NCBI GenBank assembly: GCA_030430205.1
Contig: JAUIGE010000021.1
Span: 1 to 64,000 of the forward strand
DNA: 64,000 bases
Reading direction: 5' to 3'
From: Bacteroidia bacterium
GTDB lineage: Bacteria; Bacteroidota; Bacteroidia; J057
Both the position numbers and the translations under genes were made by a program. The notes under the pieces were generated by a model that was not told the DNA's origin, searched no databases, and saw only the letters and a list, made by a program, of their open reading frames with translations. Shown in pieces: positions 1 to 64,000 of this stretch. Position 1 is the stretch's first letter; each line of letters opens with the position of its first letter.

Positions 1-41
1 TTATTTTTATGATTTTCTGGGTTTAACTTAATGACATTTAT

Positions 42-3000
42 ATGTTTGATAAGATCATCGCTTATTCTGTTAAGAATAAGTTTGTTATAGGGCTATTTGT
101 ATTGGCTCTTATAATATGGGGTGTATTTTCACTCCGTCAGTTACCGATAGATGCCGTTCCTGACATCACAAATAATCAGGTTCAAATAATTACAATCTCT
201 CCCACACTTGCTACGCAGGAGATTGAGCAGTTTATCACTACACCTATTGAACTGGCTGTTCAGAGCCTGCAAAAAACAGAAGAAATAAGGTCTATTTCTC
301 GTTTTGGCCTGTCAGTAGTTACCGTAGTTTTTAAAGAAGGCTATGATATATACCTGGCCCGTCAATTGGTGAATGAAAAGCTAAAAGAAGCTGAAGAAGA
401 TATTCCTGATGGATTAGGTACACCAGAGATGGCACCCTTATCTACTGGCTTAGGAGAGATTTATCAATATGTAGTCCGTCCCAAAGAAGGGTTTGAGAAA
501 CAGTATTCACCAACGGAGCTACGTAGTATCCAGGATTGGATAGTTACCCGCCAACTCCTGGGCATAGAGGGAGTAGCAGAGGTTAATTCCATGGGCGGGT
601 ATTTAAAGCAGTATGAAGTTGCTGTAAATCCCGATCTGTTGAAATCTCTGGGCATAAGCATTACAGATATTTTTAATGCCCTGGAAAAGAGTAATGAAAA
701 CACAGGTGGTGCATACATAGAGAAAAATTCCAGTGCCTACTATATCCGTTCTGAAGGTCTGGCCAAAACAAAAGATGATATAGGAAATATTGTAGTCAGC
801 GACCAAGGAAATATTCCAGTATTGGTCAAGGATGTAGCTACAGTTCAATTTGGTAAAGCTCCTCGTTACGGAGCCCTGGTTAGAGATGGGGCAGAAGTAG
901 TTGGAGGTAAGGTAATGATGTTCAAAGGGGCGAATTCTGCACAGGTAACAGATTTGATCAAAGAAAGGGTTATTCAAATACAAAAATCACTCCCTGATGG
1001 AGTAGTCATTGAGCCTTATTTAGTTAGAGACAAATTAGTAAGTACCGCCATTGGTACGGTCAAAACCAACCTCATCGAAGGTGGGCTAATTGTTATTTTC
1101 ATTTTGGTACTCCTACTTGGAAATTGGAGAGCTGGCCTTATAGTAGCTTCAGTTATTCCTCTGGCAATGCTATTTGCCATTTCGATGATGAATATATTGG
1201 GTATATCAGCCAATTTGATGAGCCTTGGCGCTATTGATTTTGGATTGATTGTGGATGGTGCAGTAATCATCGTCGAAGCGATCGTACACAGGTTGCAGAT
1301 CAATAAAGCGGGGAAGCTTCTTACTCAACCTGAGATGGATCGGGAAGTCATCACTTCCTCTCAAAAAATCAGAAGTTCTGCCGCATTTGGAGAGATCATC
1401 ATTTTAATGGTTTACATACCCATTTTAGCATTGGTGGGTATAGAAGGGAAAATGTTTAAGCCCATGGCTCAAACTGTAATGCTCGCCATTGCAGGAGCAT
1501 TGGTACTCTCCCTTACTTATGTGCCCATGATGGCTGCATTGGTCTTGAATAAAAAGATAGTTGATAAGAAAACGATATCAGATAAGATTATCGCATTTTT
1601 TCAAAAAGGCTACACGCCCATTTTGAAAGCTGCACTTCGATTTAAAATCTTATTTGTAAGTGCGACATTGATTGTTTTCCTGTTCAGCTTATTCATTTTT
1701 AGCAGAATGGGGGGGGAGTTCATCCCTACCCTGGAAGAAGGAGACCTGGCTATGCAGCATATTTTACCACCAGGAAGTTCCCTTTCTCAGAGTGTGGAGA
1801 CTGCCAAAATGATTCAAAACAAGCTACTCAAAGATTTCCCAGAAATAGAGGATGTGGTAGCCAACATCGGTTCGGCAGAAATACCAACCGACCCTATGCC
1901 TGTAGAAATAGCTGATTATGTCTTAGTGATGAAACCTAAATCAGAATGGGTTTCTGCCGGCAATAGGCAAGACATGTTTGAGAAAATGGAAGAGTCCTTA
2001 CATAGCATTCCAGGGGTAGGATTTGAATTTTCTCAACCCATTCAACTCCGGTTCAATGAGCTGATGACAGGTTCTAAAGCAGATATTGCCATTAAGCTAT
2101 TTGGTGAAAACTTAGACCTCCTATTTGAAAATGCTACAAAGGCAGAAGCTGTGATTAAACAAATAGATGGAGTTGGAACAGTCAATGTAGAGCAGACAAT
2201 AGGAATGCCCCAAGTGATAATTAACTATGATTATCAAAAAATGGCTCAATATGGATTACACATTCAAGAGGTCAATCAAGTCATTCGCTCTGCCTTTGCG
2301 GGCGAAAAAGCGGGTGTGATATATGAAGGGGACAAACGATTTGATTTGGTTATTCGCTTCGCAGAAGAAAACAGAACAGGCATAGAGGATGTAGAAAACC
2401 TTTTTATAACACTCAATAATGGTAGTCAGGTGCCACTGAATAATGTGGCTAGTATAAATTTGATAAATGCTCCTATGCAGGTATCAAGAGAAAATACCAA
2501 TAGAAGAATTGTTATTGGCGTAAATGTGGGAGATACTGATGTGGAATCTTTAGTTGAAAAAATCCAAACAGAATTGGATGCCAAAGTAGATTTACCTGCG
2601 GGATATTACTTTACTTATGGTGGACAATTCGAAAATCTAAAAGCAGCTAATGCCCGACTATCCATAGCAGTGCCCATGGCATTAGCTCTCATATTCATTC
2701 TATTGTTTTTCACCTTTGGTTCTGTATCGCAAGCTGCTCTGATTTTTACCGCTATTCCATTATCCGCTATAGGTGGAATATGGGCTTTGCAGCTTAGAGG
2801 ATTACCATTTAGTATCTCGGCAGGAATTGGCTTCATCGCGCTGTTTGGGGTAGCAGTCCTCAATGGCATTGTCCTTATAGGCTATCTAAATCAACTCAAA
2901 AAAGAAGGTGTGAAAGATATAAAGGAACGAATCATAACCGGGACAACCGTACGACTAAGACCTGTGATAATGACCGCAGCTGTCGCTTCTTTAGGCTTCT

Positions 3001-4367
3001 TGCCAATGGCTATATCAACTTCAGGCGGTGCAGAAGTACAAAGACCATTAGCAACTGTGGTGATAGGTGGATTGATTACCGCTACCTTCTTAACCCTAAT
3101 CATTCTACCCATTTTATATTATTGGCTGGAAAAATGGGGAAGCAGAAACTTGAAAGGCCCTAACATATCAAAAGGAGGTGCATTAACTGCAATCATTATT
3201 TTAGGCTTATCATTCTCTGCTCATGCACAGCAGAATTCAATTGAATTAGACAGTGCGATAGCAATCGCCATACGTAATCATCCAAACGTAAAAGCAGCCA
3301 ACTTAGGCGTAGAGAAAAACCAGTCTCTTCAAGGCTTGAAGTATAACTTAGGCACTACAGATATTTCGTATCAAGGTGAAGGCCTATTTGACAGAGAATT
3401 TGGACAACAATTAAATCAAATTGGTTTTTCTCAAAATTTTCCGAGTCCAGGCATTACCAAAGCCCAAAACAAATTGCAAGATGCCTATACGGGTCAGAGT
3501 AATACTAAAAAACAAATTACTGAGAATGACCTCAAATGGAAGGTGAGGCAGCTCTATTATGAAATCCAGTACAAAAAGGAATTAGAAAAGCTCTATGATA
3601 GCCTCGTTTCTATTTATAAAGAGTATTACAGGAAGGCCAATGTAAGAGTACAGTCAGGAGCTGCGAAGCGTATTGAAGCGCTGACCTTACAATCTAAATG
3701 GAAAGAGTACGAATTATTGTTAAATCAAGTAGAAATAGAAATTTCAAACTTGAATAAACGGTTTCAACTTTTACTGAATACCAGCGAATCCGTTACTCCT
3801 TCAGATAGTCTGTATACAGCTACTTATTCTTATTCCACACGGATAGATACATCCTCAAATCCATTCCTATTGCTAAGCAAACAAAAGGTTGCGATAGAAA
3901 CAGCGAAGGTAGATGTGATGAAATCTCAATTAAAACCCAGTCTCAATTTGGGTTATGCCGCTCAGTATTTTAATGAAGGAGGTTGGCTTAGTTCGCCAGA
4001 GGTAGGTGTTGCGATTCCTTTGTTTAATGGACAAGCAAAAAGGCGTATAGAAGCGCAAAAAATACAAGTTGATATTGGAGAGTACCAATACCAAAGCCAA
4101 CTTCTATCTTTCAGGCAAGACCAGGCAGAGATAGAAAGCGCTTTAGCCTTGTACCAGGCAGGAGTTCAGTTTTACAAAACTCAAGTAGAAACGATCAACC
4201 CAGAAATTGTACGAGTAAGTGAATTAAACTACCAGGCCGGAGAAATCACCTACCTGGAGTTATTGAACACGTTGCAGCTTATGGCGACCAATAACAAAAA
4301 TTATTGGGAACAAATTAAAGCCTACAATAAGGCTGTAGCAGACTTTCAATTTCTTGTAAATCAATAA
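42..4367 (+). CDS. CzcA-CzcC fusion: RND heavy-metal efflux pump with attached outer-membrane channel domain
   Basis: This 1441-residue protein joins two parts of a tripartite metal exporter. Residues 1 to about 1035 are an inner-membrane RND transporter of the CzcA/CusA family. The transmembrane-4 motif carries the charged residues of the proton relay, which I place at D399, D405 and E412. A second hydrophobic stretch near 1045-1060 ends in a signal-like Ala-His-Ala, and the remaining ~380 residues are a TolC/CzcC-type coiled-coil channel domain. Such fusions are known in Bacteroidota. The partner adaptor starts 12 bases downstream, and a CzcN-like methylase and a Zn/Cd-type ATPase follow, so Zn, Co or Cd export is likelier than copper. 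Which metal is exported cannot be read from sequence. The start at 42 gives the usual short cytoplasmic N-terminus (MFDKII). Confidence 0.93.
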   Translation: MFDKIIAYSVKNKFVIGLFVLALIIWGVFSLRQLPIDAVPDITNNQVQIITISPTLATQEIEQFITTPIELAVQSLQKTEEIRSISRFGLSVVTVVFKEGYDIYLARQLVNEKLKEAEEDIPDGLGTPEMAPLSTGLGEIYQYVVRPKEGFEKQYSPTELRSIQDWIVTRQLLGIEGVAEVNSMGGYLKQYEVAVNPDLLKSLGISITDIFNALEKSNENTGGAYIEKNSSAYYIRSEGLAKTKDDIGNIVVSDQGNIPVLVKDVATVQFGKAPRYGALVRDGAEVVGGKVMMFKGANSAQVTDLIKERVIQIQKSLPDGVVIEPYLVRDKLVSTAIGTVKTNLIEGGLIVIFILVLLLGNWRAGLIVASVIPLAMLFAISMMNILGISANLMSLGAIDFGLIVDGAVIIVEAIVHRLQINKAGKLLTQPEMDREVITSSQKIRSSAAFGEIIILMVYIPILALVGIEGKMFKPMAQTVMLAIAGALVLSLTYVPMMAALVLNKKIVDKKTISDKIIAFFQKGYTPILKAALRFKILFVSATLIVFLFSLFIFSRMGGEFIPTLEEGDLAMQHILPPGSSLSQSVETAKMIQNKLLKDFPEIEDVVANIGSAEIPTDPMPVEIADYVLVMKPKSEWVSAGNRQDMFEKMEESLHSIPGVGFEFSQPIQLRFNELMTGSKADIAIKLFGENLDLLFENATKAEAVIKQIDGVGTVNVEQTIGMPQVIINYDYQKMAQYGLHIQEVNQVIRSAFAGEKAGVIYEGDKRFDLVIRFAEENRTGIEDVENLFITLNNGSQVPLNNVASINLINAPMQVSRENTNRRIVIGVNVGDTDVESLVEKIQTELDAKVDLPAGYYFTYGGQFENLKAANARLSIAVPMALALIFILLFFTFGSVSQAALIFTAIPLSAIGGIWALQLRGLPFSISAGIGFIALFGVAVLNGIVLIGYLNQLKKEGVKDIKERIITGTTVRLRPVIMTAAVASLGFLPMAISTSGGAEVQRPLATVVIGGLITATFLTLIILPILYYWLEKWGSRNLKGPNISKGGALTAIIILGLSFSAHAQQNSIELDSAIAIAIRNHPNVKAANLGVEKNQSLQGLKYNLGTTDISYQGEGLFDREFGQQLNQIGFSQNFPSPGITKAQNKLQDAYTGQSNTKKQITENDLKWKVRQLYYEIQYKKELEKLYDSLVSIYKEYYRKANVRVQSGAAKRIEALTLQSKWKEYELLLNQVEIEISNLNKRFQLLLNTSESVTPSDSLYTATYSYSTRIDTSSNPFLLLSKQKVAIETAKVDVMKSQLKPSLNLGYAAQYFNEGGWLSSPEVGVAIPLFNGQAKRRIEAQKIQVDIGEYQYQSQLLSFRQDQAEIESALALYQAGVQFYKTQVETINPEIVRVSELNYQAGEITYLELLNTLQLMATNNKNYWEQIKAYNKAVADFQFLVNQ

Positions 4368-4379
4368 AAAGACAACAAA

Positions 4380-5594
4380 ATGAAAAACATAAAATATATC
4401 CTAACGATTTTGACAATCGCCTCCTTTGCCTTTATATATTCTTGTGGAAATAAACATAGTGAGGGCGATGGCCATGACCATGACCACGGAACAGAAAGTG
4501 CTACTCATTCAGACGATGATGGCCATGAAGAAGGGCTACATCTAAGCAAGGAACAAGCTGAGACCATTGGGTTAGATTTCGGAGAGTTATCTTCAATTAA
4601 AGTGAATGATTTTATCAAAGCTACAGGCACATTAGGCTTGCCGCCCAATGGATATTTCTCCGTATCCCCTAAATCCGACGGGATAATAAAAAGAGCTAAA
4701 AAGTATGTAGAAGGCAACTACATTAAAAAAGGAGAGGTAATCGCCTATTTAGAGAATCCAGCGTTTATTACTAAGCAGCAAGAGTACCTGGAAACGATGG
4801 CTCAACTAAAATTAAAAAGATTAGATGTTGAGCGGCAACAATCATTAGTAAATGAAAATGCAGGTGTTACAAAAAGCCTTCAAAATGCAGAAGCTGAAGT
4901 AGAGGTTTTAATTGCTAAATCCACAGGATTATCTAAGCAAATTGCCTATTGGGGTATCTCTACTGCTAATCTTACGCCCAATTCTATACGTCAGCAAATT
5001 GCCATTGTAGCCCCTATGAGCGGTTATATATCCAGCATAAATTTTCATAATGGAGTTTACGCCCAATCTAGCACAGCACTCATGGATATAATTTCTGCTA
5101 AATATCTACATCTGGAATTAGATGTATTTGAGAAAGATATTGCTCAGGTAAAAGAAGGACAGAAAATTTCTTTTACCGTACCTGCCCTTGGCCAGGATAT
5201 ATATCAGGCTGAAGTAAACGTAATCGGCCGGGAATTTAATTCTCAAGCCAAAACCGTTCGAATTTATGGTCGCCTGGAAGGCGATAAGCCTATGTTCCTG
5301 AAAGACCTTTTTGTCAATGCCAAAATATGGCTTAACGATAACGTCACGGACGCCCTGCCAGAAAAAGCAATCATCAATGATGGGGCCAGTTCATTTATTT
5401 ATGTAGCTAAAAATGAGAAAAATTCGGACGAAATAGAATTTGAAAAGATAAGTGTCATTGCAGGAGCAACTGTTAACGGATTCACATCAGTAAAACTGAT
5501 TGACACGATACCTCACGGAATGCAAATAGTTACGAAGGGGGCATATTATGTGTATGCACAGTCTAAAGCAGGAGAATTAGCGCACGAACATTAA
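4380..5594 (+). CDS. CzcB/CusB-type periplasmic adaptor lipoprotein
   Basis: Membrane-fusion (HlyD-family) adaptor of a metal RND pump, 404 residues. The signal peptide ends in a lipobox with Cys at residue 22, so the protein should be lipid-anchored on the periplasmic side. A His/Asp-rich stretch follows at about 29-52 (HDHDH and HSDDDGH), probably a metal-loading segment. The middle has the lipoyl/barrel-sandwich hairpin split by a coiled coil at about 125-185, then beta-barrel and membrane-proximal domains. It lies 12 bases after the RND-channel fusion and should assemble with it. His-rich N-termini occur in Czc and Cus adaptors alike, so metal choice is undecided. Confidence 0.92.
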   Translation: MKNIKYILTILTIASFAFIYSCGNKHSEGDGHDHDHGTESATHSDDDGHEEGLHLSKEQAETIGLDFGELSSIKVNDFIKATGTLGLPPNGYFSVSPKSDGIIKRAKKYVEGNYIKKGEVIAYLENPAFITKQQEYLETMAQLKLKRLDVERQQSLVNENAGVTKSLQNAEAEVEVLIAKSTGLSKQIAYWGISTANLTPNSIRQQIAIVAPMSGYISSINFHNGVYAQSSTALMDIISAKYLHLELDVFEKDIAQVKEGQKISFTVPALGQDIYQAEVNVIGREFNSQAKTVRIYGRLEGDKPMFLKDLFVNAKIWLNDNVTDALPEKAIINDGASSFIYVAKNEKNSDEIEFEKISVIAGATVNGFTSVKLIDTIPHGMQIVTKGAYYVYAQSKAGELAHEH

Positions 5595-5604
5595 TGATTT
5601 CACG

Positions 5605-6201
5605 ATGTATTTATTCATATATCTAATCCTTTACTTCTTCTTAGTATTCTTTCTAAGGTCCTATTTGCTTTGGAAAAAGACTAAGGTTAACCCCTTAACA
5701 TTCAACAAAGGGGACGACGCTCATGGCTATAATGGGAAAGTATTTGGCTTTATTTCCGTATTGGAATTAGTGGTTGTTTCTATCTATGCCTTCGCTCCGC
5801 ATGGGTATCAATACCTTTTACCTTTTTGGTACTTAGAAAATGACACCTTAGCTGTGATAGGTTGGGGCTTATTAATCCTATCCTTGATCCTGGTTTGGAT
5901 TGCTCAATCTCATATGAGGGAATCCTGGCGTATTGGAATTGACGAAGAAAACGAAACGGAGTTGATTACAAGCGGCTTCTTTTCCGTTTCCAGAAACCCC
6001 ATTTTCTTAGGAATAATGATAGCTAATATCGGTTTGTTCTTGTTGCTGCCCAATGCATTCACTTTGCTTATCATTTCACTTTCTTCCATTAGTATTAATA
6101 CTCAAATACGATTGGAAGAAGCGTTTTTGATTGAGCCGTTTGGTGAAAAGTATGAGCAATACAGGAAAAACGTAAAACGGTGGCTTACCTTAAAATTTTA
6201 A
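5605..6201 (+). CDS. CzcN-like isoprenylcysteine methyltransferase-family membrane protein
   Basis: Membrane protein of 198 residues with about four hydrophobic segments (near 1-17, 45-65, 78-100 and 130-155). The C-terminal half has the ICMT/PEMT signature: an Arg-Asn-Pro turn (SRNPIFLG, near 129) followed by an acidic/aromatic tail with EEAFL and YEQYRKNVKRW. CzcN in Cupriavidus metal-resistance operons belongs to this family, but its reaction in metal resistance is not established. It starts 10 bases after the adaptor and ends 3 bases before the P-type ATPase start, so it is clearly within the efflux operon. Confidence 0.8.
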   Translation: MYLFIYLILYFFLVFFLRSYLLWKKTKVNPLTFNKGDDAHGYNGKVFGFISVLELVVVSIYAFAPHGYQYLLPFWYLENDTLAVIGWGLLILSLILVWIAQSHMRESWRIGIDEENETELITSGFFSVSRNPIFLGIMIANIGLFLLLPNAFTLLIISLSSISINTQIRLEEAFLIEPFGEKYEQYRKNVKRWLTLKF

Positions 6202-6204
6202 TAA

Positions 6205-8226
6205 ATGGAGAGTAAAGAACATATACATATCTACAATAGTACTGGCAAGCAAATATGCTGTTCATTGGAGCAGAAAATAGACAGCAAAACACCTCCCCCT
6301 TTATTGCACGAAGCAAATAGTAATAAAGATGGCCATACCCATTCACATAGCCATTCTGGTGGCAGTGGTCATTGGAAAGCGTATTATCCTGCTATTGGTA
6401 GCTTTATACTTTTGATATCAGGGATCGGACTCGATTTTTTCGATGTCGCATTCTTCAAAGGTTGGTTGAGAATAATTTGGTATGTAATTGCTTACATACC
6501 TGTTGGCTTACCAGTAGTTAAAGAAGCGTTTGAAGCCCTTAAGCAAGGTGAAATATTTACAGAGTTCTTCTTAATGAGTATTGCCACGATTGGGGCCTTT
6601 GCTATCGGTGAGTACCCGGAAGGTGTAGCTGTGATGCTATTCTATGCTGTTGGAGAATTATTTCAAAGTGCAGCCGTAAGGCGAGCAAAAGATAACATTA
6701 AAGCACTCTTGGATGTCAGGCCAAAAATTGCAAATGTATTCAGAAATGGATCTTTTGTTGAGGTCAACCCAAGTGATGTAAATATTGAAGAAACCATACA
6801 AGTCAAAGTTGGCGAAAAAGTGCCATTAGATGGCACTTTACTTTCTGAGAAGGCAAGCCTTAATACAGCGGCCATAACAGGTGAAAGTAAGCCGCAAAGC
6901 ATTTTGTATGGAGAAAATGTCTTGGCGGGATCTATAAATATGGAAGGGGTAATTGAGGTTAAAACTACCAAACTATTTAATGATAGTTCGGTAGCGAGAA
7001 TATTGGAGTTAGTGCAAAATGCTACTGCTAAGAAAGCGAAGACAGAATTGTTGATACGAAGGTTAGCAAAAGTATATACACCCATTGTCGTGTATTTAGC
7101 TATTGGCGTCTGTTTTTTGCCATACTTTTTTGTTGATGATTATATCTTCTCAGATTGGTTATACAGGGCACTGATTTTCTTGGTAATCTCTTGTCCTTGC
7201 GCCTTGGTTATTTCTATTCCGTTGGGCTATTTTGGGGGACTTGGTGCAGCGTCTAAAAATGGTATTTTATTCAAGGGCGCAATGTATTTAGACGAACTGA
7301 AGAACGTCAATACTATTGTGATGGACAAGACTGGTACTGTTACGAAGGGGGTATTTAAGATTGACGAAATCAAAACTTTTGGAGCATGGAAGAAAGAAAC
7401 AATGATGCCCTTGTTGTTGTCAATAGAATCCAAATCTACTCACCCCATTGCCAAGGCTATTTTGCAGTATGAATCTTCACAATCTATTCCAGATGCATCA
7501 GACGTAAAAGAAATTGCCGGAAAGGGGTTGACAGGTCTTGTAAATAGCAAAAAAATAATTGTTGGCAATCAAAAACTGATGCAGCAATTCAATATTGAAA
7601 CCCCACAGGAAATAGCAGAGATCGTAGAATCTGTTGTTTTAGTAGCAATCGATGGAGATTTTGCAGGATTTGTAACAATTGCAGATGAGTTAAAAGAAGA
7701 CGCTCAAGAATCTATTTCTGCTTTTAAGGAAATAGGTATAAAACTGCTAATGATGTTATCAGGTGATAAAAACAGCATCACCCAAAAAGTAGCACAAAGC
7801 TTAGGTATACAACATGCCAAAGGAGGTTTGCTGCCAGAAGATAAACTCAACGAAGTAGAATTATTGAAGCAAAACAAAACGGGTAAAATCGCTTTTATCG
7901 GAGACGGGATCAATGATGCACCCGTTTTAGCTGCAAGTGATGTCGGCATAGCAATGGGGGCAATGGGTTCTGATGTCGCCATAGAAACTGCTGATGTTAT
8001 TATCCAAACTGATCAGCTTTCAAAAGTGATTACAGGCATTCAAATCGCTAATTCTACCCAAAAAATCATTTGGCAGAATATCGTTTTGGCATTTGGTATA
8101 AAGATTATCGTTTTGATACTTGGGGCAGGTGGTTTAGCGACAATGTGGGAAGCTGTTTTTGCAGATGTAGGCGTTGCGTTGTTAGCTATTTTAAATGCTG
8201 TAAGATTACAACGAATGAATTGGTGA
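6205..8226 (+). CDS. P1B-2-type heavy-metal-translocating ATPase (Zn/Cd/Pb class)
   Basis: P-type ATPase of 673 residues that would pump divalent soft metals from the cytoplasm. Visible motifs are the transmembrane Cys-Pro-Cys at 330-332 in the context SCPCALVIS, phosphorylation site DKTGT at 374-378, a Ser-Thr-His-Pro dipeptide region for nucleotide binding, and the hinge GDGIND at 566-571. The text after CPC (IPLGYFGGLG) is typical of the Zn/Cd group rather than Cu pumps. There is no N-terminal HMA fold. Instead residues ~45-55 form a His-rich segment (HTHSHSHSGG) that may bind metal. It closes the Czc-type operon, 3 bases after the CzcN-like gene. Confidence 0.92.
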   Translation: MESKEHIHIYNSTGKQICCSLEQKIDSKTPPPLLHEANSNKDGHTHSHSHSGGSGHWKAYYPAIGSFILLISGIGLDFFDVAFFKGWLRIIWYVIAYIPVGLPVVKEAFEALKQGEIFTEFFLMSIATIGAFAIGEYPEGVAVMLFYAVGELFQSAAVRRAKDNIKALLDVRPKIANVFRNGSFVEVNPSDVNIEETIQVKVGEKVPLDGTLLSEKASLNTAAITGESKPQSILYGENVLAGSINMEGVIEVKTTKLFNDSSVARILELVQNATAKKAKTELLIRRLAKVYTPIVVYLAIGVCFLPYFFVDDYIFSDWLYRALIFLVISCPCALVISIPLGYFGGLGAASKNGILFKGAMYLDELKNVNTIVMDKTGTVTKGVFKIDEIKTFGAWKKETMMPLLLSIESKSTHPIAKAILQYESSQSIPDASDVKEIAGKGLTGLVNSKKIIVGNQKLMQQFNIETPQEIAEIVESVVLVAIDGDFAGFVTIADELKEDAQESISAFKEIGIKLLMMLSGDKNSITQKVAQSLGIQHAKGGLLPEDKLNEVELLKQNKTGKIAFIGDGINDAPVLAASDVGIAMGAMGSDVAIETADVIIQTDQLSKVITGIQIANSTQKIIWQNIVLAFGIKIIVLILGAGGLATMWEAVFADVGVALLAILNAVRLQRMNW

Positions 8227-8407
8227 TGATTGTTTCTGGTGTATTGGCTTAATAAAGTATAAATCTGAGTAGCTTTTTGTGAGACAGTCTTAGGCCTGCC
8301 AGATGACCTGAGTAAGCAAAATAATAGAACTCTTTTCAAAAATTCCATAACAGAATTACAACTGATGGACTGCACCTTTGTGCCTAAGTCTTTCACTCAA
8401 TTAAGTT

Positions 8408-10651
8408 ATGGTTTCCACTAATATAGATTTTGCAAAAGAGGAAGTAATCAAAAAGTCCTTTCCAGTAGTGGGAATGAGCTGCGCAGTCTGTGCCTCAAGT
8501 GTAGAATCCATTTTAAATGATACGGAGGGAGTTATTGAAGCAAATGTCAATTTTGCCAGTAATACGGCTTTAGTATCGTATAAAAAAGGCCATTCACCCC
8601 AAACATTTCAGCATGCTTTACAAGCCGTTGGATATGATTTGATTACAGACGAAATCAATGCTGAAGTTTTGCAGGAAGAATCCCATGAAAAGTTTCTAAA
8701 AGGACTTCGGTATAGAACAATATGGTCTGTATTGTTGACAACACCCGTTTTTGTGTTGGGGATGTTTTTTATGAATTGGGCAGCCACCCCATGGATATCT
8801 TTGGTTTTGTCTATTCCGGTTTTATTTTGGTTTGGTAGAAACTTTTATATCAATGCCTATAAGCAAGCCAAAATAGGGAAAGCAAATATGGACACTTTGG
8901 TGGCGCTCAGTACGGGAGTTGCTTTTTCCTTTAGTTTGATCAATACCATATTTCCTTCCTTCTTACTTTCTCAAGGAATAGAGCCGCATATTTACTATGA
9001 GGCAGCAACGGTCATCATTACATTCATTTCAATAGGGAAACTTCTCGAAGAAAAAGCAAAAGCAAGTACCTCGGGAGCACTCAAGAAACTGATCGGGCTT
9101 CAAGCTAAAAGGCTAAAAAGTATAATTGATGGCGAGGAAGTAGAAATTCCTATTGAAACGGTTCAGGAAGGATATGAAATTGTCATTCGCCCTGGTGAAA
9201 AAATCCCTGTTGATGGTAAAGTGAAAAACGGAAAATCTTTTGTTGATGAGAGCATGTTGACGGGGGAACCTATTCCCGTTGAGAAGACCTTGGGCTCATC
9301 CGTTTTTGCCGGCACGATCAATCAAAATGGGAGTTTTCATTTCATTGCAGAAAAGGTAGGGAGTGATACTTTTCTTTCGCACATAATACAGAAGGTCCAA
9401 GAAGCTCAGGGGAGTAAGGCACCTGTGCAAAAATTGGTAGATAAAATTGCAGGGGTTTTTGTTCCCACAGTACTGGGTATTGCCATTTTGACTTTCCTAA
9501 TCTGGATGTTTGTAGGGGGTGAAAATGCCTTTACACATGCGCTACTCAATGGTATAGCAGTTCTCGTAATTGCATGTCCTTGTGCTTTGGGCCTGGCTAC
9601 TCCCACGGCAATTATGGTTGGAGTAGGAAAAGGAGCAGAAAATCAGATTTTGATCAAAGATGCTGAAAGCCTTGAAATCGGAACTCAGGTTAATACTATC
9701 GTTTTAGATAAAACTGGAACTATTACAGTGGGAAAACCGACTGTTACAGAAATTTTTTGGGCCGATGCTCCCATTAATAAGGAGCATCAAGCTATGCTGC
9801 TAGCGATGGAATCTCGCTCTGAACATCCGCTTGCTGAAGCTGTTGTTACATATTTACAGGATAAAGGCGTGCAGGCTTCCAACCTTCAGCTACTCCATAG
9901 TATAAGCGGAAAAGGGATCGAAGCTGCCAATCAAGAGGGCGATTACTTTTACGTAGGGAATCAACGGTTAATAGAGGAGCAAAAAATAAATATTCCTCAG
10001 CGAATTACTGTTAAAGCCAAAGCATGGCAGTCCCAGGCAAAAACAGTTGTGTTTTTTGCTGACTCAGAACGAATCTTAGCTATTCTGGCTTTAGCAGATA
10101 AGATCAAAACAAGCGCACATTCAGCGGTGCAAGCTATGCTCAGTCAAGGACTTGACGTTCACATGCTTACGGGAGATACCATCCATACTGCAAGTGTGGT
10201 TGCAGAGCAAGTGGGGATCACTCATTTCGAGGCCGAAATGTTGCCAGACGACAAAGACAACTATATCAAGGCACTTCAAGCCTCGGGAAAGAAAGTCGCC
10301 ATGGTGGGAGATGGAATAAATGATTCTCAGGCATTGGCACGGGCAGATATGAGTATTGCTATGGGGAAAGGGACAGATATTGCGATGGATATAGCGCAAA
10401 TAACGTTGATCACCACTGATCTACAAGCTATCCTAAAGACGCTGAAATTGTCCCATAAAACGATAACTGGGGTTAAGCAAAACCTGTTTTGGGCATTTGT
10501 TTATAACATCATCGGTATTCCGATTGCCGCAGGAATTCTATATCCCATCAATGGTTATTTGCTTGACCCCATGATTGCAGGGGCAGCAATGGCCTTTAGT
10601 TCTTTGTCTGTTGTTGCCAATAGTTTAAGGCTGAAAATAAGGCCATTGTAA
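8408..10651 (+). CDS. copA: Copper-exporting P1B-1 ATPase CopA
   Basis: Cu(I) efflux ATPase of 747 residues. One N-terminal heavy-metal-associated domain carries GMSCAVC with Cys25 and Cys28. Eight predicted membrane helices contain the CPC motif at 390-392, in the [12 protein letters not shown] context typical of copper pumps. The phosphorylation site DKTGTIT begins at Asp434, an SEHPLAEA loop follows, and [11 protein letters not shown] is the hinge. The gap of 181 bases before it separates it from the Zn/Cd-type operon, so it may have its own promoter, though I see no convincing one. It leads a run of copper genes extending to 18.6 kb. Start codon at 8408 places the HMA domain near residue 15, as usual. 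Confidence 0.95.
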
Positions 10652-10682
10652 CAAAAGAAAATCAACTTCTAGTTCAACCATT

Positions 10683-10898
10683 ATGTCTAAAGTTAAATTC
10701 AAAACAAATATCAACTGCACGGGCTGCCTTTCAAAGGTAAGCCCCGTTTTAAATGGAGAAAGAGCTATCCAAAATTGGGAAGTAGATCTTGAACATCAGG
10801 ATCGGATTCTCACCATTGAAACTGCTCAACTTGGAATAGAGGATATACAAAAGCTTGTTGGGAAGCTTGGTTTTCAGGCAAATCCTATTCTTTCATAA
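10683..10898 (+). CDS. Small HMA-domain copper chaperone-like protein
   Basis: A 71-residue protein consisting of a single ferredoxin-like heavy-metal-associated domain with metal-binding Cys12 and Cys15 (INCTGCLSK). The usual Met before the first Cys is replaced by Asn-Ile-Asn, as in several Bacteroidota HMA proteins. It probably passes Cu(I) to CopA, whose stop codon lies 31 bases upstream. The strongly acidic second half is typical of soluble chaperones. It could equally be a storage or sensor domain. Confidence 0.8.
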   Translation: MSKVKFKTNINCTGCLSKVSPVLNGERAIQNWEVDLEHQDRILTIETAQLGIEDIQKLVGKLGFQANPILS

Positions 10899-10945
10899 AA
10901 TTGGTATGAATTACTATGAGAGCTATTTGTGAAATAAAATATCAC

Positions 10946-10976
10946 TTGGAGAAGGTTTCTATAAATCGTATTTTTG
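10946..10976 (+). promoter_or_regulatory. Candidate Bacteroidota-type promoter for the HYC_CC_PP gene
   Basis: TTG at 10946-10948, a 20-base spacer, and TATTTTTG at 10969-10976 match the Bacteroidota -33/-7 consensus (TTG, 19-21 bases, TAnnTTTG). Transcription would begin only a few bases before the ATG at 10984, giving an almost leaderless message. This is pattern matching only. Confidence 0.4.
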
Positions 10977-10983
10977 AGTAATA

Positions 10984-11367
10984 ATGCTTAGGCAATTTTT
11001 ACATATTTCCCTTTCTATTCTTCTATTGAGCTCCACTGCTGGAGTTACAATCAAGAGGCATTTCTGCCTTGGAGAACTGAAATATGCAAGCTTGAATATT
11101 TGGGCCCCACCCTGTTGTGGGGAAAAGTCAGAAATGCGTTCAAATTGTTGTAAGGATGAATATGCTTTTCTTCAACTTGAAGACGATTTCCAATCCCAAG
11201 TATTTGTAAGCCTTATTTATCCTGAGTTTCAGATTTCTTTTCCCCCCTTAACGGATATTAAGTTATTAGGAGAAGATATTAGCTCGACCCTCCCTCATTA
11301 TTGTAATTATAAGCCACCTCTCATATATGAGGATGTATTTCTCCTCATACAGACATTTCTAATATGA
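10984..11367 (+). CDS. HYC_CC_PP-family small Cys-rich protein
   Basis: A 127-residue secreted or membrane-anchored protein with an N-terminal hydrophobic segment (residues 4-20). The Cys/His pattern is His26-x-Cys28, Pro42-Pro43-Cys44-Cys45 and Cys55-Cys56. A second Pro-Pro region near 83 (FPPLTD) and another near the C-terminus match the small Bacteroidota family named HYC_CC_PP for those motifs. The paired cysteines and the position between an HMA chaperone and a DUF3347 lipoprotein suggest periplasmic copper binding. No experimentally known function is available to me. Confidence 0.6.
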   Translation: MLRQFLHISLSILLLSSTAGVTIKRHFCLGELKYASLNIWAPPCCGEKSEMRSNCCKDEYAFLQLEDDFQSQVFVSLIYPEFQISFPPLTDIKLLGEDISSTLPHYCNYKPPLIYEDVFLLIQTFLI

Positions 11368-11388
11368 GAATTCCCCTCCTTCTTTAGA

Positions 11389-11410
11389 GGATGCTATAAC
11401 CTTAGCATCC
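11389..11410. terminator. Perfect 8-bp hairpin after the HYC_CC_PP gene
   Basis: GGATGCTA (11389-11396) pairs perfectly with TAGCATCC (11403-11410) across a 6-base loop, 22 bases after the stop codon. No T-run follows, so it may be an mRNA-stabilising or attenuating hairpin rather than an intrinsic terminator. Confidence 0.3.
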
Positions 11411-11501
11411 CTATTGGCATTTTATATTGAGTGATAGTGATATACATTTTGTGTATCATTTGCCGATACAATTAATTTCCTTTTTAACATTTTAGAGACT
11501 A

Positions 11502-12047
11502 ATGAATTACTTAAAATTTATTATTTCTTGTCTGTTTGTTGCGACCTCCATTCTGAGTGTTACTTCTTGTCAGTCTGGAGATAAATCAAATGAACAAGGG
11601 CAGGAAATCGCATCTTCATCCGAGTCTGGCCCTGATATTTCTGCTGTTCTGGATCAATATTTCAACCTTAAGGATGCCTTAGTTGAAACAAATGCTCCTT
11701 CGGGTAAGGCTAATGCTCAAAACCTACTTTCAGCAATTGAAACTTCCTCTTCTGGTCTGAATGACTCGGAGCTCGTGAATCAATTAAATTCACTTAAAAC
11801 CGCAGTACAGCCCATCGCTTCTTCAGAAAATATTGAAGAGCAGCGAGCTGCTTTTGAAAAAGCGACCGCAAGTATGTTGACCATCATCAAAAAGCATAAA
11901 CTCACAGATAAAACACTCTATTATCAGTTTTGTCCTATGGCGTTCAATGGCAAAGGGGCCTACTGGATCAGCAACGAAAAAAAGATCATGAATCCTTATT
12001 TCGGCGACAGAATGCTCCACTGTGGCAAGGTAACAGAAGAACTTTAA
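11502..12047 (+). CDS. DUF3347 lipoprotein, putative copper-binding periplasmic protein
   Basis: A 181-residue protein with a lipobox ending at Cys23 and a low-complexity linker. The helical DUF3347 core (residues ~40-125) starts near ISAVLDQYFNLKDALV. The C-terminal tail has FCPMAF with Cys144 and Met146, then GDRMLHCG with Met171 and Cys174. This tail resembles the extra C-terminal domain found on many CusB adaptors and NosL-like proteins, where Cys and Met bind Cu(I). It sits between the Cys-rich small protein and the first MbnP-like gene, supporting a periplasmic copper carrier role. Metal binding is inferred. Confidence 0.75.
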   Translation: MNYLKFIISCLFVATSILSVTSCQSGDKSNEQGQEIASSSESGPDISAVLDQYFNLKDALVETNAPSGKANAQNLLSAIETSSSGLNDSELVNQLNSLKTAVQPIASSENIEEQRAAFEKATASMLTIIKKHKLTDKTLYYQFCPMAFNGKGAYWISNEKKIMNPYFGDRMLHCGKVTEEL

Positions 12048-12089
12048 ATCTATAATTTTTATAAAAACACTCATAACAACCAATTCAAA

Positions 12090-13064
12090 ATGAAAAACAA
12101 GAACATTCTACTCGTAGCAGTCCTTCTCCTGGCACTGAATTGTGCATGGGGGCAAAAAGATGTCAAATTCCATATCAAGCATCTGCTGGATGGGAACTCA
12201 TTTGCCTTTAATACTGCTTCTCAAAACAACATGGGGCATGATTTCGATGTATCGCGTCTTGAGTACTACATTTCTGGAATTGAAATTACCCATGATACAG
12301 GCAAAGTAACCCAGGTTAATGATTTTTGGATTTTGGTCAACCCCAGCCAGCAAACGCTGGTGGATCTGGGCAATTTTAATATTGACGAGGTAGAGGCTAT
12401 CTCATTTCATATTGGAGTTGAAAATGCATATAACCACCTGGACCCTTCTCAATATGCTGTCACGCATCCTTTAGGACCCAAAGCCCCTTCTATGCATTGG
12501 GGCTGGGCAGCAGGCTATCGTTTTGTTGCGATTGAAGGAAAAAGCGGCGCAAGCCTGGCATACGATTATCAGTTGCATGGGCTTGGAGATAATAATTATT
12601 TCAAAACTGTCATTACAGCTCCTAAACTTACTCCCTTTGCAAATGGTGTCGTGATAGGGTTGGACGCAGAATATACAGGTGTCTTACAGGCAATCAACCT
12701 GAGTAGTGGGGTAATCGAGCATGGAGAATACAGAGAGGCAAGACAAGCCTTGCTTAACTTCCAAAATCATGTATTCACTGGAGAAGTGACTAACACAGCC
12801 ATAGGTGATGAATTCGCTAAGCAATCATTCCAGCTTTACCCGAATCCCACAAGTAATGGAATCAGCACGCTCTCTATAGGCGAAGTGTCAACTGAAAAAT
12901 TCACTGTTGTCATAAGTGATTTAATTGGTAGGAAAATTTTCCAAACGGAACTGCTTATCGGGCAAAAAGAAGTAAATATTCCTGTACATGAAGCTGGATT
13001 ATATATTGTTAGCCTCTTGAAGGAAGGTAGGGTTGTGGCTACCCAAAAATTGATTTCAAAGTAA
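12090..13064 (+). CDS. MbnP-family copper protein with T9SS sorting domain, copy 1
   Basis: Secreted 324-residue protein. A signal peptide (1-21) is followed by an MbnP-family domain (~23-220) with LEYYISGIEI, NHLDPSQYAVTHPLGP and the aromatic motif Met135-His-Trp-Gly-Trp139 followed by GYRF. The C-terminal ~75 residues form a T9SS type A sorting domain beginning at LYPNPTSNG, which implies passage through the outer membrane. In methanotrophs MbnP binds Cu(I) through a Trp that MbnH converts to kynurenine. The Trp residues here are candidates only, since the modified residue cannot be identified by eye. The MbnH-like gene starts 22 bases downstream, a tight pair. Paralogs lie at 16635 and 17632. 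Confidence 0.82.
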   Translation: MKNKNILLVAVLLLALNCAWGQKDVKFHIKHLLDGNSFAFNTASQNNMGHDFDVSRLEYYISGIEITHDTGKVTQVNDFWILVNPSQQTLVDLGNFNIDEVEAISFHIGVENAYNHLDPSQYAVTHPLGPKAPSMHWGWAAGYRFVAIEGKSGASLAYDYQLHGLGDNNYFKTVITAPKLTPFANGVVIGLDAEYTGVLQAINLSSGVIEHGEYREARQALLNFQNHVFTGEVTNTAIGDEFAKQSFQLYPNPTSNGISTLSIGEVSTEKFTVVISDLIGRKIFQTELLIGQKEVNIPVHEAGLYIVSLLKEGRVVATQKLISK

Positions 13065-13086
13065 TACACCCCAATTTTTTTGAACA

Positions 13087-14175
13087 ATGAAAAACCTTTA
13101 TTACCTCCTGGCAATCGCAATTCTAGTGATAGTTGCATGCCAACCCGATGAACCAGATCCCATAGTAGATCCAGCTGTATATGATGCCACGCCTTATTCT
13201 CTGGAATATGGCAACTTACCTCCCCCTACTATTCCTGGAGATAATGTTTTGACAAAGGAAGGGGTGAAGCTGGGCCGCATGCTGTTTTTTGAAACCAAGC
13301 TCTCCAAAGATGGCAGTCAATCTTGTTCGAGTTGTCACCGTCAAAAACATGGATTTTCAGATAGTCTGAAGTTTTCCCTGGGAGTTGAAGGACTACAGGG
13401 AGGGCGTCAGGCGATGCCGATTTTCAATATGCTCTGGCATACCAATGAGTTTTTCTGGGACGGTAGAGCACATTTATTGCGTGATCAGGCACTGTTGCCT
13501 ATCCAGGATCCATTGGAGATGAATGAGACCCTTGAGAATGTGGTTGCTAAATTGACCCATGAGCAGGATTATACAGACCAGTTTATTCGTTCATTTGGAG
13601 ATAGCGTCATTACCTCTGAGCGCATCTCATTGGCCCTGGAGCAGTTTATGAATTCGATAGTTTCATACCAGTCCAAATACGATAAGGTTTTGGCCGGTGA
13701 AGCGACCTTGACAGAAAGCGAAGAAAGGGGAAGGGAGCTTTATTTTGCTGAGTATAACCCATTCTTTCCGTTGGTTTCTGGAGCAGACTGCCAGCATTGT
13801 CATGGTGGAGATAACTTTGAGAATGACCAGTATATGAACAATGGGCTGGACTCAGACCTCGATTTTGATGATTTTGGCAGAGAGAAGGCCACAAACGATC
13901 CAGCTGATCGCGCAAAATTCAAAGTTCCTTCTTTACGCAACGTAGAGGTTACTGCCCCTTATATGCACGATGGTAGATTCCAAACCCTGGAAGAAGTTAT
14001 CGACCATTATAATGAAGGAATCCAGAACTCTTCTACTGTCGATCCTGCTATTGAAAATACCCGACAGATGGGTTTGTTGCTAACAGAGCAAGACAAAAAG
14101 GACCTTGTCAATTTTTTAAAAACACTTACAGATCAATCATACCTATCCAATGAAAAGTACAAGAGCCCTTTTTAA
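13087..14175 (+). CDS. MbnH-like di-heme peroxidase-family lipoprotein
   Basis: Di-heme c-type enzyme of the bacterial cytochrome c peroxidase/MauG/MbnH group, 362 residues. The lipobox Cys is at 18, so it should be lipid-anchored in the periplasm. The two heme sites are C80-S-S-C-H84 and C235-Q-H-C-H239. Family landmarks include FFWDGRAHLL, QDPLEMNE and YMHDGRFQTLEEVIDHYN. In the known pair, MbnH oxidises a Trp of MbnP to kynurenine. Here it follows an MbnP-like gene by 22 bases and is the only such enzyme for three MbnP-like proteins. An ordinary H2O2-reducing peroxidase is the alternative; the MbnP linkage argues against it. Confidence 0.85.
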   Translation: MKNLYYLLAIAILVIVACQPDEPDPIVDPAVYDATPYSLEYGNLPPPTIPGDNVLTKEGVKLGRMLFFETKLSKDGSQSCSSCHRQKHGFSDSLKFSLGVEGLQGGRQAMPIFNMLWHTNEFFWDGRAHLLRDQALLPIQDPLEMNETLENVVAKLTHEQDYTDQFIRSFGDSVITSERISLALEQFMNSIVSYQSKYDKVLAGEATLTESEERGRELYFAEYNPFFPLVSGADCQHCHGGDNFENDQYMNNGLDSDLDFDDFGREKATNDPADRAKFKVPSLRNVEVTAPYMHDGRFQTLEEVIDHYNEGIQNSSTVDPAIENTRQMGLLLTEQDKKDLVNFLKTLTDQSYLSNEKYKSPF

Positions 14176-14235
14176 ATAGGATTAATTACCAATAAAGGTC
14201 CCATTAACTTGAGATGGAGCCTTTTTAATAACCAA

Positions 14236-16563
14236 ATGATGAAAAAACAATACTTTATTTTTATTCTCTTCCTGGCTTTTTCTTTTTCTGGATTTAGCCA
14301 ATACTACTACATCCCTCATCTTTCTCCTGGTGAAAACCCTGGAGCACTCAATGCCGACGGAGAATTTCCAGTTGGAGGGGGATTAGCTGCTGGGTGGACC
14401 ACCATTTTAGCTGCCGCCTCCCCTTCAGGAACTGCCTCTACGATTCAGTCTATTCCTTTTAATTTTAGCTTTAATGGGGCACCAAATACTCAATACAGAG
14501 TTAACAACCATGGCGTTTTGACTTTTGATGTGCTCAGTCCGCTTCGTCCAGGTCCGAACAATAGTGCATTACCCTCAACTCAAATTCCTGATAAATCAAT
14601 CTGTGTCTGGGGATTATCTGGTACAGGGCCGAACGATAATATTGTTTCCAAAACATTTGGTACGACTCCCAATAGACAGCATTGGGTCATGTTCTCTTCC
14701 TATACCTTTCAGGGATCATGGACCTATTGGGCTATGGTTTTTGAAGAAACAAGAAATGCTATTTACATCGTGGATCAACGCCACCAGAACACATATTCCG
14801 GTTTGACTGTTGGACTTCAGATCGACAGCTTGAACGCTATTCAGCTTCCAGCTTCTCCAAACGTAGCAACGATTGCAGGCGGAAGTAGCGCAGCAGGAGA
14901 CAATGCCTATTATGAGTTTATCCCGGGCATGCAGCCAGATTATGATATAGATGTAAAACATTTTGAATTGGCTCCATTTCCAAATATTGCTGATGGCCCC
15001 ATTGAATTACATGGAGAACTAACAAATCTTGGGGCTCGGCTTGTTACAAGCTATGATCTCAGTTACCGCGTAAATGGCGGAGCGATACAGACTGCAACTA
15101 TTTCGACCAATATAGTGCCTGGAGGAAATGAAGAGTTTAGTTTCCCAACTCCATGGGCTCCTGCTATGGCAGGAAATTATTCGGTAGAGTTATGGACAAG
15201 CAATATCAACGGGAATCCTGATCAAAACCCTTCTAATGACTCGGCAACAGCTAGCATCGTTTTATCTCCTGCAATCCCCAATATTATTGATAATTACCTG
15301 ACTCAATTTTCGCTAACTAAAGTAGTTGCCAATGGAGCCAATCAACTCAATCAGCCCATGGACCTGGACTTCCATCCTGACTTAAGCAGAAAGGAGCTTT
15401 GGGTGATTAATTATGATACAGAAAATAGTGGTGGGAGTACTGTGACTTTTTCAAATGTAGGCATGCCAAATCAAAGCCATATCTGGAAAAGAGATGGAAA
15501 TGCCTGGCACTTTATGTCTCTTCCTACAGGAATAGCTTTTAGCGACAATGGTAATTTCGCCAACTCTCCAGGAGTCTTTGACTCAAATCACAATGGAGGA
15601 GATCCATTTACCGGGCCAGCACTTTGGTCTAGTGATCCGGCTATATATGCCCAACCCTCTGGAGGGAATGGAAGCCACCTTGATATGCTGCATGCCAGCC
15701 CGAATTGTTTGGGAGTCGCTCATGAAAAGGACAATGCTTTTTGGGTGGTTGATGGTTTTAATGGTGATGTTGTCAGGTATGATTTTGGGGGAGACCATGG
15801 CCCGGGGAATGCAGATCATGACGATGGGGGGATCCGGAGAGTAACAGACTTTAGAATCAGCATGCTCAATAGCTCGACACCTTCCCATTTGGTATTGGAT
15901 AAAGCAAGTGGATGGTTGTATATCGTTGATATTGGAAATAAGAGAATACTGAGAATGGACGTCAATAGCGGCCAGGCGGCTGGTTCTCCTATCTGGGGGC
16001 CTTTTGAGACCTTAGCAGAATATTCAAACCTGGGTAATACGACCTGGGAGGTAGTAGTTGACTCTGGTCTGGTTCAGCCAACGGGGATAGATATTATTGG
16101 CGACAAACTGATTGTGGGAGATTATTCAAACGGTCATGTCATCATTTATGATTTGAGTGGGCCTACTGCTCAGGAAATGAAAAGAATTGATACGGGCTTC
16201 CCGGGATTGACAGGGATAAAAATAGGGCCTGAAGGATATATTTGGTATGTAAACAAGCTGAGAAATGAATTGGTAAAAGTGGAGTTAGCGGGTGTTGCTA
16301 TTGACCCTGTGCTTGCTACAAACCAACTTCTTGTTTATCCGAATCCTGCCTCTGATAAAATATGGATTGAAACCTCAAATTTAGACTTAACACATGCTGT
16401 AGCCCAGTTGATTGACATTCATGGAAAAATAGTCAATCAATTTGAGCTAATGGTTTCCGAGAAGCAAAAGCTTGACTTAGGAGAGATGCCAAGGGGTGTT
16501 TATATGTTGAAGGTGATCCTGGAAAATCGCCAGACCATTTCCAAAAAGGTGATGATCCATTAA
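14236..16563 (+). CDS. Secreted beta-propeller (NHL-like) protein with CARDB-like domain and T9SS tail
   Basis: Large secreted protein of about 775 residues; I place the start at the Met-Met-Lys-Lys (14236 or 14239), not the upstream ATG at 14209, because the signal peptide begins there. An N-terminal beta-rich region is followed by a CARDB-like Ig domain (ELHGELTNLG, SYDLSYRVNGG). Next comes a six-bladed-propeller-like region with NHL features (QPMDLDFHPD, GWLYIVDIGNKRILRMD, QPTGIDIIGDKL). The last ~75 residues are a T9SS sorting domain starting at VYPNPASDK. It lies between the MbnH gene (33 bases from that stop to the 14209 ATG, 60 to the start used here) and the second MbnP copy, so a role in the same surface copper system is likely but unproven. 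Confidence 0.75.
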   Translation: MMKKQYFIFILFLAFSFSGFSQYYYIPHLSPGENPGALNADGEFPVGGGLAAGWTTILAAASPSGTASTIQSIPFNFSFNGAPNTQYRVNNHGVLTFDVLSPLRPGPNNSALPSTQIPDKSICVWGLSGTGPNDNIVSKTFGTTPNRQHWVMFSSYTFQGSWTYWAMVFEETRNAIYIVDQRHQNTYSGLTVGLQIDSLNAIQLPASPNVATIAGGSSAAGDNAYYEFIPGMQPDYDIDVKHFELAPFPNIADGPIELHGELTNLGARLVTSYDLSYRVNGGAIQTATISTNIVPGGNEEFSFPTPWAPAMAGNYSVELWTSNINGNPDQNPSNDSATASIVLSPAIPNIIDNYLTQFSLTKVVANGANQLNQPMDLDFHPDLSRKELWVINYDTENSGGSTVTFSNVGMPNQSHIWKRDGNAWHFMSLPTGIAFSDNGNFANSPGVFDSNHNGGDPFTGPALWSSDPAIYAQPSGGNGSHLDMLHASPNCLGVAHEKDNAFWVVDGFNGDVVRYDFGGDHGPGNADHDDGGIRRVTDFRISMLNSSTPSHLVLDKASGWLYIVDIGNKRILRMDVNSGQAAGSPIWGPFETLAEYSNLGNTTWEVVVDSGLVQPTGIDIIGDKLIVGDYSNGHVIIYDLSGPTAQEMKRIDTGFPGLTGIKIGPEGYIWYVNKLRNELVKVELAGVAIDPVLATNQLLVYPNPASDKIWIETSNLDLTHAVAQLIDIHGKIVNQFELMVSEKQKLDLGEMPRGVYMLKVILENRQTISKKVMIH

Positions 16564-16578
16564 TTAGTTTCTTTATTC

Positions 16579-16617
16579 AAACTTGAGGTTGTTACTTTTG
16601 GTAACAATCTCAAGTTT
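16579..16617 (+). terminator. Strong hairpin terminator after the propeller gene
   Basis: A 17-base arm (16579-16595) pairs with 16601-16617, with one G-T wobble and a 5-base loop, and the right arm ends in a short T-run. It lies 16 bases after the propeller stop and 18 before the next gene. It may end the first copper transcript or only partly attenuate it. Confidence 0.7.
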
Positions 16618-16634
16618 TTCAAATACCGTGCGGA

Positions 16635-17612
16635 ATGAATAAAAAAAATACTTTTTTCCTGACTTGCTTTCTCCTGCTATTTACCTGTCTTCACGCTCAA
16701 AAAGACATAAAATTAGAGATCCGACATTGGCTTGGAAACGTCCCTTTTGCTTTGGAATTCAACCTCCAAAATAATATAGGCTATGATTTCAATGTATCTC
16801 GCCTGGAGTACTATATTTCTGAAATTGAGATTACACATGATTCTGGTCAAGTGACTTCCATCAATGATTTTTGGTTATTAATTAATCCCAGTCAACCAAC
16901 TCTTGTCGAGTTAGGTAGTTTAGCTGTTGACCAGATTGAGGCTATATCATTTTATGTAGGAGTAGACCCAGCCCATAATCACCTTGATCCCTCCCTATAT
17001 GCTGCTTCTCACCCACTGGCACCAAAATCTCCCACTATGCATTGGGGATGGGCTTCTGGGTATCGGTTTATAGCAATTGAAGGGCAGTCAGGATTAAATT
17101 TTAGAAGTGAATATCAACTTCATGGCCTAGGAGATGGAAACTATTTCAAGACTGAAATTGCGAATCCACTATTAACCTCGATGGGTGACAGTATAATCAT
17201 CAGTTTGGATGCAAACTATGCCGCAATCCTCCAGGGGATGGATTTAAGTCAACCTATGATCATTCATGGTGAGAGAAACGAAGCTCAAAGGGCGCTCCTT
17301 AATATGCGAGATTTTGTCTTTTCTCCTGCCAATCCCACGACAGCTATCGAGGATGATGGATTTGGGTTCAGCCTTAAAGTATTTCCCAATCCTAGTAATG
17401 GTGAGCAAATTCACTTGAAACTACCAGAACGTACGCATCCTGGATATAGAGTTATAGTTTCTGATGTGCTGGGGCGTCATTTACTTGATCAAAAGATAAG
17501 CTCTAGGGAAAGAGAAATGTCTTTTTCTTTGAAGAGAGCAGGTGTTTACTTGGTTTCAGTTATACATAATGAGGAAGTTTTGGTTTCGAAGAAAATTGTA
17601 GTGACTTTTTAG
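16635..17612 (+). CDS. MbnP-family copper protein with T9SS sorting domain, copy 2
   Basis: A 325-residue paralog of the protein at 12090 with the same layout: signal peptide ending at ~20 (CLHAQ), MbnP-family domain, and a T9SS tail that begins at VFPNPSNGE. The aromatic motif Met135-His-Trp-Gly-Trp139 plus GYRF falls at exactly the same residue numbers as in copy 1. LEYYISEIEI and NHLDPSLYAASHPL are also shared. It follows a hairpin terminator by 18 bases and precedes copy 3 by 19 bases. The two copies probably arose by duplication; no second MbnH-like enzyme accompanies it. Confidence 0.8.
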   Translation: MNKKNTFFLTCFLLLFTCLHAQKDIKLEIRHWLGNVPFALEFNLQNNIGYDFNVSRLEYYISEIEITHDSGQVTSINDFWLLINPSQPTLVELGSLAVDQIEAISFYVGVDPAHNHLDPSLYAASHPLAPKSPTMHWGWASGYRFIAIEGQSGLNFRSEYQLHGLGDGNYFKTEIANPLLTSMGDSIIISLDANYAAILQGMDLSQPMIIHGERNEAQRALLNMRDFVFSPANPTTAIEDDGFGFSLKVFPNPSNGEQIHLKLPERTHPGYRVIVSDVLGRHLLDQKISSREREMSFSLKRAGVYLVSVIHNEEVLVSKKIVVTF

Positions 17613-17631
17613 AAAGTTATCTTGATTCAAG

Positions 17632-18630
17632 ATGAGAATGAAAAAATGTATTAAGCTTGCTTTCCTGTTCTTGATTTTTGGGCCACCATTTAGTTATGGT
17701 CAAATTCCTATTAAGTTGGAAATCAATCACAAATTGGGAACTGATCGCTTTCACATGCACCAAATGACCCAAAATAATCTTCAACAAAACTTTGAAGTCA
17801 CAGGTCTGCGATATTACCTATCTGGCTTTAGTATTATTCATGACTCAGGTCAGGTAATTGAAATTCCTGATTTATTGTTTTTTGTAGATGTGAGCCTGGA
17901 TTCTACAGGCCCTAATTTAGTTGAGTTAGGAGAATTTAATGTGAATAAAATTGAAGCCATTTCTTTTTATATGGGAGTAGACTCTGCCAGAAATCATTCA
18001 GACCCAGCCTCTTATTCTATGGGTCACCCCCTCGCACCAAAATCCCCTTCGATGCATTGGGGATGGGCAAATGGGTATTTTTTCCTCTCTCTGACAGGAA
18101 AGAGCGGAACCACCCTCGATAAAGTGATAGACCTACAGTGCTTAGATGATGATAATTATTATCAGGCAATTGTGCAAAATCCTTTGGTTACGGACTATAC
18201 CGATGAACTTCTTATCAGTCTGGATGCTGATTATGAAGGCCTATTAAAAGATATGGACATTAGTGAAGGAGTCAGTCTTCACGGACCATTTTTATGGGCG
18301 AAAGATGCTTTGGTTAATGCTTCTCAATTTGTATTTAAACCTTCAACCTCACCCTTCTACACATCTTTGTCTGAGGATGCTTCTCCAAATTCATTTTTAT
18401 GGAGTCCTAACCCTGTTATGGCGGGGCAAGAAATCTTCTTGAAGACTGATGGAGTAAACCAAAATATGGAAGTGATTGTCAATACTTTAGATGGGAAAAA
18501 AATGTCCTCAGAGAAAAGTATCTTTTTGAGCCAAGAAGCATCAATACAACTTTTTCATAAAGGCATATATGTAATTCAGTTGGTGGTTGATGGAAAGATA
18601 CTTTCATCATCACGAGTAGTGGTCTATTAG
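17632..18630 (+). CDS. MbnP-family copper protein with T9SS-like tail, copy 3 (divergent)
   Basis: Third MbnP-family paralog, 332 residues, the most diverged of the three. A signal peptide is followed by LRYYLSGFSI, NHSDPASYSMGHPLAP and the motif Met141-His-Trp-Gly-Trp145, where the next residues read NGYFF instead of GYRF. A Cys-containing loop (DLQCLDDDNY) replaces the HGLGD of the other copies. The end has a weak sorting-domain start (WSPNPVMAGQ), so T9SS export is less certain here. ATGs at 17632 and 17638 are both possible starts; the first is kept. Confidence 0.75.
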   Translation: MRMKKCIKLAFLFLIFGPPFSYGQIPIKLEINHKLGTDRFHMHQMTQNNLQQNFEVTGLRYYLSGFSIIHDSGQVIEIPDLLFFVDVSLDSTGPNLVELGEFNVNKIEAISFYMGVDSARNHSDPASYSMGHPLAPKSPSMHWGWANGYFFLSLTGKSGTTLDKVIDLQCLDDDNYYQAIVQNPLVTDYTDELLISLDADYEGLLKDMDISEGVSLHGPFLWAKDALVNASQFVFKPSTSPFYTSLSEDASPNSFLWSPNPVMAGQEIFLKTDGVNQNMEVIVNTLDGKKMSSEKSIFLSQEASIQLFHKGIYVIQLVVDGKILSSSRVVVY

Positions 18631-18691
18631 GGGACTTGTACACGCAGAGGTTTTCTTTGCAACACAAGTTGAATCAATCTATAGAAAAAAC

Positions 18692-19996
18692 TCATAATTC
18701 ATTTTCTTTCCAATGTAAAAACCATTTCTCTCCGGCAAAAACCAGCGCAATTCCAGTTGCTGAAACAATTACTACAAGTATATCAGAACTAGCTTTGACC
18801 CATAAAAAAGCAATCAATACAAGCAAGTCAAGTAGTAATGCAGATATCAATATTACCGGATTAGCTTTTACATCTTTTCTTAGGTGTTTAAAAACACCCC
18901 AATGAACAATCATGTCCATCACTAAGTAGAAAATTGCTCCGATAGAAGCAATCCTTGATAAGTCGAAGAAAATGGTTAAGGTAATTGCAATAACTACAAC
19001 ATAGATCAGCATGTGTTTTTGAATGCTTCCTGACATGCCGAAATGGCTGTGCGGTATAAGCTTTATATCTGTCAACATTGCCGTCATGCGAGACACTGCA
19101 AAAATACTGGCAATGATGCCTGAAATGGTAGCTACGATTGCTATACCTACGGTAAAATATAGCCCATAATTGCCAAATGCAGGCCTTGCAGCTTCTGCCA
19201 AGGAGTAATCTTTTGCTTTGACTATTTCAGGGATTGACAGACTGGCGTTTACGGCAATGGCCACTAAAAAATAAACGACAGTACAAATGAGTAATGAAAT
19301 AATAATGGACCTTCCTATATTTTTGTGAGGGTTGCGGATTTCTCCCCCACTATTGGTAATCGTTGTAAACCCTTTATAGGCCAATATGGAGAGTGCAATA
19401 GCTCCAACATAATTTACCGCTGAATTGCCTTCTGAATCAACTACTTCAGGGATTAAATCACCAAAAGTGAAATGAGCAGCCCATAAGCCTCCAATTGCAA
19501 ATACAAGAATACCTGCTATTTTCACGATTGCCATGAACTGCGAGGTTTTCCCGATAACCTTATTTCCCGATATATTAATAATATATGCCAGTACCAACAA
19601 GGCGACACCTAAAGCAGGCACCCACAAGGCGTTATTTTCCAAATTAAAAAGTTGCATGGTATAGGAACCAAATGTTCTGGCTACCAAACTCTCATTGATA
19701 ATCATAGAAAGTGCCATCAAAACCGAGGCAGCTGCTGTGAGTGTTGTTTTTCCGTAGGCTTTTACTAAGATCATGGCTATGCCCCCCGCAGAGGGGTATG
19801 CATTGGAAACCTTGATGTAGGAATAAGCACTGAAACAGGAAATGATTGCCCCGATAATAAAGATATATGGAAACCATGATCCGGATAACTCAGCTACCTG
19901 GCCTAAAAGAGCAAATATCCCAGCACCAATCATAACACCAGTACCAAGAGCAACTGCTCCTTTAAGCGTTAAACTATTTTTCTTATAGTGTTCCAT
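18692..19996 (-). CDS. APC-superfamily amino-acid permease
   Basis: Integral inner-membrane transporter of 434 residues with about 12 predicted helices. The first helix has the APC consensus LGTGVMIGAGIFALLG (residues ~16-31), typical of amino acid/polyamine antiporters. It is transcribed toward the MbnP genes and away from the multicopper oxidase gene, so it is probably not part of the copper operon. A 40-codon remnant of another gene ends 3 bases upstream of its ATG, so its original upstream partner may have been lost. Substrate cannot be deduced. Confidence 0.85.
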   Translation of the reverse strand: MEHYKKNSLTLKGAVALGTGVMIGAGIFALLGQVAELSGSWFPYIFIIGAIISCFSAYSYIKVSNAYPSAGGIAMILVKAYGKTTLTAAASVLMALSMIINESLVARTFGSYTMQLFNLENNALWVPALGVALLVLAYIINISGNKVIGKTSQFMAIVKIAGILVFAIGGLWAAHFTFGDLIPEVVDSEGNSAVNYVGAIALSILAYKGFTTITNSGGEIRNPHKNIGRSIIISLLICTVVYFLVAIAVNASLSIPEIVKAKDYSLAEAARPAFGNYGLYFTVGIAIVATISGIIASIFAVSRMTAMLTDIKLIPHSHFGMSGSIQKHMLIYVVVIAITLTIFFDLSRIASIGAIFYLVMDMIVHWGVFKHLRKDVKANPVILISALLLDLLVLIAFLWVKASSDILVVIVSATGIALVFAGEKWFLHWKENEL

Positions 19997-19999
19997 TGT

Positions 20000-20120
20000 T
20001 TAAGTAATTTTTTCCAGTTCAGCTCTTTTCTCTTCGAACGCTACGATGTCTATTTCGCCTTTTGCATAGTGGTACCGGAAACCCTCTATATTTAAAAGAT
20101 AGCCTTGTGTACAAAAGAGG
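20000..20120 (-). pseudogene. Truncated coding fragment upstream of the permease
   Basis: About 40 codons read open on the minus strand with protein-like content (NIEGFRYHYAKGEIDIVAFE) and end in TAA just before the permease ATG. There is no usable start; an in-frame stop lies directly upstream. The GEIDIVA stretch weakly recalls YraN/UPF0102 nuclease-like proteins, but too little remains for a call. Confidence 0.3.
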
Positions 20121-20229
20121 ACCTATATCTTTCAGTGCTTTTCATGTTAGTCTTTCATTTCTATATATTTTAAGGTTGCTGAATGAGAATATAGTAGTCA
20201 AACTAACCTTTCAAACGGTCATTAGTAGA

Positions 20230-22503
20230 TTAAAATCTGCCAGATAAACCTCCTCCCGGACCAAATCTATTGTCATAGCTGGCCATTAAAGAAAAATTCC
20301 TGAATAGGAAATATTCTACCCCAGCGGACCATGTCGTTTCACTCCTAAAATCGTTTGTTAACTCGTTTACCCAGCCAAAATCTGCCTGGTATTCGAAGTT
20401 CCCGAAAATGGCAGTTCGAGGAAAGATCATAATCGCTCGTCTTAACCTGATTTCAGGTCGTAATTTATTATCCACTCTTACATCAAGATTGAACATAAAT
20501 GGAGTAAAGAGTCGAATACCGACAATAGCGGTTGTTGAAATATCATCCAGACTCTTTTCTATTTCATTTTCTACGTTCACTCCAGCAAATACCCGGAAAT
20601 AGTCGGTTAAATAGCGTTCGTAGGTAAATTCGGCTTCCATATTTTGATTGTAACCGTACTCCGCATTCAGGTTGAACTGGTTTCGGGTATTGGAGGATAC
20701 CAGGTTCAGCCCAGTCATATGGGAAGCAAGATCCGCTACTCCCCACGAGTAATATTTATCCATTTCGTGGATCAATTTTTTTAACGGATAACCTTCCATG
20801 CGCTGGTCACGAGGTGTACCATAACTGTAAACCCGCGCCATACCAGCAACCATATGATAGAGTATATGACAATGGAAGATCCAATCACCAGATTCATTTG
20901 CATCAAATTCTATGGTTACCTTCTGCATAGCGGGGACATTGACCGTGTGTTTTAAAGGGGAGTATTCACCGTTTTTATTAACGACCCGGAAGAAGTGACC
21001 GTGCAGGTGCATAGGATGGTGCATCATGGTAAGGTTGTTTAGCGTTATGCGCACCACCTGTCCCTTCTCGATTTTTATCTTATCCGCCTCGGATATTGGT
21101 ACCCCGTTCATGCTCCAGATGTAACGCCACATGTTTCCTGTAAGATTGAGGAACACCTCTTTGACCGTTTTATTTTGCGAAAAGTTGGTTTTTTCCGGCG
21201 ATTTCAGGTAATCATAATTATATTCCGACCAGATGTTCATGCCACCCATATCGGTGCTATCCTTTGACATTTTCCCACTAATTTGCATAGTATCAGGCAT
21301 CGCCTCATGTTTATGTCCCTTCGTACCAGGATGAACCATTTCCATCTCCATGCCCACTTCTTCATCCATCTGCATGCCCCATTTGGCTTTCATTTTATAA
21401 GGCTCTTCGTTTGAAGGATTTAATTTCATAGCTGGTGCCCCCATACGCATATCCATTTTGGCCATTTTCATCATCATGCCAATTTTATCTGGACGCGGTA
21501 CTATCGGGGCAGGTATAATATCGCCCCTGCCCAGGTAGGCTGATGAATGTCCAGAACCATCCTGGGCCGTGGCCCTGAATTCAATCTTGCCATTTTCAGG
21601 AATGGTGACAATAAAGTCATAGGTTTCTGCTATGGCAATAAAGGTTTTGTTATGTTTGACGGGAACTACATTTAACCCATCAGCCGCTACCAAGAGGGGA
21701 GCTTCACCACCAAAAGTCATCCAGAATTGTGAGGAAGCGGCACCATTAATAATGCGTAAACGTACCTTTTCACCTGGTTCAAATTGCTGATAGTCCTGTA
21801 CTTGCTGGCCATTATTAAGAAAGGCAGGGTAATATATATCGGCAATATCGGCACTTTCCATGCGCTGTCTCCAAAAATTGAGTTGTGCACCTAAACCACC
21901 TCGGGATATAACCTGATTAAGGGGTGTGGCTGTTCCTTTTTTAATATTGTACCACTCATTGCCACGTTTTAAGTTCCGTAATACATTCATTGGCTTTTGA
22001 TTAGTCCAGTCAGAAAGCACCATCACCAATTCTTTATCGTACTCCAGTGTTTCTTCCTTTGGCTCAATTACAATAGAACCATACACGCCACTTTGCTCTT
22101 GCAACATGGTGTGGGAGTGGTACCAATAGGTTCCTGCCTGCTTAAGGGGAAACTCATATTTTTGCGTTTCGCCAGGCCTAATTGGCGGGGTAGTGAGATA
22201 AGGCACCCCATCATAAAAATTAGGTAGCAGTAGTCCATGCCAGTGGACGGAAGTCTCTTCATCCATTTCATTTTTCACATAGATCACAGCATTTCCACCT
22301 TCATTAAAGCGGATGGTGGGGCCGGGAATAGTTCCGTTAACGGTCATGCCAATCATATTTTTCCCAGCTTTATTTACCATTTCCTTATCAATGGTAAGGT
22401 GATATACCATGGTATCGGATTGAGCCACTAAATTGCCGTTAATCGCAATTATCAGTGTCATGAATAATAGGAGTTGCGTTTTGATAGCATTAAATAATTT
22501 CAT
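20230..22503 (-). CDS. Multicopper oxidase (CopA/PcoA-like) fused to an outer-membrane barrel domain
   Basis: A 757-residue secreted protein. Three cupredoxin domains carry the copper ligands: H87-W-H89, H129-S-H131, HPMHLHGH near 495-502 and HCHILYH near 541-547. A Met/His-rich insert (~344-425, with MMMKMAKMDMRMG) resembles the Cu(I)-binding segments of CueO and PcoA and should promote Cu(I) oxidation. The C-terminal ~165 residues (from about 590) alternate polar and aromatic residues in long strands and end GGGLSGRF. They look like a CopB/PcoB-type barrel. In proteobacteria CopA and CopB are separate, so this is a domain fusion. It reads away from the decayed region beyond 22.5 kb. Confidence 0.88.
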   Translation of the reverse strand: MKLFNAIKTQLLLFMTLIIAINGNLVAQSDTMVYHLTIDKEMVNKAGKNMIGMTVNGTIPGPTIRFNEGGNAVIYVKNEMDEETSVHWHGLLLPNFYDGVPYLTTPPIRPGETQKYEFPLKQAGTYWYHSHTMLQEQSGVYGSIVIEPKEETLEYDKELVMVLSDWTNQKPMNVLRNLKRGNEWYNIKKGTATPLNQVISRGGLGAQLNFWRQRMESADIADIYYPAFLNNGQQVQDYQQFEPGEKVRLRIINGAASSQFWMTFGGEAPLLVAADGLNVVPVKHNKTFIAIAETYDFIVTIPENGKIEFRATAQDGSGHSSAYLGRGDIIPAPIVPRPDKIGMMMKMAKMDMRMGAPAMKLNPSNEEPYKMKAKWGMQMDEEVGMEMEMVHPGTKGHKHEAMPDTMQISGKMSKDSTDMGGMNIWSEYNYDYLKSPEKTNFSQNKTVKEVFLNLTGNMWRYIWSMNGVPISEADKIKIEKGQVVRITLNNLTMMHHPMHLHGHFFRVVNKNGEYSPLKHTVNVPAMQKVTIEFDANESGDWIFHCHILYHMVAGMARVYSYGTPRDQRMEGYPLKKLIHEMDKYYSWGVADLASHMTGLNLVSSNTRNQFNLNAEYGYNQNMEAEFTYERYLTDYFRVFAGVNVENEIEKSLDDISTTAIVGIRLFTPFMFNLDVRVDNKLRPEIRLRRAIMIFPRTAIFGNFEYQADFGWVNELTNDFRSETTWSAGVEYFLFRNFSLMASYDNRFGPGGGLSGRF

Positions 22504-22559
22504 CTGTTTGGCTTTGTATTTTTGACTAATTGTAAGGTACTTCTTTCTTAAGACAATAA

Positions 22560-22682
22560 ATTATCAGCCGTATTAAAAACGAATGGGTCAGCTTTTTTGA
22601 AGCTGCTCGTGATCACGGCATTAGTCCAGGCACGATATACAACAGATTAGGTACCAGAGCCAAAAGGGGGGGAGTCTGTTAG
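22560..22682 (+). pseudogene. Helix-turn-helix remnant
   Basis: Forty codons without a start, stop-bounded on both sides, read NEWVSFFEAARDHGISPGTI followed by YNRLGT, a recognisable DNA-binding helix-turn-helix of the type found at the ends of phage and homing-endonuclease proteins. No intact gene surrounds it. I interpret it as debris of a mobile element. Confidence 0.35.
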
Positions 22683-22689
22683 CACGAAT

Positions 22690-22944
22690 TTAGAGCTGAG
22701 ATCTACAAAACCATCTATTTCTACAATCGCAAACGAATTCAAACTGCTTTGAGGAAGAGTTTGAGGCAGTGGTAGTCTTTTTGCAGTTGGTCATAGCTTT
22801 TTTAAGCAGGGGCGCCATATTACGCCACTCAGGGTAGTCAAGGAAGTCTTGAAGGGTTCTGCCTTCCCAGAATTCAGGCAAGTATTGGATAGACTGTTTC
22901 GCCTCTTCAAAGGCGAGACGGTACTGTTCAAAATCTGGATTTAA
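22690..22944 (-). pseudogene. DinD-like (BRO/KilA-N type) N-terminal remnant
   Basis: About 84 codons read LNPDFEQYRLAFEEAKQSI, then PEFWEGRTLQDFLDYPEW and LLKKAMTNCKKT. This matches the opening pattern of DinD (FW-ARELQ-L-Y--W-NF---I-KA--AC). The frame then drifts into unrelated sequence and stops, and no start codon heads the conserved part except an internal TTG. DinD proteins are DNA-damage-induced and often carried on mobile DNA. The rest of 22504-23040 shows nothing else that I can support. Confidence 0.45.
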
Positions 22945-22972
22945 TCACTTTTGAAGTGGGAAGGGTATTTTG

Positions 22973-23010
22973 AACAAAAACCACTCAGGTTGCCCAGAGC
23001 GGTTTTTGTT
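22973..23010. terminator. Bidirectional hairpin terminator candidate
   Basis: Fourteen-base arms (22973-22986 and 22997-23010) pair with one mismatch around a 10-base loop, with A-rich and T-rich flanks on each strand. It would terminate the minus-strand genes ending at 23040. Confidence 0.55.
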
Positions 23011-23039
23011 GTTTTTAACACTGGAAGCAATCAAGGAAT

Positions 23040-23321
23040 TTAGCTGGCAGCTGGTGCCTGTTGTTTGATAAAGGCCTCAAGGAATTCCTTGGGGACTTCA
23101 ACGAGATCTTCACCTTCGGGAATGCTAACTCCCTCACGGTTGTTTTTGGCTACGGTGTAGCCTTGGATGAAAAAACTACCAGATTTGTCCTGGTAGATAG
23201 TAGGACATGACGATTGGTCACATCCGGGCGTGCCGAAATTTTTTTCTAAGGCCCTTTTTAGAATTATGAGTCTATAAAATCTTGAAAATCTTTTGGGTAG
23301 AATCTTTTCATTTGTCCCCAA
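23040..23321 (-). CDS. Small uncharacterised protein with Cys-containing beta-rich C-terminus
   Basis: A 93-residue open frame. The N-terminal ~25 residues are basic and may not be translated; the rest (from NFGTPGCDQSSCPTIYQDKS) looks like a compact beta fold with GCDxxxCPT, FFIQGYTVA and LVEVPKEFLEAF. Short proteins with the pattern Cys-Pro-Thr-Ile-Tyr...Gln-Gly-Tyr occur in actinobacterial regulatory pairs, so it may work with the overlapping upstream gene at 23264-23599. No function is assigned. Confidence 0.45.
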   Translation of the reverse strand: MGTNEKILPKRFSRFYRLIILKRALEKNFGTPGCDQSSCPTIYQDKSGSFFIQGYTVAKNNREGVSIPEGEDLVEVPKEFLEAFIKQQAPAAS

Positions 23322-23599
23322 TTATTTTGAATTAATACAGTCTTGAAAAGCTCTTTTGCATCAAGGCTAAATTTGCTACCCGATTCTTTATCAACCATCT
23401 TTCCTTTGAAAATCATGTAGTTTTTGAAAGCATCATTAATATCGATCGTTGCCAAAATCCTCTTGCGAGCTTCGTTAGACCCTATGCCTCGTTTATCAGC
23501 ATAGGCCTTAAGTCTTTTTCCGTCATCGTGGGTTCGATTAAGTTTGTCTTCTTGGCCTTCATAGCCTCCGATTAGAAACCGAACTCGGGAATCAGTCAA
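23264..23599 (-). CDS. Uncharacterised charged protein, possibly partial
   Basis: A 111-residue open frame overlapping the previous gene by 58 bases in another frame. It is rich in Lys, Arg and Asp, predicted mostly helical (GKRLKAYADKRG, AFKNYMIFKGKMVD), and ends FYPKDFQDFIDS. The large overlap and the decayed surroundings suggest that one of the two frames is truncated or frameshifted. No family recognised. The 216 bases between it and the CBASS effector hold no other open frame. Confidence 0.4.
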   Translation of the reverse strand: MTDSRVRFLIGGYEGQEDKLNRTHDDGKRLKAYADKRGIGSNEARKRILATIDINDAFKNYMIFKGKMVDKESGSKFSLDAKELFKTVLIQNNWGQMKRFYPKDFQDFIDS

Positions 23600-23815
23600 T
23601 TACACGAATTGACACTTTTAAACCGGACACTAGTGAGTTGGGGCCTAAATTTTATGAAGAGTTTGAAACTATAACCATATCCACATTTTTAGCATAAATG
23701 TTGATAACCATAGCTTTATGCAATCGTAATTAGTTTCAAGTTCGTGCTAACAAAAGAAACGTTTGGTTTTGGTTAGGTAGTTTCTTAGTGGTTTTGGTTT
23801 CAAAAAGATAGAAAA

Positions 23816-24946
23816 TTGAGTATTTCATCCATTAAAAATACTGTAAGAAATAGGCTTTGGGGAAAAGCTGCTGGTAGATGTCAATATGAAGGCTGCAATA
23901 TTCCTTTATGGAAAGACAATCTTACAAAGGCAGAATTTAACACATCCTATATAGCTCATATTATTGCAGATAAGCCCACAGGCCCTCGGGGAGATAAAGT
24001 TCTCTCCAAAAAACTAAAAAGTGATATTTCAAATTTAATGCTTCTGTGCGATATCCATCACAGGAAAATTGACATTGACGATGTTGAGGGACATTCTATT
24101 GAACGCCTTCGATCAATGAAAAGATTTCATGAGCAGAGAGTTGAATTACTTTCTTCCATAATGCCAGATAGGCAGAGCCATTTGTTATTCTTTGGTGCAA
24201 ATATTGGGAAACATCAATCACCTCTATCATTTTTAGAAGCTGCAGAGGCTATGGTCTCAGAAAATGGAAGATACCCTGCGGATTCTTATGCCGTTGAAAT
24301 TGGATTGCAAAACAGTAGCTTAAACGATGCAACAACAATATTTTGGGAAGCAGAACAACAAAATTTAATCCACGAATTTAATAGTAAAGTCCTTTTAAAG
24401 ACCCATAAATCTGGCATCAATCATATTTCTGTATTTGCTCTTGCTCCCCAACCTCTGCTTATCCAGCTAGGAATCCTCTTGGGTGAAATAATTTCTGTTG
24501 ATACTTATCAAAGGCTTAAAGAGCCTGTTACTTGGAAATGGCAAAAGGGTGAAATGCCTGTTGAATTTGCACTAAAATACAATGGAAAACTTGGTGAAAA
24601 AGTAGCACTTAAACTTGCCCTTAGCGCCACTATAACCGATTCTCGAATAGAACAAGTCTTAGGATCGACCTGCCCGATTTGGTCTTTATCTCACCCCAAC
24701 CCTCATAACGATTTTTTAAGATCTAAAGCTCATCTTCAGTCTTTTCGTGAAAATATGCGAATGGTATTTGACAAAATAAAGGCGATACATGGAGAAGATG
24801 CAACCATCTTAATATTTCCAGCGATGCCCGTATCAGCGGCAATCGAATTAGGCAGAGTTTGGATGCCCAAGGCTGACTTACCCTTAGAGGTATTTGATCA
24901 AAATAAACTGAATGGAGGATTTTTTTCAACAATAAAAATAAAATAA
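23816..24946 (+). CDS. cap5: CBASS effector: HNH endonuclease with SAVED domain (Cap5-like)
   Basis: A 376-residue two-domain effector. The N-terminal HNH/beta-beta-alpha-metal nuclease has a Cys22/Cys27 zinc pair, His48 in AHIIADKPTGPRGD, and Ser-Asn73-Leu with Cys78 and His81-His82 at the end of the motif. The C-terminal ~230 residues match the SAVED nucleotide-sensor fold by position and by context (SHPNPHNDFLRSKAH; a terminal FPAMPVSAAIELGR). Known Cap5 proteins tetramerise when a cyclic nucleotide binds SAVED and then degrade DNA to abort infection. Translation must begin at TTG (23816), since no ATG precedes the HNH. The CD-NTase starts 13 bases downstream. Confidence 0.85.
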   Translation: MSISSIKNTVRNRLWGKAAGRCQYEGCNIPLWKDNLTKAEFNTSYIAHIIADKPTGPRGDKVLSKKLKSDISNLMLLCDIHHRKIDIDDVEGHSIERLRSMKRFHEQRVELLSSIMPDRQSHLLFFGANIGKHQSPLSFLEAAEAMVSENGRYPADSYAVEIGLQNSSLNDATTIFWEAEQQNLIHEFNSKVLLKTHKSGINHISVFALAPQPLLIQLGILLGEIISVDTYQRLKEPVTWKWQKGEMPVEFALKYNGKLGEKVALKLALSATITDSRIEQVLGSTCPIWSLSHPNPHNDFLRSKAHLQSFRENMRMVFDKIKAIHGEDATILIFPAMPVSAAIELGRVWMPKADLPLEVFDQNKLNGGFFSTIKIK

Positions 24947-24959
24947 TCAAAGTAAAACA

Positions 24960-26171
24960 ATGAATGATTTTCATTTATCAAGCTCTCAAAAAATGCAATA
25001 TTCAAACCTACTTGAAAGAATTGCAGAAGCCCTCGACATCACAAGAACCCAATTTGAAGAAGCTAGAAGTAGATATGAGGCTATTGGAAAATGGCTTGAT
25101 GCTGATAATTCTCCTCTCAAACCATACAACCCTGAAATTGCCCCTCAAGGGTCCTTTAGATTAGGTACAGTCATAAAACCGTTAACAGATGAGGAGCAAT
25201 ATGATGTAGATCTTATTTGTATCCTCTATATAAAGCCAGCCATAATAAGTCAATATCAACTAAAAAAAATGATTGGGGATAGGCTTAAGGAGAGTGACGT
25301 TTACAGGAAAATGCTGGAAGAAGAAAAAAAGAGATGTTGGACATTAATGTATGCCGAGGCAACCCGCTTTCATATGGATCTTTTGCCTGCCCTTTTTGAT
25401 GAAGGATGCGAAATACTTATTTCCTTAGGAGTCCCTAGAGAATATGCTGAAAAAGCATTAGTAATTACCGATAAAGAGCACTTGCAGTATTATGACTATC
25501 ATGCTGATTGGCCTAAAAGCAATCCACTTGGATATGCTGAGTGGTTTAAGGATTCTATGAAAATTCAGCTTGCTGAACGGAAAAAATCCTATGCAATCGA
25601 AATTAGAGCCAGTGTTGAGGAAATACAAGATTATGAAGTCAAAACGCCTCTTCAAAGAGTCATTCAACTTTTCAAGCGACATAGAGATGTAATGTTTGGT
25701 GATGATGAAGATAAACCTATTTCAATCATTATTACAACACTTGCTACACAGGCATACGATAATGAGGAGAACATTTTTGACGCACTATCAAATATTTTGG
25801 ATAAGATGCCAGCATTTATCTTGACGACACCAAGCGGCAAAAAAGTTATTCCTAACCCCGTTGATCCAAGAGAAAATTTTGCAGATCGCTGGACTCCTAC
25901 AAAGGAAAGGAATTTTTATGCTTGGTTAATGAAAGCCAAACAGGATTTGGTTATTTTAAATAAAAAACTGGGATTTGTTGAGATTGGAAATGATCTAAAG
26001 ACATCTTTGGGAGATAAGGTAGTTACAAAAGCCCTCAATAGTCTTGGAACCCAAATGAGAGAGCAAAGGGAAAATGGTAATCTGTTTGTACAACCTGGCG
26101 TGGCCCAAATTACTTCTGATTCAACTAAAGGTAAGGTAATACCAAACCATACATTTCATGGGAAAATCTGA
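24960..26171 (+). CDS. CBASS CD-NTase (cGAS/DncV-like nucleotidyltransferase)
   Basis: Cyclic oligonucleotide synthase of 403 residues. The nucleotidyltransferase signature is complete: QG64-S65-FRLGT, then Asp82-x-Asp84 (YDVDL) and the third carboxylate Asp140 (FHMDLLP). A helical C-terminal domain follows. On phage infection such enzymes make the second messenger that activates the SAVED effector encoded just upstream. HNH-SAVED effectors usually accompany clade D or G CD-NTases; I cannot fix the clade or the product by eye. Its stop overlaps the start of the E2 gene by 14 bases, indicating translational coupling. Confidence 0.9.
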   Translation: MNDFHLSSSQKMQYSNLLERIAEALDITRTQFEEARSRYEAIGKWLDADNSPLKPYNPEIAPQGSFRLGTVIKPLTDEEQYDVDLICILYIKPAIISQYQLKKMIGDRLKESDVYRKMLEEEKKRCWTLMYAEATRFHMDLLPALFDEGCEILISLGVPREYAEKALVITDKEHLQYYDYHADWPKSNPLGYAEWFKDSMKIQLAERKKSYAIEIRASVEEIQDYEVKTPLQRVIQLFKRHRDVMFGDDEDKPISIIITTLATQAYDNEENIFDALSNILDKMPAFILTTPSGKKVIPNPVDPRENFADRWTPTKERNFYAWLMKAKQDLVILNKKLGFVEIGNDLKTSLGDKVVTKALNSLGTQMREQRENGNLFVQPGVAQITSDSTKGKVIPNHTFHGKI

Positions 26172-26547
26172 AATGAGTCAGCTTTCAATTGCAAAGCAAA
26201 AAATGCTTCTTTGTCGTCTTTTTCCAGGAAAAAGTAGTGGATCACAAAGTTCACTTACTTGGACTGGACCCGTTTGGCCAAGTCCATTGTCAGTTACTTA
26301 TGATGTTCAAATAAAGTACACGCTTGGGAAGGCTCCTAAGGTTTTTGTTCTTTCTCCCGAGTTAATAGAAGCGAATCCCAAAATCCCTCATAGGTATGAT
26401 GATGGGTCACTTTGCTTGTATTTTGGGAAGGATTGGAATGCGGGTAAATATATTGCTCTTACCATTTTACCTTGGGCAACCGAATGGCTCCGACATTATG
26501 AATTTTGGCAGTTAACAGGAACTTGGAATGGAGGTGGTACTCATTAA
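26158..26547 (+). CDS. CBASS stand-alone E2-like protein (type II-short)
   Basis: A 129-residue ubiquitin-conjugating-enzyme-like protein. The catalytic region reads HRYDDGSLCLYF with presumed catalytic Cys86. The tail WATEWLRHYEFWQLTGTWN followed by GGG is characteristic of bacterial E2 proteins in CBASS. Full type II systems have a fused E1-E2 (Cap2) plus the peptidase Cap3; here only an E2 is present, as in the type II-short class, where the E2 modifies the CD-NTase to prime it. Starts at 26158 or 26173 are both possible; the first gives the overlap with the CD-NTase. Confidence 0.8.
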   Translation: MGKSEMSQLSIAKQKMLLCRLFPGKSSGSQSSLTWTGPVWPSPLSVTYDVQIKYTLGKAPKVFVLSPELIEANPKIPHRYDDGSLCLYFGKDWNAGKYIALTILPWATEWLRHYEFWQLTGTWNGGGTH

Positions 26548-26554
26548 TGATCCA

Positions 26555-26604
26555 GCAAGATTGCAAACCCACAGTAGACTGTTACAGTGGGTTTGCACCT
26601 TGCC
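26555..26604 (+). terminator. Long hairpin after the CBASS operon
   Basis: GCAAACCCAC (26563-26572) pairs with GTGGGTTTGC (26587-26596), and outer GCAAG/CTTGC bases extend the stem. It starts 8 bases after the E2 stop. No T-run follows, so it may protect or end the transcript with a factor. Confidence 0.5.
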
Positions 26605-26696
26605 AGGGGAGGCCCTGGACCCTAATGTCGTATTCCAACTTAAAGCTTAGTTGAGTAGGTGATTATTTTATCTCCGCGTAAAACCACTTACAACGC

Positions 26697-26936
26697 TTAC
26701 CCCAATTTCCTAGACCACCAAACGGGGAGTTTGAGGTGGATAGGTTGCCAGGTTGTATGAATGGTAGATTTGATGACCTCATTGTGTAGCAACTCATCCA
26801 ATACAAAAGTAGCTTCTCTGACTGAGACATCCATCACCTCTGAGTAAAAAGGGATATATCGCTGTTTCTTATACAATGGTTGCAGGTGTTCAAAATGTTG
26901 AACTAAATCGCCTCCGGCGATAGTCTCTCCAAACAT
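26697..26936 (-). CDS. Short unassigned open frame in a decayed region
   Basis: A 79-residue frame (HFEHLQPLYKKQRYIPFYSE, then a helix-turn-helix-like VSVREATFVLDELLHNEVI). The second half resembles the C-terminal winged-helix of Fic-family or transcriptional regulators, so this may be the tail of a lost gene. It has an ATG but no clear upstream partner. The rest of 26605-27480 holds only the IS91 remnant and repeats. Confidence 0.3.
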   Translation of the reverse strand: MFGETIAGGDLVQHFEHLQPLYKKQRYIPFYSEVMDVSVREATFVLDELLHNEVIKSTIHTTWQPIHLKLPVWWSRKLG

Positions 26937-27002
26937 TAGCTTCGCCCTAAGTCGCTTTGACTGGCATGTATTCTGTGTTAATTCTAGCCATTTGAATCGT
27001 AA

Positions 27003-27212
27003 TGGGTTCTGGCTAGAAAGGTATTAGGACAGAAAAGCCTACAACCAACAATACCCAAACTCGGCTGGCAACAATTACTCGATCAAATCACCGGAACCAA
27101 TCCGTTACAATGTCCATCCTGCCCAAATGGAAAGATGAGAACCCAACAAATCCTACAGCCAAGAGCTCCTCCCCATACCAGAAGCAGCCATACTTCCGCC
27201 ACTACTATATAA
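27003..27212 (+). pseudogene. IS91-family transposase C-terminal remnant
   Basis: Sixty-nine stop-free codons ending at 27212 read KLGWQQLLDQITGTNPLQCP followed by SCPNGKM. This is the C-terminal zinc-finger-like part of IS91 transposases (LxWQxRL...CPxCxxGKM). Just upstream, another frame reads RNGFWL, like the family's YGFL-NR motif, so a frameshift separates the pieces. The N-terminal HUH nuclease is absent; the element is dead. Confidence 0.6.
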
Positions 27213-27460
27213 CCGATTGATCTTCATTCGGTAGAAAACCCTTTTGCCACATGACAAAGAATAGGCATTTCTACCACGTGCATCCCAAAAATACATGCCC
27301 TACGCTGGGATATTTTTACACAGCTTATTATATTGGTGTGATAATAACGGACCATGACCCAAATACAAACCAACCCTTTTACCCTATTCAATACCCATAA
27401 GACTAACGGCAGAGGCGACTCCGTTCAACGCGATTTACAGCAGACATCGCCTACGGCGAC

Positions 27461-27483
27461 GAACTTTTGTAAATCTTAATGTT
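27461..27483 (+). repeat. 23-bp direct repeat, left copy
   Basis: This 23-base stretch recurs exactly at 28223-28245, on the other side of the methyltransferase gene. It ends in GTT, which begins the cassette-like boundary GTTGTGCCT at 27481. Confidence 0.8.
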
Positions 27484-27513
27484 GTGCCTCACCTAAAAAG
27501 ACGACATAGAAAA

Positions 27514-28143
27514 ATGGAAAACTTTGACCGCAAAAAACATTGGGAAAACATCTATCAGACAAAGGATTTGAAAGACGTTAGTTGGTTTCAACCGACACCA
27601 GAAACTTCGTTGGACTTCTTTAAGCAATTCAAAGTGCCGACAACTGCAAAAGTGATTGACATTGGCGGTGGCGACAGTTTTTTAGTTGACCATTTACTTG
27701 ACCTGGGTTATCAAGACATTTCAGTTCTCGACATTTCTACGGCAGCAATTGACAAAGCAAAAAAACGACTTGGCGACAAAGCAAAAAACGTGAAATGGAT
27801 AGTTGCAGATGCAGCGACTTTCAAGCCAACAGAGAAATATGACTTTTGGCACGACCGTGCTGCATTTCACTTTTTGACCAACGAACAGGAAATTTCAAGC
27901 TATTTACAAACGGCTCAAGAAAATATAAACCCGACAGGTGTTTTCGTAATCGGAACATTTTCTGAACACGGACCCAAAAAATGTAGCGGATTAGAAATTA
28001 AGCAATATTCTGAAACGTCAATGACCGATCGACTCAAAATATTTTTTGAAAAAATTAAGTGCATAACGGTTGACCATAAGACACCGTTTGACACCATTCA
28101 GAACTTTGTTTTTTGTAGTTTTAGAAAAATACAAACAGCTTGA
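27514..28143 (+). CDS. Class I SAM-dependent methyltransferase in a cassette-like unit
   Basis: A 209-residue methyltransferase; I use the ATG at 27514 (MENFDRKKHWENIY) rather than the GTG at 27484, which lies inside the boundary repeat. Motif I is VIDIGGGDSFLVDHLL, followed by the acidic strand SVLDIST, then IVADAATF and WHDRAAFHFL. The family (WFQPTPETSLDFF start) is widespread and its small-molecule substrate unknown. It stands alone between a 23-bp direct repeat and an attC-like hairpin, with no operon partner, a setting typical of a mobile gene cassette. Confidence 0.85.
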   Translation: MENFDRKKHWENIYQTKDLKDVSWFQPTPETSLDFFKQFKVPTTAKVIDIGGGDSFLVDHLLDLGYQDISVLDISTAAIDKAKKRLGDKAKNVKWIVADAATFKPTEKYDFWHDRAAFHFLTNEQEISSYLQTAQENINPTGVFVIGTFSEHGPKKCSGLEIKQYSETSMTDRLKIFFEKIKCITVDHKTPFDTIQNFVFCSFRKIQTA

Positions 28144-28164
28144 CACAACTTGAAAAAAAGGCGA

Positions 28165-28226
28165 AGGCACAACAAAACCTATACGCAATGCCCTTCGGGA
28201 CACTGCGAATAGCTAAACCGTTGAAC
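28165..28226 (+). other. attC-like recombination site downstream of the methyltransferase
   Basis: AGGCACAAC (28165-28173) is the exact reverse complement of GTTGTGCCT at the 5' edge of the unit (27481-27489). An imperfect hairpin at 28179-28212 follows (CTAT, CGCA and CCC pair with GGG, TGCG and ATAG, with unpaired bases between), then GTTGAAC (28220-28226), which fits GTTRRRY. This is the layout of an integron cassette with a split attC site. No integron integrase is in the window. Confidence 0.45.
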
Positions 28227-28245
28227 TTTTGTAAATCTTAATGTT
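28223..28245 (+). repeat. 23-bp direct repeat, right copy
   Basis: Exact copy of 27461-27483. The two copies bracket the methyltransferase gene and its hairpin, so the unit could have been inserted or duplicated with this sequence. Confidence 0.8.
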
Positions 28246-28376
28246 TTAAGAAATTATAAGCGGCATCTACTGTTGATAATACTTCACTTAAAGGGACAAA
28301 GGCTTGAGACGATCTTATGAAAGGGAGTTGTTTGGGTGTGTAAATTCTCCCCTTGGGCTTTTTAGAACATAACGAT
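28238..28376 (-). pseudogene. Short coding remnant related to sequence at 35.3 kb
   Basis: A stop-free minus-strand stretch reads KKPKGRIYTPKQLPFIRSSQ and AFVPLSEVLSTVDAAYNF before TAA. A closely related KPKGRIC segment occurs at about 35296-35340, on the same strand, at the other end of the Cus-like operon. No start and no family are recognised. Confidence 0.35.
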
Positions 28377-28395
28377 TTAAAAAAATATCAAATGA

Positions 28396-28424
28396 GCCCC
28401 TCTGAAAGATAATTTCAGAGGGGC
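28396..28424. terminator. Intrinsic terminator of the cusA operon
   Basis: GCCCCTCTGAAA (28396-28407) pairs perfectly with 28413-28424 over a 5-base loop, with T/A-rich flanks on both strands. It lies 22 bases beyond the stop of the minus-strand cusA-like gene, and could also stop plus-strand transcription from the methyltransferase. Confidence 0.75.
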
Positions 28425-28445
28425 TTGTATTTAGCTAGACAATAA

Positions 28446-31400
28446 TCAAGCAATAATAGCTTTTTCTTCTTTTGCAAGAAGTTGATAAACACAAGGAATT
28501 ACGACCAAATTCAGTAGGGTGGCCGATAATAGCCCTCCAAGTATCACAACCGCCATGGGGCTTTGAATCTCACTACCAGGTTCACCTCCTTTTAAAGCTA
28601 AAGGCACCAGGGCAAGTCCAGTAGTAAAGGCAGTCATTAGGATCGGGTTGAGTCGATCTAAAGCACCTGTTTTGATGAGAGTAAAGCCATTCATCCCTTG
28701 TTTTCGTAAGTCTTCATACCGGGAAACCAGCAAGATTCCGTTACGGGTGGCGATGCCAAACAAACTGATAAAGCCAATGGTTGCGGCAATGCTGATAATT
28801 CCAGAAGTGAAGTAAACAATGAGAATGCCTCCAATCAGAGCCAATGGCAAATTGATCAGCACTACGAAAGCCAGTTTCATATCCTTAAACTCAAGATAGA
28901 GCAGGAGTAGGATGATCATGACTGCCAGAACAGCGGTAACCAACAATAGTTGTGAAGCTTTGGCTTCGCTTTCAAATTGCCCACCATATTCTACACGGTA
29001 TCCTTCCGGTATATCAATGGCCGTGGTGATTGTTTCCTGAATCTCATTCACCGCACTGCGTAAATCCCGTCCCTGCACGTTGGCTGCAACCACGATTTTT
29101 CGCTGTACATCTTCCCGGCTGATAGTATTCGGACTGCTCACGGAGGATATGGTAGCTAATTGATCCAGGGTTGTCTGGCTACCATTGGGTAAGCTCACTA
29201 ATGCGGTATGAATGTTCTCGATCTTATTCCGGGAACTTTCCTGATACCTTACCACCAGATCAAAATATTGCTGCCCCTCGTAGATTTCGCCAGCTTCTTC
29301 CCCAGCAAAGGCAATATCCACTTGTTCCATCAGCTTACCGACAGTCATGCCATAGGCGGATAACATTTGGCGTTTGGGTTTGATCCTGATCTGCGGTACT
29401 TCAATCTGCTGAGCTACAGCCACATCTGCCAGACCTTCAATTGGTTTGATGCTCTGTTCGATGTTTTTCCCCAGCTCGTACAAGCGTTGCAGATCCGGAC
29501 CAAATATTTTGATGGCAATATTGGCTCGGGTTCCTGAAAGCATGTGGTCTATTCGATGAGCAATAGGTTGCCCCAATGTGATATTTACCCCTGGCACAAT
29601 ACTGAGCTTTTTTCGAACTTCTTCAAAAAATGTCTCCTTGGTTTTATCTCCAAGGGTAAATGGGACATCGATTTCTGCGGCATTCACGCCCTGGGCATGT
29701 TCATCCAATTCTGCCCTGCCTGTTCTTCTTGTTACCACCTCGACTTCTGGCATATCTAACAATTGCTGCTCTACCAGTTTACCTATTTTGTTGCTTTCTT
29801 CCAGGGACATGCCAGGAGGGCCAACTACGCTGATCACTAGCGACCCTTCGTTAAACTCTGGCAAAAAACTCCTGCCTAATTGTGTAAACAATCCTATACT
29901 TAGTATAAAAGCAATTACAGTAAAAGCGATAATCATTTTTGGAAACCGCATGGCCACACCCAATACGTAGGCATATTGTTTTTGAAGCCAACGTTCTACC
30001 TTGGTACCTTCAGCTTGTCTGGCCAATACCTTTTCACTATTCAAAAGGTATGAACAAAGTACAGGCGTAACAGTGATCGCCACTACCAGGGAAGTAAGTA
30101 CAGAGGTGACAAAAGCAATACCCAATGGCTGTAATAAGCGGCCTTCCATTCCACTCAAAAAGAAAAGAGGAACAAAAGAGACAATAATAATCAGGGTGGC
30201 AATAATAATAGAGCTCCTGATTTCAACCGAAGCATCCTTTACCACAGTTAATACCGCAAGGCGTTCATCTTTTGGTTTTCTGACATTCTCTCTCAAACGT
30301 TTATATACATTTTCCACATCAATGATGGCATCATCTACCAGCGCTCCAATGGCAATGGCCATTCCTCCAAGGCTCATGGTATTGATGGTGTATCCCAACA
30401 TCTTCAAAACAATAATGGAAACCAATAGGGAAATCGGGATTGCAAGCAGAGAAATCAGGGTTGTTCGCCAGTTCATCAAAAAAATGAGCAAGATGATAAT
30501 GACAAAAAATGCGCCCTCCAGCAACGTCTGGTTGAGATTACTGATGGATGCCTCAATGAAATCTGATTGGCGAAAAATATGATTTTTGATTTCTACCCCT
30601 TTTGGAAGGGTATTCCTGAGATCAGCAACGGCTTCATCCAACCTTGATGTCAACTCCAATGTATTAACATCTGGTTGTTTTGATATGGTTAGAATAACAG
30701 CAGATGAAGCATTGAGTGAACCATCACCTATTTTATCCGAGGCACCGATCTGTACTTTGGCCAGATCCTTCACTTTAATACTTTGCCCATTAACTTGCTT
30801 TACCACTGCTTCTTCCAGATCCTCTAGGGCATAGGCCCGACCACTTCCTTTGATGATGTACTGATTGCCATGTTGGTTAAGGAAACCGCCTGGCGCATTC
30901 ATATTAGCCTCTTTTACTTTCTCTACCAATTCACTCAGGCTTACGCCAAAATGTTTCAGCTTTTCGGGATTGGCAAATACCTGGTATTGCTTATAATCCC
31001 CACCAATTACAACCACATTCGCGATTCCCCCAATTGCCTTTAACCTTGGGCGGATTGTCCAGTCCGATAAAGTTCGCAATTCCATGGGTGTAAGGCTATC
31101 TGAAGTAACGCCCAATAGCATAATCTCTCCCATGATAGAAGAAATAGGGGCCATGGTTGGTGCTCCGATCCCACCAGGTAAATTTTCACGTACCATCGGG
31201 ATGCGTTCATTTACAATTTGTCGGGCACGGTAAATATCTGTACCCCACTCAAATTCTACCCAGACAATGGAGATTCCTGCTGCTGAAGAAGAACGAATTC
31301 TCCTAACATTGGACGAGCCATTTAAAGCAGTCTCCAACTGGTAGGTTACCAGTTTTTCTACCTCTTCTGATTCCAGTCCATGGGCCTCGGTCAGTATAGT

Positions 31401-31541
31401 AACTGTAGGGGCTGTGAGGTCAGGAAAGACATCCACGTTCATTATACGGGCCATGTACAGTCCTGTGATACTCAATCCAACCGCAGCTAAAAGCACCAGG
31501 AGACGGTTTTGAAGCGATATTGATAATATTTTATTTAACAT
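28446..31541 (-). CDS. CusA/CzcA-family RND heavy-metal efflux pump
   Basis: Inner-membrane RND proton/metal antiporter of 1031 residues with two six-helix halves and large periplasmic loops. The charged motif of helix 4 (IGALVDDAIIDVENV, near residue 400) is intact. The N-terminus (SISLQNRLLVLLAAVGLSI) is typical of the family. Unlike the pump at 42-4367 it has no attached channel domain; a separate TolC-like gene lies in the same operon (order cusC, His-rich, cusB, cusA on the minus strand). The gap to cusB is 11 bases. The Cus-like grouping with His-rich proteins suggests copper or silver, but Co/Zn/Cd cannot be excluded. Confidence 0.93.
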   Translation of the reverse strand: MLNKILSISLQNRLLVLLAAVGLSITGLYMARIMNVDVFPDLTAPTVTILTEAHGLESEEVEKLVTYQLETALNGSSNVRRIRSSSAAGISIVWVEFEWGTDIYRARQIVNERIPMVRENLPGGIGAPTMAPISSIMGEIMLLGVTSDSLTPMELRTLSDWTIRPRLKAIGGIANVVVIGGDYKQYQVFANPEKLKHFGVSLSELVEKVKEANMNAPGGFLNQHGNQYIIKGSGRAYALEDLEEAVVKQVNGQSIKVKDLAKVQIGASDKIGDGSLNASSAVILTISKQPDVNTLELTSRLDEAVADLRNTLPKGVEIKNHIFRQSDFIEASISNLNQTLLEGAFFVIIILLIFLMNWRTTLISLLAIPISLLVSIIVLKMLGYTINTMSLGGMAIAIGALVDDAIIDVENVYKRLRENVRKPKDERLAVLTVVKDASVEIRSSIIIATLIIIVSFVPLFFLSGMEGRLLQPLGIAFVTSVLTSLVVAITVTPVLCSYLLNSEKVLARQAEGTKVERWLQKQYAYVLGVAMRFPKMIIAFTVIAFILSIGLFTQLGRSFLPEFNEGSLVISVVGPPGMSLEESNKIGKLVEQQLLDMPEVEVVTRRTGRAELDEHAQGVNAAEIDVPFTLGDKTKETFFEEVRKKLSIVPGVNITLGQPIAHRIDHMLSGTRANIAIKIFGPDLQRLYELGKNIEQSIKPIEGLADVAVAQQIEVPQIRIKPKRQMLSAYGMTVGKLMEQVDIAFAGEEAGEIYEGQQYFDLVVRYQESSRNKIENIHTALVSLPNGSQTTLDQLATISSVSSPNTISREDVQRKIVVAANVQGRDLRSAVNEIQETITTAIDIPEGYRVEYGGQFESEAKASQLLLVTAVLAVMIILLLLYLEFKDMKLAFVVLINLPLALIGGILIVYFTSGIISIAATIGFISLFGIATRNGILLVSRYEDLRKQGMNGFTLIKTGALDRLNPILMTAFTTGLALVPLALKGGEPGSEIQSPMAVVILGGLLSATLLNLVVIPCVYQLLAKEEKAIIA

Positions 31542-31552
31542 ATCTATTCCTA

Positions 31553-33076
31553 TTAGTGCTCATGCCCATGCGCAGGGGTCTGCCCTGACATAGAGGCCAT
31601 TTTTACTTGGTAAGCTCCTTTTGTTACGACAACCTCACCCACCTCAAGTCCTTCCCGTATGGATACATTTTGACCATTTCGCTTTCCGATCCTGACGGGT
31701 CTCCTTTCAAAACTTTCACCAGACAATTGAACAATTACAGAATAGGCACCATAGTCTTCCAGCAAGGCACTTTCAGGGATCATTGTGCTTTGCTTTCCAT
31801 CTCCTACGGCGATTTGTACTTCTGTGAAACTTCCTTCAGGCATTTCGATTTCCTCATTTATCTGGGCGTAAATGGGAATCATGGGTTTGTCTATTTCCAC
31901 TTCTCTACCAACTGAGAGGATTGATCCACCAGATTGGTTGAGGCTAGACCATTTCCCGGTTTTGGGCTGATACCAAATGTTATGAATGGATTGTAAAGAA
32001 AGAGTAGAGGCTGGGCTGGCTTGAGTTTCTAATAAGCGGGAACGATAGGAACCGATGCTTATTAAAGCCGCTCCCTGTTCCACGTAAGCTCCATTATTAA
32101 TGTTGATTGATTTCACAAATCCGTCAAAAGGTGCTCTTATTTGTTTTCCACCTAACGAATATCCTGCTTTTAATGTCTCGTATGAAGAACTGGCTATCTG
32201 AAATCGGGCCTCTACTCCCTCAAACTCAGCTTTAGGCACAATCTTAGATTCATATAACTGCTTCTTTCTGTCATATTCCGATTTTGCCTGTTCAAAACTT
32301 GCCTTGGCTCGTTCAATTTCTGCCTGCAAATTATTGGTGGTGAGTCCGTTACTGCTAATGGTCATGAGTAATTGGCCTCTTTTTACTGCTGTGCCTTCCG
32401 TTAGGTTATTGATAGCAAACTTAATCACTCCAATGGAATTCGAAGTGAGTGCCCTTACCGCACCAGGCGCTGCTTTCCATACACCTGAAGTATGGATTAC
32501 CTCGTAAATTTCTCCGCTAATCACAGGTGAAGTTTGGAAGTCAATCTTCCAGGCTTGTTCTTTAAGAAAGCCAATAGCCCCAGCGTTTTCATCTTCTCCA
32601 CCAATCGTATGGATAGCTTCCTCTGCATTTGCAAAGACCTGCACGTTATCAATGACAATGTTATCCCGATATGTCGGTGTTGTAATGTCGAACACTAATT
32701 GATAAAAGCCAGCGGCTTTTGGTTGTAAGGAAGGAGTGAAAATACCTGGTGATGAGGGAGCTTCTACTGTGTGGCGGATTCCTTTTACGTCTTTTACTAG
32801 ACTTACCGTTACACTGCCTTCTCTCACGGGTTGGTGTTTTTCCAGCACAGTAAAGTGTGCCGCAAAGCGACTTGTTTTACCTACAACTAAAGCAGGAAAT
32901 TCAACGAATAGCTCTGTTTTATCCGTCCAGATGGTATAGTCTAATGCAGGTATTTCAATACCTTGATTGATATGGTTTCCTGTTGCATCATGTGCATGCT
33001 CCTGCTCCTTTGCGGACTGACAAGAGACTTGTATCAGTGCAATTATAATTGCAGCTAGTATGATTATATTTCGCAT
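31553..33076 (-). CDS. CusB-type periplasmic adaptor lipoprotein
   Basis: HlyD-family adaptor of 507 residues, lipobox Cys at about 19, followed by a His-containing linker (HAHDATGNH). An N-terminal extension of ~130 residues (from IWTDKTELFVEFPALVVGK) forms a beta-sandwich seen in some Bacteroidota CusB proteins. Lipoyl halves and a coiled coil (ERAKASFEQAKSEYDRKKQ) follow, and the tail is His-rich (GQTPAHGHEH). It should bridge the RND pump encoded 11 bases downstream to the TolC-like channel. His residues at both ends fit metal hand-over. Confidence 0.9.
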   Translation of the reverse strand: MRNIIILAAIIIALIQVSCQSAKEQEHAHDATGNHINQGIEIPALDYTIWTDKTELFVEFPALVVGKTSRFAAHFTVLEKHQPVREGSVTVSLVKDVKGIRHTVEAPSSPGIFTPSLQPKAAGFYQLVFDITTPTYRDNIVIDNVQVFANAEEAIHTIGGEDENAGAIGFLKEQAWKIDFQTSPVISGEIYEVIHTSGVWKAAPGAVRALTSNSIGVIKFAINNLTEGTAVKRGQLLMTISSNGLTTNNLQAEIERAKASFEQAKSEYDRKKQLYESKIVPKAEFEGVEARFQIASSSYETLKAGYSLGGKQIRAPFDGFVKSININNGAYVEQGAALISIGSYRSRLLETQASPASTLSLQSIHNIWYQPKTGKWSSLNQSGGSILSVGREVEIDKPMIPIYAQINEEIEMPEGSFTEVQIAVGDGKQSTMIPESALLEDYGAYSVIVQLSGESFERRPVRIGKRNGQNVSIREGLEVGEVVVTKGAYQVKMASMSGQTPAHGHEH

Positions 33077-33096
33077 ATATTTTGTCCGTTCTTATA

Positions 33097-33366
33097 TTAA
33101 TGATCATGGTGTTTATTTCCATCTTCATGGGTATGGGTAGAATCTTCACGAGTAGAATCCTTGCGAGTAGAATCTGCTTCAAGGGTAAATTCTTCTTGTT
33201 CATGATGTGCCTCTTCTGCATGACTGTGGTCAGCAGATTCTGAATCATGTGCGTGCCCATTTCCTTCGGCCCCATGCGTATGTCCATGATCTTGCTCGGC
33301 AGAATTAGAAGTGCAGGAAATAGCAAACAGGGTAAGGGTGGCGAAAATAATATTTCTAATTTTCAT
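33097..33366 (-). CDS. Small His-rich lipoprotein
   Basis: An 89-residue lipoprotein (lipobox FAISC, Cys18) composed almost entirely of His, Glu, Asp and Ser. His pairs are spread through the chain (HGHTHG, HSHAEEAHH, HTHEDG, HHDH). A 12-base tandem repeat encodes DSTRKDSTREDST near residues 64-76. Such a chain should chelate metal in the periplasm. It sits 20 bases before cusB and 20 after the channel gene, so it is part of the pump operon. Its composition could make it evolve quickly. Confidence 0.75.
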   Translation of the reverse strand: MKIRNIIFATLTLFAISCTSNSAEQDHGHTHGAEGNGHAHDSESADHSHAEEAHHEQEEFTLEADSTRKDSTREDSTHTHEDGNKHHDH

Positions 33367-33386
33367 AATATTCTTTATTTATGTTG

Positions 33387-34571
33387 TTATAGTTGATGTT
33401 TTAATAGTTCGGCTTTCAGCTCGTTGAGTTCCTTTTCCATTTGGAGCATTTTATCGTAAGCCTGTCGGTAGAATTGGAGCTCTAAATAGTATTCTATAAA
33501 GGAAATTTCCTCCTGTTTATAAGCTTCAAGCAATAAGCTTTCGCTGTTTAATCCTTTCAAGGTATTTTCATACTCCTGAAATTTTCTGAGCAAAAGATTA
33601 TATTGATTGAACTGCTCCTGGAAATCGGAATAGTGTTTAGTCGTGATCGCAACCGTGTGGGATTGGCTATATTGATACTTCGCTTCAGCGGCTTTGACTT
33701 TATTCCGGCTATTCCATAGGGGAATAGATATCCCTCCATAAACCCCAGCATAATACTCCCCCATAACCCCCTGAGAATTGGCTCCTATGGAGAGATTCGG
33801 TAAGGCCTTGGTTTTTTCCAATTGAATCCTCTCCAAAGATACAGCCTCATTTCCTTGCAATGCTCTAAGGGTAGGATCAATAGCTAATTTAGCCTGCCAG
33901 ATACTATCTAAAGGAGCAATCTGATGATCCTCAGCAAACCTTGACGGATCGAAAATAACGGGCTGACCACCATTTAGTTTTTGAAGAGAGAGCAAAATAT
34001 TACGTGTTCTATTTTCAATATGCTCAATAACAAACTGGTCCTGCATCCAGGCAATCTTGGCTTTATTCAGGTCTAGTACGCCCGCTTGTTCCTTCTCAAA
34101 GAGTTCCTGTATCTGATCAAATACCTGCCTGGCTTGCGTTAACCGTAGTTGTTCTACTTCTTTTCTTTTTTTCAAAAAAATAAGCTCTAAGCAGTATTTT
34201 TTGGCTGGAAGTAAAACCTCTTGCCGCAGACTGGCATATTCCAGTTGTAGTTGTTCCTCTTGCTTGTCGATCCATTTTCGGCGAACTCCATACACGGTTG
34301 GAAACTCAAATGATTGCGAAATTTGAAACTCTGAATAATTACCTGTTGAATGCGTGCCAAAAGGCAAATAGTAAGCTGAAAATTGCGGATCGGGCAGGTT
34401 GTTGCTGGTTCTTAGTTCGAGCTGGTGGCTTACCATAAAAGATTGGTAAGCCTGTAGCTCCTTGTTATTGCGTGCTATTTCGCCAAGTACCTGGTCTATC
34501 TCATTGGCTTGTGCAAACAAGCCTATGGACAATAGGCACCCGCAAATAGCGGATACGATATTTTTATACAT
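33387..34571 (-). CDS. TolC/CusC-family outer-membrane channel
   Basis: A 394-residue outer-membrane efflux protein. A signal peptide (to ~22, LFAQA) is followed by two repeats of long coiled-coil helices and short beta strands. Family-typical segments include LPDPQFSAYYLPFG and VYGGISIPLWNSRNKVKAAEA. It is the outer-membrane exit of the RND system encoded downstream. It is short for a TolC (usually 420-480 residues), but no segment seems missing. Confidence 0.88.
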   Translation of the reverse strand: MYKNIVSAICGCLLSIGLFAQANEIDQVLGEIARNNKELQAYQSFMVSHQLELRTSNNLPDPQFSAYYLPFGTHSTGNYSEFQISQSFEFPTVYGVRRKWIDKQEEQLQLEYASLRQEVLLPAKKYCLELIFLKKRKEVEQLRLTQARQVFDQIQELFEKEQAGVLDLNKAKIAWMQDQFVIEHIENRTRNILLSLQKLNGGQPVIFDPSRFAEDHQIAPLDSIWQAKLAIDPTLRALQGNEAVSLERIQLEKTKALPNLSIGANSQGVMGEYYAGVYGGISIPLWNSRNKVKAAEAKYQYSQSHTVAITTKHYSDFQEQFNQYNLLLRKFQEYENTLKGLNSESLLLEAYKQEEISFIEYYLELQFYRQAYDKMLQMEKELNELKAELLKHQL

Positions 34572-34662
34572 GAAAAATTTATTAGGTTAATGCTAAATGT
34601 TCATAGAAATACGCTCTGTCATGGAGTAATGACAGCAGTAGATGACATCTATACAGATTAAC

Positions 34663-35109
34663 CTAAACGGGAGGCCCTCTAACAGATCGGGCCGATAAGA
34701 AAGGGGAAGATTCAATATGGGGATTGCAAGCTAGTATCGGTACAAGTTGCCGACATTCACATATTGAAAACAGGGAGAATCGAGCTAAGGCAGAGGTAGA
34801 AAAAACCTTTGCCTTATTACGATTTATAACAATATTCTCTATTTCTAGAAACCCATTTGAATGTGAGGTGTGGGTATGGATTTCCAGCAAAAACCCGAAA
34901 AGAACCGTGCTAAGATCATTATTCTTCCCTTGGCTATGATGATGATGACCGTGCTCCTGGTTATGATGGTGGTGGTGATGCTTAGCCTTTTCGAGGGAAG
35001 TGGTAGAACCATCATGCTGATGATGCTCATGAGGTAGAAACTGATGCAGCATGAACATACTGAATATGCTCAACAAGAATAAAGCTGATATTTTTCGATA
35101 TTTCTGCAT
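34663..35109 (-). CDS. His-rich membrane-anchored protein leading the Cus-like operon
   Basis: A 148-residue protein with an N-terminal hydrophobic helix (8-24) and an extreme His cluster at about 25-60 (HEHHQHD, a run of six His, and HGHHHH). The C-terminal half has Cys-Glu-Cys (near 113-115), a further Cys and a basic tail. The layout suggests a periplasmic metal-binding or sensing protein. It is the first gene of the minus-strand pump operon, 91 bases before cusC, with a plausible promoter directly upstream. No regulator gene is nearby. Confidence 0.65.
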   Translation of the reverse strand: MQKYRKISALFLLSIFSMFMLHQFLPHEHHQHDGSTTSLEKAKHHHHHHNQEHGHHHHSQGKNNDLSTVLFGFLLEIHTHTSHSNGFLEIENIVINRNKAKVFSTSALARFSLFSICECRQLVPILACNPHIESSPFLSARSVRGPPV

Positions 35110-35115
35110 TCCTTA

Positions 35116-35145
35116 CAAATGAAGTCAATTTATAACGGCTTTCAA
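35116..35145 (-). promoter_or_regulatory. Candidate promoter of the Cus-like operon
   Basis: On the minus strand TTG (35145-35143), a 19-base spacer and TTCATTTG (35123-35116) match the Bacteroidota TTG-N19-TAnnTTTG pattern with one mismatch. The ATG of the His-rich gene follows at 35109. The remainder of 35146-35340 shows no gene. Confidence 0.4.
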
Positions 35146-35340
35146 AAAACGATATTTTCCAAGTGAAAATCTTGCCGATTTATTCAATTTGATCCATTCC
35201 CAAAATTGTGAATTGGGTTTCACCTAATTTTGGTAAGAAATAATCGGTACAGGGTATAGCTGCAGAAAAGGCTAAAATCTTTCACTTTTGTTTTCAAGTG
35301 GTTATATGAAAAGGCGTGGGCAAATTCTCCCTTTTGGCTT

Positions 35341-35445
35341 TCAAGAACCGGTCATCTGTTCCAGACAGGCATCCAGGTGCTGGATGAGTTGCTGGCGATC
35401 TGCCTGGAGGATCAGGGTGCGGACTTGTTGTTTGTTTATGACCAT
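35341..35445 (-). pseudogene. Short effector-associated-domain-like fragment downstream of the TPR gene
   Basis: A 34-codon frame with ATG reads NKQQVRTLILQADRQQLIQH and then DACLEQMTG before TGA. The pattern (polar start, VRTLI, long amphipathic helices) recalls the small EAD adaptor domains found on bacterial defence and death effectors. The text continues past the stop as KPKGRIC, shared with the remnant at 28238-28376. Most likely a broken gene end. Confidence 0.3.
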
Positions 35446-35486
35446 GGGGTAAATATAGGGAAGGGGCGATTAAAATGTGAGGGTTG

Positions 35487-36953
35487 TCAACCCAAAAACA
35501 CCCCAACGTCCTCCCACCCAAGTGGGCTGAATGCCACACCATCAGGAAGCCTTCTTCCCAATTGGTCCCTCATAGCTTTTGCCTTACTCTTTTCCAGGTA
35601 TAAAAAAGCCTCTTCGGGCTTTTTCTCTTCGAGGAGTATGCTTATGAGCAATTGATATACGTTGGCTCTTTTCCCAAAGTAGCCTAGTTGGTGGGGCTCT
35701 TCGTCCAGGTCCATACCCAGCTTTTCCTGAATTTGGATAGCCTTTTTGTACCAGGATTCGGCTTTTCGTAATTCTCCTTTTTTCTCATGTGTAAGCCCCA
35801 GCATCATTGAAAAATCTGATTCTCCCTCTGGATCATTTGCTTGTTGGGTGAGGATGAGTCCTTCCCTGAATGCCGCGAGGGCTTCCTCCAGCTTATTACT
35901 TTCGTCATTAATATTGCCCAGGCCCTGCCATACCTGTCTGGCCGTCAGGTAATCTTCCTGCATCAACGGATGCTGGCGAATATGTTCGTATAAAGCAAGC
36001 GCCTCCTGCATTCTCCCCGCCGTGAAAGCCAGACTGGCGAGTTTGATCTGTGCATCAATGGCGTTCATGGGAGCATCGGGCGTTGCAGCCTGGTAGGCTG
36101 CCCGGTATAAGTTTTTGGCCTGCTCTAGGTCCTCAAAAACTGAGTCATCCCTTCCCTGAAGCTTTTTCATTCGCTCTTCGGCTCGGGTATGATAGCTATG
36201 TCCCAACAGGATCATAGCTTCGCATACTCCTTGTAAATCATCAGCCGCTTTGTAGGCATCGATCGCTTTTTCAAAAGAATCGATGGCAGCAGAAATATGG
36301 TCTATTTCTAGCAAAACGTTCCCCTCTCCATGGGCCGCACGGGCCAATTGCTGCGGATAATTTCGTTCTGCCGCTTTTTGCCTGGCATCCTGGTACATTT
36401 GCAGTGCCAGTCGGTAACTACCCCAATTGCGGTAAATATTACCGCATCCCAATAAGCAACGGATGCTCGCTTCGTAATCTTCCTTTTGGCGACATATTTC
36501 AATCAGATCCTGGTATTTTTCCAGCGCCTGGTCTTCTTTTCTTAATGCGACCAGGGTGTCGCAATAATTTAGTCCCAAGGCAATCTCTGCCTGGAGGCGA
36601 CCAAAAGGAGTTTCCTCAGTAAAAAGCCCCAATTGCTCTTTTGCTCTTTGGTAGGATGCCATGGCATCCTGAAAGTCTCCATGCCAGTGAGCATATAAAC
36701 CTGCATTGGTATAGCCAGCAAAGGCCTTGGCTTCCTGCTTTTCCCTTTCAAATATTTCTGCTCCTCTTTTGTAAGCAATAATGGCAAAGGTCAGATATTG
36801 ATGGGCTGAAAGCCATTGGGCTGACTCCACGGCGACATCGCCCCGGGATTCTTCCTCGATCTGCTGAAGGCCCTTATTCAAAAGGCGCTGGAAAACTGTA
36901 GGGTTTTCAGCGTTTTCAGCACAGGCTTTTATATACTCAATCCAGTCTGACAT
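35487..36953 (-). CDS. TPR-repeat protein, third gene of the CHAT trio
   Basis: A 488-residue soluble protein of about ten tetratricopeptide repeats (for example YEASIRCLLGCGNIYRNWGS, then AIDSFEKAIDAYKAADDLQG, and EKKGELRKAESWYKKAIQIQ). The last repeat ends LYLEKSKAKAMRDQLGRR, the usual hinge before a CHAT domain in fused TPR-CHAT proteins, but the chain stops about 20 residues later. The CHAT domain is instead encoded separately two genes upstream. The protein probably senses a trigger or holds a substrate for that protease. The gap to the gene before it is 11 bases. Confidence 0.75.
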   Translation of the reverse strand: MSDWIEYIKACAENAENPTVFQRLLNKGLQQIEEESRGDVAVESAQWLSAHQYLTFAIIAYKRGAEIFEREKQEAKAFAGYTNAGLYAHWHGDFQDAMASYQRAKEQLGLFTEETPFGRLQAEIALGLNYCDTLVALRKEDQALEKYQDLIEICRQKEDYEASIRCLLGCGNIYRNWGSYRLALQMYQDARQKAAERNYPQQLARAAHGEGNVLLEIDHISAAIDSFEKAIDAYKAADDLQGVCEAMILLGHSYHTRAEERMKKLQGRDDSVFEDLEQAKNLYRAAYQAATPDAPMNAIDAQIKLASLAFTAGRMQEALALYEHIRQHPLMQEDYLTARQVWQGLGNINDESNKLEEALAAFREGLILTQQANDPEGESDFSMMLGLTHEKKGELRKAESWYKKAIQIQEKLGMDLDEEPHQLGYFGKRANVYQLLISILLEEKKPEEAFLYLEKSKAKAMRDQLGRRLPDGVAFSPLGWEDVGVFLG

Positions 36954-36964
36954 AAAAATGAAAT

Positions 36965-37516
36965 TTAAGACTCCTCACCTTCCATCAAAGCACGCAGCAG
37001 ATTGACCATTTGATCAGAGGAACCCAGGTTTTCATGCAAGCGATTCAAATCAAACGAAGCAGATTCTATGGAAGGAAATGAGCGATCTTTAGCCCGAATT
37101 TCTACTTTGCCCTCTTGTACCTTCAAACTGTATTCAGCAGATGGATTGTTGGCCATCATTTTCGTTTGCCAGACTTTGAACCACAATTTGATTCCCAGCC
37201 GAATAACACTGGCTACAGACAGAATGATAACAGTTCCAGAAACAGGATCAAGTGCCGGAATGGCATCCCGGGAAGATTGTTCCTGCATATTTATCACATC
37301 AGATAACTCATCTGAAAATTCAGCATCCTGATCAGCCAGCCACCCTAAGGCATTCTGTAACGCCTTGCCTAGCTTCCTGTCTATTTCTAAAGAACCAGCC
37401 ATATTCTCTAACACTAGTTCCTGAACGTCTCTACCAAAGAGGCTTTCTTTTTCAAGAATCTGCTTCAATTCTTTTCTGCCTAAATCTTCAATTTTTTCTT
37501 GTAAATGAGTGCTCAT
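36965..37516 (-). CDS. Small protein with one membrane segment, middle gene of the CHAT trio
   Basis: A 183-residue protein of unknown family. Residues 1-75 are helical and acidic (KIEDLGRKELKQILEKESLF). One hydrophobic helix follows at about 92-115 (VSGTVIILSVASVIRLGIKL), bounded by basic residues. The C-terminal part looks like a small soluble domain (EYSLKVQEGKVEIRAKDRSF). It lies 22 bases after the CHAT gene and 11 before the TPR gene. In known systems CHAT proteases cut a partner to release a membrane-active part; this protein is the obvious local candidate, by inference only. Confidence 0.7.
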   Translation of the reverse strand: MSTHLQEKIEDLGRKELKQILEKESLFGRDVQELVLENMAGSLEIDRKLGKALQNALGWLADQDAEFSDELSDVINMQEQSSRDAIPALDPVSGTVIILSVASVIRLGIKLWFKVWQTKMMANNPSAEYSLKVQEGKVEIRAKDRSFPSIESASFDLNRLHENLGSSDQMVNLLRALMEGEES

Positions 37517-37538
37517 AAGGATAATAAATTGGGGGTTA

Positions 37539-38627
37539 TTATTCGTCCAAAGCTCCTATATAAATAAAGGAAAACCAGAAAAAAGGGTGGGAGAATAAAT
37601 GATGCTGTTTAATTCTTTGAATATACCGCTGGAATGCCAATGATTTGGTCATACCCTTTTTTCGCCAATCTTCATAAAAATAGCCAAAATGTGTATCAGG
37701 ATGCACCGTTACCGCTTTAAAAATCGGGAATAGAGACAGAATCATGCTTTTCGCACCTGCCATAATGATCGAGCGACTTAAACCCATCAACTCATCACCC
37801 GGATGGTTTTCGCTTTGTCCTGTTACACAGGCAGACATGACGATCAACTCTGCACTTAGGGATTGGCCCTGTAAATCATTAGCTGTGAGGATATTTTCCG
37901 GATAATCACTACCCATTCCGTTTTCCTTCTCAGAATATAAAAGCACTCCAGAATCCATCGGATTGATCTCAGAAAAAAAGCCATGGGTAGAAAAATGAAT
38001 CACATCATAAGATGCCACGCCCTCTAGCACCCGTTCCCGGGTGGCATTTTCCCCTTTCAAAAGGGTGCAATGCGATTTATCCCACAAGCCTGTTTCCCTT
38101 ATTTTGTTTAGTTCCCTACGAAAAGCGCCATCGCGCTCATAGGCATCTACCCCAACTCCCAGAAACCTGCCACTCATCGGGCGATCACTCGAAGAGGAAA
38201 CAAGAAGCGGAAGCAAAGAAGCTGCTGGAAGGTAGGCCGTGGGCATATAATCAATCAGCCTTTTATCTTTAAAAGGCATGGCGTGAATGGGCAAATAATG
38301 TAAACTTCCAAAGGGAACTATATAAAGCGATTTTGTGTTGGATAAGGCTTCCTGTAGGGCTTGCGTCAGAATTTGTTGACCCAGTAGATCAAAATCCCCC
38401 ATATTGATCTGATTTATGGTATCAACTGTAAGGCCATTAGGGTCATGGATTAGCCCAGCAATCGTTTTTCTCATGTTCTGAATGACCCTGTTTATTTCGG
38501 CTAAGGTAGCATTCAATTTGAATGTCTGAATTTGTTCCTCCCCATCCACTCTCTGAACGAGAAAGGCAAAAACAGCACCAGTATCCGAAATAAAAAATGA
38601 TAACAAGGACTTCATGGTCATTTTCAA
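37539..38627 (-). CDS. CHAT-domain caspase-like protease
   Basis: A 362-residue protein with a C-terminal CHAT (caspase HetF-associated) peptidase domain. The catalytic pair is visible: His215 in IHFSTHGFF and Cys267 in VMSACVTGQ. The segment LYIVPFGSLHYLPIHAMPF is the usual CHAT opening strand. The first ~90 residues form a small N-terminal region. With both catalytic residues intact it should be an active protease. It starts the trio, 75 bases downstream of hsdR on the same strand. Two early ATGs (38627, 38615) are possible starts. Confidence 0.88.
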   Translation of the reverse strand: MKMTMKSLLSFFISDTGAVFAFLVQRVDGEEQIQTFKLNATLAEINRVIQNMRKTIAGLIHDPNGLTVDTINQINMGDFDLLGQQILTQALQEALSNTKSLYIVPFGSLHYLPIHAMPFKDKRLIDYMPTAYLPAASLLPLLVSSSSDRPMSGRFLGVGVDAYERDGAFRRELNKIRETGLWDKSHCTLLKGENATRERVLEGVASYDVIHFSTHGFFSEINPMDSGVLLYSEKENGMGSDYPENILTANDLQGQSLSAELIVMSACVTGQSENHPGDELMGLSRSIIMAGAKSMILSLFPIFKAVTVHPDTHFGYFYEDWRKKGMTKSLAFQRYIQRIKQHHLFSHPFFWFSFIYIGALDE

Positions 38628-38702
38628 TAGGATATGGAAAAGATGAATATGATTTAAATATAGGAAAGTTTGGCTGTAAAAAGAATCATATACTTCTTAC
38701 CC

Positions 38703-41700
38703 TCACACCCCTCCCCAATCCACCATCCGCTTCATCGTATCAAAAAACGCCTGGTAAAACGAAGCATCCTTCGCATACAACTTATACAGCTCCAGCTCCT
38801 TGCGGCGCTGGCTGGACATCACCTCATCGAGGATCCTTTTGAATGCCAGCTCGCGGTTTTGGGGGTCTGGATTATCGGCCACCTTGCTTTGGAAGTCAGG
38901 GTGTGCCTGGATATGTTTGCTGAGGGAGATAAATTTCACCCGCTGGTCCTCGGGGGTGGCATTCCAGCCCTGAAAGAACCTTTCATTGAAGGTCCGGATG
39001 ATCTCATCCAGGGGATCGACTTCCGTCTCTCCACCATGGGCACCTCGGGGATTTGGGTTTTGGGGATCGAGTTCCGTCTCGCTGTCATCGAGGCCGATGC
39101 TGTGGTTGAGCTTGGTGCGCCCCAGGCCGTAGGTGGAGAGGTCTACGGATTCGAGTAGCTCGTCGATCAGTTCGTCTTCTTTGGTTTTGATGATCAACTT
39201 GGGGATCAGGAACTTGAGAAACCAGAAGAGCTTCTCCCAGGCCACAACTTCGAAGGGCATGATGGAGGCCATCTGGCTGTAGATTTTGACAAATTGCTTG
39301 GCCTTGATTTTGAAATCGGCCTTCTCATCATCTTCCAGCTGCAGCTCCTGGTTGAAGCGATCAGCAGCCACATCTATGATGGGGCTAAGTTCCTGGGCGT
39401 CTACGCCCTCAAAATACTTCTCCACGAAGGATTCTACTTCGGAGGACTCGTACACGCCCAGCTCGTCCAGGCTGCCTTTCAGCTCGTGTAAGACATTCAC
39501 ATCGGTCGCGCCGCTGAGGGTCGTTGAAGTATAGAAAGGGTCAAAGGAAGCCTTGATGTCGTCCACATGGTTGAAGAAGTCGAGGATAAAGAGATCCTCA
39601 GTTTTCTTGCCCAGTTTGGTGGCGGCACGGTTCAGGCGGGAAAGTGCCTGAACGGCCAAAACGCCTTGCAGCTTTTTGTCCACATACATGCAACAGAGTT
39701 TGGGCTCGTCAAAGCCTGTGAGGTATTTGTTGGCGACAACCAGCAGCTTGTATTCGTCCTTTTGGAAATGGTCGCGGGTATCTTTTTCGGGAAAACCATT
39801 CATCTCCCCTTCGGAATGCTCGATGCCATCTACCGTTTTCTTGCCCGAGAAGGCGATGAGCACCTTAAAGGGATTGCCTTTTTCCTGCAGGATGCCTTTG
39901 ATGGCAAGGTAATACCGAATCGCCGACTCGATATTCTGGGTAACGACCATGCCCTTGGCTTTGCCTTTCAGCTTCTTGGTGTTGTGCACCTTGCTGACAA
40001 AATGCTCCATCATGACCTCTGCCTTGGTGGAGATGGTGCGTTTATCGCGCTCGACATAGGCACGCAATTTCTTTTGAGCCTTTTTGGTATCAAAAAGTGG
40101 ATTATCCTGAATCGACTTCTCGATTTCGTAATAGCTTTTATAGGTCGTATAATTCGCCAGCACATCCAGGATAAAGCCTTCTTCGATAGCCTGCTTCATC
40201 GAGTACAAATGAAAAGGCTTGAAAGAGCCATCTGCCTGTTTTGTGCCAAAACGCTCAAGCGTAGCATTTTTAGGCGTAGCGGTGAAGGCGAGGTAAGAGG
40301 CATTACCGCGCATCTTGCGGGCCTGCATGGCTGCCAGGATTTTATCCTGTATGTCTTCTACTTCCTCTTCCTGCTGGCCCATGGCCTGGTTCATCTTGCC
40401 GGCAGCCGTGCCGGTCTGAGAGCTATGTGCCTCGTCTATCACCACAGCAAAGCGTTTGTCGCTCAGGTCGGCAATGCCGTCAACAATGAAGGGAAACTTC
40501 TGGATGGTCGTAATGACAATTCTTTTGCCTTGCTCCAGGCTCTCTTTGAGCTCTTTGGAGGAAAAGGCAGGAGCCACGATGTTTTTCACTTCTGAAAACT
40601 CCTTGATGTTTTCGCGCAGCTGCTTGTCGAGCAGGCGGCGGTCCGTCACCACGATGACGGAGTCAAATAGCGGATGATCCATGCCTCTGGCTCCCCGTAC
40701 CTGCACATGCGCCGGATAGCTCTCGATCAGCTGATAAGCTGCCCAGGTGATGGAATTGGATTTGCCGGAACCGGCAGAGTGCTGGATCAGGTAGGTATGG
40801 CCCAGGCCCTCCTGGCTGGCATGCACCAGGATTTTTCGCACGACATCCAGCTGGTGGTAACGCGGAAAAAACAAGGTTCTGCTGTGCAGCGGGTCTTTGG
40901 CTTTGCCATCAAAGCGCACAAAGTGCTGGATGATATTCGCCAGGCTTTCGCGGCTGAAGACTTCTTCCCAGAGGTAAGCCGTTTTATGGCCAAAAGGATT
41001 GGGCGGATTGCCCTTGCCATTGTTGTGGCCCTGGTTAAAAGGCAGGAAGAAGGTGTCATCGCCCTGCAATCGGGTGGTCATAAATGCTTCGTCCGTATCT
41101 ACGGCGAAGTGCACCAGACAGCGCCCAAATTGTAGCAGCGGCTGTTTGTGGTCTCTGCTCTTTTTGTATTGTCGAATCCCATGAACGCGCGCATTCTGCC
41201 CTGTCCAATGGTTTTTAAGTTCGATGGTAGCGAGGGGCAGGCCATTGACAAAGATCACCATGTCGATCTCCTGGCGGGTATTCTCCAGGTTATAGCGAAC
41301 CTGTCGTGTCACGCTGAATTCATTTTGCTCAAACCGCTCCTTCACCCGATCGCTGCTACTCGCCAGTGGTAACTGATACAGCAGGGTGAAATTTGCATCT
41401 TCCACCTCCAGCCCCTTCCGCAACAAGCGCAGCACCCCATACTTTTTGATCATGCGATCCAGCCGATTCATGATCTTCAACTTCCAGTCGGACGCACGTT
41501 GGAGCTTCTCCAATTCCTCCTTTTGGGTAACCTCCAGAAAGTGCCAAAAGCGTGTTTCGTCCAACGCAAATTGCGCGTTGAAATCCTGGGCTGCGCCCAT
41601 ATAGAAACCTTTACCGGATCGGTATAAGGCGCGGGGCTCTTCGCCGGTGTATTCCTTCAACTCTTCCTGACTGCTTCCTGTCAGAGCCTTTTCGATGGCT

Positions 41701-41735
41701 GCTTCCAGTGCTTGCTCGTTGGTGTTGCTTGGCAT
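38703..41735 (-). CDS. hsdR: Type I restriction enzyme R subunit (HsdR)
   Basis: Motor/nuclease subunit of 1010 residues. The N-terminal nuclease region carries the PD-ExK-like IDMVIFVNGLPLATIELKN. The superfamily 2 helicase core has Walker A AGSGKS near residue 320, DEAHSS near 431 and TATP near 488. The C-terminal helical part binds the HsdM/S complex. It translocates DNA and cuts unmodified phage DNA. A REP-type transposase gene separates it from hsdS. The GC content is clearly higher than that of the CHAT trio downstream. Confidence 0.95.
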   Translation of the reverse strand: MPSNTNEQALEAAIEKALTGSSQEELKEYTGEEPRALYRSGKGFYMGAAQDFNAQFALDETRFWHFLEVTQKEELEKLQRASDWKLKIMNRLDRMIKKYGVLRLLRKGLEVEDANFTLLYQLPLASSSDRVKERFEQNEFSVTRQVRYNLENTRQEIDMVIFVNGLPLATIELKNHWTGQNARVHGIRQYKKSRDHKQPLLQFGRCLVHFAVDTDEAFMTTRLQGDDTFFLPFNQGHNNGKGNPPNPFGHKTAYLWEEVFSRESLANIIQHFVRFDGKAKDPLHSRTLFFPRYHQLDVVRKILVHASQEGLGHTYLIQHSAGSGKSNSITWAAYQLIESYPAHVQVRGARGMDHPLFDSVIVVTDRRLLDKQLRENIKEFSEVKNIVAPAFSSKELKESLEQGKRIVITTIQKFPFIVDGIADLSDKRFAVVIDEAHSSQTGTAAGKMNQAMGQQEEEVEDIQDKILAAMQARKMRGNASYLAFTATPKNATLERFGTKQADGSFKPFHLYSMKQAIEEGFILDVLANYTTYKSYYEIEKSIQDNPLFDTKKAQKKLRAYVERDKRTISTKAEVMMEHFVSKVHNTKKLKGKAKGMVVTQNIESAIRYYLAIKGILQEKGNPFKVLIAFSGKKTVDGIEHSEGEMNGFPEKDTRDHFQKDEYKLLVVANKYLTGFDEPKLCCMYVDKKLQGVLAVQALSRLNRAATKLGKKTEDLFILDFFNHVDDIKASFDPFYTSTTLSGATDVNVLHELKGSLDELGVYESSEVESFVEKYFEGVDAQELSPIIDVAADRFNQELQLEDDEKADFKIKAKQFVKIYSQMASIMPFEVVAWEKLFWFLKFLIPKLIIKTKEDELIDELLESVDLSTYGLGRTKLNHSIGLDDSETELDPQNPNPRGAHGGETEVDPLDEIIRTFNERFFQGWNATPEDQRVKFISLSKHIQAHPDFQSKVADNPDPQNRELAFKRILDEVMSSQRRKELELYKLYAKDASFYQAFFDTMKRMVDWGGV

Positions 41736-41777
41736 GGTGATGAAATTTGGAGGCCTTGCGTAATAGAATATGATATG

Positions 41778-42383
41778 CTAAGGTAAATGAAAGCTGTCAT
41801 TTTCCCACTGTTGCACATTGTTTTGGATGTACTGGCTAATCCGGTCGTAGGATGCAGCATCCCGGATGATATGGTCGTGAAAACGGCTTTGCCATGCAAA
41901 GGTAAATCCCAGACGACGCGCATGCTGTGTCACAGCCGATTTGTATGACCGGATGATGGTGGAGACCGTGCCCGCCACAGGCGAAATGGATTTCATCTGC
42001 AGGTTGAGATTTTGGGGTTTGTTTTCGGGTTCTGGTAGAGACGTTGCATGCAACGTCTCTACCACCCCACGGTTGTGACCATCCGGGTGGCTATCCCCAT
42101 CGGGTTTATCCAAAATCAACACCCCATGCATATGGTTGGGCATAATGACATAGGCACCCAATGTCAGGTGGGGCAGGCGCTGGGGGATTTGGTACCAAAA
42201 CACATCTGCCAATGCCCCAACAGGCGATAATTCCATCTCCCCTTCACGGATATAGCCAAAATAGGGCAACCGGTCTTTTGTACAGATGGTGATAAAATAG
42301 GCCCCATTCCAGCCATAGTCCCACCAGGAGGCCCGGGCAGAGGGAATGCGGTATTTACCTTTGTATTTTTGCGGGTCCTTCAT
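41778..42383 (-). CDS. REP-associated tyrosine transposase (RAYT, Y1 HUH)
   Basis: A 201-residue HUH-superfamily single-strand transposase. The HUH motif is H84-M-H86 (MPNHMHGVL) and the likely catalytic Tyr is in SQYIQNNVQQW (about Tyr185, with Tyr179 as alternative). The N-terminal WWDYGWNGAYFITICTKDR and the middle SYKSAVTQHARRLG are RAYT-typical. It sits between hsdS and hsdR in the same orientation, 2 bases after hsdS. Residues ~107-117 are encoded by a perfect 30-bp palindrome, an insertion in a variable loop. Confidence 0.88.
   Translation of the reverse strand: MKDPQKYKGKYRIPSARASWWDYGWNGAYFITICTKDRLPYFGYIREGEMELSPVGALADVFWYQIPQRLPHLTLGAYVIMPNHMHGVLILDKPDGDSHPDGHNRGVVETLHATSLPEPENKPQNLNLQMKSISPVAGTVSTIIRSYKSAVTQHARRLGFTFAWQSRFHDHIIRDAASYDRISQYIQNNVQQWENDSFHLP
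42034..42063. repeat. Perfect 30-bp palindrome inside the transposase gene
   Basis: GGTAGAGACGTTGCA (42034-42048) is followed directly by its reverse complement to 42063. It contributes ten in-frame codons (VETLHATSLP) to the transposase. Palindromes built on GTAGAGACG...CGTCTCTAC are dispersed in Bacteroidota and cyanobacterial genomes and are the kind of site RAYTs mobilise. Confidence 0.85.
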
Positions 42384-42385
42384 GC

Positions 42386-43714
42386 TTAGCTCACCTTGAT
42401 TTTCCCAGTCACAGCAGCATCAATCAACACCGACTTATATTCTTTCAGCTTTTCGATTTGGGTCTGCTGCAGGGCGATGGATTTGTCTATTTTGGAGGAT
42501 TGGGTTTCAACATGTTGTATGATTGCAATTTGATCTTTTTGCGGAGGAAGAGGAATTTTGAAATTCTTAATAGACGCACACGTTATTGCACCTTTAGTAG
42601 ATCCATTTCCAGAAGAATCATTTCTGATATTCGAATAAATTGACCGCAGATATAGGAGTAAAAAATATTCATTAATTATTGGAGAGGTCAATATAATACT
42701 TGCTAAATGTTGATTAATTGTAGTTACTAAATCACAGATAGCAACCATTCCCCTAGTTTTTCCTTCTCCAGTTATTGCCATTACTAAGTCGCCTTTTTTA
42801 AGAAGAGGAAGATGACATTCTCTAAAGGCAACTTCAGTAATAAATTGATCACAATGAGTAATAATCCCTTGATTGACTTGAGAACTATTTAACCAAGGGA
42901 TGCTTCCGCCTGTCCAATACTTTATTGAACTCCGGCTTGGAGTTGAACCATTTCCAATTTTTGCTAAGTAACCTAGTTTCTTCACCTCCCATCCCTCCGG
43001 GATCTTCCCAATCCACTCCACCCCCGAATCCTTCATCTTCACCTCCGGGTCCAATCCCCGCGTCACCGCCTCCTGGATGATGATTTGCTTGCGTTCTTTG
43101 AGCAGGGCGATCAGCTTTTCTTTTTGGGCGATGGCCGTGTCGATTTGGGTGGTTTTTTGGTCGAGGAAGTGGGCGATGGCGGTTTGAGTTGCTAAGGGAG
43201 GAACAGGAAAAGCTAGTTTTTTAAACTCATCCTTATTAAGGCTTTCCCTTAATTCCATTATCCCTGTACAATACTTTATCAATGATTTATAAAAAGGAGG
43301 ATTTGAAACTAAATGACTGTAATAATTGATATTAAACCTTGAACTTCTAGGATTTAAGACAATATAAACTGGACTTAATGCCCCATGATACTTGGATAAG
43401 CCTAAAGACCCAATTACAACGTTCATTTTATTAATAACCAGATCATTAGGATAAACAAGTTTATACCTTTCTATATCTTCAGATTTATTGTTACCTATTG
43501 CTCCCTTTTCATCATAAGGTATTACCCCTCGGTCCTTCGTTACAGATAAAATAAAATCAGTCTTAGGACCATTATTCTTTTCATTTCGTTCTTGAAAAAT
43601 TGCCCTGATAGGCTTTAGAGTCCATTCTGTAGGGACCTCTCCCAACCATTCAACACCCGAATCTTTGTAATTAGAGTATTTATCAAAAGTGTTTGTCATT
43701 TCATTACTCTCCAT
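42386..43714 (-). CDS. hsdS: Type I restriction-modification specificity subunit (HsdS)
   Basis: A 442-residue DNA-recognition subunit with two target-recognition domains. Each is preceded by the same motif: YKDSGVEWLGEVPTEW near residue 15 and MKDSGVEWIGKIPEGW near residue 226. Conserved helices follow (IDTAIAQKEKLIALLKERKQ, and KIDKSIALQQTQIEKLKEYK). The target domains are AT-rich while the conserved spacers are GC-rich, which suggests domain exchange. Its start codon shares one base with the hsdM stop. Confidence 0.93.
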   Translation of the reverse strand: MESNEMTNTFDKYSNYKDSGVEWLGEVPTEWTLKPIRAIFQERNEKNNGPKTDFILSVTKDRGVIPYDEKGAIGNNKSEDIERYKLVYPNDLVINKMNVVIGSLGLSKYHGALSPVYIVLNPRSSRFNINYYSHLVSNPPFYKSLIKYCTGIMELRESLNKDEFKKLAFPVPPLATQTAIAHFLDQKTTQIDTAIAQKEKLIALLKERKQIIIQEAVTRGLDPEVKMKDSGVEWIGKIPEGWEVKKLGYLAKIGNGSTPSRSSIKYWTGGSIPWLNSSQVNQGIITHCDQFITEVAFRECHLPLLKKGDLVMAITGEGKTRGMVAICDLVTTINQHLASIILTSPIINEYFLLLYLRSIYSNIRNDSSGNGSTKGAITCASIKNFKIPLPPQKDQIAIIQHVETQSSKIDKSIALQQTQIEKLKEYKSVLIDAAVTGKIKVS

Positions 43715-46062
43715 TAGGCCAAATTTAAAATCTCCATAATCAACCCTTCATTCTCCTCCTCCAAGGCCAAAATTTCCGAACTCACTTCCTCTAAACTCCG
43801 CAAAGGCTTATGCTGGTAGAAGTACTTATTGAAGCTGATTTCATAGCCGATCTTGGTTTTGTCCAGGTTGATCCAGGCTTCTTCCACATGGGGATGCACT
43901 TCCCGCAGGAAGTAATCATAAATCTCCTCTTTGAGCGGAATATTTTCATTGTCCCGCAGGCTGCTTTCGGTTTCGTAGATGATATACTCGCCGCGCTTAG
44001 CCGTCGGGAAATAGCCATAATGGGGCAGTTCTGCTTCGGTGCAGCCGAGCTGATGCAGCAGTTGGTCGCGTTTGTCGCCCTGGATCTTTTGCTTTTTCTG
44101 GATGACTTTTTCCGCTGTCTCATCATACCAACTGATGGCACCGTAGATGGCGTTTTTCTCGCTGGCGGAGAGCTTGACTTTTTTGCCTTTGAGTTCGGCT
44201 TCTAGCTGTGCCTGGAAGGCGTTGAAGTCGCTGTATGCCTCGGTTCCGATGGCTTCCATCAGCCATTCGGCGGTTTGCAGCAGTTCTTTCTGCTTTTCCC
44301 AGGTGGCGGGTGTTGTGAGCGCTTTGCGCTTTTTGGCGTTGAGGTTGAGCTCGTTTGCTTCGCACCAGTCGAGCAGTTCTTTTTCCAGGGCTGGCAGGTC
44401 GCTGTATACCCGCTCACCGTAGGTCTCCCAGGCCCATTGCATGGGCTCGCTCAGGGATTTGTCGAAGCGTAGCCCGGCGATGCGTTCGGCAGTAAACTGC
44501 GCCTTGAGGCGCTGGGGCCGCTCGATGGTCACTTTGTAGTAGCCAAAGTCAGCATTGTCGAAGACCTGTGCGGCGATGCCATCCTCGCCTTCCCGCTCTA
44601 CTGCCGCCATGCGGGCATAGATGTCCAGGATCTCCTGTATATGCTCAGGCGCGAATTCGCAGTTTTTGGCACCCAGGTTCTTGCGCAGCTTGCGGTAGCG
44701 CTGTCCGGCATCTATAAGTTGCACCTTGCCTTTGCGCTGCGCTGCTTTGTTGTTGCTCAGCAGCCAGATATAGGTGGTGATGCCTGTATTGTAAAAGAGG
44801 TTGTTGGGTAGCTGGATGATGGCTTCGAGCAGGTCGTTTTCGATCAGGTAGCGGCGGATGTTGCTTTCGCCCCCACCGGCATCGCCGGTAAAGAGGCTGG
44901 AACCATTGTGCACCGAAGCGATGCGGGTACCCATCGGACTCTGGTCCAGCGGCTTCATCTTGCTGACCATCTCCATCAAAAACAGCAATTGCCCATCCGA
45001 AGAGCGGGGTGTCGCATCGGCTTCCTCTTCTTTGCCCCAGTAGTCCTTCAAAGGCACCACAAAACGCGGATCTATGATGTCCTTGCCATCTTTGATATAT
45101 TTGAGGTCGGTGCTCCAGGACTTGCCATAAGGCGGATTGGAAAGCATAAAGTCAAAGGTTTTGCCCGCAAACTCGTCCGTGGACAAGGTCGAACCCACCC
45201 GAATATGTTCGGGATTGTTGCCTTTGATCATCATATCTGATTTGCAGATGGCGTAGGTCTCATCGTTGATCTCTTTGCCATAGAGATAGACATCTCCGCT
45301 GGCTTTGATCTCGCCCTCTTCATCTTTGATGAAGTTTTGGGATTCGGTGAGCATCCCCCCCGAGCCGCAGGCCGGGTCGTAGATCGTCATCACGGGCGGC
45401 AGCTTGTCCCTGACCGGATCAAAGACGATATGCGTCATCAGGTCTATCACTTCGCGGGGCGTGAAGTGCTCTCCCGCTTCTTCGTTATTCTCTTCATTGA
45501 ATTTGCGGATCAATTCCTCAAAGACGTAGCCCATGCCCAGGTTGGTCAGGGCGGGCAGCTTGCGGCCATCCGGATCTTCCTTTTCAAAGGGCGTCAGGTT
45601 GACATGGCTGGACGTAAATTTCTCCAGCACATCGAGCAGCACGTCTTTGTTGGCCATGTGGCGCACCTGGCTCTTGAGCTTAAATTTGTCAATGATCTCT
45701 TTGACATTGAGGCTGAAGCCGTTGAGGTAGTCCTCAAAATTGGCCTGCAGGATCTGCTGGCTGTTGGTGGCGGTATCGGCCAGCATTTGAAGGGTCCATT
45801 TGCTGGTGTTGTAAAACACGTAGCCGCTGGCCTCCCGCAGGCCGCTTTCGTCCCATTCGGTGAAGCCTGCTTCATCGCGCTGGAAGGCGAGCTCTTCCAT
45901 GACGGCCTCTTTGCTGGGTTCCAGCAGGGCATCCAGCCTGCGCAGCACGACCATGGGGAGGATGACGTCGCGGTATTTGCCGCGGACGTAGACGTCTCGC
46001 AGACAGTCGTCTGCGATGGACCAGATGAAGGAGACGAGTTTGTTGTGGGTGATGGTGTTCAT
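43714..46062 (-). CDS. hsdM: Type I restriction-modification methyltransferase subunit (HsdM)
   Basis: N6-adenine methyltransferase subunit, about 782 residues from the Met at 46062 (MNTITHNKLVSFIW); a longer frame opens at 46173 but would overlap the DUF429 gene. The SAM site is DPACGSGGMLTES near 229 and the catalytic motif NPPYGKSW near 307. The C-terminal ~270 residues (after ERPQRLKAQFTAERI) are an extension found in large HsdM proteins. It pairs with hsdS (1-base overlap) and hsdR. It is the first restriction gene after DUF429. Confidence 0.94.
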   Translation of the reverse strand: MNTITHNKLVSFIWSIADDCLRDVYVRGKYRDVILPMVVLRRLDALLEPSKEAVMEELAFQRDEAGFTEWDESGLREASGYVFYNTSKWTLQMLADTATNSQQILQANFEDYLNGFSLNVKEIIDKFKLKSQVRHMANKDVLLDVLEKFTSSHVNLTPFEKEDPDGRKLPALTNLGMGYVFEELIRKFNEENNEEAGEHFTPREVIDLMTHIVFDPVRDKLPPVMTIYDPACGSGGMLTESQNFIKDEEGEIKASGDVYLYGKEINDETYAICKSDMMIKGNNPEHIRVGSTLSTDEFAGKTFDFMLSNPPYGKSWSTDLKYIKDGKDIIDPRFVVPLKDYWGKEEEADATPRSSDGQLLFLMEMVSKMKPLDQSPMGTRIASVHNGSSLFTGDAGGGESNIRRYLIENDLLEAIIQLPNNLFYNTGITTYIWLLSNNKAAQRKGKVQLIDAGQRYRKLRKNLGAKNCEFAPEHIQEILDIYARMAAVEREGEDGIAAQVFDNADFGYYKVTIERPQRLKAQFTAERIAGLRFDKSLSEPMQWAWETYGERVYSDLPALEKELLDWCEANELNLNAKKRKALTTPATWEKQKELLQTAEWLMEAIGTEAYSDFNAFQAQLEAELKGKKVKLSASEKNAIYGAISWYDETAEKVIQKKQKIQGDKRDQLLHQLGCTEAELPHYGYFPTAKRGEYIIYETESSLRDNENIPLKEEIYDYFLREVHPHVEEAWINLDKTKIGYEISFNKYFYQHKPLRSLEEVSSEILALEEENEGLIMEILNLA

Positions 46063-46081
46063 GGGGGGGGAAGGAAGCGTT

Positions 46082-46792
46082 TTATTTTTCTGATTCTGGG
46101 ATAACACAATTGGGGAACCAATATGCAATATTCTCTCCTGCTGGGAAAAAGAGTTTTTCTTTTTCTTTATCATCCTTTTTCTCCTCGATGATTAAATCTG
46201 TCCAGACTTCTGAACCAATTATCATTTTCCAGGCAGAGAAAGCAGCTATTGCTGCATCGTATTCATGATTGTTTTTATCTTTAATTTTTTCAGGAGGGAA
46301 ATCAACAATTTTTGGGCTTCTCGACTCTATAAACCTTTCTATCTGCTCTGGAACAATAATTTTAAGGGCACCGGGATGTGCTTCTGTAATTTTAATTTTG
46401 GACCACTTTTCTCTCAACCTAACAATAGAAAGGATTCCATTAACTAAGCATGCGCCTCTCAGAGAATTTACATGAAGGACTGATGAAGAAACACCTTCAT
46501 TTGGATTCATCAACTGTCTAATGAGTCTATCTGACACTCGCTCGCTTTTGCTTCCTTGTATTGCAGTAGACCAATACAATGGAGCATCAATTCCTACAGC
46601 GGATGGGATTGATGGATTGAAGCTATCTAGTTCAGAAGCAATTCTGTCGATTATGCTATCAATAAAAGAGCCTGTTCCCTTCTCCATTTTGACTATTTCT
46701 CCTTCAGAACTGATGGTCATAATACACCATCCAAAGGCTTTTTGGCCTCCTGGGTCTAGACCGATGACGGTGGTGTTTTGATTGTTACTCAT
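46082..46792 (-). CDS. DUF429 RNase H-fold protein
   Basis: A 236-residue protein of the DUF429 family. The ribonuclease-H-like fold is indicated by the opening VIGLDPGGQKAFGW, the second acidic strand AVGIDAPLYW, and the closing NHEYDAAIAAFSAW. The acidic residues at these points match metal-binding positions in the fold. It lies 19 bases before hsdM and 22 bases after the secreted-protein gene upstream. DUF429 proteins appear beside defence genes but have no settled function. Its AT-rich composition differs from hsdM. Confidence 0.75.
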   Translation of the reverse strand: MSNNQNTTVIGLDPGGQKAFGWCIMTISSEGEIVKMEKGTGSFIDSIIDRIASELDSFNPSIPSAVGIDAPLYWSTAIQGSKSERVSDRLIRQLMNPNEGVSSSVLHVNSLRGACLVNGILSIVRLREKWSKIKITEAHPGALKIIVPEQIERFIESRSPKIVDFPPEKIKDKNNHEYDAAIAAFSAWKMIIGSEVWTDLIIEEKKDDKEKEKLFFPAGENIAYWFPNCVIPESEK

Positions 46793-46814
46793 GGTGGGCG
46801 AGGATTAATGGATG

Positions 46815-47357
46815 CTAGTTTTTTTCCTTCCTTTTCTCTTCAAGCTTTAACTCATAAGCCTTTACTTTTTCAAGGTCCGCTAGTTCCATTAAAGTTGCAG
46901 TAAACTGGGCAAGTCCCCAGCTATATCCTAAGAGCGCATCCTTATAATTTCCTTCTCCAATGTTCTGATAGAAGTGGTTAGTACAGGTTAGCCATATTTC
47001 ATTCGAAGAGTTAGGGTTAGGAATACAATAATATTCTTTGAATTCATCTTGACCTTTAACTCCTTTTTTGACAATCATCATTATTGCACAGGGATATTCT
47101 GGATTTGCTTCTCTGTATAGAACTTGCAACTCAACCTTTTTATAAGAGGTTATTTCGTTTCTGGTCTGAGAAATTCCTTTACTTCCCAAGTCTCTGAAAA
47201 AGTATCCTCTTTTCATATCCAAGCCACTTTCTTGCTGGATCTTGTAACCTTTGGTGATGTAGCGGAATTCCTCTTCGGTAGTGCCTTCCACTTCACCCTG
47301 AGCGAAGGAAGAAATAAATATAAAAGTAAGCGGTAGAATGAATAGTAGTTTTTTCAT
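46815..47357 (-). CDS. Secreted hypothetical protein
   Basis: A 180-residue protein with a signal peptide (MKKLLFILPLTFIFISSFAQ) and a mixed alpha/beta body (RYITKGYKIQQESGLDMKRG, YKKVELQVLYREANPEYPC). It ends in a charged helix (KAYELKLEEKRKEKN). No family recognised. The closeness to DUF429 (22 bases) may be operonic or accidental. Nothing in it suggests a defence role. Confidence 0.6.
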   Translation of the reverse strand: MKKLLFILPLTFIFISSFAQGEVEGTTEEEFRYITKGYKIQQESGLDMKRGYFFRDLGSKGISQTRNEITSYKKVELQVLYREANPEYPCAIMMIVKKGVKGQDEFKEYYCIPNPNSSNEIWLTCTNHFYQNIGEGNYKDALLGYSWGLAQFTATLMELADLEKVKAYELKLEEKRKEKN

Positions 47358-47428
47358 ATCAAAGCAGTTGGTTAAATGTGATACATTTCGATATCCAGGC
47401 TAATATTAACCAAAGCCACCATAAAATG

Positions 47429-47461
47429 AAAAAGCCCGGATCATTTATACCTGAGCTTTTT
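47429..47461. terminator. Hairpin between the integrase and the secreted-protein gene
   Basis: AAAAAGCCCGG (47429-47439) pairs imperfectly with CCTGAGCTTTTT (47450-47461) around 10 bases. It would end minus-strand transcription coming from the integrase. The rest of 47358-47671 shows only a second small hairpin (TTTCCCCT/AGGGGAAA, 47643-47662) just after the integrase stop. Confidence 0.5.
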
Positions 47462-47670
47462 ATCAATATGTTTTAAATCGTCTAAAGCAGCTACCTGCCA
47501 TGCTAGCAGAAAGAATGAAAAATTAGTTCCCCCCCCAAACAAGTTCGCCCGCAGCCAACCGGCCACGGGCGATGTAAAAGAACGAGTGAAGATAAATCCA
47601 TTACAGCCCTATTAGACGCAGCCGTCCAATCCTCATCAACACTTTCCCCTAAAAAGGGGAAATTAATCTC

Positions 47671-48909
47671 TTACCACATCAATTTTCGCAGCTTATACTG
47701 CTGGGTGAGCCCCAGGCTTTGAAGGTAGATATCAGTCATCTCCAGGGAACTGTGGCGATTCTGGTATTGCAGGGCTTTGATATCAGCTCCAGCGCGGTAG
47801 GCGTTGCAATTGCCGGTATGTTTCCAGGAATACATGGTGACTTCACCATCATAAACGTCGCAGGCTTTCATGGCTTTGGTATGGCGCTCGCTAACGCGGT
47901 TTCGGAGCATGCTATCAAAGCCTGGCTCCAGGTCCTTGCCGAACAGAAACATCCCTGGGCTGAGCTTATGGAGCTCCATGGCCATGATGAAGGGCTTCAG
48001 GCCTTCTGTGATGACCACGGGCATTTGCTGTTTGTTCTTGCTCACATGGGAGCGAACGAGAATGATGCCTTTTTGCAGATCAACGTCTTTGACTTTGAGG
48101 CGCAAGATTTCAACCGGTCGCAGGAAGCCATAATAGATGAAGCGGGTATAGAGAAACAATTGGTAATCTGACTTTTTGAGATAATTCTCCAGGCGTGCTT
48201 GCTGACCAGTGGTATAGGGAATGTTTTTCATCCCTTTTTCAGGAAGTTTTTTGATCCCTGCCGCAGGGCTTTTTTCGATCAGGTTTCGGGAAACCAATTC
48301 GTTTAGGTAAGTGATGCAAACTCCCAGAAAACCGTTGCGGGTTTTGTTGGCCACTTTCCGTTCGGACTGCACATAGTCCAGAAATTCCAGGACATGGTTC
48401 CGTGTGAGCGCTTTGATATTCTTTTTGTTGACACCTGCCGGATCGGCCCAGTCACTCCATACATTCATGAAATTTCGGTAGCGCTCCTGGGATCTTTTGC
48501 TGACCTGGTTGACTTTAATTTCCAGCGCTTTTTCAAAGGCCATTTTCACGGTGGTGACCTGCTCTTTTTCCTCTTTATTTTTGCTGCGTTTTGTCGCCTT
48601 CATGGCATCTCGCAGCTCATTGCCGCCTACCATCTTGCCGATAAAGAGGCCATGGTTGATGTCTTTGATAAGATTTTTAGCATGCTGACGCTTCTGAGCG
48701 TCCGTTTCACCCACCAATTTGAAGGTTCTGCGCCTAACCAGCTCCCCTTTGAAGGCATGCCAGATCCAATATTCAATGTGCAAGCCCATTGAATTCGTTC
48801 TTAAAGAAGCACGAACGAACGGATAACCGTCCAAATTTTTTTCTGCGTCAGGCCTCATTTCTTCAGGGGCAATAGCAAATACATGTGTAGAAATAGCTTG
48901 GTCTCTCAT
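47671..48909 (-). CDS. Tyrosine recombinase (island integrase)
   Basis: A 412-residue site-specific integrase with an N-terminal arm-binding region, a SAM-like core (ERYRNFMNVWSDWADPAG) and a C-terminal catalytic domain. The first Arg is in FLRPVEILRL. The HxxR box reads SWKHTGN, so the usual second Arg is absent, as in a Bacteroidota subgroup. His and Tyr follow in QNRHSSLEMTDIYLQSL. Its 5' end faces tRNA-Leu 88 bases away, the classic position of an island integrase at attachment site. Confidence 0.9.
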   Translation of the reverse strand: MRDQAISTHVFAIAPEEMRPDAEKNLDGYPFVRASLRTNSMGLHIEYWIWHAFKGELVRRRTFKLVGETDAQKRQHAKNLIKDINHGLFIGKMVGGNELRDAMKATKRSKNKEEKEQVTTVKMAFEKALEIKVNQVSKRSQERYRNFMNVWSDWADPAGVNKKNIKALTRNHVLEFLDYVQSERKVANKTRNGFLGVCITYLNELVSRNLIEKSPAAGIKKLPEKGMKNIPYTTGQQARLENYLKKSDYQLFLYTRFIYYGFLRPVEILRLKVKDVDLQKGIILVRSHVSKNKQQMPVVITEGLKPFIMAMELHKLSPGMFLFGKDLEPGFDSMLRNRVSERHTKAMKACDVYDGEVTMYSWKHTGNCNAYRAGADIKALQYQNRHSSLEMTDIYLQSLGLTQQYKLRKLMW

Positions 48910-48950
48910 GTCAATTTAGGGCTTTCATGTCAATAATGCATTCAAAAAAG

Positions 48951-48987
48951 AAAAATCGCTCCAAAAACGTCATTTGGAGCGATTTTT
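48951..48987. terminator. Perfect 15-bp hairpin terminator beside tRNA-Leu
   Basis: Arms 48951-48965 and 48973-48987 pair perfectly around a 7-base loop, with five A and five T at the ends. It ends the tRNA transcript (minus strand) 10 bases after its 3' end and would also block transcription in the other direction. Confidence 0.9.
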
Positions 48988-48996
48988 ATAAGGCTG

Positions 48997-49080
48997 TACC
49001 ACAGGTCGGACTCGAACCGACACGGGCTATTGCCCACAAGATTTTAAGTCTTGCGTGTCTACCAATTCCACCACTGCGGC
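48997..49080 (-). tRNA. tRNA-Leu (anticodon UAA)
   Basis: An 84-base cloverleaf on the minus strand. The acceptor GCCGCAG pairs with CTGTGGT (two G-U pairs) and the discriminator is A. The anticodon loop gives CTTAAAA with anticodon TAA, and there is a class II variable arm (TGGGCAATAGCCCG) and TTCGAGTC in the T loop. CCA is not encoded. Its 3' end faces the integrase, so it is a likely integration site. Confidence 0.95.
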
Positions 49081-49113
49081 AGCACGCTGCAAAAGTAGGA
49101 GAAAGTTTGCAAA

Positions 49114-50490
49114 CTATCTATAAGTATCTACCAAAATTTTGAAGGTGTTGTCGGCTTGTTTTTCCCAGATGAGCAGGAAGTCTACGATGCTGAGGCGTTT
49201 TGTGCCGCGGCCTGTGTAGCTGAGGTGGGAGCGGCCGAGTTGGTAGACGAGCTCTCCGAGTTCTCTTTGGGGGAGATGGGCTTCCCAGGCAGGGAAGGAA
49301 GATGATAGTTGTTGGTAGGCGGAAGTCTCTTCCAGTATTTCCATGGTGGGGGCCAGGGCCACCACATCGAGGCGCCAGTCCAGACCGGCGAATTCGCCCC
49401 AATAGGCGTCGAGCTGGGCGCGGCCGGAGGCCAGCAGGCCGCCGGGACTGGTCACGATCCCGTCATCGACGTAAAAGTCTGCGACCTCTTGCATATCGCC
49501 GCTGCGCATGCCTTCTTCCATGCCGAAGTTCTGGGCGCAGATGGCGGAGGCGGTTTCGCGGGAAACGTCCCAGCCGAGCTCGCCGCTGAGCCATTGCAGG
49601 GTATTTTGCAAAAATTGGGCATTATGTGCGGCTGTGGGATGGAGCAGGCCAAACCGAAATAGCTCACCATTTCCTGCTCTGATGCTTTGGGAAGTAAACA
49701 TAGCTGCTTCTCCAAAGACCGCTACGCGCCCTTGTCCATAGGCCATAACGGCACCCTGACTCCAACCCTTCAGGTTGAAACTGGGATTCGTGGCAGGATC
49801 GACCTGGCCCGCCTGATTTGTCAGAACCATCAGGTGATCATCACCAAAAAGCATCAGGGGTTCTGCTCCGGGTGGCAGACGAAATGCCTGGCCTGTAAAA
49901 CTGGCCACCTGCGGGATGTCAGCCGTAATGGGGTGGGGGAGCAGGCTGTTTTTTTCCCTGGAGAAAACAGAAGAAGGCTGATTCGGTGTCGTTTGCACGC
50001 TATATCCATTGGTGAAGCTAAAGCCAAAAGCTGCCGCCAACTCGGCATTGCAGCCGGGGAAGGGCATGTGATCGGCGATCAGCAGCAGGCTGCCTCCTTG
50101 TGAAACCCAGCGGGCTACCGCCTGAATTTCTGAGGAGCTGAAGGCCGAACGATTGGGAAGCCGCCAGCCTCGAAGGGCTGTCTCCTCATCCAGCGCATTG
50201 GCGATGACGAGGATGTCACAGGCGCTCAGATTCGCCTCATCCAATGCTTTTGAATTGCTTTTTACCCGATAACCCTCCGCTTCCAACACCTGAGTAAAAC
50301 CGCAATATCTTCCATCTTTTGTATGGAAATTGTTGTGTGCCTCGTCTATCCAGACGACAGGTCCGTTATTTTGGGGATATTTCGGCTTCTCAAGCTGATA
50401 GGAAAAAGTGCTGTCACACAATTGGGTGTTTTGGGCCCTCAGTTGGTGAATGCTTAGCAGAAGGATTATGGAAAGGCATAGATTTTTCAT
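49114..50490 (-). CDS. Secreted protein with DUF4350-like glutaminase-fold and NTF2-like domains
   Basis: A 458-residue exported protein (signal peptide to ~19, HQLRAQ). Residues 40-290 resemble a class I glutamine-amidotransferase-like fold (VVWIDEAHNNFHTKDGRYCG, and VARWVSQGGSLLLIADHMPF), as in DUF4350 proteins, but without an evident catalytic Cys-His pair. From ~310 a SnoaL/DUF4440-like cone domain follows (GDMQEVADFYVDDGIVTSPG). It is the first core gene beyond tRNA-Leu. The gap 50491-50768 holds no supported gene. Confidence 0.65.
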   Translation of the reverse strand: MKNLCLSIILLLSIHQLRAQNTQLCDSTFSYQLEKPKYPQNNGPVVWIDEAHNNFHTKDGRYCGFTQVLEAEGYRVKSNSKALDEANLSACDILVIANALDEETALRGWRLPNRSAFSSSEIQAVARWVSQGGSLLLIADHMPFPGCNAELAAAFGFSFTNGYSVQTTPNQPSSVFSREKNSLLPHPITADIPQVASFTGQAFRLPPGAEPLMLFGDDHLMVLTNQAGQVDPATNPSFNLKGWSQGAVMAYGQGRVAVFGEAAMFTSQSIRAGNGELFRFGLLHPTAAHNAQFLQNTLQWLSGELGWDVSRETASAICAQNFGMEEGMRSGDMQEVADFYVDDGIVTSPGGLLASGRAQLDAYWGEFAGLDWRLDVVALAPTMEILEETSAYQQLSSSFPAWEAHLPQRELGELVYQLGRSHLSYTGRGTKRLSIVDFLLIWEKQADNTFKILVDTYR

Positions 50491-50768
50491 GCCTTCAATT
50501 TACAGGATTTAGCCTAATTCAACCCAACATGAAAAGGCAGTATTTACTTCTCCCTTTTGTTAAATTTGCTGTTAAATCAGAAAAAGCAAGTAGCAAACCC
50601 ACCCTTTTATGTAGGGTTCCGTTAAAATAGTTTCACCAAGCCATTTGCATTAGTTGAACCCGCAAGTCCCACAACCTATCATTTCATCTGCCTGGTTTTA
50701 TCACCTAACTCGAGAAACACACAATTTCAACGGGGGGCAGTTTTTTTTTGATGAGCAGATGAGCGGTT

Positions 50769-51374
50769 TTAATACAATTTATTGGTTTCCTCAATATATG
50801 CCAACAATTCCTCATTTCCCGTCCCTTTTGCAGCAGAAGTGAAAAACAAAGGCGGCAATTCTTCCCAGCTTTCCAACAATGCCTTTTTGTAGTTCTCGAT
50901 ATTGGTCTGGAGCTCGGTCTTTCGGGGTTTGTCGGTTTTGGTGAAAACGATGACAAAGGGAACCTCATTTACGCCTAAAAATTCCATGAATTCCAGGTCC
51001 ACCTCCTGTGGTTTGAGGCGGCTGTCTACCAGTACAAATACACACATAAGGCTTTCTCTATCAACTACATAGTCGGTGATCATGGACTGGAATTTTCTCC
51101 GCTCGCTTTTGGAAACCTTTGCATATCCATAACCGGGGAGGTCCACGATATACCAGCTGTCATCTATCAAAAAGTGATTGATAAGCTGGGTTTTTCCCGG
51201 TGTGCCACTCGTTTTGGCGAGCTGCTTGCGGCCGCACAGACTATTGATGAGGGAAGATTTCCCGACATTGGAACGGCCCACAAAGGCGTATTCGGGGTAT
51301 TGGTTGGGAGGCAATGCGGACAGCTTTTGGCTGCTTTTTACAAATACAGGGTTTTTTATTTCCATGGCTTTCAA
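50769..51374 (-). CDS. engB: EngB/YihA ribosome-biogenesis GTPase
   Basis: A 201-residue GTP-binding protein for large-subunit maturation. All five G motifs are visible: GRSNVGKSS at 33-41, GTPGKTQ, VDLPGYGYA, TKTDKP and SAAKGTG. It faces away from menG, and the 81-base gap between them should hold both promoters. Confidence 0.95.
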   Translation of the reverse strand: MKAMEIKNPVFVKSSQKLSALPPNQYPEYAFVGRSNVGKSSLINSLCGRKQLAKTSGTPGKTQLINHFLIDDSWYIVDLPGYGYAKVSKSERRKFQSMITDYVVDRESLMCVFVLVDSRLKPQEVDLEFMEFLGVNEVPFVIVFTKTDKPRKTELQTNIENYKKALLESWEELPPLFFTSAAKGTGNEELLAYIEETNKLY

Positions 51375-51455
51375 CAGCTTTAGCTATTTGCGCGTTAGAT
51401 GTTTAATTTTGCGGTCATTTTTGATTCGCATGCAAATTACTAAAGAATTAGAACA

Positions 51456-52184
51456 TTGAGTGAAACTGTAACGCCTTACAATAAATCAGACAGCTCGAAG
51501 AAAGAGCAGGTAGAGGAAATGTTTGACAGCATAGCCCCGCGCTATGACCTGCTCAACCACATGCTCACCTTCGGCATCGATATCATCTGGCGCAAAATCG
51601 CTATCAAAAAGCTCAGACCTTTTCAGCCCAAAATCGTGATGGACATGGCCACCGGTACAGGTGACTTCGCCATAGCTGCCATGAAGCTGCAGCCAGAGAA
51701 AGTCATTGGTGTGGATATTTCCAATGAAATGCTGCGAGTAGGCAGGGAAAAAATGGCCAAAAAAGGCCTTTCCGATACCATCGAAATGATACAGGGAGAC
51801 TCAGAAGCCATCAAAATGGCTGACAATTCCGTGGATGCGATCACGGTAGGTTTTGGTGTCCGTAACTTTGAGAACCTCAAATTGGGGCTCAGGGAGATGC
51901 ACCGCGTTTTGCGGCCAGGCGGCGCTGTGGCGATTCTGGAACCCTCCTTTCCGACTCGCTTTCCGCTTAAACAGTTGTTCCAGCTGTATTTCAGGGTGTT
52001 TACACCCATCCTGGGGAAGTTGGTCAGCGGCGACGATGTCGCCTATAAATACCTGCCCGCATCCGTGCGGGCTTTTCCCAATGGAAAAGACTTTACAGAT
52101 ATTTGTGAAGAAGTAGGTTATAAAAGTGCAATCTATTATCCACTAACTTTCGGTAGTTGTTCGTTATATTTGTTGGAAAAATAA
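51456..52184 (+). CDS. menG: Demethylmenaquinone methyltransferase (MenG/UbiE)
   Basis: A 242-residue SAM-dependent methyltransferase that makes menaquinone, the main quinone of this phylum. Motif I is DMATGTGDFA at 63-72, followed by VIGVDISNEML and DAITVGFGVRNFEN, which are UbiE/MenG signatures. The tail YPLTFGSCSLYLLEK is also conserved. Translation starts at TTG (51456). The porT gene follows 56 bases later, a conserved order in Bacteroidota. Confidence 0.93.
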   Translation: MSETVTPYNKSDSSKKEQVEEMFDSIAPRYDLLNHMLTFGIDIIWRKIAIKKLRPFQPKIVMDMATGTGDFAIAAMKLQPEKVIGVDISNEMLRVGREKMAKKGLSDTIEMIQGDSEAIKMADNSVDAITVGFGVRNFENLKLGLREMHRVLRPGGAVAILEPSFPTRFPLKQLFQLYFRVFTPILGKLVSGDDVAYKYLPASVRAFPNGKDFTDICEEVGYKSAIYYPLTFGSCSLYLLEK

Positions 52185-52240
52185 CTAAATCGCAGACTGC
52201 CTATGGCGAAAGCTTACTTTAACACATTAAAACGCAACAT

Positions 52241-52960
52241 ATGTCCTTTAAGCATCGCTTAGTTTTCGGTCTGTCGATCTTCTTTATTTTCCTCACATCC
52301 ACCAGCCAGGGCCAGGGTTATGGCAGGAAACATCCCCACGATTTTAAAGATTTTAACCTGGGGTTTCTTATATCTCTTACAGCCAATTCTTATAATTTTA
52401 AAGAAGCCGTCAATATCGTTGACCGGGTAGACGGCCAAAATATATTTCTCCGAAATGTCGAGCTGAAAGACAAGCCTGGCCTGAAATTGGGATTGATTAC
52501 CAATTATAACCTGACCAACCAGATATCCCTCCGCTTCATCCCCTCAGTTTCCCTGGAGCAGCGTGACTTTTTGTTCAATTTCGTAGAAGAAGGCGGTATA
52601 TCCACTACGCTCAGATCGGTGAATACTTCCTACCTGGATCTACCTCTTTTTCTTCAGGTAAAAACAAAATATTACAATAGATACCGCATCTATTTACTGA
52701 CGGGGCCTCAGTTCAGCATCAACTTTTCCAATACCAAAAAAGTCCAGAATGACCCGAATCTCCTCAAGATTCAATCTCAGGATATTTCCTGGACGATAGG
52801 CTGGGGAATGCAACTCTATGGAGATCGCCTGAAGCTCTCTCCAGAGATCCGCTATTCCGTGGGATTATCCAATATTTTTGTCCCTGAATTCACGAGTCAT
52901 GCCTCGGCTATTTCCCAGTTATTTACACAGCAGATGGTATTTTGCATAAATTTTGAATAA
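52241..52960 (+). CDS. porT: PorT, T9SS-associated outer-membrane barrel protein
   Basis: A 239-residue outer-membrane protein. A signal peptide (to ~27) is followed by about eight amphipathic strands (NLGFLISLTANSYNFKEAVN, and YLDLPLFLQVKTKYYNRYRI). It ends in the aromatic MVFCINFE, typical of barrel C-termini. PorT is needed for maturation of the type IX secretion machine, which fits the T9SS tails at 12-18 kb. Identification rests partly on the menG neighbour. Confidence 0.78.
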   Translation: MSFKHRLVFGLSIFFIFLTSTSQGQGYGRKHPHDFKDFNLGFLISLTANSYNFKEAVNIVDRVDGQNIFLRNVELKDKPGLKLGLITNYNLTNQISLRFIPSVSLEQRDFLFNFVEEGGISTTLRSVNTSYLDLPLFLQVKTKYYNRYRIYLLTGPQFSINFSNTKKVQNDPNLLKIQSQDISWTIGWGMQLYGDRLKLSPEIRYSVGLSNIFVPEFTSHASAISQLFTQQMVFCINFE

Positions 52961-53049
52961 TTCCAGGGTAGTTTTTGCGAAAAGCTGAAATTTGTCTTTG
53001 ATGAAGGCTAAGAATTTTCCATTTTTAGCCAGACAATCTTGCTCGAGAC

Positions 53050-54117
53050 ATGCTAGTTCAATATTACTACCCTCAGACATTATCCCCTGACAGGCTTGAC
53101 CGTTACCTTGCAGATGGTTGGTTTCGTGGAGCAAACATGCTCTGCCGCTCCCAATTGGTTTGCTTTGAAAAGGAGCTTTATTCAGTCATCAATATTCGTC
53201 TAAACCTGGAAGATTTCGGCTTTAGGAAAAGTTTACGGAAGCTAATGAACAGAAATGGCCGTAATTTCCAGGTGGAAATAGGCCCCGCTTCTGTCAACGA
53301 TGCGAAGGAAAAGCTGTACCAGGGACAGAAGCACCGCTTCAGGGGCTTCATCTTCGACACCCTTTCCCAGTTCCTTTATTCAGATTATTGGCAAAGCGTA
53401 TTCGAAACCCATGAGGTTTGTGTCTATGATGGTGACAGCTTGGTGGCTGTTAGTTATTTTGATGTAGGGAAAGAAAGTGTGGCCAGTATTTTGGGCTTGT
53501 ATGATCCGGAATATCAGAAATTTAGCCTGGGGATGTACAGCATGCTGTTGGAAGTAGAGTTTGCCATGCAATCGGGTAAAAAGTTTTATTACCCAGGCTA
53601 TGTCCTTGATGATTACCCTCAGTTTGACTACAAATTGAGGTTGGGCGATATGGAGTACTATGATTGGTATGGGAAATGGTTGCCTTTTGCAGAAATGGAA
53701 CATGACAAATTGGTTGGAAACCAATTGAAGCAGGTGCTGCAGGAGCTTAAGTTTTCGCTGATGGCAAAAGGAATTACCAGTGAGATCAAGCTGAATCCCT
53801 TCTTTTCGGTCGGGTACCTCGACCAGTTGGAAGAAGATTTTCTGCAATGCAGCCTTTTCCTGCAAATTGAATCGGAAGCCAATGATGAAAAATACCTGAT
53901 TGTAGAGTATATCGTTGATCAGGGAATGTTTTCTCTTTGCTGGGTGGAGGAAAAATACCAATACCACGAATATTTCGATACAGACCTGCCAGAAGATTTG
54001 CTGACTCAGGATGCGCGCATGTTGACCTACCAGGAATGCATAGCAGATACCTATTGTCAGGAGGAAATCATTGCCCTCACCCAAAATCAGCTTTCTTACC
54101 CAAACTCTTTCTCCTAA
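53050..54117 (+). CDS. Arginyl/leucyl-tRNA--protein transferase-like (ATE/Bpt C-domain)
   Basis: A 355-residue protein whose residues ~30-225 match the GNAT-fold core of ATE/Bpt transferases, which add Arg or Leu from tRNA to protein N-termini. Visible features are FRKSLRKLMNRNGRNF, VCVYDGDSLVAVSYFD and FYYPGYVLDDYPQFDYKLRL. The N-terminal Cys-rich region of ATE enzymes is missing. The last ~130 residues are unlike known transferases. It follows porT by 89 bases. A small frame continues after its stop in the same frame. Confidence 0.7.
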   Translation: MLVQYYYPQTLSPDRLDRYLADGWFRGANMLCRSQLVCFEKELYSVINIRLNLEDFGFRKSLRKLMNRNGRNFQVEIGPASVNDAKEKLYQGQKHRFRGFIFDTLSQFLYSDYWQSVFETHEVCVYDGDSLVAVSYFDVGKESVASILGLYDPEYQKFSLGMYSMLLEVEFAMQSGKKFYYPGYVLDDYPQFDYKLRLGDMEYYDWYGKWLPFAEMEHDKLVGNQLKQVLQELKFSLMAKGITSEIKLNPFFSVGYLDQLEEDFLQCSLFLQIESEANDEKYLIVEYIVDQGMFSLCWVEEKYQYHEYFDTDLPEDLLTQDARMLTYQECIADTYCQEEIIALTQNQLSYPNSFS

Positions 54118-54225
54118 CCTGCAACGAATCAACCTATCGAACCTTCGAATACAGGACTTCCTGAACCCACTTTTCCCTATATCTTTTCACTAAATGGCAG
54201 ATCTTCCCGCCAAAGTGGAGGAGAA

Positions 54226-54528
54226 GTGCTTGTATTTTGGGAAGATAAAATCGAATTGCTTCACCGGGGCGAGTTACAGGCCCACTGGCTTTATACTGAC
54301 TTGCAAAAACTGGTTTTTCATGCCCATAAAGCAAATGCAGGCTTTTTGAGCTTGTTTTTGGGAAGTATGGGGAAAAAGCTGGAAGACGAATGGCTGATTA
54401 TCAGCCCGGAAGGCAAACATCTCTTTCAATTGGAAATTGACAGCAAGTATCGCAAGAATGAGTTGCAGCAACTCTGCGCCTACCTGAGCCGGGAAGTTGC
54501 CGTTTTTGAACAGCAAACATTGCCCTGA
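54226..54528 (+). CDS. Small hypothetical protein, in frame with the preceding gene
   Basis: A 100-residue protein from a GTG start, mostly beta then helical (LVFWEDKIELLHRGELQAHW, and LIISPEGKHLFQLEIDSKYR). The 36 codons between the previous gene's stop and this GTG are also open and look protein-like (PYIFSLNGRSSRQSGG), so the real start may lie further upstream or the two genes were once joined. No family recognised. Confidence 0.5.
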   Translation: MLVFWEDKIELLHRGELQAHWLYTDLQKLVFHAHKANAGFLSLFLGSMGKKLEDEWLIISPEGKHLFQLEIDSKYRKNELQQLCAYLSREVAVFEQQTLP

Positions 54529-54596
54529 AAAACTGTTTTCTCTGCAAGCTTCTCCCTATCTTCGGGCTTTCATTTTCACCAACAGCAATCTTTTTC

Positions 54597-55367
54597 ATGA
54601 AAAAGCCTACGATACTTATAAGCAATGACGATGGAATCCATGCGCCAGGTATACTCGCACTAACAGAAGTTGCCCGGGAATTCGGGGAAGTGTGGGTGGT
54701 GGCACCCGATAGTCCGCAAAGCGGCATGGGCCACGCCATCACCGTGGAGACCAGCCTGCGGGTAGAAAAAGAACATCTTTTCGAGGATGTAGTCGGCTAT
54801 GCCTGCAGCGGTACCCCCGCTGATTGTGTCAAACTCGCCACGGGCGTGCTGATGAAAAAGCAGCCAGATCTGATCCTTTCAGGCATCAATCACGGCTCCA
54901 ATTCCAGTGTCAGCACCATCTATTCGGGCACACTTTCCGCCGCGCGGGAAGGCGCCATTCAAGGCATAGCAGCCATAGGCTTTTCCCTGACAACATTTAG
55001 CCATAGTGCTGACCTGACTGCCTGCAAGGCCGTTGTACGCAAAATGATTCAATTGGCGCTTTCGGCACCCCTGCCCGCCGGGCATTATCTCAATGTAAAT
55101 ATTCCCGCCATTCCTTTGGCGGATATCAAGGGCTTTCGTGTCACCAGGCAAGCCATGGGCCGCTGGATAGAGGAGTTTGATGAGCGAAAAGACCCCTTTG
55201 GAAGACCTTATTATTGGCTGAAAGGCAGATTCGAATTGCTGGATAAAGGAACAGATACCGATGAGCATGCTTTGGCAGAGGGCTATGTTTCTGTTACGCC
55301 ACTTGAGTTTGATATGACGGATCACCACCAACTGGCTCATTTGAATACCTGGGATTGGGGGTTTTGA
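54597..55367 (+). CDS. surE: 5'/3'-nucleotidase SurE
   Basis: A 256-residue metal-dependent nucleotidase. The active-site start ISNDDGIHAPG has the ligands Asn10-Asp11-Asp12. SGTPADCVKLA and SGINHGSNSS follow, both family signatures. It removes phosphate from nucleoside monophosphates and helps survival in stationary phase. The ATG at 54597 is 68 bases after the small gene. Confidence 0.95.
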   Translation: MKKPTILISNDDGIHAPGILALTEVAREFGEVWVVAPDSPQSGMGHAITVETSLRVEKEHLFEDVVGYACSGTPADCVKLATGVLMKKQPDLILSGINHGSNSSVSTIYSGTLSAAREGAIQGIAAIGFSLTTFSHSADLTACKAVVRKMIQLALSAPLPAGHYLNVNIPAIPLADIKGFRVTRQAMGRWIEEFDERKDPFGRPYYWLKGRFELLDKGTDTDEHALAEGYVSVTPLEFDMTDHHQLAHLNTWDWGF

Positions 55368-55411
55368 GAGGCGGGAAGCGGGACGAGAAACGAGAAACGA
55401 AAAACGAAAAA
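55368..55411 (+). repeat. Purine-rich short repeat between surE and the SDR gene
   Basis: The 44-base gap is almost purely purine on the plus strand with C at ~7-base intervals (GAGAAAC/GAAAAAC units). It resembles, but does not match, the 14-bp arrays at 60.6 and 63.7 kb. Confidence 0.5.
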
Positions 55412-56152
55412 ATGACTATTTTAATTACTGGAGCGACTGCGGGAATTGGGGAGGCTTGTGCCCGTATTTTTGCTGGGCAGGGGCACCGTTTGATCCTTAC
55501 AGGCCGCAGGGCGGACCGTTTACAAAAATTGAAGGAAGAATTGCCGGTCGAGGTAATGACCTTGCAGTTTGATGTGCGTGAGTATCAGCAGCTTAGGGAT
55601 GCCCTGGCATCCATTCCTGAGAGTTGGCGGGATATTGATGTTTTGGTCAATAATGCAGGCCTGGCTGTTGGGAAAGACCCCATTCAAGAGGGCGTCCTGG
55701 ACGATTGGGAGCGCATGATCGACACCAATGTCAAAGGCCTCTTGTATATCACCCGGGAAGTATCTCCCTGGCTGGTTGCCCGCAAGAAAGGCCATATCGT
55801 CAATATCGGCTCCGTTGCCGGAAAGGAAGTATACCCCAATGGGAATGTCTATTGTGCGTCAAAGCACGCCGTGAATGCACTTTCTCAGGGCATGCGCATG
55901 GACATGCTCCCCTACGGAATCCGCGTGACGCATATCGCGCCAGGCCTGGTAGAAACCGAGTTTTCCATGGTCCGCTTCAAGGGAGATCAGCAAAAAGCCG
56001 ATGATACATATAAAAATATGGAACCATTGACAGGGGATGACATCGCCAATATCGTCTCTTTTGTGGTCAATCTGCCGGCCCATGTCAATATCAATGATAT
56101 TTCCATCACGCCGACAGCTCAGGCAAACTCAGTGATGGTACACAGAGGCTAA
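55412..56152 (+). CDS. Short-chain dehydrogenase/reductase (YdfG-like)
   Basis: A 246-residue NAD(P)-dependent oxidoreductase; I use the Met at 55412 (MTILITGATAGIG), since the upstream ATG at 55355 would add repeat-encoded residues. The Rossmann motif TGATAGIG is at 6-13 and NNAG follows strand 4. The catalytic Ser134, Tyr147 and Lys151 lie in SVAGKEVYPNGNVYCASKHA. The best match by pattern is the 3-hydroxy-acid (serine) dehydrogenase YdfG group. The substrate is not fixed by sequence. Confidence 0.9.
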   Translation: MTILITGATAGIGEACARIFAGQGHRLILTGRRADRLQKLKEELPVEVMTLQFDVREYQQLRDALASIPESWRDIDVLVNNAGLAVGKDPIQEGVLDDWERMIDTNVKGLLYITREVSPWLVARKKGHIVNIGSVAGKEVYPNGNVYCASKHAVNALSQGMRMDMLPYGIRVTHIAPGLVETEFSMVRFKGDQQKADDTYKNMEPLTGDDIANIVSFVVNLPAHVNINDISITPTAQANSVMVHRG

Positions 56153-56172
56153 CTTTCCTCCGACAAATCTCC

Positions 56173-56523
56173 TCAATTGATCTTGTCCCCATGCACCAAA
56201 TGGAACAAGGTATCCACTATCGCCTTTGCCCTGGGCAAAGGAAGTTGGGTGGCGCCTTGCACCTCGCGTACCGCGGAGGTCATGCTGCGGTCCTTGACCA
56301 GCTTGCGGACTTCCGCAAATTTTTCGCTCTGCACCTTATGCTTGCGCAAAAAACGGTCTATCTCATCCTCCTGCCCGATAGCGCGGGCCTGAGGAGAGCT
56401 GTCCAGGCTTGCTAATGCCTGCTTGGGAGGCAGTTGGGCTGAGGCTTCTGCGCCTCCTATAGCGTCGCCGCAGGCCCACATACCCAAACTCAATATCAGT
56501 ATCAAAAAATATTTCATATTCAT
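56173..56523 (-). CDS. Small helical lipoprotein, unknown function
   Basis: A 116-residue lipoprotein from the Met at 56523 (the longer frame to 56616 runs into the next gene). The lipobox is LGMWAC. The mature part is helical and charged (EIDRFLRKHKVQSEKFAEVR), ending AIVDTLFHLVHGDKIN. No family recognised. It lies 40 bases from the phosphatase stop on the same strand. Confidence 0.6.
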   Translation of the reverse strand: MNMKYFLILILSLGMWACGDAIGGAEASAQLPPKQALASLDSSPQARAIGQEDEIDRFLRKHKVQSEKFAEVRKLVKDRSMTSAVREVQGATQLPLPRAKAIVDTLFHLVHGDKIN

Positions 56524-56563
56524 TCTTGTTGTAAAGAGGTACACAGAAAACCTACATTTTTCC

Positions 56564-57892
56564 CTAAATCTGCGCCTCAATCTGCTCTTCCCAAATCTTT
56601 TTCCCAAAACTGTCATAGAGCATCAGTTTGGCTTTTCGGCGGCCTTCCAGGCCATAGACTTCAATCAGACCAAAAGCGCGTTCTCCAAAACCTGTGCCTC
56701 TGGCGCGAAAGCCGTTACCGTTTTCTGGCTGATACGCTTTGGCAGTAAGCGGAGAGACTGTCATGTCATAGATACGAATTCCGTCTTTGCTATAAACGGA
56801 TAATTCGGAGCTTTGCATATCTCCTGTCAGGAAAATTACATTCTTGACCTTGTTGCGGATAATGGCGTCAAGCAGGTACTGCCGCTCTTTGGGCGCGATA
56901 TGGAAGTAAGTTTCAAACTTATCGAGGTTGCTGATCACCTGTCCGCCGATGCACACAAATTTGAAACTGGCAGTAGAACTGACAAGGCTCTCAATCAACC
57001 AGTCGAGTTGTTCTTTGCCCAAAATCGTGGGTTCTGTACTCTGAATGCCGTTAGGCGTGCGGAAATAGCGGTTGTCAAGCAGAAAAAATTGACAATCTTC
57101 TCTTTCAAAGGAGGTAGTAATTCCTTGATTTCCGTTAATTCCGGCAGTGGGGTTTCCCCAAAACATATTGAAAGCCTTCAGTGAGGTTTCCTTTTGGCGG
57201 AAAGTGCGGTCACCGTCATTGGGCCCATAATCATGGTCATCCCAGATGGCATAATTGGCCATGGAAGCCATGAGAGGCTGTAGCTCAGGCCTGGCACGCA
57301 TCTGTGAATATCGATAATTGATTCCGGTTTCAGTATACCAATCCGCTTCGCGGTAATAGAGGTTATCTCCTAACCACATCATGAAATCGGGTTCTTTTTT
57401 GACAATCTCATCAAAGATCTGATAGCCCCCGCCATAAGGTGTGCCATCCCGATCGTATTTGGCGTCATTGACGAAGTTGCAACTTCCCAGCGCAAAGCGC
57501 AGGAGGGGAGGAGTTGATTTGAACCGCCAATCGCTGGGCGTTTTGAATTTCAACCGATGATCAAAAGTCACTTCTCTGCCATTCAGATAAAGGCGGTAGC
57601 CATAGGTCTGGCCTGGTTGTACTTCTGTCGCGACAAGCCTGGCAATGTACTGCTCAAAAGAATTGGTGCGATATTCAATGGTCTGAAAAGACAAAGTCGG
57701 ACTTTGAAGATCGTAATAATCGAAGCGGACAGTGGCAGGGCCTGTCGTTTGTACCCATAAAAGCGCTTCGCGCATTTCCGTATAACCTACCATCGGACCT
57801 GCTTTGAGCAGGGTATTACTTGTATAGCGTCCTTGTGAAAAAAGGGCATGCGCACTGAGGAGCATACATAGGGCAAATAGCGTTTTACGCAT
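56564..57892 (-). CDS. PhoD-like alkaline phosphatase/metallophosphatase
   Basis: A 442-residue exported phosphoesterase (signal peptide to ~20). An N-terminal beta domain (RYTSNTLLKAGPMVGYTEMR) is followed by the metallophosphatase core: LGSCNFVND, MMWLGDNLYYREADW, AIWDDHDYGPNDGDR, and VIFLTGDMQSSELS. These Asp, Asn and His residues match the PhoD metal site. It probably releases phosphate from extracellular esters. The usual C-terminal PhoD Tat signal is absent; a Sec signal is seen. Confidence 0.88.
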   Translation of the reverse strand: MRKTLFALCMLLSAHALFSQGRYTSNTLLKAGPMVGYTEMREALLWVQTTGPATVRFDYYDLQSPTLSFQTIEYRTNSFEQYIARLVATEVQPGQTYGYRLYLNGREVTFDHRLKFKTPSDWRFKSTPPLLRFALGSCNFVNDAKYDRDGTPYGGGYQIFDEIVKKEPDFMMWLGDNLYYREADWYTETGINYRYSQMRARPELQPLMASMANYAIWDDHDYGPNDGDRTFRQKETSLKAFNMFWGNPTAGINGNQGITTSFEREDCQFFLLDNRYFRTPNGIQSTEPTILGKEQLDWLIESLVSSTASFKFVCIGGQVISNLDKFETYFHIAPKERQYLLDAIIRNKVKNVIFLTGDMQSSELSVYSKDGIRIYDMTVSPLTAKAYQPENGNGFRARGTGFGERAFGLIEVYGLEGRRKAKLMLYDSFGKKIWEEQIEAQI

Positions 57893-57992
57893 AAGATATT
57901 TGTTAATATGAAGTATTAAGATACAGAATATCCTCTAATTTATTCCTTCCACCCGAAAATACAAAGGCTTGTTAATTCAGACTTTGGCTTTA

Positions 57993-58517
57993 TTATCCAC
58001 CGATCTGCATTTTTATCAGTTGAATCAGCTTGTTAGGAGCTAAGTCTTCAGCGGTTAATGTATGCCTGGCTTGAAGGTAAAAGGCTTCTCTTTGCTGAAG
58101 TAATGTGTGGATAAATTGTTGAATGTCAGTAGGTTTTGTTCCTTTGAGTAAAGGTCTTTTGTCCCTGTCGGCGATAAGCCTTTCTCCCAATACCTGTATA
58201 GTGGGTTTGAGGTAAATGGTCGTTCCGTGTGCATTCATCCATTTCATATTATCTTCAAAACAAGGCGTCCCGCCCCCTGTAGCGACCAAATATTTCGCCT
58301 CCGGCAAAAAAGTCAATGCTTTCAGCAGGCTGCTTTCCAATTGCCGAAAATAGGCTTCCCCTTTTTCCTCAAAGATGTTTTTGATGCTTTTTCCTTCCCT
58401 TTTTTCTATCCATTCATCCAAATCCAAAAAGGTAATCCCCATTTCATCTGCCACAGCATGGCCCATCGTGCTTTTGCCCGAACCCATAAAGCCTATGAGG
58501 AAGAAGAGTTTGCTCAT
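57993..58517 (-). CDS. aroK: Shikimate kinase
   Basis: A 174-residue ATP-dependent kinase of the shikimate pathway. The Walker A is GFMGSGKST at 9-17. Asp-Leu-Asp-Glu follows in TFLDLDEWIEKREG, and the shikimate-binding VATGGGTPC and the lid DRDKRPLL are present. The gap to the permease is 19 bases, without functional linkage. Confidence 0.94.
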   Translation of the reverse strand: MSKLFFLIGFMGSGKSTMGHAVADEMGITFLDLDEWIEKREGKSIKNIFEEKGEAYFRQLESSLLKALTFLPEAKYLVATGGGTPCFEDNMKWMNAHGTTIYLKPTIQVLGERLIADRDKRPLLKGTKPTDIQQFIHTLLQQREAFYLQARHTLTAEDLAPNKLIQLIKMQIGG

Positions 58518-58536
58518 TTGTTCCGGTCATTTCATC

Positions 58537-59535
58537 CTAATCCTGCTTCACACGGGGGTCAAGTAAAGCATATAAAATATCCGTCAGGATACTGACAATA
58601 ACGAAGATACATCCGATACATATCGCAGCTCCTACGATCACAGGGAAGTCTTTGGTATTGAGGGCGTCGATGGTCAACTTTCCGATCCCCTGCCAGTTGA
58701 ATATATATTCGATGAAAAAAGCGCCAGCCAGAAGAGAGGCCAGCCATCCGGTGACGGATGTCAGAACCGGGTTTAGCGCATTGCGCAGGGCATGCCGAAA
58801 AAGAACGAGGCGCGGACTCAGGCCTTTGGCGCGGGCGGTACGGACATAGTCCGTCTTCAGTGCATCCAGCATGCTGCTGCGCGTGAGTTGGATAAACACG
58901 GCCAGAGGCCGTATCCCCAGCGCCAAAGCAGGCAAAAACAGGTTTTTGAAAACCAGCCTTCTTCCCTCCGAAAAAATATTTTCCTCAAAAATATAGCCTG
59001 TCGCATTCAAGCCCGTAAAATCGCGCCACAGCACGGCAAACAGCCAGGCTATCAAAACGCCCATAAAAAAAGAGGGCGCAGAAATCCCCAAAACCGAGCC
59101 TGACAAAATCAGGCTGTCCCATCGCGTGCCATAGCGCAAAGCCGCTATGACCCCCAGCGTGATGCCCAGCAGCGCTGCAAACAGCATCGCAGCCAGCGCC
59201 AGGATGAAGGTGCCTTCCATCCGGTCAGCAATCATATCCACAACCGGCCTGCCGCTTTGAAAAGAAAGCCCCATAGCGGGCTTTTTGATCGCCAAATTCC
59301 CATCTACCATCCCGATAGGAGAAAGTTCATTCAGGTACACCAGGTACTGCGTTCCCAAAGGTTTATCCAGCCCATATTTGATCCGGATATTCATCTTGGT
59401 TTGCTCATCCGCACCTTCTTCCACCAGGTACTCGACTGGATCGCCCAGCGTATAAAATATGATGAATAGCAGACTTACTATCCCCCAAATGATGAGGATT
59501 CCCTGAAGCAGCCGGCTGAAGATGAATTTTAGCAA
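58537..59535 (-). CDS. DppB/OppB-type ABC transporter permease
   Basis: A 332-residue membrane protein with six helices. The conserved inner loop ending in the EAA-like motif is DYVRTARAKGLSPRLVLFRH, and an N-terminal DppB region has FSRLLQGILIIWGIVSLLF. The long periplasmic loop (~residues 30-100) is family-typical. The companion permease, ATPase and binding protein are not in the window, so peptide or nickel transport is only inferred. Confidence 0.88.
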   Translation of the reverse strand: MLKFIFSRLLQGILIIWGIVSLLFIIFYTLGDPVEYLVEEGADEQTKMNIRIKYGLDKPLGTQYLVYLNELSPIGMVDGNLAIKKPAMGLSFQSGRPVVDMIADRMEGTFILALAAMLFAALLGITLGVIAALRYGTRWDSLILSGSVLGISAPSFFMGVLIAWLFAVLWRDFTGLNATGYIFEENIFSEGRRLVFKNLFLPALALGIRPLAVFIQLTRSSMLDALKTDYVRTARAKGLSPRLVLFRHALRNALNPVLTSVTGWLASLLAGAFFIEYIFNWQGIGKLTIDALNTKDFPVIVGAAICIGCIFVIVSILTDILYALLDPRVKQD

Positions 59536-59540
59536 AAGGA

Positions 59541-59575
59541 AAGAAGATTAGTAGATGAGAGGATTAGCAGATTTG
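59541..59575. repeat. Purine-rich GATGAGAGGATTAG repeat, copy 1
   Basis: The short gap between the permease and ruvB holds GATGAGAGGATTAG and related GATTAG/GATT units. The same 14-base text recurs at 61309-61373 in a hairpin. Confidence 0.5.
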
Positions 59576-59579
59576 CACA

Positions 59580-60596
59580 TTAAAAGAGACTTGCCTGGTC
59601 TCCCAGTTGATTGGGGGTTCTGCCGAAGTGATGATAGGCCCGCTCTGTCGCTACGCGACCTCTTGCTGTGCGCTTGATAAAGCCCTCCATGATGAGGTAA
59701 GGCTCATAGACCTCTTCTATGGTCTCGGCTTCCTCACCCGCTGATGCGGCGATGGAATTGAGCCCGACGGGGCCTCCTTTGAATTTATCTATGATCGTCA
59801 GCAGGATTTTGTTGTCCATATCGTCGAGGCCGGCCTCGTCTACTTCGAGCGCTTTGAGCGTCATTTTGGCGATCTCCATATCGATGCGGCCATCGCCTTT
59901 TACCTGGGCGAAGTCGCGTGTCCGCCGCAGCAGGCGGTTGGCGATACGGGGCGTGCCGCGGCTGCGGCGCGAGATCTCGAGGGCTGCATCGGTCTCGATG
60001 GGGACATTCATGACATGGGCAGATCGTATGACGATCTTCTGAAGGGTCTCCGCATCATAATATTCCAACCTGGAATTGATGCCAAATCGCGCCAGCATGG
60101 GCGAGGTAAGCAACCCGGCCCGGGTCGTAGCCCCAATCAGGGTGAAGGGATTCAGCCCGATCTCAATGCTGCGCGCATTGGGGCCTGTCTCCACCATGAT
60201 GTCAATCTTGAAGTCCTCCATGGCGGAGTAGAGGTACTCTTCGATCACAGGCGAAAGCCTGTGGATTTCGTCTATGAAAAGGACATCGCCTTTTTCGAGA
60301 TTGGTGAGCAGACCGGCGAGGTCGCCGGGTTTTTCCAGCACAGGACCGGAGGTCGTGGTGATGCCCGCCGCCAATTCATTGGCGATAATAAACGAAAGCG
60401 TCGTTTTGCCAAGGCCCGGAGGGCCATGGAGCAACACATGATCCAGTGGCTCCCCTCGCAGTTTGGCAGCTTTTACAAATATCTTCAGATTCTGCGTCAA
60501 TTTCTTTTGACCAGTAAATTCCTCAAAATGCTGAGGACGCAATTGCTGCTCAAAATCAGAGGAAAAAGAATTCGGATCTAGTAGGTCGTTTCGCAT
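59580..60596 (-). CDS. ruvB: Holliday-junction branch-migration ATPase RuvB
   Basis: A 338-residue AAA+ motor, normal length for the family, from the Met at 60596 ([11 protein letters not shown]). A frame to 60800 adds 68 residues encoded by the upstream repeat and is not believed. Walker A is GPPGLGKT at 58-65, followed by [17 protein letters not shown] and a winged-helix C-domain ([16 protein letters not shown]). With RuvA (not here) it drives branch migration. Confidence 0.96.
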
Positions 60597-60600
60597 AGTC

Positions 60601-60737
60601 AAAAATAGGAAAAAGAAAAGAGAAGCGAGAAAAGAGAATAGAGAAAAGAGAATAGAGAAAAGAGAAGCGAGAAAAGAGAAGCGAGAAAAGAGAATAGAGA
60701 AAAGAGAATAGAGAAAAGAGAATAGAGAAAAGAGGCA
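60601..60737 (+). repeat. 14-bp tandem purine repeat array upstream of ruvB
   Basis: About seven copies of a 14-base unit AGAGAAAAGAGAAT, some with CG in place of the first AG and G in place of the last T. It runs through the ruvB 5' region. A pyrimidine block on the other side (60750-60783) is its approximate complement. Confidence 0.85.
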
Positions 60738-60883
60738 AAAACAATTGCATCTGCTCTCTCCTCTCTGCTCTCTCCTCTTTCTTCTTAAAAGTTTAAACAT
60801 TAATTTTGCACCGGCAATAAACTTTATCGAAGCGTATTCGTTTTGCCATCAATTATTGTTTAGTCTAAATAAAAATATCAATT

Positions 60884-61300
60884 ATGTCAATGTATCCTGA
60901 ACATCTCGTTGCGCCGATGCGCTCTGAACTTACTGACGGTGGTCTGGTAGACCTGAAGTCAGCAGAAGAGGTAGATAATGTTATGAAACAGAAAGGCACC
61001 GTTTTGATGGTGGTCAACTCTGTTTGTGGCTGTGCTGCTGGTGCTGCACGTCCCGGCGTACTTCACGCCCTCAATACCGGCAAGAAGCCAGAACATACCT
61101 ACACCGTTTTTGCGGGAGTAGCTACAGAAGCCACCAAAAGAGCACGTGAGTACATGCTTCCTTATCCTCCTTCTTCTCCATGTGTGGCTTTATTCAAAGA
61201 CGGTAATCTCGTACACATGATCGAGCGTCATCATATCGAAGGCCGCCCGGCTGCGCTGATCTCAGCCAATTTGAAGGCCGCTTTTGAAGAATATTGCTAA
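60884..61300 (+). CDS. BrxA/BrxB-family bacilliredoxin
   Basis: A 138-residue thioredoxin-like protein with the CGC active site at Cys48-Gly-Cys50 (NSVCGCAAGAARP), the diagnostic motif of bacilliredoxins that remove low-molecular-weight thiols from proteins. SPCVALFKDGNLVHMIERHH is also conserved. Bacteroidota lack bacillithiol in many species, so the natural thiol is uncertain. Confidence 0.92.
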   Translation: MSMYPEHLVAPMRSELTDGGLVDLKSAEEVDNVMKQKGTVLMVVNSVCGCAAGAARPGVLHALNTGKKPEHTYTVFAGVATEATKRAREYMLPYPPSSPCVALFKDGNLVHMIERHHIEGRPAALISANLKAAFEEYC

Positions 61301-61308
61301 GAGCTAAG

Positions 61309-61373
61309 TTGATGAGAGGATTAGTAGATGGAAGAATCAATCCTCCAATCCTCTCATCCTCTAATCCTCTTCA
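61309..61373. terminator. Hairpin built from the GATGAGAGGATT repeat, between convergent genes
   Basis: GATGAGAGGATT (starting at 61312) pairs with AATCCTCTCATC about 25 bases later. It lies between the convergent bacilliredoxin and lipoprotein genes, and its far end overlaps the lipoprotein stop at 61361. It could stop both transcripts. Confidence 0.45.
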
Positions 61374-62629
61374 ATTAATTCCGCTACATGCCCGTCCTCC
61401 TCTCTCGCATCTTCTGCAAGGTATTTGCTTCCGGTCATATAGCCTGCTATGGCAAAGTCAGTTGTATCCAGCGGCTGTGGGCCGCTCAAGCCTATTTGCC
61501 AGCCCTTACCATAGGTAAATTTGAATAAATAAAAATTGCTTTCCTGCTGATCATCAGCGGTCTGATGGCTAAAACGCCGGATCAGGCTGATGCCTTCAGG
61601 GTAGCTGGCCCGATGCTCGGGCATCTTGAGCCATCCCGCCAGATCGCCTTCGGCGAAGGCTTGCTGCGTCAGAAATTCCGCAGGAAAATGCTGCTCCAGT
61701 TCCGCTTCTTTCAGCACTTCATAGAGCCGATTGCGGTAGCGAAAATCGCCTGCCAGCTCATGCAAATCCTGCCTGCAACCCGTCGTATCGCCATGGAGGC
61801 GAATCAGAAGGGCGAAAAGCCGCACCTCAATATCGTTGTCTTCACTAGCCAGGGCTATCACCTGCTGGGTGCTGCTTTCAGCGGGAAAATAACTCAGGCA
61901 TTTCATGCTGGTGGCCATGAGGGTATTGGCAAGCATATAGCTTCTGCTGCCTGGGGCATAGCGATCCCGGCGTTTTCGCTGGGCGCGATAGACTTCACGT
62001 ATCGGCAACAGATCGTCTTTGATGACTTCAGGTAAAATGTCTCCTTCTTCCAGGCCTACCCGTAGGCATTCCAGCACAGGAAAGCAGTAGCTGCTTTTTT
62101 CGACCAGCGCCAATGCCGCCGGAAATAGCACACTGCTATGCGCAGGTTCTGTTATGATAGGAGTGAAAAAATGATCAGCATAGGCTGCCATATTTTTGGG
62201 ATCAAGAAGAAGAAGTTCGATAAATGCTGCAAGAGAGCCTTCTGTATTGATGTTGCACAGGGTTTGCAAAGCCGTTCGCTTCATGAAGTAGTTGGTTTCC
62301 CAAAGCATAAACTGCTCCTTCAGGAAAGCAGGAGTACTTTCATCATTGACGCTTTCCAGCAGGCCGATCAGCCTTGCCTTGCTGCTGCGCTCCCGCAGGC
62401 TGTCGTCAGGGTAATTGAGGCGTATGCCCGCATAGAGGGTCGGGAGGTCTTTTTGAAGCAGCATGCTTCGGTCCAGGGCCTGAAAGATGGAATCTTTCTG
62501 TGAGTTGGAAGCCCGATCCAACCGTTGGATCAAAGATTCTACATTGCGCCCTTCATTGCCACCCATATTGCAACTAAGGATGAGGACTGTCAGGAAGGTA
62601 AAAAGGAATATTCTGCTTATCAGCTTCAT
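61361..62629 (-). CDS. Lipoprotein with helical repeats, unknown function
   Basis: A 422-residue lipoprotein (lipobox LSCN, Cys20). The body is alpha-helical with regularly spaced leucines (ALQTLCNINTEGSLAAFIEL, and QQVIALASEDNDIEVRLFAL), suggesting HEAT-like repeats. No catalytic motif is seen. It runs convergent to the bacilliredoxin gene and divergent from the oxidoreductase gene, with 62 bases between starts. Confidence 0.6.
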   Translation of the reverse strand: MKLISRIFLFTFLTVLILSCNMGGNEGRNVESLIQRLDRASNSQKDSIFQALDRSMLLQKDLPTLYAGIRLNYPDDSLRERSSKARLIGLLESVNDESTPAFLKEQFMLWETNYFMKRTALQTLCNINTEGSLAAFIELLLLDPKNMAAYADHFFTPIITEPAHSSVLFPAALALVEKSSYCFPVLECLRVGLEEGDILPEVIKDDLLPIREVYRAQRKRRDRYAPGSRSYMLANTLMATSMKCLSYFPAESSTQQVIALASEDNDIEVRLFALLIRLHGDTTGCRQDLHELAGDFRYRNRLYEVLKEAELEQHFPAEFLTQQAFAEGDLAGWLKMPEHRASYPEGISLIRRFSHQTADDQQESNFYLFKFTYGKGWQIGLSGPQPLDTTDFAIAGYMTGSKYLAEDAREEDGHVAELIEED

Positions 62630-62691
62630 CTTTTAATTCAAATTTTGCTCAAAATTAAGCGCAATTTAGGACTATTTCCTATTTTGTCGCC

Positions 62692-63672
62692 ATGCTCAAA
62701 GTAGGACTCGTAGGAGCAGGTCATTTAGGGAAAATCCATTTGCGCCTGCTACAAGAAATCCCAACCATTGAATTGGTGGGATTTTATGATACAGATGAAA
62801 AAGTTGCGGCGAAGGTAGCTGAGGAGTTTGGGGAAAAGGCATTTCCTACCATGGAATCGCTGATCGCTGAAATAGACGCCCTCGATATCGTCACCCCGAC
62901 CATCAATCATTTTGTATGTGGACAAAAAGCCCTGCAGGCGGGGAAACATATTTTTGTGGAAAAACCGCTTGCCCATACACTCGAAGAAGCAGAAAAACTG
63001 CTTCAGATGGCGGAAGAAATAGGCGTTATCGCCCAGGTAGGGCATGTGGAGCGCTTCAATCCCGCCTTCCTGGCAGTAGACGGCAATACCCTCAATCCGA
63101 TGTTTATCGAAGGCCACCGCCTGGCTCAATACAACCCTCGCGGCACAGATGTGTCGGTTGTTTTGGATCTGATGATCCATGACCTGGATGTGGTGCTGAG
63201 TGTGGTAAATTCTCCCATCAGTCACATCAGCGCCTCCGGCGTCTCTGTGGTCAGTCAGTCACCTGACATCGCCAATGCCCGCATCGAGTTCGCCAACGGC
63301 TGCGTCGCCAACCTCACGGCAAGCCGTATCTCGCTCAAAAATATGCGCCGCCTGCGCTTCTTCCAGCAAAGCGCCTATGTAGCGGTCGATTTCCTCAAAA
63401 AGGAAACCGAGCTGGTGCGCCTCACCGACGATAAGCCCGCCTCGCCTATGGCATTCGAAGTGAATACCGGCGATCAAAAACGCTATTTGCTCTATGAAAA
63501 GCCCGCCTCACCGCCTGTCAATGCCATCAAAATGGAGCTGGAAGAATTTGCCAATTCTATCATGTCAGATGCGCCCGTGCGCGTATCGCTGCGCGATGGC
63601 TACAAGGCGCTGAAAGCGGCTTATGAGATTGTGGAGAAAATTGAGGCGCGGCGGGGGATGTTTGGGGAATGA
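62692..63672 (+). CDS. Gfo/Idh/MocA-family oxidoreductase
   Basis: A 326-residue NAD(P)-dependent dehydrogenase. The Rossmann motif GAGHLG is at 8-13 and the family signature EKPLA starts at Glu90, with Lys91 as the catalytic lysine. The second domain has DLMIHDLDVVLS, the substrate-binding helix. Such enzymes act on sugars or inositols. A sugar epimerase-like gene runs convergent just beyond it. Confidence 0.92.
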   Translation: MLKVGLVGAGHLGKIHLRLLQEIPTIELVGFYDTDEKVAAKVAEEFGEKAFPTMESLIAEIDALDIVTPTINHFVCGQKALQAGKHIFVEKPLAHTLEEAEKLLQMAEEIGVIAQVGHVERFNPAFLAVDGNTLNPMFIEGHRLAQYNPRGTDVSVVLDLMIHDLDVVLSVVNSPISHISASGVSVVSQSPDIANARIEFANGCVANLTASRISLKNMRRLRFFQQSAYVAVDFLKKETELVRLTDDKPASPMAFEVNTGDQKRYLLYEKPASPPVNAIKMELEEFANSIMSDAPVRVSLRDGYKALKAAYEIVEKIEARRGMFGE

Positions 63673-63679
63673 TTTTTTC

Positions 63680-63776
63680 TCTATTCTCTCCTCTCTATTC
63701 TCTCCTCTCTATTCTCTCCTCTCTATTCTCTCCTCTCTATTCTCTCCTCTCTATTCTCTATCCTCTCCTCTCCCCA
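63680..63776 (+). repeat. 14-bp tandem pyrimidine repeat array
   Basis: Five exact copies of CTATTCTCTCCTCT followed by degenerate copies. The reverse complement, AGAGGAGAGAATAG, differs from the array at 60601 only by GG for AA, so both belong to one family on opposite strands. The array supplies the last codons of the partial gene at 63751. Confidence 0.9.
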
Positions 63777-64000
63777 AAAACGCCTTCCCCGTTTCCTCAA
63801 TCACCTCATCAATAGGCGTATAGCTCAGGCCCAGCTGATGTGCTTTTTCTCCATGGTAAAAAGTCTGCTGATGGGAGCTGCGAAGGGTTTCGCGGGTGAT
63901 GAGGGCTGTCCTGCCTCGCAGGTATGCGAGCATTTCGGAAGCCCAGCCGAGGGGCTGGAGGAGGAATGGCGGAAAGAGAATGCCCGGCGGTTTTTTGCCG
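63751..64000 (-). CDS. NAD-dependent epimerase/dehydratase, C-terminal part (runs off the window)
   Basis: The 83 C-terminal codons of a minus-strand gene whose start lies beyond 64000. The text (SEMLAYLRGRTALITRETLR, and SYTPIDEVIEETGKAFLGRG) matches the tail of sugar epimerase / dihydroflavonol-reductase-like SDRs. The stop lies inside the tandem repeat. The substrate is unknown. Confidence 0.75.
   Translation of the reverse strand, partial: GKKPPGILFPPFLLQPLGWASEMLAYLRGRTALITRETLRSSHQQTFYHGEKAHQLGLSYTPIDEVIEETGKAFLGRGEDRE

Follow-up and report, generated by a model that had tools for sequence, protein, structure and literature searches.

We characterized a gene cluster at positions 12090-18630 of contig JAUIGE010000021.1 from a Bacteroidia bacterium, within a window (the whole stretch of DNA analyzed) of 64,000 nucleotides. 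Based on sequence matches and structural models, we propose with moderate confidence that it is a copper-handling operon in a metal-efflux island, whose MbnP-like products would be matured by kynurenine formation, exported by the type IX secretion system (T9SS), and used to buffer Cu(I) at the cell surface for tolerance. The cluster comprises three MbnP-fold ORFs, one di-heme protein and one propeller-like protein, all on the same strand with small gaps between them. The three M-H-W-G-W paralogs of the original prediction are present with exact coordinates (12090-13064, 16635-17612, and 17632-18630). Promoter and terminator matches were no commoner than in shuffled sequence. The features of the region are:

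42 to 10651, plus strand: metal-efflux genes upstream of the operon (PF00873 with PF02321, PF16576, PF00122, PF00403)
10984 to 11367, plus strand: small Cys-rich protein of the HYC_CC_PP family (NF047658, 57.2 bits vs. a cut-off of 28)
11502 to 12047, plus strand: DUF3347 lipoprotein-like protein (PF11827, 56.4 bits vs. 25.5)
12090 to 13064, plus strand: MbnP paralog 1, 324 aa, T9SS type A tail (PF20243, 93.8 bits; TIGR04183, 34.4 bits)
13087 to 14175, plus strand: class B MbnH/MauG-like di-heme enzyme (TIGR04039, 237 bits vs. a cut-off of 363; PF03150, 179 bits; class B clade)
14209 to 16563, plus strand: propeller-like protein, T9SS tail (PF18962, 51.9 bits)
16635 to 17612, plus strand: MbnP paralog 2, 325 aa, T9SS tail (PF20243, 92.3 bits; TIGR04183, 34.3 bits)
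17632 to 18630, plus strand: MbnP paralog 3, 332 aa, weaker T9SS tail (PF20243, 89.2 bits; TIGR04183, 27.1 bits)
20230 to 22503, minus strand: CopA-type multicopper oxidase downstream of the operon (TIGR01480, 407 bits vs. a cut-off of 479; three Cu-oxidase domains that pass in Pfam)

Relative to paralog 1, sequence identity is 47% for paralog 2 and 34% for paralog 3, and all three PF20243 scores exceed the gathering score of 27 for the Pfam MbnP model. The original prediction had proposed searches with the NCBI models TIGR04052 and TIGR04039, and both matched, but below their curated cut-offs: the paralogs scored 40, 40, and 35.8 bits against a TIGR04052 equivalog cut-off of 140, with the alignment confined to the WxW region, and the top TIGR04039 score in the genome was 301 bits. 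Because both curated models match only below cut-off, the MbnP and MbnH proteins of the window are a distinct subfamily by sequence and not canonical equivalogs. An AlphaFold model of paralog 1, the one used for fold comparison, had a pLDDT of 93.7, and its residues 21-235 resembled the MbnP crystal structure 7l6g_C (Z 16.8, 204 residues, rmsd 2.9). A phmmer search of the PDB with paralog 1 gave no MbnP match, and MbnP was likewise unmatched when the C2 lipoprotein MbnP or a six-row profile was used; 7l6g was reached only with a 34-member MbnP profile, which aligned the M135/W137/W139 motif and H163 to the Met-x-Trp-x-Trp and His of that structure.

The copper ligands of Methylosinus trichosporium MbnP were reportedly defined by Manesis et al. 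in 2021, and we take them to be His, Met, solvent, and a kynurenine derived from the first Trp of WxW. M135, W137, and H163 are present in paralogs 1 and 2, as are both Trp residues of M-H-W-G-W, making M135, W137 (as kynurenine), and H163 a candidate Cu(I) site in paralog 1. Since sequences were selected partly by MHW[GN], membership in the MHWxW set required M, H, and both W residues, and the profile-based sample kept only rows with W-x-W (74/94), the figures for Trp and H136, and for M135 within the MHWxW set, are fixed by selection; the informative positions are M135 in the canonical set together with H163, N115, D118, and H211. Among canonical MbnPs (n = 53, chosen by W-x-W alone), Met occupies position 135 in 96% and His163 is present in 100%. 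His163, which played no part in their selection, is also conserved in 99/101 MHWxW proteins. Its conservation there, and the intact Met, Trp pair, and His of paralogs 1 and 2, make it very improbable that we are dealing with ordinary beta proteins secreted for adhesion or as scaffolds, with an MbnP fold devoid of a metal site, a reading suggested by the loss of the conserved His from paralog 3 and the C70 copy. These two are the only ones of 158 aligned rows to lack H163. In paralog 3, where LHG has become LQC, the sequence more likely reflects a variant site, possibly using the neighboring Cys, or a non-kynurenine relative.

Export was originally predicted for at least two paralogs and the propeller on the basis of T9SS tails, and indeed all three paralogs, the third more weakly, and the propeller-like protein (40.6 bits) exceed the TIGR04183 cut-off of 23. 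With the Pfam sorting-tail model, paralog 3 falls below cut-off (19.5 vs. 27). The tail of the paralog 1 model (residues 245-324) resembles the T9SS C-terminal domains 8qb1 and 8glk, and the SprA translocon is encoded in the same genome. The tail model also matched 76/85 members of cluster A4, 77 of which are MHWGW proteins, and 0/71 ORFs lacking MHWxW, of which 63 match the MbnP model. From these sequences, the MbnPs of the window are probably T9SS type A cargo tagged for the cell surface.

Evidence that the product of 14209-16563 is propeller-like is weak: its NHL match of 17.2 bits is below the cut-off of 20, and propeller folds are among the Foldseek matches listed for a model whose pLDDT of 58.8 makes the general fold usable at most. 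Its listed TTG start probably lies upstream of the real one, an ATG ~30 bases downstream. The protein carries a strongly conserved His-rich stretch (NGSHLDMLH...DHGPG), has relatives in 7/80 named loci, and occurs as a second copy, 59% identical, at G000:C30.

The di-heme protein contains the two CxxCH motifs originally predicted, CSSCH (C80-H84) and CQHCH (C235-H239), as well as a lipobox-like Cys18. By alignment, Trp124 would occupy the bridging position and Tyr308 the axial-ligand position, presumably that of MauG. Its top PDB match was 6e1c (E 6e-55), listed as a di-heme enzyme and, we assume, M. trichosporium MbnH. The single enzyme of the original prediction proved too few, as related loci mostly carry two distinct ones beside an MHWGW/T9SS MbnP: in 80 such loci, both classes were adjacent for 62/84 MbnPs. 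The window has class B only; class A, present in 14/14 genomes checked, sits elsewhere on this contig in a twin island. After short or ambiguous sequences were dropped (A, 73 to 67; B, 73 to 68), class B showed Trp at the bridging position, whereas class A mostly had Arg and in 0/67 cases Trp. The putative axial Tyr was kept in 67/68 class B and 66/67 class A sequences.

The missing bridging Trp of class A raises the possibility, which we consider unlikely, that the di-heme enzymes make no kynurenine and are instead peroxidases that shield the envelope against copper-driven H2O2, or introduce another modification, such as a cross-link or quinone, at W137/W139. PDB relatives of the enzymes include bacterial cytochrome c peroxidases as well as MauG, and some MbnP-like proteins without W-x-W still adjoin a di-heme gene. 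In a sample of 247 genomes of the same phylum, MbnP places without W-x-W numbered 20/88, an overestimate because some places took an overlapping non-MbnP ORF (e.g., L106, L153, L160, and L166); 14 of the 20 had a di-heme neighbor, or ~10 after removal of wrong ORFs, so that partnership alone is no proof of Trp oxidation. One cluster A6 member matched the di-heme model. Against this alternative, the axial Tyr is nearly invariant, a di-heme gene lies within 3 kb of MbnP at 85/94 places in the 247 genomes, and distances among both enzyme classes correlate with MbnP distances (Mantel r 0.60, 0/999 permutations, 54 loci), although shared descent alone could suffice to yield such a correlation.

Under the kynurenine-forming interpretation that we prefer, the MbnPs would cross the inner membrane via Sec and fold in the periplasm, where lipid-anchored di-heme enzymes (class B from this operon, class A from the second island) would oxidize W137 to kynurenine, which together with M135 and H163 would complete the Cu(I) site. 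The type IX system would then move the folded MbnPs to the surface or medium, where they may hold Cu(I) before entry or during exit and contribute to tolerance jointly with the RND pump, Cu-ATPase, and multicopper oxidase. A more specific proposal, which we regard as tentative, is that surface-bound MbnPs of Bacteroidota are doubly modified before export by class A as core enzyme and class B as accessory, such that His-Trp-Gly-Trp gains, besides kynurenine, one further modification at W139 or H136, creating a copper site of a new type at the surface for metal tolerance. Acidic residues following the lipobox-like Cys, counted as a hint of surface exposure of the enzymes themselves, gave a mixed picture in both classes, with means of 1.28 for class A and 1.67 for class B after 14/67 A and 22/68 B sequences with no lipobox-like Cys by the pattern used were dropped.

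Upstream of the operon lie genes for an RND pump with a fused outer-membrane efflux domain, for a CusB-like protein, and for two P-type ATPases, of which the second has an HMA domain at its N-terminus; a small membrane protein is encoded at 5605-6201. DUF3347 is also found C-terminally in a CusB-like protein elsewhere (L057:1351-3015). A comparison of neighborhoods, proposed along with the original prediction, associated the family with metal genes in part: using profiles built from the same 56 MbnP loci, such genes were found in 24/56 loci vs. 0/40 control windows, and 32/56 had no metal gene of the kinds tested. In the named loci, which were chosen by similarity to this genome, the two di-heme classes were joined by frequent HYC_CC_PP genes, located upstream of MbnP in 49/78; of these, 41 lay no more than 400 bp away and 42 shared its strand. 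As a general MbnP neighbor, HYC_CC_PP was rejected, being within 4 kb of 1/11 MHWxW and 1/77 other MbnPs when a custom HYC profile was applied to the 247-genome sample without the genome studied here. With the NCBI model, the family turns up in 74/247 genomes, indicating that it is not specific to MbnP.

Copper acquisition or storage, as originally predicted, fits poorly with this neighborhood, which is a metal-export island. Acquisition, in which surface MbnPs would catch scarce Cu(I) and pass it to an outer-membrane importer, is nonetheless a serious rival, if a rather doubtful one by our estimate. It draws on some loci (L075, L082, and L098) with a TonB-receptor-like ORF and HMA proteins nearby, and on kynurenine-type surface copper proteins already known, CorA and MopE, which are surface or secreted, made at low copper, and proposed for uptake (PMC3912023; PMC3423442). 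Conversely, the two kinds of TonB-receptor-like gene examined, searched with a profile derived from two locus clusters, showed no enrichment (8/56 loci vs. 4/40 controls), and both the window and its twin island abound in exporters. The copper-repressed, uptake-linked behavior of the methanotroph proteins (PMC3912023; PMC3423442) favors acquisition and counts against our preferred interpretation. Other points against that interpretation are the scores below NCBI equivalog cut-offs, the absence of class A from the window, the 32 loci without tested metal genes, and the di-heme neighbors of some MbnP-like proteins lacking W-x-W.

The original prediction that no methanobactin gene is present holds for MbnB, as Pfam PF05114 had no match in the whole genome. 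Its description of MbnP/MbnH as periplasmic and tied to methanobactin was too restrictive; conservation of the pair extends well outside methanobactin producers (PMC3621798), and MbnPH-like genes have been reported from other copper operons (PMC9426467). The proteins studied here share with the M. trichosporium OB3b pair the MbnP fold, Met-x-Trp-x-Trp with His, and a neighboring di-heme enzyme, but differ in their T9SS tail, their MHWGW motif (MAWNW in 7l6g), their scores below both curated cut-offs, the lack of an MbnB match, and, in related loci, the usual presence of two di-heme classes and often an HYC_CC_PP neighbor. CorA/CorB and MopE/SACCP of gammaproteobacterial methanotrophs resemble the predicted system in that a kynurenine-bearing copper(I) protein, secreted or on the surface, is paired with a partner similar to di-heme peroxidases, but differ in their ligands (Kyn-x-His plus a second His), the lack of T9SS, and their neighbors (PMC3912023; PMC3423442). 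CorA and MopE were absent among the phmmer, Foldseek, and VIA-align matches listed. Other Bacteroidota MbnPs mostly have M-x-W-x-W with Tyr, Phe, or Met instead of MHWGW. The short ones (e.g., L015 and L113) share the PF20243 family, WxW, and an adjacent di-heme enzyme, but many are lipoprotein-like, their Trp-motif context differs, none of the 71 ORFs lacking MHWxW carries a T9SS tail, and they mostly have one di-heme enzyme, two adjacent being rare.

To our knowledge, just a few proteins, all from methanotrophs, have been shown to contain kynurenine copper sites, and no paper among the open full-text matches listed reported a T9SS-exported MbnP or two MbnH-like enzymes per MbnP. In the system proposed here, the MbnP fold would be coupled to another export route and to metal efflux, with two MauG-like classes in place of one. 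The T9SS tail should ease purification of the product from the surface or medium, and the paired enzyme classes provide a natural comparison for asking if the oxidation of protein tryptophan requires the bridging Trp.

Metal genes lie on both sides of the operon in the window, and the originally predicted ORF positions proved exact:

upstream: RND pump with a fused outer-membrane domain, CusB-like protein, two P-type ATPases (one with an HMA domain)
11502-12047, + strand: DUF3347 protein
12090-13064, + strand: MbnP paralog 1
13087-14175, + strand: di-heme enzyme
14209-16563, + strand: propeller-like protein
16635-17612, + strand: MbnP paralog 2
17632-18630, + strand: MbnP paralog 3
downstream: CopA-type multicopper oxidase

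From the DUF3347 gene through paralog 3, the genes lie on one strand with gaps of 19 to 71 bases, and are therefore likely to form a single transcript. The three paralogs share MHWGW, as predicted, and also exceed the Pfam MbnP cut-off of 27 bits (93.8, 92.3, and 89.2 bits for paralogs 1, 2, and 3). The enzyme at 13087-14175 carries the two expected CxxCH sites, and its best PDB match is 6e1c. Both NCBI models named as a check were matched, each below cut-off: TIGR04052 only around WxW in the paralogs, and TIGR04039 at 237 bits (cut-off 363) in the enzyme. T9SS tails had been claimed for at least two paralogs and the propeller; 14209-16563 and each of the paralogs score above the cut-off of the NCBI type A tail model, paralog 3 barely, its tail falling below cut-off in Pfam. 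The propeller-like protein, related to proteins in 7 of the 80 named loci (loci picked by similarity to this genome), contains an invariant stretch rich in His (NGSHLDMLH, DHGPG) that hints at a metal site.

An AlphaFold2 model of paralog 1, built on an 85-row alignment, reached a pLDDT of 93.7, and Foldseek placed six chains of 7l6g (MbnP, M. trichosporium) at the top. Residues 21-235 aligned to 7l6g with Z 16.8 over 204 residues (VIA-align), and the tail with Z 10.4 to the mirolase C-terminal domain and Z 9.2 to the NucA tail bound to a T9SS complex. A profile of 34 MbnPs also found 7l6g by sequence (E 1.8e-8), with M-x-W-x-W and a downstream His aligned. We take these positions to be the copper ligands of MbnP, the first Trp being converted to kynurenine by MbnH; both the ligands and the conversion were reportedly described by Manesis et al. 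in 2021.

Residue conservation was read from an alignment of 158 rows: the named loci supplied 84, and a profile-based sample 74 of its 94 (this genome's six included). The sample rows had been retained for having W-x-W, so the Trp is present by construction; the same holds for M, H, and both W in the 101 MHWxW rows. Of 53 canonical rows, 96% retain Met135 and 100% His163; in the MHWxW set, 99 rows retain His163, and 99-100% retain N115, D118, and H211. Both rows lacking His163 come from this genome, namely paralog 3 and an orphan on contig C70 (L016:9570-10544), which have LQC in place of the near-universal LHG. The C70 gene has no di-heme neighbor and adjoins several similar membrane proteins, presumably DUF2330-like.

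In the sample of 247 genomes of the phylum (presumably Bacteroidota), MbnP occurs in 67 genomes at 94 places, and at 85 of these places a di-heme gene lies no more than 3 kb away (81 of 88 when this genome is left out). TIGR04039-like genes occur in 126 genomes, the same model also matching in E. coli. After wrong ORFs were set aside, a di-heme gene also adjoined about 10 MbnP-like proteins that lack W-x-W, a caution against assuming that each such pair makes kynurenine. T9SS tails occur in 76 of 85 and 9 of 14 members of two aligned MbnP sets (MHWGW in 77 and 12, respectively). None was seen in 71 ORFs lacking MHWxW, a group in which 63 match the MbnP model. All named loci bear Bacteroidota names apart from L042 ("bacterium") and L079 (a Phycisphaerales bin). 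In a set of 40 relatives that includes this genome, only this genome and one congener have strong paralog 3 matches, so the distribution is patchy.

Two classes of di-heme enzyme accompany these MbnPs. Within 2.5 kb of the 84 MbnPs in the named loci (157 were confirmed and 80 of them used; some contigs end early), 62 had both classes, 12 class B only, 8 class A only, and 2 neither. Outside this genome, the 11 MHWxW MbnPs of the sample had both classes in 7 cases, A only in 3, and a divergent B in 1; among its non-MHWxW MbnPs, two adjacent enzymes were rare, seen at two places and at G109:C53:70029, where the enzymes are shared with an MHWxW gene. A tree placed all 67 class A enzymes with 10 sample sequences and 1 canonical partner (support 0.887), and all 68 class B enzymes with 7 sample sequences (0.992). 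Aligned to bacterial peroxidases and 6e1c, the bridging-Trp position holds Trp in 68 of 68 class B enzymes and Arg in 56, Phe in 9, Ser in 1, and Lys in 1 of class A; canonical partners have Trp in 57 of 70 and lack it in 13. No member of the three groups lacks either CxxCH or the Glu, and most have the Tyr. Among 14 genomes with fewer than two enzymes near the MbnP locus, both classes are encoded somewhere in 12, only A in 2 (L037, L048), and only B in none, so class A appears to be the core partner and class B an addition. In 4 of those 12 the class A gene is split or divergent; these genes, 5 sequences placed in the tree, fell in the A clade (0.923). MbnP, A, and B distances correlate across 54 loci (r 0.59-0.61; 0/999 permutations), as common descent alone would also produce. 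In two genomes with a B-only main locus, a class A gene adjoins a second, more divergent MbnP (L262:5222-6184, L263:3621-4583). On C59 of this genome, a MauG-like di-heme protein (L021:2738-4174) has its own T9SS-like C-terminal tail, judged by eye.

This genome encodes six MbnPs. Contig C13 (123-137 kb) holds a twin island which, labeled by resemblance to family matches, comprises an RND pump, TolC-like, CusB-DUF3347, HYC_CC_PP, DUF3347, BNR-type, and MbnP-T9SS proteins, and class A and class B enzymes, the latter 78% identical to the window enzyme. Since the window holds class B only with three MbnPs, the C13 class A enzyme may serve them in trans. On contig C2, a lipoprotein-like MbnP with MHWNW is accompanied by a single class A enzyme.

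Metal genes (RND, CusB, P-ATPase, multicopper oxidase, HMA-MauE, HMBD) were found in 24 of 56 loci of at least 15 kb, from the 80, versus 0 of 40 control windows of 20 kb selected by position across 15 genomes (Fisher 1.7e-7), the profiles having been built from the same, related loci; 32 of the 56 had none. HYC_CC_PP occurred in 38 of 56 versus 0 of 40, and other MbnP loci (11 kb) had metal genes in 5 of 72. Near some MbnP loci lie a multicopper oxidase that itself carries a T9SS tail (L101:6688-8400) and a fusion of an HMA domain with a MauE-like domain (L082:6899-7630). Elsewhere in the window are:

23816-26547: CBASS-like cluster of HNH-SAVED effector, oligonucleotide cyclase, and E2-like protein (PADLOC)
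28446-34571, - strand: second RND metal-efflux-like set of pump, membrane-fusion protein, and probable outer-membrane protein, putatively including 33387-34571
35487-38627: TPR/CHAT-like pair, CHAT being our presumed label (no PADLOC match for 37539-38627), with the next genes
38703-46173: Type I restriction-modification genes (PADLOC)
47671-48909: phage-integrase family gene

G+C is 0.39-0.43 in the first 36 kb and 0.46-0.49 later; given this shift and the integrase gene, the metal and defence genes of 1-49000 may form a genomic island.

The MbnP/MbnH pair is already known, and is reported as widespread in passages of PMC3621798. As far as our searches of the open literature go, the T9SS-exported, two-enzyme form is new, the listed matches containing no report of either feature. 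Building on the features established here, namely the fold and motif, the T9SS tails, the partnership of the genes, the two classes of enzyme, and the metal setting, we propose that Trp137 would be converted to kynurenine in the periplasm, and that the MbnPs would be exported by the T9SS after folding and hold Cu(I) at the cell surface. Copper uptake remains a serious rival as the function, because the known surface kynurenine proteins CorA and MopE are described, in passages of PMC3912023 and PMC3423442, as copper-repressed and uptake-linked. The role that we favor for the exported MbnPs would be one of tolerance, not uptake.
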